Shown: in pieces, positions 1 through 33,732 of the stretch
Numbering within the stretch: the stretch's first letter is position 1
How the letters are laid out: every line of letters begins with the position of its first letter
From: a virus
Virus record (IMG/VR): IMGVR_UViG_3300020204_005035
Location: 1-33,732 of that record
Length of the DNA: 33,732 nucleotides
Direction: 5' to 3' (one strand)
Position numbers and translations under genes: made by a program
The notes under the pieces: generated by a model
The model's input: the letters and a program-made list of their open reading frames with translations, nothing else
What the model was told of the DNA's origin: nothing
Databases searched by the model: none

Positions 1-3000
1 CAAGGCTCACGGCCTCCGCCAGGTACGCGACCAGCGCCCTTCGGCCGCCCCTGGCGAACAGTGCGGCGGCGCCGGAATCGATCATCTTGTAGGTGACGTC
101 CAGCCCGCTGACTCCGGAGCCGGGGCCAGCCCCCGGTGCGGAACCCAGAAGTCCGAGCATGTCCGTCGACCCCAACTTCACGTCGTAGATGAGCGCGAGG
201 ATCTTCGCGGCGGACTTGATCAAATCGCGCCCCAATGGGGAATTCGCGGAGACGCGGGCTTTGCTCGGGTCGAATACTCGGTCAATCGCCAGACCGACGA
301 CGCTCGCCCTGCCTTTCAGCGCGTCGCCGAACGCTGCGAACTTGATCGCCTCCGTCTGTACGTCCGGTCGCCGGGCGAAGTCGTCGATTATCTGGTCGGA
401 GAGGCGCTTCCAATCCTCGTCAAACCCTGCGTCCCTGGCGACCTCGAAATCCATGGATGGGGCGATTCGCACGAAATCGCTCATCACGCGGCGGAGGTCG
501 GGGTCCGGGGTGCCCATGCCGGCCTCCGCGTCCGCTTGCGGCGAAGACAGGTGTCTCCTCCTGATCTCGTCGCTCAAGTCCCTTATCTTGTCCTTGATCG
601 CGTCGGACTTGACCCTGAACTCCGGATCGGAACGCCTACCGTCATGGTCGAAGGAGAACAGGTCCGAAACCGACTCGTTGAACTGGTTGATGAGGTCGTC
701 CGCCTCGCTTTGTGCGTAGTTCCTCCCTCCCCTCCTCAACCCGTTGCCAATGTCCAGCGTGTTGATCCCCAGCCTGCGCAGCGCCGATTCCACGGCGCGC
801 GCAGCGCTAGCCGGATCCGAGGCGGGGTCAATTATCATTCCAAGCGAGGAGGGGGTGGCGACGCCATCGGACACCATCTCGGACGTGTTCCTGAACGCCC
901 TTGACGTGATTGCGTCCGAGTACGTCGAGTAGTCGTGCGTCGAAAGCCTGCCGAGGAGCTCGGACCTGGGGACTCGCGACAACCTTGAGACCCTCTCCAG
1001 GGCCTCCGCAATCTCTCCGTTGGCGACCGAGTAGTCGAGCATCAGCGACAGGTTGGCGTTCCTTGCCAGCTCGGCCCTGTCGGCGACGAACTCACCGGGG
1101 AGCTCGTAGCTTCCGTCCATTATCCCCGGTGGGGCCCTGAATTCGCCGGTCAGCTTGTACCCCATCCTGCCCATCGACACGGAGAATCCGTTTTGGTCCG
1201 TGCTGTCGTTTGACCTGATTCTCATCACCCTGTTGGCGGCGGCGACCGAATCGAGCGCCCTCGACATGGCGGCGTTCGAGGACGGCCCCGAGTGGAAAGC
1301 GTTCTCGAACCTGAGCCTGTGCGCAGCGAGTTGCTCGGATAGCTCGACATCGGACATGTCCGCCATGGCCACGTCGTCGCTGGTTGCGACCCAGTAGGAG
1401 GATGAGTCCGTCGCTCCGTCCCTGTTGGTCAGGCCCGCCATGCCGGCGAACGGTCCGTCCGGCGACCTCCTTCTCCCGAAGTTCCTCCTCCTCATGTGGT
1501 CGGCGTACTGGGCGGGCGTCGTAGGTTTGCCCCCGGGGCCGGCCGACGTGCGTACGCCGTATATGTTCGCGGGAAGCTCCGTCAGCTCGCTGGGTCTCGG
1601 GGGGGTGTTGCCGCCTGCGTTTATCTGGGCGAAATCAAACTTCTTGAGTTTCCCGTCCGCTAGGTCAATTCCGTGGACCACCAAGTCGTTTGGCCCGAGT
1701 GCCTCCGACTGCCTGACTCCCGACTTGGTCGTCAGCTCGATTGAGATGATTCTGTACGCAGCCGTCGACCCGTCCGGATTCCTGCCGTAGTTGAACTCGA
1801 TCGCGAATCCTGCATCCCGCGCCTCGTTGAACGTGGCCAAAGCGGCGGTTGCGGGGCCCGGCCCGTCCTTGGGTGAGACCGACTTGAACTCGTAGTGGAT
1901 GCCCGTGGGCGTCTCGTATACGCGGACCCCCGAGACCGTCTGGTACAAAAGCCTCCTGTTCGGGTCTCCGTCGTCCCTGGGTGGCGTCCCTCCGCCTCCC
2001 GGTGGTCGGGTGTCTCCCCCGCCTGGGGGCGTGGACGCCCCACCACCACCGCCCCCTGGTCGCGGTTCCCTTGGCGCGTCTCCGCCGCTGGGCTGCGTCG
2101 GCGTCTCCGGGTCGAACAATCTCTCGCGCGGTCGCTCCGTGATGCCGCTCTGGTTTCTCCAAGCGCCGAGGTCGGCCGTGTACTGGTTGTCGACCTGGTC
2201 CTGCGCCCATTGCACTAAATTTGGGTCAAACATCTGATCGGCCCTTCCCCACCGCTCAGCGAGCGCCACCATTTCCAGGAAGACCTTGGCGGTAACGTTT
2301 ATGTCCGCCACTGCGTCGTGCGCCGCCAATACGGGCACGTCGAAGTACCGGGCGAGCGCCTCGAGCGCGTTGGACGACACGAACTTCGGGTACCACTGTC
2401 CGAGACCCTCCTTTTTCAACATCGGTATGTACTTCAGCGGACCGGTGGCCCTGCGTCCTATCCTGTCGAGGGCGTCTGGTTTGCCACCTCTTCCCCCCCA
2501 CGACCTGGCATGCGGGTATTCGGGATGTTTCCCGCGGATCGTGATGACCTTTGAGATCCAGTTGACGAACGGGTTCATGTCCCTGTCGTAGTTTTTCTTA
2601 CCGGACTTCGCCGACGGAGAACCATTCAGGTGTGCTTGGATCTGCTTGAACCTGTAGGAGTCGATGTGGAACACCCAGTTGGCGATGGCGAGCGTGTCCA
2701 TCCAGCCGGCGGTGGGGTATTCGCCCATCACCTCCTTCCACAGCGACATGTCGAAATTCCTCATGTTGTGGGAGATGATTATTCCGTCGGCCCCCACGAC
2801 CTCCGCTATTAGGCGCCGCGCCTCGTCGACGGGCACGAATTCGCCCGGTGAGGTCGCTAGCGCTTGACCGACGGGGATGCCGTTCTTCTTCACGTTCTTC
2901 TTCGTCCAATCCGACAGCGGCGTGCCGGCGGGATCTATCCACACCTCGAGTCGTTTGGGGTTTGCGAAATCCCCGTTTTCGACGACGATGATGCCCACTT

Positions 3001-6000
3001 GCAGTGGCCTACCCGTGTCAATCTCGCCTATCGGAATGCCGGTCGTCTCCCAGTCGACGAAGACGAGCTTCTTGCGCCTTATGAAGTTCATGAACTCAGG
3101 CCAGCTCCTGATTCTGTCCATCTCGGCCTTGATGCCTGTCGGAAGCTCCCTGCCGTCGGGGCCGATCGGATTTCCCCAGGGTCGCCACGCCTTCCTGAAA
3201 GGCGTTCTGAGGGCGGTCTTGCCAGTTTTCGGATCTATCACCTCCTCGCCGGTCTCTTCGTCTATAACCGCCCTCTTTTTCCAGGTTTCGATCCACTTTT
3301 CGGTGCCCAGCCTTATTCGCTCCCACAGCCTTTTTTCGTCCGCCCGACCCGCTTCTATGGCCTTGGGGTCGTTGCGCGCCAAGCCCCGCGCGACCTCCCT
3401 CGCCGTGGGTTTCGCCCCGTCGATCCCCGCACCGGGTGCGACGTACTCGGGCCGGGGATCGAGCGTCACTGCGTCGAACTCGCCGGGTCTGGTTTCGATC
3501 TGGCCCACAAGATTTTGGTCGTCGGAGTCGCTGGCAACGATTGGGATCTCGCGCGTGTCCGGGCTGTCCGTCGCCTCGCTTGTCGTGTCAGCGGTGGGTC
3601 GACTGGTCGCCGGCCTCGGTTTCGTGCTCTCGTCGTCGTCGCGTATCACCGGCCTCATCCTGTCGGTGCTGAACACTCTCCTCTGCTTCTTCCCGTCCAC
3701 GTATTCGTCGCCGACCACGTATGCGTTGAGGTCCCCGACCTGCACGTCGTTGTTGCTGGAGTGGTCCCCGAGTCTCTCCTCGTCGGTTGCGAGCTTGGAC
3801 AGGTCAACCTGCGACATCGGGACGAGCCTCGTTATGCCTCGGTCGTCCGTCACGAGGATCCGGGTCTCGCCGATGGTTTTGTCGTACTCGCCGTACACGA
3901 CGAGTGGGTTGAAGATGGTCCTGTTCCTGTCCTCCTTCACGCCCGGCTTGTCCTTGACCGAGCTCGGGTAGGAGAAGACGAGACCCACCTTTCCTCCGGC
4001 GTCCCTGTCCCTCTTGCGAACCGCGGCGACGATCCTCCTTATTATTCCCGCCGGGCTCGTGTCGAACGCACCGCCGTCCCTCGCCCTCGCGGTGCCGGGC
4101 AGTTTGGATATCTCGATGTAATCACTGTCCCGGTCGCCGCCTTCGCCCCTCAGCCGCATTTTTATGTAGTTGTAGAGGTTGGACCTCGTTGGGGAGGACA
4201 TCCCCGCTTCCGCATCCCCGCCTGGAGCGCGGTTCCTCGACGGCGAGAATTCGTCGTCGGCTCGCCTCGGCGAGACGCGGTCGTATACCAAGTCGGAGAT
4301 CTCGACGGCTATCGGCGATCCGTCGGGCAGGTACCCGACGATGTGCGGGGTTCCGTTACCGTCGAGCACGAACTCCCCCGTGATCTCGTCCATCACGCCG
4401 CTGACCACCCTGGGCGAGCGGATGACCCGGTCGACCAGCGACGGTCTCGTCTTGGAGCCTGGCTTGTAGCCGACGACCTGCGTAACCTTCACCGACTTTT
4501 CGTCCTTCTTTATGCCGGCGATCAGTCTCTGCAGGTCGGCAAAGTTCTCGGACCTGCGCAGGGCGACGACGCTGTCCTCCTGCCTCCGCGGCGCGTCGGA
4601 CAGAACGACGTATCCGTATGGGTCGTACACGAACCTGTCCCTGAGTCTGGGTGACTTGTCGCTGGCCGCTCGGCGGAGAGCGAGGATTATTTTCTGCGGA
4701 GAGTCGCCGGTGAAGCCGAGAAGTTCGTCCATCTGCCTCGTGCGCGAGGCCTGGAAGCGGATCTCCTCGCTTAGGACGTCAAGCTCGACTCCCTCGTCCT
4801 CCCAGCTCGCTACTCGCTGCGAAACCCCCGGAGCGGTTCCCTCGGGGTGGTTCCAGGTCCTAAGCTGCCTGCCGGAGAGAATGAGCGCGTACTTGACCTG
4901 CGACGCGGGGTGGTACTCGAACGTTGAGGCGTCGGCGATGCTCCTGCCGATCCTGACCGGGACGTACTCGACCGGGTTCCCGCTCCTGTCGTAACGAATG
5001 TGCGTCGTCGTCCCTGGTTCCACGAACGGAATGAGCTGCCCGTATCCCCTGTCGGTGTCGGCCGCGAACGTGTCGTACATCGAGACGCCGATCTCGTCCC
5101 TTTCGTGCGGGAGCTCGCCCCTCAGGCTCCGCAGGCGACGGAGGGACTCAGCCTTGAGCAGGAGCATCCGCCACCTCTGCTCTCCTCCGAGCGTCATCGC
5201 CTTTCCGCCGAGCGCGTCGCGGAGCAGGCCGAGGAGCTCCGCCTGCTCCCTGTCCGGCATGACGGACTCTGGGATCAGCCAGTCGTTCCTGTCGTCCGAC
5301 GGGAAGTACTTCTCGGTCCTTGCGACCAGATCGGCCGTGCGGGGAGCGAGTGCCATCCCTGCCTCTGCGTCGCCGCCGGAGCGACCGTAGGGGCGCGGGT
5401 ACCCCATGCGGCGAACGCCGTCCCCTTCGTAGAGCTGCCTGGTCACTTGGGAGGTGACGGACAGCTCCTCGGCGGAGACTATTCTCCCGACGATGCTCTC
5501 CGGCTTGATCCTCACCTCCCTGGTGTCGTCAATGAGGTCTCCGTCGTAGGTTGGGTCGACGTCTATCACGAAGTCCATGTACCCAAGGCCATCGGTCGTG
5601 GTTCTCCCAGGTTCCCCTCTCGCGACCGCCTCGGGGTCGATTCGCCTCCAGAACGGTCCCCCGCCGGGCTGGGATTCGTCGGCCTCGTTTGACAGTCTGA
5701 ACCTCAGGATTTCCCTGATCCTGATGATTCTCGTGATCCCGCTTCCGGGGGGACCCAGAAGTTGCGGCTCGTTCCTGACGTCGACGACAAGGTAGGTCGG
5801 GTGACGTTCTCTCGGAGTGAAATCGTCCGGGGGGTCGAACTCCGATCTTTCGACCTCGTAGCCCCTGTCCGAGAGCGATCTCTCCGAGGCTTCCCTCTCC
5901 TCCACCGTCAGGCGGTTGATGTCGTTCAACACGTGAACCAGGAAGTCCAGCGGTTCCCGGTCGAGCATCAGATGCGGGCCCGATTCGTTCACGGGGAATT

Positions 6001-9000
6001 TTGCGTTGTCTGGCGGCAACGCCGAGGGTGCCACGACGTGAACCAGTCGTTCCGGGTAATCCTCGTCCAGTCCAATGGCGATGTCCGCCGCCGAACCCGT
6101 GTACCCGATCGCCCACGGAGCCCTCCTCGTCTCGGGCGTGAGGTCACCAGGAGGGGCCTCGATGAACGTGGACGGAGTCTGCGGGACGAGGAGTCTCTGC
6201 ATCGGTCCATCTGGCAGATCCCTCTCCTCCCTGTCGTCCAGGTACGCTTGGTCGCGCGTCAAAATCGGGTCGAGCCTCCCGCGCTCGTCGAGGATCGGCC
6301 TGCGCGGTTCCAGCGCGGCCATACCGGCCTCGGCGTCCCCGGTTCGCGCGACGTAACCCTGCGGCGCCAAGTCCGGGTCCGTCAGGACGGTCTCGATGTC
6401 GACGAACCCGTCGCGCTTGTGCATCTTTATGGCCCTAGCCATCAGGGCCGGGCCGAGGCTCTGCACAAGGAACTTCGGGTCGCTCGGCGCGACGTCGTTC
6501 GTGATCCTGACCGGCGTCGAAATTCCGATCAGGGGTTTGAGTGGGGCTATTATCTGCGACTCGCCGCTCGGTCCGAGCAGCCCGCCCCTGACTATCTCCG
6601 CGTCCAGCCTGCCCGCCGCCAGGAACGCCCCGCCGCGCAGCGAGCCCGTCAGCTCCCACCGGTCGAGCATCGTTTCGTCCACGGGGGTCCACCTTCTCGT
6701 GAGCCCGTCCGTGAACCCCGGCGAGAAGCTGACGACGTCGCGGGGCAGGTCGAAATCGGCGTACCTTCCGTAGAAGTCGAGGGAACCGACCGCGCGCGTG
6801 GCGTCCGACTCGGCGGACAGCATTTGGTCCATGTCCCTCCCGCCGAACTTCGTCAACGAGTCCCTTATCTTCTGGTAGCGCTGGAGGTCGCGTTTCTGGG
6901 CGTCGACGAACCTGTTGACATCCGCGACGATCGCGGCGACGCGCGCCTCGTCGAAGTTCTCCATGTTCAGCAATCCGCCTTCGCCGAATGCCATCGACAG
7001 GAGCTGGGATTGCGCCCTCAACGCCTTACGTATCGACGGGTGTGCGGTGACGACCGTCTCGCCTCGGGCGATCCTCGCGGCGAGGTCGGACGAGTGCCTG
7101 ACCATGTCGGACTTCGCCTCCGCGGACTGCAGGAACCTCGCCACGTAGATCCTGTTCGCCCCCCTCGTGTCGCCCTGCCCGGCCACCGACCCGGCGCGGC
7201 CCTCGACGCCCGCCGACATGCGAGGGTCGAGCACGCCACCCGAGAGCCTGTCAGGCCCCTTGTGGACAACGTAAGCGAAACCGTCAGCGCCCCTTGACAC
7301 GCCGGCGGCGTCGTAATCCTGCCCGGACATGGACGCAAGGAATCCGGTTTCGTCGGCGAGCATCCTCGCCGTCTCGTCGTCAAGCGTCTCGAGGTCAACG
7401 ACGTTCTGGGAGCGCCTGACCTCCTTGGAGTCCCGGACGTGTTTGAGCCTGTCGAGCTCCTTCTTCGCGATATCGACCTTCCTGCGCACCTGGGCGAGCC
7501 GGTCCGACGTGGCTTTCTGGACGTGCTGCTCCACCATGTCAGCGGGAGCGTCCGGGTACCTGGACAGGAAGAACTCCGCCTCGTCCAGCTCGAACTGCTC
7601 CTTGGTCCTGTTGCGCGGAGTGATCGGCGTACCGTCGTCGTCGGAGTCGAGTCCGTACCTCATCATGGTCGCGTATTCGGGGACCCTCCCGGTCACGTTT
7701 GCGTCGCCTCCGATCCAGTCGCCCGTGCTAATCAGGTGGTCCAGCGCCCTCATGAGACCGCTCAGTCTCCTCTCGGCGCCCTCGACGTCCTGGTCCATCT
7801 TCGTCCTTGCCGCCGAGTCGTTGGCCCTTATCGCGCCGACCCTCTCGGCGACGCTGGGGGCGGATTCGTTGATGACGCGCGAACCGTAGAAACGAACTGC
7901 TTTGCCCGAGAGGTCGGCCACGCCGGTGATCCTTCCGTCCGATTTCAAAAGAATCGCCGGGAACTCGAGGTTCGCCCCGCGATCGTCGCCCAACAGCTGC
8001 CTGCCGATGAGCGTAGACACCGTCGCCTGGTCGTCGCCCCTCACCGGCATCATCATCACTGACTCCATGCTCGGGTTCGCCCTGTCCCTTCGGACCGTCC
8101 TAGTGACCACGTATTCCCTGCCCCCGTCGCCGAAGTCAGCGAACACGACCCTGCGGTTGGGAGGCGACATACCCCCGGACGCGTCCGAAAAGTCGCCGGG
8201 TAGCCCCATGCTCATCGGCCCGTCACCGATCCTGTTGTAGGTGGTGGCCCCGGCGTCGTCGGTCAGCTCGACGAACAGACCGAACTCGTCGTAGAAGATC
8301 CTCCCGTCAACCACCCTGCTGCGCATCTCCGGTGAGTTCACGTCTACCTGGAGCTTGGCTAGCGCCGCAACCTTCGTGGCGGCGACGCGCGCCGCGTCGT
8401 ACCCGTCCCCCATCCTCTCGGCAATGTCAAGGTCCGATGCTCCGTTGAGCCACTTCCCAACGATGAAGCGCTCAATCGACGTCAGGGTGTCACCGCTGCT
8501 CTGCAGGCGCCTAAAAACCTTCATCCTGGCCGGCCTCGCCGAGGCGAGCAACCTCAACGTGTGGGCCGCGGCTCGCAGGCGAACGATCTCCTCGTCCATG
8601 CCGAGGGTCCTGGCGACAGCCGCGAAATCGTCGTTCGTGGACCGCAATGCCTCGAAGACCTGTACGTTTATCGGTCCGTCAATGTCGAGCGGATCCTGCT
8701 CATCGTTCGCGATCTTGATGGCGGAGGAGACGAAATCCCTCGGGCTGCCCGTGGTTATCTTCGCGGCCTCGGCCAGCGAAGAGAACGGGCCGCGCATGGA
8801 CTTGTTGAGCTGGTCAACCTCCGGGGCGACGGCGGACAGGCGGCGACGACGCGACCCGCCGACCATCAACTGGTCTATCTTGTTGCTGATCACACGACGG
8901 AATCGCATCAGGGCCGCCAGTCGCACCCTCTGCGCGTTGCTCAGTCCGTCCTCGCCCAACTCCTTCAGCGAGTTGAGGATCTCTATGAAACTCGGATCAA

Positions 9001-12000
9001 CCGCGTTTCTTCTTCTTCGGCTTCCGGGCCTTTCGGCCCCTGGTGCTTTTGGGCGGGCGGCGTCCACCGCCCTGCCTCCACGACCGAGGGCCATCGCACC
9101 CGACGGACCATCATCGATCATCCTGTTCCTCAGCTTGGCGAGGGCGAGCTGCTCCATGCGCCTGATGGCGAACCTGTCGGTCCTCAATCGCTCAGCCGCC
9201 TCCTCGAGCAATTCGCCGTCGAAACGTCGCCTGAGCAGATCCGCCTCGGAGTCGGTGAGACCGGTCATCGGGTCGTCGACCATCGCCCGTGCGAGCCTGT
9301 TGGCGTGCTGCTGACCAAGGTCGCGCAGGTACTTGTGATGGAGTAGCTCAAGCTGCCTGGCCCTCTGCCGGGACGTCCTGAAGCGACGGCCGGCCTCGTC
9401 CAACGACAGCTTGTCGTGGGTCCTTGCCAACCAGATCTTTCTCCCCAGGTCCGCGTTCTCCGCCCTGGTCCTGGCGCGACCGGCCATTCCGGCTTCCGCA
9501 CCCGGGGGTGGGTCCGTGATGGCACGTTCTCCCGGATTCGGCAGGTCAATGTCCTCCATCATGTCCGAGATGTCTTCCCCGCTCCTTCTTCTCCTGAAAA
9601 GTTCCTCGAGCTTTTCTCCGGAATCGATTACCACGGCGCGCCCGCGGCGTCTGTTCCTGTTCGGACCGGCCATTCCGGCCTCCCCGTCGTCGTCGACGAT
9701 CTCCCCGTCGACGATGTCGTCGTCCCTCATCCTGGGCCTGGAGGCGATTTGCTCCGCGCTGAATATGACCTCTTCCTGGTTCGGTATCAATTGCCCGCGA
9801 TTGTCAAGCGGCGGTGCCGGGTCGTTGATGTCCATCGCCTGCCCGAAGTCGACGCCCCTGTAGACGAAGTCGCCCCTGGTGTTGAAACCTATTGAGTCCC
9901 AATTGGCGAGCAGACTCTCGCGGATCCAATCGGCGTCTTCCGACTGCACCCCCGCTATGTCCACGAATTCCCCGTCAAAACCGTCCCCATCCTCGAAGTC
10001 AGTGGAGTCCCTGTAAAAGATTCTCCCCGTCGAGGTGTCAAGCCAGAATTCACCCTGACCGCGCCAGCTCGGGGATCTGACCGAATAATCCGGAGACATC
10101 CCGGCATCCCGCATCTTCTCGCGTCGTGCCGACAAGTTCGCAAGTCCAATCCGCTCCGCCTCAAGCATCTCGATCTCCGCTCGGGTCATCCCGGTGGCAC
10201 CGAGTTGCTCCGCCGTGAAGATTATGTCGTCCCCGTCTGGTCCGCGGACGACGAGGTTGCCCTCTCCGTCGTAGCCGACGTAGTCGTAGTCGTCGATGTT
10301 GAAGTCGGGGAGCGGCGCGTCGTCGCCGGTGTCCCGGTCGCCAGAGTCCGCCAGGTAAAGTCGCCCGTTGGTTGGATCCCGGTAGATGCGTTCGTTTTCC
10401 GAGGGGCGGAAGGTGCTCTCCACGAGTTCTCCCAATTCCCCGTAGGTCCTTCTGCCGTATTTCCTTCTATGACCGGCCGAATCGAGCTGCTCCGCCGTAA
10501 AGATTATTTCGTCCCCGTCGGGGGCCCGGCTGACGAGATTGCCCGCTTCGTCGTAGCCGACCGAGTCGTAGTCGTCGATGTTGAACATGTCCAGCTCGGC
10601 CTCTTCGGAGTTGGCCAAATACACGGCTTCGTAGGCATCGGCTTCGCGAATACTTCCGTCCACCGGATCCAGGTGGAGAGTTATGTTTTCGGCAGGACGC
10701 CAAGGGCTCTCAATGAGTTCGTCCAGTTGCCCGTAGGTCCTTACTATCTCTGCGTCGACGATGTCGTCATCCTTGGGCATCGCGAGTCGATCTTCAAGGA
10801 TGTCCGCGGCCTGCTCAAAGAGTTGGGCGGCTTCTTCGTCGTTGTAGTCCGTCCTCATTATTTCGGCCTGCGACCGCATGGCGTTGATGTTGTCTCGGTC
10901 GCTGTACTCGTACCTATCAACTTCGTTGGTCTTCGGACGGAAACTTCCGCGCAAAGAATCCTCAGCCTGTCTAAACATTGCCGACGTATCGTCGTCGAGA
11001 CCTCTGCTGCCGGGCTGCTCTCTCTCCTCTCGGGCCTTACGGAATCTGTCGGCCAATTCGTCGGGGCCGCCTCCGCCTCTGCTCATTCCGGCTTCCCCGT
11101 CGCCTCCGCTGAATTTCCTGAAGATTTCGTCGCGCCTGGGCCACAGGTCCCTGTTGTTCCTTCCCCTGTACACAGGGTTGCGGGACGAGCCGCCAACGTA
11201 ATTATCCTCGTTTATGAATTTTTCGACTGCCTCCTCTGCCAATTCCTGCGCCAAAGAGGCGATCTCATCGGCAGACGGGACGTAATCCGGATCGTCTTCG
11301 TTCTCGTCTCCGAGATATTCCAAAATATCGTCGAGTATTCGGGGACGCAGAACGCTCGTGTCGCCAGTCGTGAGTGCTTCGTCGGCCCTTCGTTCGTCCA
11401 GCATCAATTCGTAGAATTCCCGTTCCCGGGACTCGACGTCTGTCCGCCCCACGAATCGGCGCGAGTCCGGGTCGCTCATCCCGGCTTCCGGGCCATCAAT
11501 ATCGCTGATGTCGCCGCGTGCGGCGTCGTGGGCGTCGCGAATTCTCTCCAGAATTTCCTCTGGCGTATCCCCGGCCGCCTCCCCTTCTCTCATTATCCTG
11601 ATGGTCTCGGGGGTGTCCAGATCCCATGCCCCGAACCTATTCCTTGTTGCATTCGTGAGATCTTCCATGGAGTAAATGGCGTCGGGATCGCCGCTCGTAA
11701 TCGCATCCATCATTTGTTTCCGAACTTTGTCGTGGAGTACGACTTCATCTGGATCCGTCGGGCGCCTAAGCTCCGGATCGTATGTGAGGAACATGGTTGC
11801 CCTCTCGCCCCTCCACTTGCTCTTCGGGTTGTCGCTTTGCCTGTCGGACGGATAAGTCATTCCGGCTTCCGGTCCGTCGAGCAGCATCAGTCTCCGCATT
11901 TCGTCGATTCCCTCGTCCCTGAGACGACGCTGCCTGGTCTGCCTGCTCGGGCGGTCGAACGAATCTGCTCGCGCCAAGTCCTCCGCCAACCTCTTTGGAA

Positions 12001-14152
12001 TACGCCTCCTGCCAGTCGGAACGAGGGGGCGCACGGGCACCGTCGGCCTGATTGGTTGCGGACGCACCGGGACCGGCTCTCTCTCCGGCTCGGGCACGGG
12101 AACGGGCACGACCGGCTCCGTCTCCGGTTCCGGTTGCGGAACTGGGGTCGGGGGCCTGTTCGGCTTGGGCACGAACGGCGACGGTTCCGTCACCGGCTTT
12201 GGTTCCTTGGCTGGTTCCGGGACCTCGGTCGGCTCGGGCACCGCCGGCATCATCAGCGGGCGTCTTTGATTCATTCTGTCGGAAACCCTCGGAACGTTCG
12301 GATCACCGAAGCGCGGCCCATCCGGGATCCCGAACGGCGTCGGGTCCGGCACTCCGCGGCCCATGTTGACGAGCGGGTTGCCCTCGAGCACCAGCTTGTC
12401 CAGGTCGGCGTCCCTCGCGGTGAACGGGTTCATGTCGACGTTGAAACCGCGCACGGCACCACTTATGTTCGGAACGCCGAGACCCCTGCGCATGGCCATC
12501 CCCGCCGGGTTCACGAACTTCCGGCTCATTCCCTGCTCTATCTTGTTGACGACGAAGTTCTGCGCCTCAACGGAAAGGAACCCGAACCCCTTCAGGAGGA
12601 AACCTCCGTTGACCGGCACGACCTCAAAATTGAGCTGGTCGCCGAGCGACTTCAGTTTCATGAAGGCGATCCTCGGACTCTCGCCCCGCGTGAGCGCCAC
12701 CGATGCGTCGCAGTTGCCGCCGTTTCCGCAGGAAGGACAGCAGTGCCCCTCGTGACCGACGTGGCCTGCGTGGTGCCCGACGTTCGGGGTTATTCCCGTC
12801 GTGACCCCGCCGACAGTCTGGCCGGATGTCGTCTGGTTGATCGGGATGTAGACGGTCTCGGGCTTCACCTGCTGAGCCGTGCCGAACATGAACTCGTCGC
12901 CGTCGTAGTGGTACGCGACCCTCATCGTCTCCACCGACGCGCCAGCGCCCATCTCGAACACCGCTATGTCGTTGTCGGCCGTCACCAGTCTCACGGGGCC
13001 GCCGAACCTCGCGGCCAGCGCCCTGGTCAGCTCGGATGCCCTGCCGAACGTCTCGTTCTGCTGCGCACTCGTGGCGGAGTAGATGGCCGCGACGTAGTTC
13101 TTGTTCTCCACCGAGTCCGAGTCGTCCTTCTTCTTGTTCTTCTTCTTCTTCGAGTTCTCGTACCTCTCGAGCAGGCGACGACCCTTCGCCGCCAACGCTG
13201 ATGCGTCGGACGCGTTCTGCGGCACCGGCTCACCCCACGCCGCGGCCGAAAGGGCGAGCCTCGAGGGCTTGCCGTTCGGCTTCTTCATCGGACCACTCGG
13301 GTTGGTGAAGAAGCGGGTGAGGAAGGAACCCTTCCTGCGCATTTTCTCCGGCGTGTCGGCCGCGCCCCTCACGCCCGGTTTCAGATTTGCGCCCTCGGTT
13401 CTCTTGAAATGGGCCCGACCAGCCGCCGTGAGTCCGCCCTTGGGGTCGCGCAAGACGGGCTTGCCCGCCTTCTCCTCCGGGCAACACTCGTCCTCGAGCG
13501 ATTTGCCGTTGATGGGCACGCAGTTGGGAACCATCCTCCCGCGCTTGCCCTTCTTCATGCCGACCTGTTTGTATCCGGGCCAGCAAGGACCCTTCCCCTC
13601 CTTGGTCTGCGTCTCGGCCTCGTCGGCCTTGATCGATATCGTCCCCGTCAGCTGGTTGGCTCCGTGCAAGACGGGCGACACCTCATAGAGCTCCACTTCC
13701 TTCAGGAGGTTGGCGGTCTGCACCGGGTCGAACACCGCGTCCAGGGTCTTGTATCCGATGGACCACTCCTGCTCCATGCCGAAGAACGACACGTTGGCGA
13801 AGGCCTCCCTGCCCTTCTCCGCCTTGAGGTTGAACTGCACCCTCGCGTAGAGGCCGCCTATGCCAGCCTTGCGCATCTTTGCCGGCAGGCGCGGATCGTT
13901 GGGCCCGACCTCGTAGATCTCGAGCACCTTGCCGATCGGGGAGTTCCAGTCGTGACCCCAGACGACGCGAGGCTTCCTGCGCTTGAGGGAAGAAGTGAAG
14001 CAACCCGGCAGACAGATGTCACCCACGGAGTCCTTGTTGCCGACGCCGGCGACGAACGCCTCGACTATGCCCTGCGCCTCATCGACGTTTATCTGACCGT
14101 TGAGAGACTTGTAGAGATAGTCCAGATCGTCGGAAGTTTGCTGGTTGGCCAT
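1..14152 (-). CDS. Giant multidomain phage protein with N-terminal HK97-type prohead protease (C-terminus beyond window)
   Basis: An open minus-strand frame runs without a stop from an ATG at 14150-14152 to the left edge, at least 4,717 codons. Residues 1-165 look like an HK97-family (S78/U35) prohead protease, with WGHD (His67), EWSIGY (Ser131) and ELYEVSPV (155-162). In order follow a His/Cys-rich patch (459-482), a Pro-rich linker (about 635-711), a ~97-residue tandem repeat (from 1138), sigma region-4-like helix-turn-helix units (1582-1677) with possible further ones to about 1933, a DEDDh exonuclease (about 3691-3966) and a WYL-like domain (about 4068-4182). EAGM occurs nine times between segments. 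Prohead proteases are normally about 200 residues, so fusion to more than 4,500 residues is exceptional. The gene follows the portal gene after 86 bp. A virion polyprotein is inferred; the reading frame itself is seen directly. Confidence 0.93.
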   Translation of the reverse strand, partial: MANQQTSDDLDYLYKSLNGQINVDEAQGIVEAFVAGVGNKDSVGDICLPGCFTSSLKRRKPRVVWGHDWNSPIGKVLEIYEVGPNDPRLPAKMRKAGIGGLYARVQFNLKAEKGREAFANVSFFGMEQEWSIGYKTLDAVFDPVQTANLLKEVELYEVSPVLHGANQLTGTISIKADEAETQTKEGKGPCWPGYKQVGMKKGKRGRMVPNCVPINGKSLEDECCPEEKAGKPVLRDPKGGLTAAGRAHFKRTEGANLKPGVRGAADTPEKMRRKGSFLTRFFTNPSGPMKKPNGKPSRLALSAAAWGEPVPQNASDASALAAKGRRLLERYENSKKKKNKKKDDSDSVENKNYVAAIYSATSAQQNETFGRASELTRALAARFGGPVRLVTADNDIAVFEMGAGASVETMRVAYHYDGDEFMFGTAQQVKPETVYIPINQTTSGQTVGGVTTGITPNVGHHAGHVGHEGHCCPSCGNGGNCDASVALTRGESPRIAFMKLKSLGDQLNFEVVPVNGGFLLKGFGFLSVEAQNFVVNKIEQGMSRKFVNPAGMAMRRGLGVPNISGAVRGFNVDMNPFTARDADLDKLVLEGNPLVNMGRGVPDPTPFGIPDGPRFGDPNVPRVSDRMNQRRPLMMPAVPEPTEVPEPAKEPKPVTEPSPFVPKPNRPPTPVPQPEPETEPVVPVPVPEPEREPVPVRPQPIRPTVPVRPLVPTGRRRIPKRLAEDLARADSFDRPSRQTRQRRLRDEGIDEMRRLMLLDGPEAGMTYPSDRQSDNPKSKWRGERATMFLTYDPELRRPTDPDEVVLHDKVRKQMMDAITSGDPDAIYSMEDLTNATRNRFGAWDLDTPETIRIMREGEAAGDTPEEILERIRDAHDAARGDISDIDGPEAGMSDPDSRRFVGRTDVESREREFYELMLDERRADEALTTGDTSVLRPRILDDILEYLGDENEDDPDYVPSADEIASLAQELAEEAVEKFINEDNYVGGSSRNPVYRGRNNRDLWPRRDEIFRKFSGGDGEAGMSRGGGGPDELADRFRKAREEREQPGSRGLDDDTSAMFRQAEDSLRGSFRPKTNEVDRYEYSDRDNINAMRSQAEIMRTDYNDEEAAQLFEQAADILEDRLAMPKDDDIVDAEIVRTYGQLDELIESPWRPAENITLHLDPVDGSIREADAYEAVYLANSEEAELDMFNIDDYDSVGYDEAGNLVSRAPDGDEIIFTAEQLDSAGHRRKYGRRTYGELGELVESTFRPSENERIYRDPTNGRLYLADSGDRDTGDDAPLPDFNIDDYDYVGYDGEGNLVVRGPDGDDIIFTAEQLGATGMTRAEIEMLEAERIGLANLSARREKMRDAGMSPDYSVRSPSWRGQGEFWLDTSTGRIFYRDSTDFEDGDGFDGEFVDIAGVQSEDADWIRESLLANWDSIGFNTRGDFVYRGVDFGQAMDINDPAPPLDNRGQLIPNQEEVIFSAEQIASRPRMRDDDIVDGEIVDDDGEAGMAGPNRNRRRGRAVVIDSGEKLEELFRRRRSGEDISDMMEDIDLPNPGERAITDPPPGAEAGMAGRARTRAENADLGRKIWLARTHDKLSLDEAGRRFRTSRQRARQLELLHHKYLRDLGQQHANRLARAMVDDPMTGLTDSEADLLRRRFDGELLEEAAERLRTDRFAIRRMEQLALAKLRNRMIDDGPSGAMALGRGGRAVDAARPKAPGAERPGSRRRRNAVDPSFIEILNSLKELGEDGLSNAQRVRLAALMRFRRVISNKIDQLMVGGSRRRRLSAVAPEVDQLNKSMRGPFSSLAEAAKITTGSPRDFVSSAIKIANDEQDPLDIDGPINVQVFEALRSTNDDFAAVARTLGMDEEIVRLRAAAHTLRLLASARPARMKVFRRLQSSGDTLTSIERFIVGKWLNGASDLDIAERMGDGYDAARVAATKVAALAKLQVDVNSPEMRSRVVDGRIFYDEFGLFVELTDDAGATTYNRIGDGPMSMGLPGDFSDASGGMSPPNRRVVFADFGDGGREYVVTRTVRRDRANPSMESVMMMPVRGDDQATVSTLIGRQLLGDDRGANLEFPAILLKSDGRITGVADLSGKAVRFYGSRVINESAPSVAERVGAIRANDSAARTKMDQDVEGAERRLSGLMRALDHLISTGDWIGGDANVTGRVPEYATMMRYGLDSDDDGTPITPRNRTKEQFELDEAEFFLSRYPDAPADMVEQHVQKATSDRLAQVRRKVDIAKKELDRLKHVRDSKEVRRSQNVVDLETLDDETARMLADETGFLASMSGQDYDAAGVSRGADGFAYVVHKGPDRLSGGVLDPRMSAGVEGRAGSVAGQGDTRGANRIYVARFLQSAEAKSDMVRHSSDLAARIARGETVVTAHPSIRKALRAQSQLLSMAFGEGGLLNMENFDEARVAAIVADVNRFVDAQKRDLQRYQKIRDSLTKFGGRDMDQMLSAESDATRAVGSLDFYGRYADFDLPRDVVSFSPGFTDGLTRRWTPVDETMLDRWELTGSLRGGAFLAAGRLDAEIVRGGLLGPSGESQIIAPLKPLIGISTPVRITNDVAPSDPKFLVQSLGPALMARAIKMHKRDGFVDIETVLTDPDLAPQGYVARTGDAEAGMAALEPRRPILDERGRLDPILTRDQAYLDDREERDLPDGPMQRLLVPQTPSTFIEAPPGDLTPETRRAPWAIGYTGSAADIAIGLDEDYPERLVHVVAPSALPPDNAKFPVNESGPHLMLDREPLDFLVHVLNDINRLTVEEREASERSLSDRGYEVERSEFDPPDDFTPRERHPTYLVVDVRNEPQLLGPPGSGITRIIRIREILRFRLSNEADESQPGGGPFWRRIDPEAVARGEPGRTTTDGLGYMDFVIDVDPTYDGDLIDDTREVRIKPESIVGRIVSAEELSVTSQVTRQLYEGDGVRRMGYPRPYGRSGGDAEAGMALAPRTADLVARTEKYFPSDDRNDWLIPESVMPDREQAELLGLLRDALGGKAMTLGGEQRWRMLLLKAESLRRLRSLRGELPHERDEIGVSMYDTFAADTDRGYGQLIPFVEPGTTTHIRYDRSGNPVEYVPVRIGRSIADASTFEYHPASQVKYALILSGRQLRTWNHPEGTAPGVSQRVASWEDEGVELDVLSEEIRFQASRTRQMDELLGFTGDSPQKIILALRRAASDKSPRLRDRFVYDPYGYVVLSDAPRRQEDSVVALRRSENFADLQRLIAGIKKDEKSVKVTQVVGYKPGSKTRPSLVDRVIRSPRVVSGVMDEITGEFVLDGNGTPHIVGYLPDGSPIAVEISDLVYDRVSPRRADDEFSPSRNRAPGGDAEAGMSSPTRSNLYNYIKMRLRGEGGDRDSDYIEISKLPGTARARDGGAFDTSPAGIIRRIVAAVRKRDRDAGGKVGLVFSYPSSVKDKPGVKEDRNRTIFNPLVVYGEYDKTIGETRILVTDDRGITRLVPMSQVDLSKLATDEERLGDHSSNNDVQVGDLNAYVVGDEYVDGKKQRRVFSTDRMRPVIRDDDESTKPRPATSRPTADTTSEATDSPDTREIPIVASDSDDQNLVGQIETRPGEFDAVTLDPRPEYVAPGAGIDGAKPTAREVARGLARNDPKAIEAGRADEKRLWERIRLGTEKWIETWKKRAVIDEETGEEVIDPKTGKTALRTPFRKAWRPWGNPIGPDGRELPTGIKAEMDRIRSWPEFMNFIRRKKLVFVDWETTGIPIGEIDTGRPLQVGIIVVENGDFANPKRLEVWIDPAGTPLSDWTKKNVKKNGIPVGQALATSPGEFVPVDEARRLIAEVVGADGIIISHNMRNFDMSLWKEVMGEYPTAGWMDTLAIANWVFHIDSYRFKQIQAHLNGSPSAKSGKKNYDRDMNPFVNWISKVITIRGKHPEYPHARSWGGRGGKPDALDRIGRRATGPLKYIPMLKKEGLGQWYPKFVSSNALEALARYFDVPVLAAHDAVADINVTAKVFLEMVALAERWGRADQMFDPNLVQWAQDQVDNQYTADLGAWRNQSGITERPRERLFDPETPTQPSGGDAPREPRPGGGGGGASTPPGGGDTRPPGGGGTPPRDDGDPNRRLLYQTVSGVRVYETPTGIHYEFKSVSPKDGPGPATAALATFNEARDAGFAIEFNYGRNPDGSTAAYRIISIELTTKSGVRQSEALGPNDLVVHGIDLADGKLKKFDFAQINAGGNTPPRPSELTELPANIYGVRTSAGPGGKPTTPAQYADHMRRRNFGRRRSPDGPFAGMAGLTNRDGATDSSSYWVATSDDVAMADMSDVELSEQLAAHRLRFENAFHSGPSSNAAMSRALDSVAAANRVMRIRSNDSTDQNGFSVSMGRMGYKLTGEFRAPPGIMDGSYELPGEFVADRAELARNANLSLMLDYSVANGEIAEALERVSRLSRVPRSELLGRLSTHDYSTYSDAITSRAFRNTSEMVSDGVATPSSLGMIIDPASDPASAARAVESALRRLGINTLDIGNGLRRGGRNYAQSEADDLINQFNESVSDLFSFDHDGRRSDPEFRVKSDAIKDKIRDLSDEIRRRHLSSPQADAEAGMGTPDPDLRRVMSDFVRIAPSMDFEVARDAGFDEDWKRLSDQIIDDFARRPDVQTEAIKFAAFGDALKGRASVVGLAIDRVFDPSKARVSANSPLGRDLIKSAAKILALIYDVKLGSTDMLGLLGSAPGAGPGSGVSGLDVTYKMIDSGAAALFARGGRRALVAYLAEAVSL
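1610..1950 (-). other. WYL-like domain in the giant protein (residues ~4068-4182)
   Basis: The stretch contains AIEFNYGRNPDG, RIISIELTTKSG, then LVVHGIDLADGKLKKFDFAQI. The strand order and the final 'G-x-D-x-x-G-K-x-x-x-F-x-x-x-x-I' resemble WYL domains, SH3-like barrels that sense ligands or bind nucleic acid in regulators, where the end is usually R-x-F-x-x-x-R-I. The canonical W-Y-L triplet is replaced by VVH. It follows the exonuclease after a Pro/Gly-rich linker. The assignment is by pattern only. Confidence 0.5.
2257..3082 (-). other. DEDDh (DnaQ/RNase T-like) 3'-5' exonuclease domain in the giant protein
   Basis: Exo I is LVFVDWETTG, with Asp3700 and Glu3702. Exo II is SHNMRNFDMSLW, with Asp3801. 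Exo III is AAHDAVADI, with His3945 and Asp3950. These are the two-metal catalytic residues of the DEDDh superfamily, which removes nucleotides from DNA or RNA 3' ends. All key residues are present, so the domain is probably active. The spacing between motifs is longer than in minimal family members, which suggests an insertion between Exo II and Exo III. It lies between the EAGM at 3318 and the PFAGM at 4238. Confidence 0.88.
8355..8990 (-). other. Further possible helix-turn-helix units (residues ~1720-1933)
   Basis: Two helix-rich stretches look like degenerate copies of the same fold. One is around 1836-1863 (FAAVARTLGMDEEIVRLR). The other is around 1888-1933 (an LTSIERF helix, then SDLDIAERMGDGYDAARVA). 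A basic helical stretch before them (about 1720-1745) may be another. They lie between the PSGAM at 1687 and the ASGGM at 1995. The similarity is weaker than in the preceding pair. Confidence 0.45.
9118..9409 (-). other. Two tandem sigma-70 region 4-like helix-turn-helix units (residues 1582-1677)
   Basis: Unit 1 (1582-1612) reads LSLDEAGRRF then RTSRQRARQLE and ends KYLRDL. This follows the sigma-70 region 4.2 pattern (T/S-L-x-E-x-G-x-x-F-x-x-T/S-R-x-R-x-RQ-I/L-E-x4-K-x-LR-x-L). Unit 2 (1632-1677) begins LTDSEADLLRRRF, like region 4.1, followed by LLEEAAERL and RRMEQLALAKLR. In sigma factors this fold binds the -35 promoter element and the RNA polymerase beta flap. Here the pair sits between an EAGM at 1556 and a PSGAM at 1687. 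Sigma regions 2 and 3 were not seen. Confidence 0.7.
10198..10741 (-). repeat. Tandem ~97-residue protein repeat (two good copies, a third degenerate copy downstream)
   Basis: Copy 1 begins with RTYGQLDELIES at residue 1138 and copy 2 with RTYGELGELVES at residue 1235, a period of 97 residues (291 bp). Both contain an FNIDDYD-x-VGYD block and end in a PDGD-x-IIFTAEQL block. A diverged third unit (roughly 9730-10045) keeps a D-S-x-G-R-type strand and ends in EVIFSAEQIAS. Each unit ends close to an EAGM-like motif or an acidic DDDIVD segment. The fold is not recognised; a short beta-rich domain is likely. Confidence 0.8.
12020..12250 (-). other. Pro/Glu/Val-rich linker (residues ~635-711)
   Basis: About 75 residues are dominated by proline alternating with Glu, Val, Lys or Arg (short units such as PEP, PVP, VPEP). 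This is typical of an extended, disordered spacer. It separates the protease-containing N-terminal part from the region where the EAGM motifs begin (first at residue 765). A second Pro/Gly-rich spacer lies near 1965-2135, between the exonuclease and WYL-like domains. Confidence 0.75.
12707..12778 (-). other. His/Cys-rich putative metal-binding patch (residues ~459-482)
   Basis: Residues 459-482 of the giant protein contain five His and four Cys in a Gly-rich stretch, ending in a CC-P-S-C-x5-C arrangement. Such density suggests metal binding, probably zinc. The family is not recognised, and a flexible metal-binding linker is an alternative. Confidence 0.5.
13650..14152 (-). other. Prohead protease domain (residues 1-~168 of the giant protein)
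   Basis: This domain is expected to cleave scaffold and capsid proteins inside the prohead. The order His (GHD, residue 67), Ser (WSIGY, residue 131) and an acidic-rich strand (VELYEVSPV, 153-161) matches the HK97 gp4-like serine protease family, in which His and Ser are catalytic. Its position directly after the portal gene is the usual one for a prohead protease. What is unusual is that no stop codon follows the domain. Confidence 0.87.
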
Positions 14153-14209
14153 GTCTCGTTACATAATAAACGACGAGAATTGTTTCTGGCGTAAGGTTTT
14201 CGTATTCGT

Positions 14210-14238
14210 TTTAGTAAACCGAAACGATGTTTACTAAA
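14210..14238. repeat. Perfect 10-bp inverted repeat between the portal and giant genes
   Basis: TTTAGTAAAC at 14210-14219 is matched exactly by GTTTACTAAA at 14229-14238, with a 9-nt spacer. It abuts the portal stop codon and lies in an AT-rich 86-bp gap within GC-rich DNA. It could form an RNA hairpin that tunes read-through from the portal gene, or be an operator. It lacks the GC-rich stem and clear U-tract of a classic intrinsic terminator. Confidence 0.75.
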
Positions 14239-16458
14239 TCAGAACCCGAACCTCACTTTGCACCGGCAATTCATCGTCAAGTTGATCGCCGCCATCGGAT
14301 CACCCGGGTACCTGATGGAATTTCCGCCGAAGACGAACGGCTCGTAAATCGCAACCGTCTCGCCGTGCATGGCGGCGTGCTCGGGCCTGACCTTCGCGTC
14401 TCTTTCCGATACCCAGGTTTTCGTGGCCGCGCCGACCGAGCGACCTGCGTAGAACGCCCCGGCGTTGTAGGCGGTGTGGGACTCGTGCTCCGCAGTCTTC
14501 CTCTTCCGCTTGGACAGCAGGTTGACGAATATCGCCAGCAGGGCGGCCTTCAGCATCCCCATCTTGTCCTCGCCGTCGCCGAGGGAGAGCGATATCAGCA
14601 CGGCACCCTCTATCTCCTTGGCGGTGGTGGCGTTCATCTGCTGGAATCTCTCGATCTGTTCCTTCAGGTGCTCCGCCGCCTCCTTCTCGTCTATCTCGGC
14701 CTGCATTCCGACCTCCTGGGAGACGAGCGTCGCGGCGTCGTTCATTATCCCGCTGAGGATCGGGCGCATGTCCTCCGCCAGCTGCTTATCCCATATCCTC
14801 TGGTCGAAGATACTCTCGTAGTCGAGGCTCCCCGCCTCCAGCGACTTCCTCGATTTGGAGCCGGCGGCTTTCTCGAGTATCACCCTCTGCTGGCGCTCCA
14901 CGAAACGCTCAAGGGACGAGTCCAGTATCTCGGTCCACCTGTCGAGCGAGTTCTCGGCCTTCTCGTCCCATTCGTCCCACAGCGACTTCGTCGTCACCTG
15001 GTCACCGAACGCCGACGCCTGCCCCATCTGCCCGGCTTGCGCTGCCGCGACCTCCTCCGCCTGCAGCGCCGCCGTCATGCCCTCCTGCGGGGCGGGTGCG
15101 ACCCCCTCGACTCCCGGGGCGCCCGGAACCGGTGGCATTTGCCCCATGCCGGGAATCATCGGTCCGCCGGGTGCGCCCGCCGGCGGCGGGGCGCCGCCCA
15201 TCCCCGGAATGCCCATCTGCTGCTGGACGAACTTCTTGTTCGTGTACCCGATCGGTGTCAGGTTCGGGTTGGCGAGCATGGCGTTCATCAGCTCGGAGTC
15301 GATCACCTTGCGCCCCGCGCCCTCCCTGTACTCGTTGCCGCTGATCAAGCCTGTCTGGTACTCGCTCATCAGGTACCTGTCTCGCTCCTGTTTGTAGAGC
15401 ACCAGGACGGGCACGTCGGTAACGTCGAAGTCGATGTAGTACTCGTCGTCGAGCTCGTCGAGGGCGCGGGCGATCGTCTCGAGGTGCGGGAGCATCGTCT
15501 CGTTCCAGAACACCTTGTGCTCCTCGGCGGCGTTGGCGAACGTCCGGCCGGCGGCGTTGCCGATCACGGACTCGGGGACTCCGAAGGCGGCGAGAATCTC
15601 CTCCTTCTGTATCTGGCGCATCTGCACGTAGTTTGCGTCCCTCGGGCTTTGGCCTGTGTCCACGAAGTCGACGCCCTCGTCCGAGGACAGCACGGTCACG
15701 GCCCCCGCCCTAGCGACGTTTCCCCTGAACCGGTTGCGCAACTCGTCCTTGTCGTCGTCGTCTATCTCGCCCCTGACGACCAGCAGGCCGCCCGGCCTAC
15801 CGTCGTTGAGCAGGAAGTTCCTGTTGTAGAGCTTGGAGAGATTCTCTATCTCTATGGCTATGCCAGCGGACTCCATTGGCGTGAGCGACAGGTACGGGTC
15901 TAGGGGGTGCGGCTTCCTGATCCAGACCACGTCGTCCGGTTTGAGCGTCACCTTCGTTCCGTTGCGCATGTCCACCTCGAAGCCGGACACGAACTTCTTC
16001 GGGTCGGGTATCGGGGCGGTGTGCTGGGGTGGCAGCAACTGGAGGGCGATCAGCTCGCCGTCGCGCCCCCTGATCTTCTCGATGAAGGCCCCGCGCGACG
16101 ACATGAGCAGTTGCGACGACAACCTGTAGCGGAACACGAACGAGTTCTCCCCCATGTTCGCCTTGGTGTTGAAGATGTCCAGTATCTTCCTGTCCGTCTT
16201 CCTGACCACTCTCCCCGACGGGTTGTTGTCCTCCCGCAGGATCATGGGTAGGCGAGATTGGTTCCCGGAAATTGCGTCGATGCAACGATTCACCCAGGTG
16301 ACCTTCTGGAATCCCTCGCGGTATGCGCGCTCGATGTCCCACGAGTCCCGGTACGGCCTGCCGACCTGCGATGGGTTGTAGGCCACCGGGGCGCCGGGAT
16401 TCAGCGCCTTCGTCCTGTCGGTTCCGAGGTTCTTGTTGGTTCGGGAGTTCCACGCCAT
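14239..16458 (-). CDS. Portal protein (HK97/SPP1 type) fused to a C-terminal MuF domain
   Basis: The portal dodecamer forms the DNA entry vertex of the head. Residues 1-380 carry typical HK97-portal features: an N-terminal WVNRCIDAISGN helix, LPPQHTAPIPD, HPLDPYLSLTPMESA, and GVPESVIGNA, which marks the family's crown/stem region. A Met/Gly/Pro-rich linker (about 420-465) leads to a helical region. The last ~78 residues match the MuF (Mu gpF-like) minor head protein pattern: W-x-S-E-R-D, RPEHAAMHGE, RYPGDP and a final NCRC. At 739 residues the protein is longer than an ordinary portal (about 400-550), consistent with the fusion. It starts 9 bp after the upstream membrane-protein gene and precedes the protease-headed giant gene, the normal portal-protease order. 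Confidence 0.93.
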   Translation of the reverse strand: MAWNSRTNKNLGTDRTKALNPGAPVAYNPSQVGRPYRDSWDIERAYREGFQKVTWVNRCIDAISGNQSRLPMILREDNNPSGRVVRKTDRKILDIFNTKANMGENSFVFRYRLSSQLLMSSRGAFIEKIRGRDGELIALQLLPPQHTAPIPDPKKFVSGFEVDMRNGTKVTLKPDDVVWIRKPHPLDPYLSLTPMESAGIAIEIENLSKLYNRNFLLNDGRPGGLLVVRGEIDDDDKDELRNRFRGNVARAGAVTVLSSDEGVDFVDTGQSPRDANYVQMRQIQKEEILAAFGVPESVIGNAAGRTFANAAEEHKVFWNETMLPHLETIARALDELDDEYYIDFDVTDVPVLVLYKQERDRYLMSEYQTGLISGNEYREGAGRKVIDSELMNAMLANPNLTPIGYTNKKFVQQQMGIPGMGGAPPPAGAPGGPMIPGMGQMPPVPGAPGVEGVAPAPQEGMTAALQAEEVAAAQAGQMGQASAFGDQVTTKSLWDEWDEKAENSLDRWTEILDSSLERFVERQQRVILEKAAGSKSRKSLEAGSLDYESIFDQRIWDKQLAEDMRPILSGIMNDAATLVSQEVGMQAEIDEKEAAEHLKEQIERFQQMNATTAKEIEGAVLISLSLGDGEDKMGMLKAALLAIFVNLLSKRKRKTAEHESHTAYNAGAFYAGRSVGAATKTWVSERDAKVRPEHAAMHGETVAIYEPFVFGGNSIRYPGDPMAAINLTMNCRCKVRFGF

Positions 16459-16467
16459 TTTCTACGA

Positions 16468-16647
16468 TTACTCCTTGCCGAGCAGATAGCCGACCGCCCC
16501 CGCGGTGACCCCGAATACGATGAAGCCGAGCGGTGGGTTGATCAAGAAGGTTCCTATTGCCGTAAACAGTATAAATGAAGACATCAGCAAGTTAGCGACT
16601 GATTGTCTCGTGGCTATTTTCTGGATAGCTATTTGGAACTTGTTCAT
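16468..16647 (-). CDS. Small two-helix membrane protein, unknown function
   Basis: A 59-residue protein starts at the ATG at 16645-16647; a GTG at 16678-16680 would add 11 residues. A basic amphipathic N-terminus (NKFQIAIQKIATRQ) is followed by two hydrophobic segments (about residues 18-38 and 39-57) separated by NPP, and it ends in GKE. This topology fits a holin or another small phage membrane protein, but no lysin gene lies nearby and no family is recognised. It is the first gene of the minus-strand portal cluster and lies opposite the terminase start. Confidence 0.7.
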   Translation of the reverse strand: MNKFQIAIQKIATRQSVANLLMSSFILFTAIGTFLINPPLGFIVFGVTAGAVGYLLGKE

Positions 16648-16681
16648 GGCGGATTTACGTCCTGGAATTTGTGCCGACACC

Positions 16682-16687
16682 TATAAT
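16682..16687 (+). promoter_or_regulatory. Candidate promoter -10 box (TATAAT) upstream of the terminase gene
   Basis: A perfect TATAAT lies 25 bp before the terminase start, in the short gap between divergent genes. No convincing -35 hexamer is visible at 16-18 bp spacing, so it may depend on an activator or a phage-specific factor. Confidence 0.5.
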
Positions 16688-16712
16688 GTAGTACCCGGAC
16701 AAGCTCGGAGCG

Positions 16713-18026
16713 ATGATGGAAGAAGTCAATTGGGAGAAGGTGCTGGAGTGGCTCCAGCCGATAAAACCCATGTTTTGCCCAGAGGAGCCTTCGTTGACGC
16801 AGAAGGTTTTTCTCAGGACGAACTGCCTCGAGGGCCTCTTCGGGGGCGCCGCGGGAGGCGGCAAATCGTCCGCGCTGCTGATGTCGGCCATGCAATACCT
16901 CGACGTGCCCGGCTACTCGGCGATCCTGTTCAGGCGGACCTTCGCCGACCTGTCGCTTCCCGGGGCGCTCATGGACAGGTTCCGCGGCTGGATAGCCATG
17001 CACGAGAACGTGCACTGGAACAACAACACCTACGTGGCCACCTTCCCGTCGGGGGCGAGAATATCGTTCGGATACCTCAACAACCAGAACGACTACCTCA
17101 GGTACAAGGGCTCCGAGTTCCAGTTCATCGGCATGGACGAGGTCACCGAGATAAGGGAGAACGACTACCGCTACCTGTTCTCCCGTCTCAGGAGACCGTC
17201 GACGGGCCCCCTCTCCCTGGTGCCGCTGAGGATGAGGGCGGCATCCAACCCCGCCCCGAACTGGGTGAGACAGAGGTTCATCGTCGAGGGGACGGATTCG
17301 GGGAGGGTTTTCGTGCCCTCGAAGCTGACCGACAACCCGGGGATTGACGCCGACTCCTATCGCATAGCCCTCGCCTCGCTGGATCCGCTCGAGAGGAGAA
17401 GGCTGGAGGAGGGCGACTGGTGGGCGACGACGCTCGGAACGATGTTCGACAGGACGTCGTTCGTGGTGATCGACTCCAGCGAGGTCCCCAAGATGGGCCC
17501 GACGGCGAGGGCCGTGAGGTTTTGGGACTTGGCCGCGACCGAGCCGAGCGGATCGAACCCCGACCCGGACTGGACTGTCGGAACCCTCATGCTCTTCGAG
17601 GACGGGGTGGCCTACGTGCTCGACGTGAAGAGGGCGAGGGTGAAGGGCGACAAGGTTGAGCAGCTGGTCGCGCAAACAGCCGCCGAGGACGGGCCCGCCG
17701 TGTCCGTGAGAATGGAGCAGGAGCCGGGTTCCTCAGGGAAGGCGCTCGTCGACCAGTACTCGAGGTACGTCGTCCCGGGGTACGACTTCATGGGAATAAG
17801 GTCCACCGGGGACAAGGTGACGAGGGCGAGGCCTTTCTCCGCCGCCGCCGCCAACGGGAACGTCAGGGTCATCAGGGCGCCCTGGATGACCGACTGGCTC
17901 GACGAGTTCTCTTCCTTTCCCGAGGCCAAAGTTCACGACGACCAGGTTGACTCCGCCGTAGGCGCATACATGTTCCTGGCGGGTTTGGGCTTGCCATTTA
18001 GGAGAGCAGCCACTATCCTCGTGTGA
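16713..18026 (+). CDS. terL: Terminase large subunit
   Basis: This is the ATP-driven DNA packaging motor with a headful or site-specific nuclease. The ATPase domain has a Walker A motif GAAGGGKSS (about residues 45-53) and a Walker B-like strand FQFIGMDE (about 138-146). The C-terminal RNase H-fold nuclease shows VRFWDLAATE (first Asp), VSVRMEQEPGSSGK (acidic centre) and HDDQVDSAVGAY (last Asp). The 437-residue length is normal. Two ATGs stand in tandem. GGAG at 16707-16710 is only 2 nt from the first and 5 nt from the second (16716), so the second is a good alternative start. No small-terminase gene is recognisable before it. It opens the plus-strand gene block. Confidence 0.96.
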   Translation: MMEEVNWEKVLEWLQPIKPMFCPEEPSLTQKVFLRTNCLEGLFGGAAGGGKSSALLMSAMQYLDVPGYSAILFRRTFADLSLPGALMDRFRGWIAMHENVHWNNNTYVATFPSGARISFGYLNNQNDYLRYKGSEFQFIGMDEVTEIRENDYRYLFSRLRRPSTGPLSLVPLRMRAASNPAPNWVRQRFIVEGTDSGRVFVPSKLTDNPGIDADSYRIALASLDPLERRRLEEGDWWATTLGTMFDRTSFVVIDSSEVPKMGPTARAVRFWDLAATEPSGSNPDPDWTVGTLMLFEDGVAYVLDVKRARVKGDKVEQLVAQTAAEDGPAVSVRMEQEPGSSGKALVDQYSRYVVPGYDFMGIRSTGDKVTRARPFSAAAANGNVRVIRAPWMTDWLDEFSSFPEAKVHDDQVDSAVGAYMFLAGLGLPFRRAATILV

Positions 18027-18052
18027 ACTACGTAGCGAGGAGTAAGTAACAC

Positions 18053-18568
18053 ATGCCCAACGAGACCAGCAAGATTGCGTCGCTCGTGAACGAGGTCATC
18101 AGCAGGCTGATGGCGATAGACGCGGAGACGAAGAGCCTGGCCAACGATTCCGTGACCGTCGAGTCGGCGTGCTCGGACCTGTCCGAGCTCAACCGCCTCA
18201 AGCTCGAGGTGTCGGTGCTGTACGACTCCTCGGTGGCGATAGTCGCCGAGAAGATGGCCGACCTCCCCGAGGTCGTCCTCGCCGACGGCACGAAGCTCGA
18301 GAAGAAGACCTCCTACGACAGGAAGTCATGGAAGCACGACGAGCTCGCCGACGTGGTGTCCAGGCGAATCGTCCAACTCTCTACGGACCTCGACACTGGC
18401 GAGGTCGGGGCGACGCCCGAAACGGTCGGCAGGGAAATGCTGAAGTACCTGCAGCCGTCGTACTGGAGGGTGAAGGCTCTCTCGGGGATCGGCGTCACCG
18501 CAGACGAGTACTGCGAGGTGTCCGAGGAAAGCAAAACCAGCGTCATCGTCAGGAGGCCAAAGGAATGA
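18053..18568 (+). CDS. Hypothetical protein upstream of the Rad52-like gene
   Basis: A 171-residue acidic, mostly helical protein. The first ~60 residues are likely coiled-coil (SKIASLVNEVISRL, LSELNRLKLEVS). A middle part (DGTKLEKKTSYDRKSWKH) is more polar. The C-terminal TVGREMLKYLQPSYWRVKAL segment is conserved-looking. AAGAC/GAGG-like bases precede the ATG only weakly. Its stop overlaps the next start (ATGA), so it is probably translationally coupled to the Rad52-like protein and may be a recombination accessory factor. The family is not recognised. Confidence 0.85.
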   Translation: MPNETSKIASLVNEVISRLMAIDAETKSLANDSVTVESACSDLSELNRLKLEVSVLYDSSVAIVAEKMADLPEVVLADGTKLEKKTSYDRKSWKHDELADVVSRRIVQLSTDLDTGEVGATPETVGREMLKYLQPSYWRVKALSGIGVTADEYCEVSEESKTSVIVRRPKE

Positions 18569-19206
18569 ACGGGCAAAGCACCAATCTGTACACCGCCCTC
18601 GCGGAGAACTTCCCGCAGGAGATGGAGAGGACCGTCACCAAGGGCGGCACGGCGCTCACCTACATCCCCGTCAGCGAGGTGATCAACAGGCTGAACAAGG
18701 TCCTCGGGGTGGACAAGTGGTCCTTCACCATCGTTCGTTGCGAGCGCGACGCCGCCGACCCGGATTTCGTCGTGGCCCACGTCAGGATCGAGTACTTCGC
18801 CACGGACTTCCAGCCGATCGCCCGCGACGGTTTCGGCGGGCAGAAGATCAAGCGAACCAAGCAGGGCCAGATACTCGATCTCGGCGACGAGTTCAAGGGC
18901 GCCATATCGGACGCCCTGAAGAAGGCGGCGCAGACTCTCGGCGTCGGGCTGTACCTGGCCCGAAGCGACGACGCCATAGAGATCGAGCAACACCTCGAGG
19001 CCGAGTCGGTCCAGGACGGCAAGGTCTCGCTGTGGAACACGTTCGTGTCGCTGGCCAAGGGTCTCGAGCCGGACCAAAAGAACAAGATGCGTGAGCGTTG
19101 GAACGAGCGGACGAAGGGGGAGCCCGTGCCCAAGTCGATCGACTCGGTGTCGGTGGAGGACCTCGAGTTCATCGTCGCCGAGGTGAATCGCATCAAGTCC
19201 GAGTAG
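18565..19206 (+). CDS. Rad52/Rad22-like single-strand annealing recombinase
   Basis: The 213-residue protein carries the Rad52-type N-terminal core: a GTALTYIPVSEVINRLN segment followed by KVLGVDKWSF, then the AHVRIEYFA strand and DEFKGAISDALKKAAQ with LGVGLYLA. Rad52-family phage proteins bind single-stranded DNA and anneal complementary strands during recombination-dependent replication and repair. The start ATG overlaps the upstream stop, so the longer frame opening at 18169 is not used before this point. It is followed 6 bp later by a Cas4/RecB-like nuclease, a classic exonuclease-annealase pairing. Confidence 0.88.
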   Translation: MNGQSTNLYTALAENFPQEMERTVTKGGTALTYIPVSEVINRLNKVLGVDKWSFTIVRCERDAADPDFVVAHVRIEYFATDFQPIARDGFGGQKIKRTKQGQILDLGDEFKGAISDALKKAAQTLGVGLYLARSDDAIEIEQHLEAESVQDGKVSLWNTFVSLAKGLEPDQKNKMRERWNERTKGEPVPKSIDSVSVEDLEFIVAEVNRIKSE

Positions 19207-19212
19207 GGTCCC

Positions 19213-20001
19213 ATGTCGGACCCGCTCCCATACGAGCTACCCGAGTACGTCTCGCCGTCCTCGCTGGCGACGTACTCGCAGTGCCCGTTGAAGTACAAGT
19301 ACTCCCGCGTCAACCAGATACAGGAACCCCCGACGCAGGCGACCCTGCTGGGGAACTTCGTCCACGACGTCCTCGAGTCGTTCTACGGGTCGCTGGACCC
19401 CGATCAGAGGACTGCGACATCGCTGAGGTCGCTCAGCACGTCCGTGTGGTCCGACGGAAAGTGGGCGGACCGGATTAGGGGCGTAGTTCCCGAGAAGGAA
19501 GCGCAAAAATTCAGGTGGTCGGCGTGGTGGTGCCTGGAGAACATATTCAGGGTCGAGCAACCATCGGCCGTAACCGTAGGCGGCGTCGAGACGGAGCTTG
19601 ACGGCAGGGTGGGAGGCGTCAGGGTGAAGGGCTTCATCGACAGGTGGTTCGTCGACGATGGGATGGTTCGCATATCCGACTACAAGACGGGCAAGACGCC
19701 GCGCGAGCCGTACGTCGACGACAAGTTCATACAGCTGATGATCTACGCGACGCTCCTCTCGGGTGTGTCCGAGCACCCGATCGGCTCGGTGGAGCTCCTG
19801 TACCTCAAGGACGGCAAGCGGTTCATCAGGCTAGTGGACCAGTCGAAACTGGACGAGGTGCACAGGCTCATAACCGAGACGTACGACGCCATCGTCTCGT
19901 CGTTCAACGACAACAACTGGCCGGCGAAACCGACAAAGCTTTGCAACTGGTGCTTCTTCAAGGATACGATATGCGAGTATTGGAAGAAGGAAAAAAAATG
20001 A
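19213..20001 (+). CDS. PD-(D/E)XK exonuclease, Cas4/RecB family, with probable 4Fe-4S cluster
   Basis: The 262-residue protein has the Cas4/RecB nuclease signature: SLATYSQCPLKYKY (Cys24), NFVHDVLE (His51), GFIDRW (Asp143), SDYKTGK (Asp156, Lys158) and the QLMIYA helix (Gln174, Tyr178). Three further Cys (244, 247, 254) near the C-terminus pair with Cys24 in the pattern that holds an iron-sulfur cluster in Cas4 and AddB. The probable role is DNA end resection, feeding single strands to the adjacent Rad52-like protein. No CRISPR array is present, so a Cas4 adaptation role is unlikely. Its stop overlaps the next gene's ATG. Confidence 0.92.
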   Translation: MSDPLPYELPEYVSPSSLATYSQCPLKYKYSRVNQIQEPPTQATLLGNFVHDVLESFYGSLDPDQRTATSLRSLSTSVWSDGKWADRIRGVVPEKEAQKFRWSAWWCLENIFRVEQPSAVTVGGVETELDGRVGGVRVKGFIDRWFVDDGMVRISDYKTGKTPREPYVDDKFIQLMIYATLLSGVSEHPIGSVELLYLKDGKRFIRLVDQSKLDEVHRLITETYDAIVSSFNDNNWPAKPTKLCNWCFFKDTICEYWKKEKK

Positions 20002-20546
20002 ACCACTACATAAGCGACGACGCCTTCGCGCACATGGTGGCGCAGGAAGTCAAGAACAAGGCGTCGGACGAGCACAAGCAGTTCCTTTGCCAGTCGCACA
20101 ACCTGGACAGGTGGATGAGGGCACTCAACGCCCTGCTGGATAATTTGAACCGCCAGATCGAGGGCCTGACGCAGGACATGATCGCCGACGACAAGAGGTA
20201 CCTGAGTCTCGGCGAGGACGGCGTGAACCTGGGGGTGGAGGCGAAGATGTACTACGAGAGCAAAATCGCCAAGGCCGATCGCTTCAAGTTCTACGTCGTC
20301 AAGCGCGTCTCCGACGTCGCCGGCATGATCTCGCTGCAAAAGGCGACCGGCGCCGACCGGGAGAATTTCTACGAGATGTGCCGTGACGCCATAGAGGCCC
20401 ACAGGACGTATCTTTTGAGGTATGACATTGAGACGACGCCGGCCGATGAAGCGCTCTACAAAGCGCTCAACGGAGTCTGGGCGTTCGAAAGACTCGGCGC
20501 CCCCGAAGAGGAGAACGAAACTCAGGAGTCGCTCCAAAAAAACTGA
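19998..20546 (+). CDS. Hypothetical helical protein in the recombination block
   Basis: A 182-residue, mainly helical protein starts at an ATG overlapping the upstream stop (ATGA), after an A-rich run. It has long charged helices (KNKASDEHKQFLCQSHN, LNALLDNLNRQIEG, MYYESKIAKADRFKFYVVKR) and an acidic tail. No catalytic motif is visible. Its 3' end overlaps the HNH gene start in another frame by about 100 bp. Co-transcription with the nuclease and annealase genes suggests an accessory role in DNA metabolism. Confidence 0.85.
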   Translation: MNHYISDDAFAHMVAQEVKNKASDEHKQFLCQSHNLDRWMRALNALLDNLNRQIEGLTQDMIADDKRYLSLGEDGVNLGVEAKMYYESKIAKADRFKFYVVKRVSDVAGMISLQKATGADRENFYEMCRDAIEAHRTYLLRYDIETTPADEALYKALNGVWAFERLGAPEEENETQESLQKN

Positions 20547-20826
20547 GTCAATTTACGTCGAGCGACGGGCCGTCGTCCGAAAGATTCTGACGGAGAGGAA
20601 ATGGTGCGAGGCGTGCCCTGTGTTCGCCAAGCACGACGGCAGGATCACTTACATCCGCAAACCGGCGCAGGACGTCCACGAGCTCGTGCGCAGATCGCAG
20701 GGCGGCTCGATACTGGAAGAGAAAAATCTCATGGCCGTGTGCAGGCCGTGTCACGAGAGAATCGGAAAATATCCGCAAAAAGCCTTCGAATTGGGTCTGT
20801 CCATTGAGAGTTGGAAAAAAACGTAA
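20446..20826 (+). CDS. HNH endonuclease
   Basis: The 126-residue protein has a highly basic N-terminus (KRSTKRST, KRRTKLRSRSKK) and then an HNH module: WCEACP (first zinc-type Cys pair), DVHELVRRSQGGS (His of the first strand), EEKNLMAVCRPCHERI (Asn, second Cys pair, final His). Such small HNH proteins nick or cut DNA; phage members help packaging or act as homing enzymes. The start at 20446 was chosen over the ATG at 20422 to reduce overlap with the previous gene. Both remain possible because no GTG or TTG occurs later, before the domain. It is the last gene before a 184-bp gap. Confidence 0.85.
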   Translation: MKRSTKRSTESGRSKDSAPPKRRTKLRSRSKKTESIYVERRAVVRKILTERKWCEACPVFAKHDGRITYIRKPAQDVHELVRRSQGGSILEEKNLMAVCRPCHERIGKYPQKAFELGLSIESWKKT

Positions 20827-20857
20827 TCGTATAACTATTACCCTTTTCAGTATTAGC

Positions 20858-20863
20858 TATAAG
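20858..20863 (+). promoter_or_regulatory. Possible promoter -10 box (TATAAG) after the HNH gene
   Basis: The stretch TATTAGCTATAAGGATACAAT is AT-rich in otherwise GC-rich DNA and lies at the start of the 184-bp non-coding gap before the RuvC-like gene. The neighbouring GATACAAT is an alternative. No good -35 box is visible. Confidence 0.35.
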
Positions 20864-21010
20864 GATACAATCGTGGCAGGTAACTCGACAAGGGAGGGGG
20901 TGATCCGTTCTGGCGGTTAAATCCGCGACGGGTTAGGCCCCCATCGGGCGCCGCGCCTCCGGGGAGTGCAGGCCCCGGGGGCAGCCCGCCAAGCGCGGTA
21001 GTTTTCGTTC
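20864..21010 (+). other. Structured leader region of the RuvC-like gene, with a possible upstream mini-ORF
   Basis: The gap between the HNH and RuvC genes holds strong RNA structure. CCTCCGGGG (20956-20964) pairs with CCCCGGGGG (20973-20981; 9 pairs, one G-U) around an 8-nt loop. The pair is flanked by CCGCG (20951-20955) and CGCGG (20994-20998). A smaller GCGG/CCGC hairpin lies near 20913-20926. A GTG at 20873 opens a 15-codon frame ending at 20920, with a later in-frame GTG at 20900 after AGGGAGG. The GTG start of the next gene lacks a clear ribosome site, so this leader may regulate it, or be a small RNA. Confidence 0.5.
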
Positions 21011-21571
21011 GTGGCAAAAGAAAAAATCTTCATGGGGCTGGATTTGTCCCTCTCGTCCACGGGGTGGTCCGTGCGAGATTCCCGGGGCGCAATAATCCCG
21101 AAGAGCAGGGGCACGCAGAGGCTGATCGACATATCAACCACCGTGATGGAGCTCGTCCGCTTTCACCGCGTGACCGCCGTCGTCCTGGAGGGCTACGCTT
21201 TCGCCGCCCGCTCTGGCCAGGCGTTCTCGATCGGCGAGCTCGGCGGGGTCGTGAGGTACGTCCTCTGCTCCGCCAACATACCCTTCGTTGAGGTGGCGCC
21301 GACGACGAGGGCCAAATTCGCCACGGGAAAGGGCAACTCCTCGAAGAGCGAGGTCGTTTCCGCCGTATCGGCCAGGACGGGGATTGCGTGGGTCGGTCCC
21401 GGAGCCGACGACATGTGCGACGCATGGATACTGGAGGAAATGGCATTGATTAGGCACGGCGAGGCAAGGTACGATTGGCCCGAGGCAAGCCGAGCCGTCG
21501 CCGACGGAGTCGACTGGTCGCCCGTTGACAACTACGAAGGAAGGTGCAGTGACTCGCAGTACTCCGATTAG
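21011..21571 (+). CDS. RuvC-like Holliday-junction resolvase
   Basis: The 186-residue RNase H-fold nuclease has the RuvC acidic residues: GLDLSLSSTGW (Asp11), VVLEGYAF (Glu60), and ADDMCDAWIL (Asp133/Asp134, Asp137). A Lys-rich GKGNSSKSEV segment matches the family's basic helix. Resolvases cut four-way junctions to debranch DNA before packaging. The start is GTG at 21011, with an in-frame TAG just upstream (20999). An internal ATG at 21032 would remove the first seven residues but keep Asp11. Neither has a good Shine-Dalgarno sequence, in contrast to neighbouring genes. Confidence 0.9.
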   Translation: MAKEKIFMGLDLSLSSTGWSVRDSRGAIIPKSRGTQRLIDISTTVMELVRFHRVTAVVLEGYAFAARSGQAFSIGELGGVVRYVLCSANIPFVEVAPTTRAKFATGKGNSSKSEVVSAVSARTGIAWVGPGADDMCDAWILEEMALIRHGEARYDWPEASRAVADGVDWSPVDNYEGRCSDSQYSD

Positions 21572-21887
21572 CCAGGTTGAAGTCGAGGAGGAACTCCTTC
21601 GTCTGATGGAACTCCTCGAGGGCGAGACCGAGGCCTTTGAGACGCTCTCCATGGACTCAGCAAAGAAGGAGGCCAAGTACAAGGCGAACTGGGCGAAGTC
21701 GTACCTGGCCGCCAAGGGTTCCATCAAGGAGCGCGAGGCCTGGGCCGACTACCAGATGAACGACGAGAACTACGACTACAAGATCTCCGAGGCCCTCGTC
21801 AAGGCGAAGAGGGAGAAGCTGCTGTCGCTGAGAACCTCAATCGACGCGCTCAGGACGCTGAACGCAAACGTCAGGGCACAAGTGTGA
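21549..21887 (+). CDS. Hypothetical small helical protein
   Basis: A 112-residue, highly charged helical protein (QVEVEEELLRLMELLEGE, then KKEAKYKANWAKSYLAAKG, and ISEALVKAKREKLLSLRTS). The GTG at 21549 was preferred over the TTG at 21525 because GGAAGG sits upstream at good spacing; it overlaps the RuvC gene by 23 bp. The regular pattern suggests a coiled-coil or helical bundle, perhaps a DNA-metabolism accessory. No family is recognised. Its stop overlaps the next GTG start. Confidence 0.8.
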   Translation: MTRSTPISQVEVEEELLRLMELLEGETEAFETLSMDSAKKEAKYKANWAKSYLAAKGSIKEREAWADYQMNDENYDYKISEALVKAKREKLLSLRTSIDALRTLNANVRAQV

Positions 21888-22681
21888 GCGACGAAAACAA
21901 CGACGACGGGAACATCCACCCCTCCCTCGCTGGTCTCGCCGTCAGCATCGACCTGCTCAGGCCGATGGAGAAGAACCCGCGCATCGGCAACGTCGAGTCA
22001 ATCGTCGCCTCCTACAGGGAGTTCGGACAAATAAAGCCGATAGTAGTCATGCCCGCCGGGGACGGAAAGTATTCCGTGATAGCCGGCAATCACCAGCTGA
22101 TCGCCGCCAAGAAGCTGGGATGGAAAAAAATAGCGGCGATCGTTTACGACGTAGACGAAAGTCGCGGCCATGCGTTCGCCCTCGCCGACAACAGGACGAC
22201 GGAGCTGGGAAACACCGACCAGCAGGTCGTGCTAGATCTCATATCGGAGATCTCCTCGGACTACCCGGACCTGCTTCTCGGTCTCGGCTGGGACGAGTTC
22301 GAGGTCGCCTCCATAAACATGGACATCATCACCAACGAGAGGAACGACAACCGGGGCGGGTACACGCCGGCCGTGATAGTCAACCCGTTCCAGACCGCAG
22401 ACGACGAACGGATCGTCGAGACGAAAAACCAAAACGACGAAATTGACTACGTCGCGACGGACTCGGTTGACAAGGAGGAGGCGATCACGAGGGGAAGCAC
22501 GGCGGTCGGCGTCAAGGGCGGGGAGAGGGCGATAGTGCAGTACACGCTCGTGTTCGACGACACCGTGCAACAAAAGAGATGGTACGACTTCATCAGGTAC
22601 CTGAGGAACGACCCCGCATACGTCGGCGATACCACGGCATCCAAGCTGATCGACTTCATAAACACGAACGCGGAGTTCTGA
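21884..22681 (+). CDS. ParB-like nuclease-domain protein (first of two flanking the PAPS-reductase-like gene)
   Basis: The 265-residue protein starts at GTG in an overlap with the previous stop. The ParB/sulfiredoxin-fold core (about 18-110) shows the strand KPIVVMPAGDGKYSVI and the box GNHQLIAAKKLGW (68-80), followed by ADNRTTELG. This is the ParB N-terminal CTPase-like/nuclease domain seen in many phage proteins. The C-terminal half (IVQYTLVFDD, KRWYDFIRYLRN) is a separate domain. In other phages and in the E. coli IbrAB pair, such a protein is encoded next to a PAPS-reductase-like enzyme, as here (TGATG overlap), which suggests they act together on DNA or in regulation. Confidence 0.88.
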   Translation: MSDENNDDGNIHPSLAGLAVSIDLLRPMEKNPRIGNVESIVASYREFGQIKPIVVMPAGDGKYSVIAGNHQLIAAKKLGWKKIAAIVYDVDESRGHAFALADNRTTELGNTDQQVVLDLISEISSDYPDLLLGLGWDEFEVASINMDIITNERNDNRGGYTPAVIVNPFQTADDERIVETKNQNDEIDYVATDSVDKEEAITRGSTAVGVKGGERAIVQYTLVFDDTVQQKRWYDFIRYLRNDPAYVGDTTASKLIDFINTNAEF

Positions 22682-23811
22682 TGCCGCGCAAGCGCCTCTA
22701 CCTTGACATGACCTGCGTGGACGCGGCGAGAAAGAGGATCAGGCACGTCTACGACACGTTCGACACGGTCTGCGTGCAGTTCTCCGGGGGCAAGGACTCG
22801 ACGGCCGTGCTCCACCTCGCCAAGGAGTTGCACGAGGAGCGCGGTCTCGGCCCCGTCAGGGCGATATTCAGGGACGAGGAGATGGTCAGTCCGATGGTCA
22901 TAGATTTCGTGGAGAAGGTCAGGAACTACGACTGGGTGGAGATGGAGTGGTACTGCCTCTCCGTCGGGGTTGAGGTGTGGTCGATGGGCAAGAGAACGAC
23001 CGAGATGACCTGGTCCGGGTTGAGGGAGAAGGAGGGTCGTCTCGTCAGGCCGATGCCGAAATTCGCCATAAACGCGGAATCGTTCGGGCTGAGCAGGGAC
23101 AAGGACATGGGGGACACCGACTATTGGACCATGCAGGGCAAGAAGGGGAGGACGGCCTTCCTGACGGGCGTGAGGGCGAACGAATCCATGGTCAGGTACA
23201 GGTCCCTCGTCCAGAAGCTTCACGAGAACTACATCGTCGCACCGTACAAGGCGCCCAGGAACCTCCCGATGAGGTTTGCGAAGATAATCTACGACTGGAC
23301 GAGCGACGACGTGCTCAGGTTCGTCGCCGAGGAGCACGGCGCGGAGTACTGCGAGTACTACGACGTCGCCGCGATGACCGGATCGAACACGAGGGTCGGC
23401 ATACCCCTGTACTGCGTGGCGGCGAGGAGGATGGGCGATCTCATGGTCACCGAACCATTCTTCTTCGACCAGCTGCAGAGGGTTTGGCCGATGATCGACG
23501 CCCAGCGGAGGCTGTGGGCCGACTACGACGTCGAGAAGCTGATCATGGGCTACGCCCGCTACGGTTGGGACGGGGTGAAGGCATGCATAGACGATCACAT
23601 GATGAGCGAGTCGGACCGTCACTACGCAAAGGCGTTCTGCGCGAAGTTCAGGATGAAGATGCGAAACGACCCGAAGAGCTACCCGATCCACTGGTTGATC
23701 CGGACATTGTTGCTGAACGAGTTCACCGCCGCCTCCCCGACGCCGATGGGACCGGGCACGAAAGCCTTCGGAATAGCGAAGAGGGAGAACGCGGAGGAGA
23801 GCGATGAGTGA
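22681..23811 (+). CDS. PAPS reductase / IbrA-like PP-loop ATP pyrophosphatase
   Basis: The 376-residue protein has the N-type PP-loop SGGKDST (35-41), which binds ATP and adenylates a substrate in PAPS reductases, thiolation enzymes and DndC. FRDEEM and TGVRANESMVRYRS are conserved family blocks, and the middle carries DWTSDDVLRFVAEEHGAEYCEYYD. Its length and flanking ParB-like proteins resemble the IbrA/IbrB type better than assimilatory CysH. The true phage substrate is unknown. A sulfur- or nucleotide-type DNA modification is possible, but Dnd partners (DndD, DndE) are not in the window. It overlaps its neighbours on both sides. Confidence 0.9.
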   Translation: MPRKRLYLDMTCVDAARKRIRHVYDTFDTVCVQFSGGKDSTAVLHLAKELHEERGLGPVRAIFRDEEMVSPMVIDFVEKVRNYDWVEMEWYCLSVGVEVWSMGKRTTEMTWSGLREKEGRLVRPMPKFAINAESFGLSRDKDMGDTDYWTMQGKKGRTAFLTGVRANESMVRYRSLVQKLHENYIVAPYKAPRNLPMRFAKIIYDWTSDDVLRFVAEEHGAEYCEYYDVAAMTGSNTRVGIPLYCVAARRMGDLMVTEPFFFDQLQRVWPMIDAQRRLWADYDVEKLIMGYARYGWDGVKACIDDHMMSESDRHYAKAFCAKFRMKMRNDPKSYPIHWLIRTLLLNEFTAASPTPMGPGTKAFGIAKRENAEESDE

Positions 23812-24364
23812 GGGTCGGCACGAGAAGCTGGAACCGAGCGTCCTGAGGAGCGCCCCGTGGCGCACCACCTACATAGTCAAACCCGATTTGAGCCTGCTGG
23901 CCACCTCGCTGCACAGGTACGGGTGGATCTTCCCGATCGTCGCATGCGGCAAGGCCGAGGACGGGGGGCTTCTGGTGGTCGACGGTCACGAGAGGCTCGC
24001 GCTCGCAAGTGCGACGCCGCAACTCATGATCGAGGGTCGCTTCGTCCCCGTCGTCGTTTTCCCGAACCTGTCCGAGACCGAGGCAATGATCATGCACGTC
24101 ACCCTGAACAGGGCGAGGGGCCAGGTCATGAACGCAAGGCTCTCGCACGTGGTCAGGACCATAATCAAGTCGGGCGCCCACAGCAGGGAATCCCTGATGC
24201 TGACCCTCGGCATGACCACCGACGAGTTCCAGGTCCTGCTGGACGGGTCGCTGGTCAAAATGAGGAAGGTCGCCGAGCACTCGTACTCCAAGGCGTGGAT
24301 CCCGATAGAGGCGAGTCACGACGAGAGGGCACAGTTCGAGAGGCCACCGAACCCAGACAGGTAG
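23804..24364 (+). CDS. Second ParB-like protein downstream of the PAPS-reductase-like gene
   Basis: The 186-residue protein overlaps the upstream gene by 8 bp. Its ParB-like core has the strand PIVACGKAEDGGLLVVD and the box DGHERLALA (60-68). A later TLNRARGQVMNARLSHVV matches the LNRxRG-type helix seen in many phage ParB-domain proteins. A C-terminal helix pair (SRESLMLTLGMTTDEFQVLL) looks like a helix-turn-helix. It is diverged from the first ParB-like protein rather than a recent duplicate. It is probably the third component of the ParB / PAPS-reductase set. Confidence 0.85.
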   Translation: MSEGRHEKLEPSVLRSAPWRTTYIVKPDLSLLATSLHRYGWIFPIVACGKAEDGGLLVVDGHERLALASATPQLMIEGRFVPVVVFPNLSETEAMIMHVTLNRARGQVMNARLSHVVRTIIKSGAHSRESLMLTLGMTTDEFQVLLDGSLVKMRKVAEHSYSKAWIPIEASHDERAQFERPPNPDR

Positions 24365-24393
24365 CCGTTCCGACCGAGAGGTCTCTCTTGCTG

Positions 24394-24399
24394 TAAAAT
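24394..24399 (+). promoter_or_regulatory. Weak candidate -10 box (TAAAAT) before the 24428 gene
   Basis: In the 63-bp gap after the ParB-like gene, TAAAAT follows CTTGCTG in a locally AT-rich stretch. GGAG at 24418-24421 then serves as ribosome site for the ATG at 24428. The -35 is unclear. Confidence 0.3.
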
Positions 24400-24427
24400 T
24401 TGCGTAACCCAACAACTGGAGAGCGCA

Positions 24428-24787
24428 ATGCCCCCTAAGAAAACCAAGGCTGTCGAGCTCAGCCCTTCGTCACCGATGGCTCAAGCGAGGCTCGCGGCGG
24501 AGCTAAGGCGAGTGCTGGCCGAGCAGCGGGCGCAGGGAACCATTCTTCCGTCCACGCTTCCGCCAGTGGCGCTCCCCCCAATCAGGGCAAACGAAACGAC
24601 GGCCTCGGCAATCAACAGGGCGGTGGAAGCCTCAATCCCGCCGGCGACGACCCCGGCAGAGCAAACCGCCCGCCCCGGACTGATACGAAGGGCGATCAGG
24701 GCCGTCACGAACAGATTCGCCGAAGCATTGCGCAACGCCGGTTCGAGGAACCGAAGGAGACGGGGCGACGACGACGCCAGGGAGTAA
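24428..24787 (+). CDS. Hypothetical small basic protein, Pro/Ala-rich
   Basis: The 119-residue protein has Lys-rich (PPKKTK) and Arg-rich (NRRRRGDDD) ends. A helix (SPMAQARLAAELRRVLAEQ) is followed by a Pro-rich middle (LPSTLPPVALPPI) and a second amphipathic basic helix (RRAIRAVTNRFAEALRN). The protein is likely partly disordered. It lies just before the head-tail connector genes. Possible roles are a scaffold-like, decoration or DNA-binding protein; none can be assigned. Confidence 0.75.
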   Translation: MPPKKTKAVELSPSSPMAQARLAAELRRVLAEQRAQGTILPSTLPPVALPPIRANETTASAINRAVEASIPPATTPAEQTARPGLIRRAIRAVTNRFAEALRNAGSRNRRRRGDDDARE

Positions 24788-24796
24788 AAAACGGAC

Positions 24797-25660
24797 ATGA
24801 TCGTAACGGTCGCCGAATTGAAAACCTTCATGGACATCAGCCTGACGAACAGGCAGACGGACGCAGCGGAGATGATCCTCGAGGGCCTGCAGGGCGAGCT
24901 TGAGGCATACCTGGGTCGCCCCGTGTCCGTGGACGACTTCGTGGAGGACCACGTCACCTCGTCGTACGAGTTCGGCGTTCCGAGCGATTCGGGGTACATG
25001 TACGACAGGAGTCTCGACACGACGGGCGATCCGATCCGTCACATGATCAGGGGTCCGATAATGATCGCCCTCCGCAACTCCCCCGTCGCCGCGGTGACGC
25101 GCGTCAGCATCCGCAGCTCGTCGATGCCACCCAGGAACCTGGCCGAGGCGATGCGCAGGGACGCGACCGTCACCGGTGCATCGGTCAGCGGGGCGAACGT
25201 CGTCTACACCGCGGACAACGACTTCGTGGTCGGCCAGTACCTCAGGATCCACGGGGCGAGCCCGGGCAATTTCAACCTGCAGAACAAGCAGATACTCTCC
25301 GTCACCGACACGACGTTCACCGTCGCGCACGACGTCGCCGGGCAGACCTACGCCAGCGGCGGGTCGGTCGAGGCGACAGGCTCCGACTACAAGGTCCTCC
25401 CGTGGGGTCTCGAGGTGTACGCCGCCTTCCCGAACGACGTGCTCACGGTCGAGTACTCGGGCGGTCTCGACGGGTCGCAGCTAAAGGTCCTGAAGCTCAT
25501 GATCCTGAGGGCGGCGACGAGGGAGATGCAGAACATGCACGACGACACCGTGGGCGTGAAGGACCTTACGACGCGCGGGGTGTCAACCCTTGAGACCGGA
25601 TTCCTCGAGAAGGAACTGCTGGCGCTCAAGAGCTTCAGGCGCAGGAGGATCGCCAAGTAA
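24797..25660 (+). CDS. Head-tail connector (gp6-like adaptor) with an inserted beta domain
   Basis: The N-terminal helices (VTVAELKTFMDI, TDAAEMILEGLQGELEAYLGR) and the C-terminal VEYSGGLDG, then LKLMILRAATREMQ, match phage head-tail connector (HK97 gp6/SPP1 gp15-like) adaptor proteins, which form a ring under the portal. Residues about 123-195 (TVTGASVSGANVVYT through FTVAHDV) look like an inserted beta-rich module, raising the length to 287 from the more usual 100-200. It starts 9 bp after the previous gene and its stop overlaps the next ATG. Confidence 0.8.
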   Translation: MIVTVAELKTFMDISLTNRQTDAAEMILEGLQGELEAYLGRPVSVDDFVEDHVTSSYEFGVPSDSGYMYDRSLDTTGDPIRHMIRGPIMIALRNSPVAAVTRVSIRSSSMPPRNLAEAMRRDATVTGASVSGANVVYTADNDFVVGQYLRIHGASPGNFNLQNKQILSVTDTTFTVAHDVAGQTYASGGSVEATGSDYKVLPWGLEVYAAFPNDVLTVEYSGGLDGSQLKVLKLMILRAATREMQNMHDDTVGVKDLTTRGVSTLETGFLEKELLALKSFRRRRIAK

Positions 25661-26376
25661 TGGTCGACGAATTGTTTCCGCGGAGGAAGCAAATAAAGAG
25701 GACTCGCAAGAGCACCGGGGACAAGGTGAGGGAGGCCGCCCCGATTGACACGACCGGCCGCGACTTCGTCCGGACCTCCGGGGTCAGGGGCAAGGGGGTC
25801 AGCCTCGGCATAGACGTCAAGGTGAACCACAAGAGCTACGCGAAGACGGTCAAGTCAATAAGGATGCTCGAGAAGAGAATCCACAAGATGGGCGACGATC
25901 GCACCAGCAGCTCCAACCCGACGCTCACGCACTTCGCCGGCGTCTACACCATGATGGCCAAGATGTACGGGCGCGCGCAGGTTTGCGTTCCGCCCACGAT
26001 CACGATCATAAAGCCGCAGGTGGCGCTGATGTTCGCCGAGAACTTCCTGAGCAACGGTCTCCCATCTGGCGGCTGGGCGCCATTGAGCCCGGCCTACGGC
26101 GCGTGGAAGGCGCTGAGATACCCGGGCAAACCCACAATGCAGGCGACCGGTCGGCTCTTCGAGAGCCTGACGACAGGGCTGAGCACGGACAAGATAACGG
26201 ACGACTCCGTTGAGTTCGGCAACAAGGTCAGGTACTCGACGTGGCACCAGTACGGAACGACGAAGATGCCGATGCGTAGGCTGGTCTTTGAGCGGCCCGG
26301 CTTCGCGAAGGCGGTCGGCAGCGTGTTCGCCAAGTACGTCGCCAATCACGGCGTGAGCGGTCTGGAACTGAGATGA
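25660..26376 (+). CDS. Tail-completion / virion morphogenesis protein (Mu gpG / HK97 gp10-like)
   Basis: The 238-residue protein's C-terminal half carries the phage virion-morphogenesis pattern: GGWAPLSPAYGAWKA, RYPGKPTMQATGRLFESL, VEFGNKVRYSTWHQYGT, and KMPMRRLVF. This family caps the tail or joins it to the head. A basic, probably disordered N-terminus (FPRRKQIKRTRKST) precedes it. It sits between the connector and terminator candidates, the usual head-to-tail order, with single-base overlaps to both neighbours. Confidence 0.85.
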   Translation: MVDELFPRRKQIKRTRKSTGDKVREAAPIDTTGRDFVRTSGVRGKGVSLGIDVKVNHKSYAKTVKSIRMLEKRIHKMGDDRTSSSNPTLTHFAGVYTMMAKMYGRAQVCVPPTITIIKPQVALMFAENFLSNGLPSGGWAPLSPAYGAWKALRYPGKPTMQATGRLFESLTTGLSTDKITDDSVEFGNKVRYSTWHQYGTTKMPMRRLVFERPGFAKAVGSVFAKYVANHGVSGLELR

Positions 26377-26993
26377 CGGAGACGCTCGCTTTTGAGGCGA
26401 TGTACGGACCGCAGTTCGCGAAACAGTTCGTCAACGACTACCTGAAAGTGGAGATTCCGAGGAGACTCATCAAGTACAGGAACTACTGGGGGGCCTCCAA
26501 CGACGAGATGCCGGACCCCGCCGAGTACCTGGACTACGAACCGGCGACGATGGACGTCTGGCCGATGGTAATCACCGTCTCGTTGTCCGGTCGCGGATTC
26601 ACGAGGGTCGGTCACATGAGGTACGGCGACCCCGAGTACGAGGTGTCCTACAACATGAGGACCTACGTGTGGGCCAGGACGGAGGGGGAGAAGTCCGTCA
26701 CGGTGATGAGGGACAGGCTCATCGTCGTGGTCCGCTCCGCCCTCATGGATCATCCGTGCCTGAAAAGGAGGAATCCGGAGAGGCAGGCGGTGATTGACGA
26801 GTCGACGATCAGCGAGGAGTACTCAGAACTGACGCTGCTGAAGGGCGACCGTTACCTCGCCGGAGCCTACGTCGGTTACGAGCTGAAAATAGAGGAGCCC
26901 ATAGTCCGGGAGAAGATCGCGGACTACGTCGGCACGGACCTAGGGGTGGAAAGTGTAAAATTGACCGACGGCATCCCCGACCCGGAGGACTAA
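26373..26993 (+). CDS. Probable tail terminator / tail-completion protein
   Basis: The 206-residue protein has no firm motif. Its position (after the gpG-like gene and before the sheath) and its build fit tail terminators, which cap the tube and sheath. The build is an N-terminal helix with a WPMVITVSLSGRG strand, YEVSYNMRTYVWAR, and an MRDRLIVVVRSALMDHP helix as in minor tail 'U'-like proteins. The fold is inferred from position and secondary-structure pattern. Confidence 0.6.
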   Translation: MTETLAFEAMYGPQFAKQFVNDYLKVEIPRRLIKYRNYWGASNDEMPDPAEYLDYEPATMDVWPMVITVSLSGRGFTRVGHMRYGDPEYEVSYNMRTYVWARTEGEKSVTVMRDRLIVVVRSALMDHPCLKRRNPERQAVIDESTISEEYSELTLLKGDRYLAGAYVGYELKIEEPIVREKIADYVGTDLGVESVKLTDGIPDPED

Positions 26994-27395
26994 ATGGAAA
27001 AATTCATCTTGATCTCAGGATCAGACGGCCCAGACCAGACAGACATTCCATCGTCACACGTGGTGGTTCGCAACGTCACTTCGATCACGGTCAGAGTCAC
27101 CGATGACGGGCACCGGCTCAACCCCGGGGAGCAGGCGTACGTCCAGAAAAACTCCAAGGCGCTCGAGAGGGCCGTGTCCAGGGGCAACGTGGCCGTCCTG
27201 GACGGAGGTATCAAATCAGAGCAGGCCGAGAAGAAGCAGAAAAAGAAGGCCGACCCAAAAGACAAAGCTTCGGCAGGGGATACTGCTGCCCGCGCGGATT
27301 CTGAGACCAGCGAGGTCGCCCAGCAGGAGCAACCCGCCGATCCAGCTCCGCAAACCGCACCCGAACACAACGAGACTACCGAGAAAAATGACTAA
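26994..27395 (+). CDS. Hypothetical protein with a charged, low-complexity tail
   Basis: The 133-residue protein starts immediately after the upstream stop (TAAATG). The N-terminal ~75 residues look like a small beta domain (SHVVVRNVTSITVRVTDDG, AVSRGNVAVLDGG). The rest is a Lys/Glu/Ala/Pro-rich disordered tail (EKKQKKKADPKDKAS). Similar short proteins precede sheath genes in other contractile phages. The function is unknown. Confidence 0.75.
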   Translation: MEKFILISGSDGPDQTDIPSSHVVVRNVTSITVRVTDDGHRLNPGEQAYVQKNSKALERAVSRGNVAVLDGGIKSEQAEKKQKKKADPKDKASAGDTAARADSETSEVAQQEQPADPAPQTAPEHNETTEKND

Positions 27396-27431
27396 TTCAA
27401 AAACGTGTAGTTTGAAAAGCAGTCGGAATGC

Positions 27432-27437
27432 TATCAT
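27432..27437 (+). promoter_or_regulatory. Candidate extended -10 promoter (TGCTATCAT) before the sheath gene
   Basis: TATCAT preceded by TGC gives an extended -10 pattern in the AT-rich 79-bp gap before the abundant sheath protein. TTGAAA lies upstream at a short 14-bp spacing. GGAGG at 27463-27467 is a strong ribosome site for the ATG at 27475. Confidence 0.4.
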
Positions 27438-27474
27438 TCCTATTGAGCAAAACCCCCACAACGGAGGATCGTAA

Positions 27475-28935
27475 ATGCCTGGAATAGTCTTATCGACGTC
27501 GGTGGTAACCGGCCCGTCGTCACTCACCGTTTCGCCGACATCCACCCTATTCGTCGCCGGGGTAACGACCCGCGGACCGGAGGGGAAGGCATTTCTCGTC
27601 CAGAGTCTCGCCGAATTCGAGGACATCTACGGCGGTTACACCGCAACGGGGTACGTCCACCAAACCCTCCAGACCTTCTTTGAGGAAGGTGGCTCCAGGG
27701 CTTATGTGTCGAGGGCAATCGGCACTGGCGCGGCCGCGGCGACGGCAAACTTGAACAACGCCGCCGCGACGCCCGCGGCCGTCCTCGCCCTCACCGCATC
27801 TGGCGAGGGAGAATGGGCGAACACACAGCTCAAGGCCGAGGTGACGCAACCGACGGCCGGCTCCACCTTCAGGATCAGAATCCTCCTGGACGACGTGGTC
27901 GTCTACTCGACCCCGGTGCTCACGAACCAATCCGACGCCGTTGAGGAAATCAACAACAGCGAAGTCGCCTCACTGTACGTGACGGCTGCTGCCGGCGCCG
28001 GCACGGGAATTCCAGCCGTGGCGGCCAGTGTTTCGTTCTCGGGCGGCTTGGCCGGCGCGGCCCCGACCGACGCGCAGGTGGCATCGGCGCTCGACTACTT
28101 CGTGAGGACGCTCGGCACGGGCTCCGTTTGCACCCCCGGGGTCTACGGCGAGGACACGTGGGAAGCGCTCATGGAGCACGCCGCCGAGAACTCGAGGATA
28201 GCTATCCTCGGCTTCGACAGGGACGAAGACATCGACGACGTGATCGATACGGCCGGGGACCTCGCCGGACACACTGGCGCGGAGTTCTCCGCCTGGTACT
28301 ACCCGTGGATCAAGGTCGAGAGGAACGGCCTGATGCTCTCCAGCCCGTGCGAGGGTTACGTCGCCGGCAAGAGAGCCAAGCTGCACAACGAGAAAGGTCC
28401 GTGGACGGCTTACGCAGGCATCTCCACGAACGCCGACTTCGCCAAGGGCACCTTCGCGACTCTCACCAACGCCGACGCGAACGCCCTGAACGACGGTTAC
28501 GTGAACCCGATCAGGGTCATCAACGGAGACATCAGGATCTACGGAGCGAGGTCCGCGTCCTCGGACACGGACAACTACAGGTTCATCACGGCCAAGGAAC
28601 TGGTCAACTACGTCATCTCGCAGGCGGAGGCAAGGCTCGAACGGCTCGTCTTCAGCGTCATAGACGGCAGGGGGACGCTGTTCGGGGAGGTCAAGGCGAC
28701 GCTGGTCGGAATCCTCGAGCCACTTTCTCAGGCTGGAGCCCTCTACCCGAGCTACACGGATAGCGGAAAATTGATCGACCCTGGATACAAGGTGACGGTC
28801 AACGAACAACTCAACCCGGTGACACAGCTGGCGACCGGCACGGTCAAGGCTCGCGTCGGATTGAGGGTCTCGTCGCTCGGTGAAACGATTGAGGTCGAGA
28901 TCAGCAAGTCAAACCTTACCGCATCTCTGGCCTAA
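27475..28935 (+). CDS. Contractile tail sheath protein
   Basis: The 486-residue protein begins PGIVLSTSVVTGP and has the sheath N-terminal pattern VAGVTTRGPEGKAFLVQS, then FEDIYGG, and the F-x-E-GGSRAYVSR strand shared by myovirus sheaths. The C-terminal domain (NYRFITAKELVNYVISQAEA, NPVTQLATGTVKARVGLRV) is the conserved subtilisin-like fold end that locks neighbouring subunits. It forms the contractile outer layer around the tube. The strong GGAGG site fits high expression. It is the key evidence that the phage is a myovirus. Confidence 0.95.
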   Translation: MPGIVLSTSVVTGPSSLTVSPTSTLFVAGVTTRGPEGKAFLVQSLAEFEDIYGGYTATGYVHQTLQTFFEEGGSRAYVSRAIGTGAAAATANLNNAAATPAAVLALTASGEGEWANTQLKAEVTQPTAGSTFRIRILLDDVVVYSTPVLTNQSDAVEEINNSEVASLYVTAAAGAGTGIPAVAASVSFSGGLAGAAPTDAQVASALDYFVRTLGTGSVCTPGVYGEDTWEALMEHAAENSRIAILGFDRDEDIDDVIDTAGDLAGHTGAEFSAWYYPWIKVERNGLMLSSPCEGYVAGKRAKLHNEKGPWTAYAGISTNADFAKGTFATLTNADANALNDGYVNPIRVINGDIRIYGARSASSDTDNYRFITAKELVNYVISQAEARLERLVFSVIDGRGTLFGEVKATLVGILEPLSQAGALYPSYTDSGKLIDPGYKVTVNEQLNPVTQLATGTVKARVGLRVSSLGETIEVEISKSNLTASLA

Positions 28936-28950
28936 TCGGAGGAAAAAAAC

Positions 28951-29400
28951 ATGGCAAAGTACACCCAACGGCAAATTCTGGCTAAGATCCAGCCGAGCAA
29001 CACGCCGTCACCCTTCCCCGACATGGGCGAGTTCTTCGCCCAGGTCTCTGGCGGCGAAATCACGGCCGCGGTGGAGAAGATCTACGTCGGCGGGGAGAAG
29101 TTCCCGGAACTGCTCTGCGCCCCGTCCGAGGTCGGCGACGTCACGGTAACCCGTCACTACTCCGACGCGGACAGGCCCCAGCTCAACGTCCTCAGGCAGC
29201 ACGTGGGCAGGGCCATCTACGACATCACCATCTACTACGCCAACTGCGACGTCGCCGATGCCAAGCCCGACAGGCAGTACACCAAGTGTCTGCTCGTCGG
29301 TCTCACCGAACCGGACGGGGACGCCTCGTCGGGAGCCCCGGCGACCTTCGCCATGACCTTCTCGGTCAACGGCAAGCCGACGGAGATGGTGTACACCTGA
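28951..29400 (+). CDS. Tail tube protein
   Basis: The 149-residue protein directly follows the sheath with CGGAGGA before its ATG. It has the tube-protein layout: a beta-rich core with EFFAQVSGGEITAAVEKIYVGG, then DVTVTRHYS, and ATFAMTFSVNG near the C-terminus, similar to the T4 gp19 / Mu tube group in size. It forms stacked hexamer rings inside the sheath. Confidence 0.85.
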   Translation: MAKYTQRQILAKIQPSNTPSPFPDMGEFFAQVSGGEITAAVEKIYVGGEKFPELLCAPSEVGDVTVTRHYSDADRPQLNVLRQHVGRAIYDITIYYANCDVADAKPDRQYTKCLLVGLTEPDGDASSGAPATFAMTFSVNGKPTEMVYT

Positions 29401-29459
29401 TCCCGGGTCAGTAACAGGGGGTTGCGCCACGCGGCGCGGCGACGTGCTAGGTTTCCAAC

Positions 29460-29954
29460 ATGGACGAAATCACACCAGCAAACATGCAACCAACAAACGC
29501 TCAAGAACCAACCCTGCTCGACCAGCTCAAGGCCGTCATTGCCAAGAAGGTGGAGAGACCGAGGGTGTACATCGAGGTCCCCGAGCGACCCGGCGTCAAG
29601 CTGCTCGTCAGCCCGAACCTAACGCAAGCCCAGATCCGCAACTGGCAGAAGCAGTGCGGCAGCGAGACACAGAAGGGTCTCGACGCGACCAAGTTCGCCT
29701 GCACCGTCGTCGCCCACTCGACCAAGGGCGTCTTCCTGCAGGGCGAGGAGGTCCTCGACGACTCGTGGCCGGTCGGGTTCGCATCCAAGCCGATCCTGGA
29801 GATGACGGGCACCGACAAGGCGATCCCGGACTGCGTGCAGAAATTCTTCGGCATCGACGCGCACGTCGAGGCCGCCGCGCTGGCGATCATCGACGCCTGC
29901 GGTTTCGGCGACACGATCCAGGCTGAGTCAACGGAAAACCCTACGAAGAACTAA
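29460..29954 (+). CDS. Tail assembly chaperone, short (unshifted) form
   Basis: The 164-residue protein lies between the tube and tape-measure genes, the fixed position of tail assembly chaperones (T4-like or lambda gpG analogues). The N-terminus is Gln/Asn-rich; the core (RPRVYIEVPERPGVKLLV, QAQIRNWQKQCG) is helical. The frame ends TAA at 29952-29954, just after a slippery site, and a -1 frame continues for 64 codons. No strong Shine-Dalgarno is seen before the ATG at 29460; a small GCGCC/GGCGC hairpin lies at 29424-29437. Confidence 0.85.
   Translation: MDEITPANMQPTNAQEPTLLDQLKAVIAKKVERPRVYIEVPERPGVKLLVSPNLTQAQIRNWQKQCGSETQKGLDATKFACTVVAHSTKGVFLQGEEVLDDSWPVGFASKPILEMTGTDKAIPDCVQKFFGIDAHVEAAALAIIDACGFGDTIQAESTENPTKN
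29933..29942 (+). promoter_or_regulatory. Programmed -1 ribosomal frameshift site in the tail assembly chaperone gene
   Basis: A-AAC-CCT at 29936-29942 fits X-XXY-YYZ in the reading frame (AAC to AAA, CCT to CCC). The overlapping G-GAA-AAC at 29933-29939 is an alternative. The -1 frame has a TGA at 29924-29926, so the shift must occur between about 29927 and 29954, and only these sites lie there. Confidence 0.75.
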
Positions 29955-30136
29955 TCGAGGAGTTGTCGGAAGACAACCGCGTCGTAGCCGCCGCTCGATT
30001 AGGGGAGCTATGGGGTACGGACCCCGTCAGGTTGCTTGACTCCCCGCTGCACGAGTGGCTGGTCAGATACGCCTGTGCTAAAGTTATATCTGCGGACCGC
30101 GAGAGGGAACGAAAAGAAGCGGATAACTCTGGCTAG
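29942..30136 (+). CDS. Tail assembly chaperone, C-terminal extension reached by -1 frameshift
   Basis: After the slip, 64 codons continue from TAC at 29942 (YEELIEELSEDNRVVAAARL, then WGTDPVRLLDSPLHEWLVRY) to TAG at 30134-30136. This helical, charged extension resembles the gpT-like half of gpGT proteins, which recruits the tape measure. It has no start codon or ribosome site of its own, so it should appear only as a fusion with the 29460 gene product. It ends 30 bp before the tape-measure start. Confidence 0.8.
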   Translation, partial: YEELIEELSEDNRVVAAARLGELWGTDPVRLLDSPLHEWLVRYACAKVISADRERERKEADNSG

Positions 30137-30166
30137 TCCGGGAAGCCCGATTGCTGGGAGCCGATC

Positions 30167-33100
30167 TTGCCCGACGAAATAGTCACAATACGCATAGATT
30201 TCGAGGCGAACCGCCGCGACATGGCGCAGGTCCTCGCCGAGATACAGGCGTTCTCCGAGGCTGCCGATCGCGCGAGCGAATCCGGCGACAGGTTCAGGGA
30301 ATCGACGAGGCGGATGTCGAGGACGGCCAGGGAAGCCGACGAGCCGATGGCCGCGATGAGGAAGAGATTCTCGGCGCTGGACAACTCCGGCAAGAGACTC
30401 CAGAAGAACCTTACCGCGGGCGCGAGGGTGATGGGTTTTTTCAAGAAGGCGGCGAGACTGCTCTTCTTCCAATTGATCGCCCTCGCCGCCGAGTTCGTGA
30501 TAACGGCGGCGACGCTCGCGTCGGTCAACCTGCTGTTCAAGACGGGCCAGATAGTGGCCAAGGGGTACAACCTCACCCTCGGAGCCGTCGGAGCCGCGCT
30601 GGCCACGGTGGCCGTGGCCGCGACGACTGCGGTGGCGGCGTTCAGGGAGTTCAACGCCGCGGCTTCGGCATGGCAGTACAAGGGCGCCAACGTCTACGGC
30701 TCGGCGACCGGGGCGGCGGCGGCCGCGATGAGGGGACTGTACACCGACACCAACCTCGCGACGATGGGCGTCACGAACCTGACGCAGGCGTACAAGGCGA
30801 TGTCCCAGCAGGGCAGGGTCACCGGGGCGCAGACCAAGGCGCTGTCCGGCGCCATGGACTTCACCGCCAGGTCGCAGGACCAGGGCAAGTCGTTCCAGGC
30901 GATGGCGAACTTCGTCGCGATACTGCAGAAGGAGGGCAAGGTCACCGGCAAGGCGAGCACGGCGGCGTCGGGGGTCAGCAAGGAGTTCGCGGAGGCGATA
31001 AAGAAGTCGAAGGGCAAGGACGCGGCGAGCATCATGGCGTCCATGGCGAGCGGCAAGCTCGCCCAGCAGGCGGGCGTCAGCGGCGAGTTCGGGTCGATGA
31101 AGGGGACACTCGTCGCGCAGTTCAAGCAGATAACCGTCGCCCTCGCGACGGACATGGCCGACTTCGGAGAACAGTTCCTCAACGACACCCGCGAGGTGCT
31201 CGACGGTCTATTCAAGAACGTGCGCAACGTGCTGGCGAGGCTGGCGCCGGAGTTCACCTATTTCGGCAAGAACAAGCTGTTCCCGGCGATAACGACGATA
31301 GGCAACGCGCTCGAGAAATTCTCCGTCACCCTCGTCAGGAAGTACCTGCCGATGCTGTTCGGAGCCTCGGAGTGGTTCAAGAGGACGTCGGCGTCGTTCA
31401 TGAAGTCGTTCAACCAGTTCAAGAACTCGCTCGAGAAGTTCCGCGAGGGGTCGCGCATAATCAGCGAGACCTTCAAGGGCCCGCTGCTCGCCATTTTCAG
31501 GATCTTCGGCAGGAACGCCGAGTCCCTCGGCTACCTCGCCGAGGACAACGAGGAGCAGTTCAAGGCCTGGGGGAGCGCGCTGGAGAACCTGATATTCGCA
31601 ATCGGCGACTGGTTCGGCGCGCTCAAGGTGGCGTTCACCGAGGCGCTGCCCGTGCTCACCTCGATCGTGAACATCCTCACCAAACTGATCAACGGGATGG
31701 CGTCACTCGTGAGGGGAATCGGAACGTTCAAACTGGGGGGCGGCGAGGGGTTCCTCGGCATGGGCGGATCCGGCGGCGGACCCAGCGGAACGGTCGGAGG
31801 CGGTCTCGGACCGGGCATCGGCTCGCTATTCACCCTCGGCCTGCTGTTCGGCGGGTTCAAGGGAAGCAGGACGGCCTACAGGATGCGCAGGCGCGGCGGC
31901 GGAACGGTCAAGGACCTGACGAACCAGGCATCGGTCTACGGGGCGCGCAATTCCCCACGGAGCATTTTCGGCGGCATCCCGGCGATGTTCTCGAGGTCAA
32001 GGTACTCGGGTAACGCCGCCACCATGAGGCTGACCCCCGCCGAGGTCGCGGCCAACGTGGCCTACGTCCAGAACATGAAGGACGCGGGAAGGTCGTACCA
32101 CGACCCGGGCGTATTCCCTCGCGACAGAACCTTGGTCAAGGGTGCGGAGATGATGGGCCTCGGGAAAAACGTGATGACGTTCTCGAGAAACGGCTTCGAG
32201 AGGACCGGTTTCGCCGACGCGAAAGCTTACCGAGCCTACATGACAGACCATCGGGCATTCAACGTTGGGGGTCGTGGGGACCTCAACTCGGTGCAGCTGA
32301 AGAGAAGCTTGGATGCAGCCGAACAAAATGCCCGAAACACCTACGCCAGGGGCGGTGCGGCGGGGTTCGCGATGCTCTCCGCGGACAAGCAAGCCAAGAT
32401 TATTGCGGCGGCACAGACCCCCATCGTCGAGCAGCACATGAAAATGCGGAACGCCCAGAGGGACCTCATGTACGGGAAGGGCACCCTCAGGGAGTTCCTG
32501 CGTGGTGGCACCGTACAGGGGTCCTTCGACGGCGTGAGCACGGCTTCCGTCCAGAGGGAGGGAATTTTCAAGACCCTCAGCGGCAAGACGATGGCGCGCG
32601 ATTTGGATCAGGCGCGACTAGCCGCTGGGGGCGCCGCCATGGGGTTGGGACATTTGGCTGCCTTTCAAGCCACCGACCTGCAGAAGGCGAGGTTGACGGC
32701 TTTCAACGAATTCATCGAGAAGGACAGGCAGGGCCAGGGAAAGTACGTCGACAAGGAAACCGGCGAATTAAAGAACAAAAGGGCGGCGGAACGGGCGTTC
32801 GCGAGGGAGCAGTTCAAGGGTCGCACCGGCGCCATGTTCAAGGGCACGGGCGAGGCCGCCCAGGCGAGCATGCGCAAAACGTTCAACCCGATGATGGGGT
32901 TGATGGGCGGCATGCTCCTTTCCACGGGGGTGACGAGCAAAATCGGCGACAAGGACATGCAGTCGGCGGCCAACAACGCCCTCGGAGTGGGGGCGATGTT
33001 CGGAGCCCGAGGAATGGGAATCGCCGCCGGTCTGACGCTGATGAAATCGACCAGCTCCTCCAAGTCCGCAATGGGCGGGGCGCTCGCCGGCGCCGCAGTC

Positions 33101-33732
33101 GGAAAGACGATCAGCGACGCGCTCGCCCCCGTCCTTGGACCTGCCGGTCCGCTCGCCAAGGCCGCGATCATCGGTGGCTCCGCGCTGGTCGGTGGCATAG
33201 CCGGCTTCTTCAGGGCGCAGGGCAACCGCGAGAAGGAGGCCAGAAAGATCGGTGCCGGCATCGGCGAAAGAATGAGCGGTCAGATCGTCGCGGCCATGGT
33301 CGGCGCGAGGGTGGACCCGAAAACGGGCAGGTTGGTCCAGACCAAGGGTGGTAGCAGCTTCCAGAGAGGGATCAGCCAGATCGACAAGCACCAGAAGAGG
33401 GTCGGTGAAATGGGCATAGGAACCCTCGTCGCGGGCCAACAAAAAATAAAGGGTATGTACAACCAACCCGGCTCCGCCTACCAAATGAACCTGGACCTGA
33501 ACGCCACCAGATCCCAAATTCTCGAGGGAATGAAGAACACCGGCGTGATGTTGAAGTCGGATTACAAGAAGATGCAGGAGTATCTGAAGCAGGCAAGGGG
33601 TGGCGACACCGGGGCGATGGACAGTTTTGACGCCTTTGTGACGGGGTTCCAGGAGGAAAATCTCGGATTCAGGATCAACTCGGCGGGCGAAAAGGTCGCC
33701 AACACCAAGATACGAAGGGCCGAAGACTTCTT
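30167..33732 (+). CDS. Tape measure protein (3' end beyond window)
   Basis: At least 1,188 codons are open to the right edge. The start is the TTG at 30167, preceded by GGGAG at suitable spacing; no ATG is better placed. The N-terminus (TIRIDFEANRRDMAQVLAEI) and early coiled-coil lead to hydrophobic helices (LLFFQLIALAAEFVITAA; ALATVAVAATTAVAAF) typical of tape measures, which set tail length and are ejected on infection. A Gly-rich stretch lies near residues 520-560. Further hydrophobic Gly/Ala helices (about 910-1010) may insert into membranes. Its position after the frameshifted chaperone is the standard order. Confidence 0.93.
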   Translation, partial: MPDEIVTIRIDFEANRRDMAQVLAEIQAFSEAADRASESGDRFRESTRRMSRTAREADEPMAAMRKRFSALDNSGKRLQKNLTAGARVMGFFKKAARLLFFQLIALAAEFVITAATLASVNLLFKTGQIVAKGYNLTLGAVGAALATVAVAATTAVAAFREFNAAASAWQYKGANVYGSATGAAAAAMRGLYTDTNLATMGVTNLTQAYKAMSQQGRVTGAQTKALSGAMDFTARSQDQGKSFQAMANFVAILQKEGKVTGKASTAASGVSKEFAEAIKKSKGKDAASIMASMASGKLAQQAGVSGEFGSMKGTLVAQFKQITVALATDMADFGEQFLNDTREVLDGLFKNVRNVLARLAPEFTYFGKNKLFPAITTIGNALEKFSVTLVRKYLPMLFGASEWFKRTSASFMKSFNQFKNSLEKFREGSRIISETFKGPLLAIFRIFGRNAESLGYLAEDNEEQFKAWGSALENLIFAIGDWFGALKVAFTEALPVLTSIVNILTKLINGMASLVRGIGTFKLGGGEGFLGMGGSGGGPSGTVGGGLGPGIGSLFTLGLLFGGFKGSRTAYRMRRRGGGTVKDLTNQASVYGARNSPRSIFGGIPAMFSRSRYSGNAATMRLTPAEVAANVAYVQNMKDAGRSYHDPGVFPRDRTLVKGAEMMGLGKNVMTFSRNGFERTGFADAKAYRAYMTDHRAFNVGGRGDLNSVQLKRSLDAAEQNARNTYARGGAAGFAMLSADKQAKIIAAAQTPIVEQHMKMRNAQRDLMYGKGTLREFLRGGTVQGSFDGVSTASVQREGIFKTLSGKTMARDLDQARLAAGGAAMGLGHLAAFQATDLQKARLTAFNEFIEKDRQGQGKYVDKETGELKNKRAAERAFAREQFKGRTGAMFKGTGEAAQASMRKTFNPMMGLMGGMLLSTGVTSKIGDKDMQSAANNALGVGAMFGARGMGIAAGLTLMKSTSSSKSAMGGALAGAAVGKTISDALAPVLGPAGPLAKAAIIGGSALVGGIAGFFRAQGNREKEARKIGAGIGERMSGQIVAAMVGARVDPKTGRLVQTKGGSSFQRGISQIDKHQKRVGEMGIGTLVAGQQKIKGMYNQPGSAYQMNLDLNATRSQILEGMKNTGVMLKSDYKKMQEYLKQARGGDTGAMDSFDAFVTGFQEENLGFRINSAGEKVANTKIRRAEDF

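Follow-up and report, generated by a model that had tools for sequence, protein, structure and literature searches.

A giant phage head protein led by a prohead protease and carrying a recurrent tag that probably marks cleavage sites

The giant gene in this report lies in a 33,732-nucleotide stretch of IMG/VR virus record IMGVR_UViG_3300020204_005035 (the window) and encodes a protein with an N-terminal S78 prohead protease domain and a four-residue tag, EAGM, that recurs along the chain. The three modelled copies of the tag lie in low-confidence linkers, the tag occurs in other large proteins of the same head locus, and it is replaced at homologous junctions in relatives, all of which can be read directly from the sequence. 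From these features we infer cleavage, its likely bond, packaging and ejection: the giant is probably a head polyprotein whose protease cuts EAGM-type tags and so frees cargo modules.

In the proposed mechanism, the S78 protease, concentrated in the assembling capsid, would cut EAGM-type tags within flexible linkers, with the scissile bond likely at the Met (Phe in one clade) or one residue past it. Cutting would free the protease and a cargo series comprising a helix-turn-helix, a DnaQ-like exonuclease and unknown domains, all inside the head; the Zeta-toxin and NUDIX domains of a sister protein would likewise be released, and the freed modules could plausibly leave the head together with the DNA during ejection. 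Other large proteins of the locus that bear this tag would be cut in trans by the same enzyme.

The giant gene and its EAGM copies

The window stops within the giant gene, and the order from portal to capsid was read from the near-identical record G017, which is 99.99% identical across the giant gene. There the full protein is 5467 aa with ten EAGM, and its gene (21277-37677) sits between those for the portal (18971-21187) and the major capsid protein (from 86943, its identity resting on a PHROG 10 match in relative G003), in a head locus that spans 65 kb from portal to major capsid protein. The features of the window are listed in Table 1.

Table 1. Features of the head locus in the window; residue numbers are those of the giant protein
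Feature	Position	Strand	Evidence or remark
Giant protease-cargo fusion gene	2..14152	-	4717 aa, frame open at left window edge
Portal protein, head-morphogenesis (MuF-like) C-terminus	14239..16458	-	PHROG 2662 and 2468
Terminase large subunit	16713..18026	+	PHROG 979
Peptidase_S78 prohead protease domain, residues 25-179	13616..14080	-	Pfam PF04586, PHROG 80
DUF6321 domain, residues 235-306	13235..13450	-	Pfam PF19846 1.6e-26
RDADxDxxVLEGNP element, 5' of first tag	12374..12415	-	also in some other head proteins
Proline-rich linker preceding first EAGM, residues ~640-760	11873..12235	-	sequence; pLDDT mostly <50
EAGM site 1, residues 762-765	11858..11869	-	within pLDDT<50 segment 752-797
EAGM site 2, residues 889-892	11477..11488	-	within pLDDT<50 segment 880-909
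EAGM site 3, residues 1020-1023	11084..11095	-	pLDDT<50 segment 1017-1030, end of modelled piece
EAGM site 4, residues 1491-1494	9671..9682	-	
EAGM site 5, residues 1553-1556	9485..9496	-	GPTASM at same place in relative G007
Sigma-70 region 4-like helix-turn-helix module, residues 1631-1676	9125..9262	-	
EAGM site 6, residues 2608-2611	6320..6331	-	
EAGM site 7, residues 2930-2933	5354..5365	-	
EAGM site 8, residues 3315-3318	4199..4210	-	
DnaQ/RNase T-like exonuclease module, residues ~3692-3958	2279..3079	-	
Degenerate site DGPFAGM/AGLTN (slash after Met), residues 4235-4238	1439..1450	-	aligned in G007 with GPTGSM/SGLTN
EAGM site 9, residues 4543-4546	515..526	-	opposite GPTASM in G007

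The protease domain matches Peptidase_S78 (PF04586) with 41.2 bits against a cut-off of 21 and the PHROG 80 head maturation protease at 6.6e-26; a search of this region against solved structures gave no match at E 0.1. The blocks VVWGH[DN]W, QEWSIGYK and ELYEVSPVLHGA are all intact in 80/80 kept relatives, and the invariant columns among 31 protease sequences include H67, S131 and H163. We take the His, Ser and His of the conserved blocks to be the catalytic residues. Giant and sister (5251 aa in G017, with Zeta toxin and NUDIX domains) both combine several unrelated effector-like domains in one chain, those of the giant being S78, DUF6321, a sigma-70 region 4-like module just below its Pfam cut-off (22.5 bits against 24.1; PHROG 351 at 0.0011) and a DnaQ-like module (PHROG 192 at 1.7e-11; Pfam RNase_T at 19.3 bits, below the cut-off of 24).

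The original prediction counted nine exact EAGM copies in one protein, numbering each by its Met, and all nine are in frame on the minus strand in the 4717-aa window frame. Far fewer than one copy was said to be expected, and composition indeed predicts 0.069; in 300 shuffles of the giant, EAGM was absent from 282, present once in 17 and twice in 1, and the most frequent 4-mer, whatever its letters, had 3-5 copies. Synonymous codons vary among the copies (GAA/GAG, GCC/GCG/GCA, GGN), and the segments between them have no mutual similarity within one giant at E 1e-4, both in agreement with what was first noted. The about five degenerate copies reduce to three when additional AGM in the window frame are counted (PAGM, DAGM and FAGM). 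EAGM is not encoded by any other predicted gene of the window (greedy ORF set); the corresponding DNA pattern has a single plus-strand occurrence (22111-22122).

The 20,858 aa of head-locus protein of G017 contain 28 EAGM, spread over five proteins, compared to 0.38 expected and to 5 in total for the other 23 orders of the same letters, and there are none in the 7,359 aa of its other predicted frames (gene sets follow a greedy longest-ORF rule, so that some of the frames behind such totals for other proteins are false). Chance and low complexity are ruled out as the source of EAGM by composition, shuffles and these letter-order controls. One copy among the 28 appears to be accidental. The flanks are unrelated to one another. 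The residue following Met belongs to the set S, A, T, G and V in 28/28 (background, 36% of 661 Met), and D or G stands at position -2 in 27/28, in line with the claim that D-[GA]-x usually precedes the tag. At 5467 aa the supposed self-processing polyprotein is bigger than first thought, and it shares its tag with several other proteins.

All three EAGM in the first structure model (1030 residues) fall in stretches with pLDDT below 50, which supports a linker position weakly, since 464/1030 residues of that model are below 50. A second model (mean pLDDT 49, four sequences), too poor to carry weight, places both of its exact EAGM in such stretches. Foldseek with the whole 1030-residue model gave no match at E ≤0.001, which is uninformative either way.

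Tags of related lineages

A scan of IMG/VR found at least 248 relatives, of which 80 were kept, many with loci that end prematurely. Relatives with the same conserved S78 protease bear different recurrent tags, namely, [VIL]SGxM, GPVGxM, GPTxSM, RGMAS, GMRS, GFAS and GFSS; proline-rich and acidic repeats that ranked above the tags in a number of loci were passed over, and the SGxM label of several rows stands for few copies. Phe replaces Met in the same kind of tag in one clade (GFAS, GFSS). Some tags have a larger residue behind Met: Arg in 10/10 GMRS sites, and K once and E once among GPVG sites (n=12).

The segments between tags are modules common to lineages with different tags, and their content and order vary among relatives. 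A foreign tag or variant stands at the EAGM place, at most three residues off, in 11/13 cross-lineage pairs, or 10/12 distinct sites. These pairs include two with a shared G007 site and two genomes compared at site 4998, and some of the tags are shifted by 1-3 residues. Rows at the accidental EAGM (n=7) were set aside, and the other 15/28 copies have no cross-lineage alignment. Comparison with the very close relative G011 gave no measurable excess of conservation of EAGM over its flanks (38/40 residues kept versus 172/186), and just two of ten EAGM sites aligned in relative G012.

The giant's own tag is enriched in the non-giant proteins of the same contig in 5/10 genomes (Fisher p < 0.01), EAGM occurring 18 times in 23,357 aa of such proteins compared to once in 143,692 aa elsewhere. 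The enrichment is suggestive in G009, G002, G003 and G004 (p 0.06-0.18), and on the short contig of G007 the own tag is absent from non-giant proteins. The tag words came from the giants, and the test was not blind, since the non-giant hits had already been viewed with looser patterns.

A tree of 34 of the 81 available rows, picked to span the tag classes, has nine tag changes, the minimum possible for ten labels; nine of its rows are labelled as having no tag, four of them checked with patterns and five by recurrent-word ranking alone. The protease domain is highly conserved across lineages with different tags, and no specificity-setting residues were found in it. In the preferred reading, protease and tag would co-evolve and so give each phage lineage a private tag. 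In 7/7 genomes where the capsid protein was found, its presumed scaffold/shell junction reads NGANM with P, A or V next. This sequence resembles the cargo tags. It is constant while they vary, so that this presumed substrate does not follow the changes of tag.

The chances are about even that in this widespread, uncultivated group of tailed phages much of the head interior is encoded as self-processing polyproteins led by a prohead protease, each lineage with its own cleavage code. If so, codes have changed concertedly across several proteins, at as many as dozens of sites, and a private code would also keep co-infecting relatives from processing each other's cargo. The tags would then be a natural experiment in which a protease and many substrate sites shift specificity together.

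A scan of genome contigs gave two contigs from one gammaproteobacterial MAG and one weak match in another. The two contigs, whose proteases have 438 and 444 aa, carry no tag by the patterns used, and because the binning may be wrong we infer no host. Megablast of the giant gene against phage records returned nothing, and no cultivated member of the clade appeared in the phage searches made.

The cut position and other readings of the tag

EAGM had been proposed as a processing site for the attached protease, cut between E and A as by T4 gp21 and phiKZ-type enzymes. The first part is favored by the N-terminal S78 domain, the linker sites, the tags in trans and their replacement in step; the position of the cut is not. 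Head proteases of the T4 and phiKZ type cut after x-x-Glu, and an E/A cut does not fit because Glu is absent from that place in the recurrent tags of other lineages. Even within the lineage, three of the four aligned variants differ at E (DAGM two times, QAGM once) and the fourth at G (EAAM), whereas M is kept in all, the constrained part being Met/Phe and the next residue. A cut at or just past Met/Phe fits, since the shared core of the tags is Met or Phe followed by a mostly small residue.

The same observations can be read as docking, an alternative already named with the original prediction, in which the long chain is tethered inside the head through its tag copies, each bound to a partner (capsid, scaffold or portal), while partner and tag co-evolve. 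Docking equally predicts recurrence, linker position, several tagged head proteins and lineage-specific change, but we consider it rather unlikely, as it leaves unexplained the N-terminal protease, the restricted residue past Met (28/28 in the EAGM lineage) and the likeness to the capsid-protein junction.

Processing by a different protease, from the host or the phage, before packaging or after injection, appears improbable: the substrate itself carries an intact S78 domain, and the Pfam matches listed for the scanned head proteins (the window giant, five other giants and 5/8 other large G017 head proteins, with one scanned G017 protein represented by its best 25 of 32 matches) include no other peptidase family. 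In favor of such processing, the available text of a survey of polyvalent proteins names zincin-like peptidases as their most frequent domain and considers activity after injection (PMC5512222).

Internal translation starts, by which the tag Met would begin separate proteins from one gene, would account for the Met and its small neighbor, with which proteins typically begin, and for the GAGG upstream of ATG in some copies; they are very improbable given Phe in place of Met in one clade (GFAS, GFSS) and the conservation upstream of Met, which is in the peptide while the codons vary. Least probable of all are recombination scars, leftovers of module shuffling at short shared DNA with no protein-level role, which would agree with the differing module content and order, but not with varying codons, unrelated flanks and copies replaced together between lineages.

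Comparison with known systems

Cleavage by the prohead protease, the reading we prefer, has analogues in T4 gp21 and phiKZ gp175. The prohead protease gp245 of phage SPN3US, which processes several head and ejection proteins, acts, in the available text on it, at 14 sites in nine substrates, cutting after AXE with Ser favored at P1' (PMC10052503). The arrangement predicted here is similar in that one phage protease would cut one short motif in several head proteins. It differs in that 13/14 of the SPN3US cuts described there strip N-terminal propeptides from separate proteins (PMC10052503), whereas the giant has protease and cargo in one chain with ten exact tags, a protease of S78 type and no Glu rule across lineages.

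The closest cultivated protease, capsid and terminase sequences, at ~38-48% identity, are those of actinophages such as Gordonia GMA6 and Brevibacterium Cantare, which likewise have an S78 prohead protease with an HK97-type capsid protein downstream, but as separate proteases of ~417 aa (Cantare) and 484 aa (GMA6). No such tag is among the most enriched words of Gilgamesh gp48, Cantare gp11 and GMA6 ORF14, nor of the large head-locus proteins of Pumpernickel (three) and Big4 (four), and our literature search found no description of a recurrent-tag head polyprotein.

In the available text of the 2017 survey, the polyvalent proteins of phages and conjugative elements are long polypeptides that each join many unrelated conflict-type domains, contain embedded peptidases and are proposed to enter the virion and be injected; its authors liken them to RNA-virus polyproteins (PMC5512222). 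The giant shares the several unrelated domains and embedded peptidase, and packaging and injection are proposed here too. The assemblin-like peptidases of the survey are given there as always C-terminal and a recurrent inter-domain tag is not mentioned in that text (PMC5512222), whereas the giant's S78 domain is N-terminal, within the first 179 of 5467 residues. If our reading is correct, cut-site prediction would split uninterpretable 5000-aa proteins into testable pieces, the lineage tags would readily mark off many unknown modules, which probably reach the host cell, and a group of DNA phages would apply the polyprotein strategy of RNA viruses to head cargo in loci of up to 65 kb from portal to capsid.

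A giant protease fusion in a head locus rich in EAGM

The protease-cargo fusion gene (the giant) encodes a prohead serine protease at its N-terminus, followed by a DUF6321 region and, farther along, helix-turn-helix and exonuclease matches; comparison with Pfam and PHROG profiles gave no family match for most of the chain. The nine exact EAGM copies of the original prediction were all counted in frame, where composition predicts 0.069 and none of 300 shuffles had more than two, and their synonymous codons do differ. Other genes in the window gave profile matches to tail sheath and tail tube, so the phage is contractile-tailed. The window also carries a phosphoadenosine phosphosulfate reductase-like gene flanked by two ParB-like genes.

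A second search gave a near-identical record, G017, an 87,841-bp contig in which the giant (99.99% identity to the window gene across 14,151 nt) is complete, with 5467 aa and ten EAGM copies. About 65 kb separates its portal and capsid genes, and inside are nine large frames of 5467, 592, 658, 2457, 2968, 913, 697, 1855, and 5251 aa, with EAGM also found in those of 2457 aa (five copies), 2968 aa (three), 697 aa (one), and 5251 aa (nine). The head locus thus has 28 copies in 20,858 aa, compared to 0.38 expected, and the remaining predicted frames have none in 7,359 aa; the 23 alternative orders of the four letters occur five times altogether in the head locus. All 28 copies have S, A, T, G, or V after the Met, against a background of 36%. 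The copy in the 697-aa protein is probably accidental, since the tag is missing from the related stretches of seven other genomes. The 2457-aa protein has clustered helix-turn-helix matches of sigma-70 region 4 and resolvase types, and NUDIX and Zeta toxin matches fall in the last modules ahead of the capsid gene.

Whether EAGM falls in folded cores was examined in a model of giant residues 1-1030, built from 31 sequences (mean pLDDT 58). All three copies lie in stretches with pLDDT <50: two between helical segments (752-797 and 880-909) and one where the modeled piece ends (1017-1030). This gives modest support for a predicted linker position, because 464 of the 1030 residues are below 50. 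A further model, covering the C-terminal part, was poor (mean pLDDT 49).

Lineage-specific tags and their replacement

Searching IMG/VR with the protease domain gave at least 248 relatives, and 80 of them were retained. EAGM occurs in the protease frame of the four nearest (L009-L012) and not in the other 76, many of which are incomplete. Many relatives with long head proteins have over-represented words of their own: GPVGxM, GPTxSM, GVVGxM, [VIL]SG[KRSA]M, RGMAS, GMRS, GFAS, and GFSS. Four examined relatives with short proteases (L041, L054, L064, and L077) had no tag by pattern.

For ten genomes, words from each giant were tallied in the remaining predicted proteins of its contig and in proteins of other lineages. 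Own counts were enriched (Fisher p <0.01) for EAGM (18 in 23,357 aa versus 1 in 143,692 aa), GGMRS (3 versus 0), LSG[AS]M in G008 (5 versus 2), RGMAS (4 versus 1), and GPVGxM (3 versus 0). Enrichment in G009, G002, G003, and G004 is only suggestive (p 0.06-0.18; among these, GFAS gave 2 versus 4 in a far larger set of other-lineage protein), and in the short contig G007 the tag is absent from the other proteins.

Between the tags lie modules that are found again in lineages bearing different tags. Thirteen cross-lineage alignments span a G017 EAGM; this count leaves out the accidental copy, whose seven rows all lack the tag. Of the 28 copies, 15 have no such alignment. In 11 of the 13, covering 10 of 12 distinct sites, the other lineage has its own tag or a variant within three residues of the EAGM place, as at DGEAGMAGKKPFIRQRYD, GGPVGAMGRRFVPQRYD, and DEPTAAMGRRNFIPPRYD; of the two misses, one has a partial tag (SEAM) and the other none. 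A tree built from 34 protease domains requires nine changes among the ten tag labels, the minimum possible, and places EAGM, GPVGxM, and GPTxSM next to one another (support 94/93).

The clade capsid protein is HK97-type (PHROG 10 match for G003). In all seven genomes where it was found (G001, G003, G004, G005, G006, G009, and G017; elsewhere it lies beyond the fetched parts), NGANM followed by P, A, or V stands between the scaffold-like N-terminal domain and the shell domain. Its Met/small core resembles the tags and would suit a cut after Met, and we infer a putative capsid cut site here. NGANM stays constant while lineage tags change, which counts against strict co-evolution of all substrates.

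Other elements recur in these loci. R[DN]ADxDxxxxxEGxPxxNxGRG is present as a single copy in each of several distinct head proteins, in giants ahead of the linker and first tag, and might serve in targeting or binding. A small N-terminal CxGAH...GxWxxC element, perhaps zinc-binding, opens one head-locus frame in six genomes. In many relatives, a protein of ~440-540 aa lies 3′ of the protease; it has CxxC pairs near the N-terminus and, in most cases, a long middle region rich in acidic residues and Met, and part of the protein is similar to a segment of Gordonia phage proteases. Two phage-like contigs (L143 and L144) with the same gene order are binned, possibly wrongly, in one gammaproteobacterial MAG.

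Positions of features in the window, in G017, and in relatives
Feature	Location	Strand	Remarks
Giant gene	window 14152..2	minus	4717 aa, open at left window edge
Caudovirus prohead serine protease (Pfam S78)	giant residues 25-179		41.2 bits, cut-off 21
DUF6321	giant residues 235-306		C-terminal of S78 region
Sigma-70 region 4-like helix-turn-helix	farther along giant		just below its cut-off
DnaQ-like exonuclease	farther along giant		PHROG 192, 1.7e-11
Portal protein, head-morphogenesis C-terminus	adjoins giant		
Terminase large subunit	adjoins giant/portal region	opposite to giant	
Phosphoadenosine phosphosulfate reductase-like	window 22579-23811		
ParB-like genes	window 21884-22681, 23804-24364		
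Portal	G017 18971-21187		
2457-aa head protein	G017 41658-49028		L136:1658-9028
NUDIX, Zeta toxin	G017 70892-86644		C-terminal part (L138)
Capsid protein	G017 from 86943		
R[DN]ADxDxxxxxEGxPxxNxGRG	window 12374-12415	minus	
Same element	G017 frames 58155 (residue 55), 63902 (residue 244); G006 frame 40311 (residue 44)		
CxGAH...GxWxxC	G001 77445, G003 34856, G004 51526, G005 14537, G006p 6323, G009 34513		
~440-540-aa CxxC protein	L092:3454-4836		example
Gilgamesh gene 48	L142 11979-25853		4624 aa

Probable cleavage, possible docking, and known systems

What the sequences show is the protease, the recurring tag, three tag copies in low-confidence stretches, tags in trans, and tag replacement at homologous junctions; the most economical account of the giant is a polyprotein. 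The N-terminal protease would become active in the procapsid, cut linkers at the tag within its own chain and at the tag in other head proteins, and free modules that would be packaged and perhaps ejected. The original prediction suggested a cut between Glu and Ala; the recurrent motif stood. Glu is not common to the tags; their shared residue is Met, replaced by Phe in a single clade. After it comes a small residue in most lineages, Arg in GMRS, and in G006 one K and one E; this lesser uniformity slightly lowers the odds for cleavage, for which the bond would probably lie at, or one residue after, the Met or Phe. The tag might instead dock to a capsid partner, which predicts much the same observations; we consider docking unlikely, if well short of negligible.

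Streptomyces phage Gilgamesh, a cultivated phage, has a long hypothetical protein (gene 48) between its portal and protease genes, in which no recurrent tag of the EAGM kind was found. In the closest cultivated relatives, Gordonia phages and Brevibacterium phage Cantare, the protease is an ordinary protein on its own, unlike that of the giant. Searches of open-licence literature showed no description of such a system. In SPN3US, nine proteins are processed at 14 sites by the prohead protease gp245, which cleaves after AXE (PMC10052503). Polyvalent proteins of phages and plasmids are long, comprise multiple domains, and contain embedded peptidases; the authors describing them draw a parallel with RNA-virus polyproteins, and the assemblin-like peptidases are always C-terminal (PMC5512222). 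The giant would work like both, and it differs from both in having an N-terminal S78 protease within the same chain together with a recurrent, lineage-private tag.
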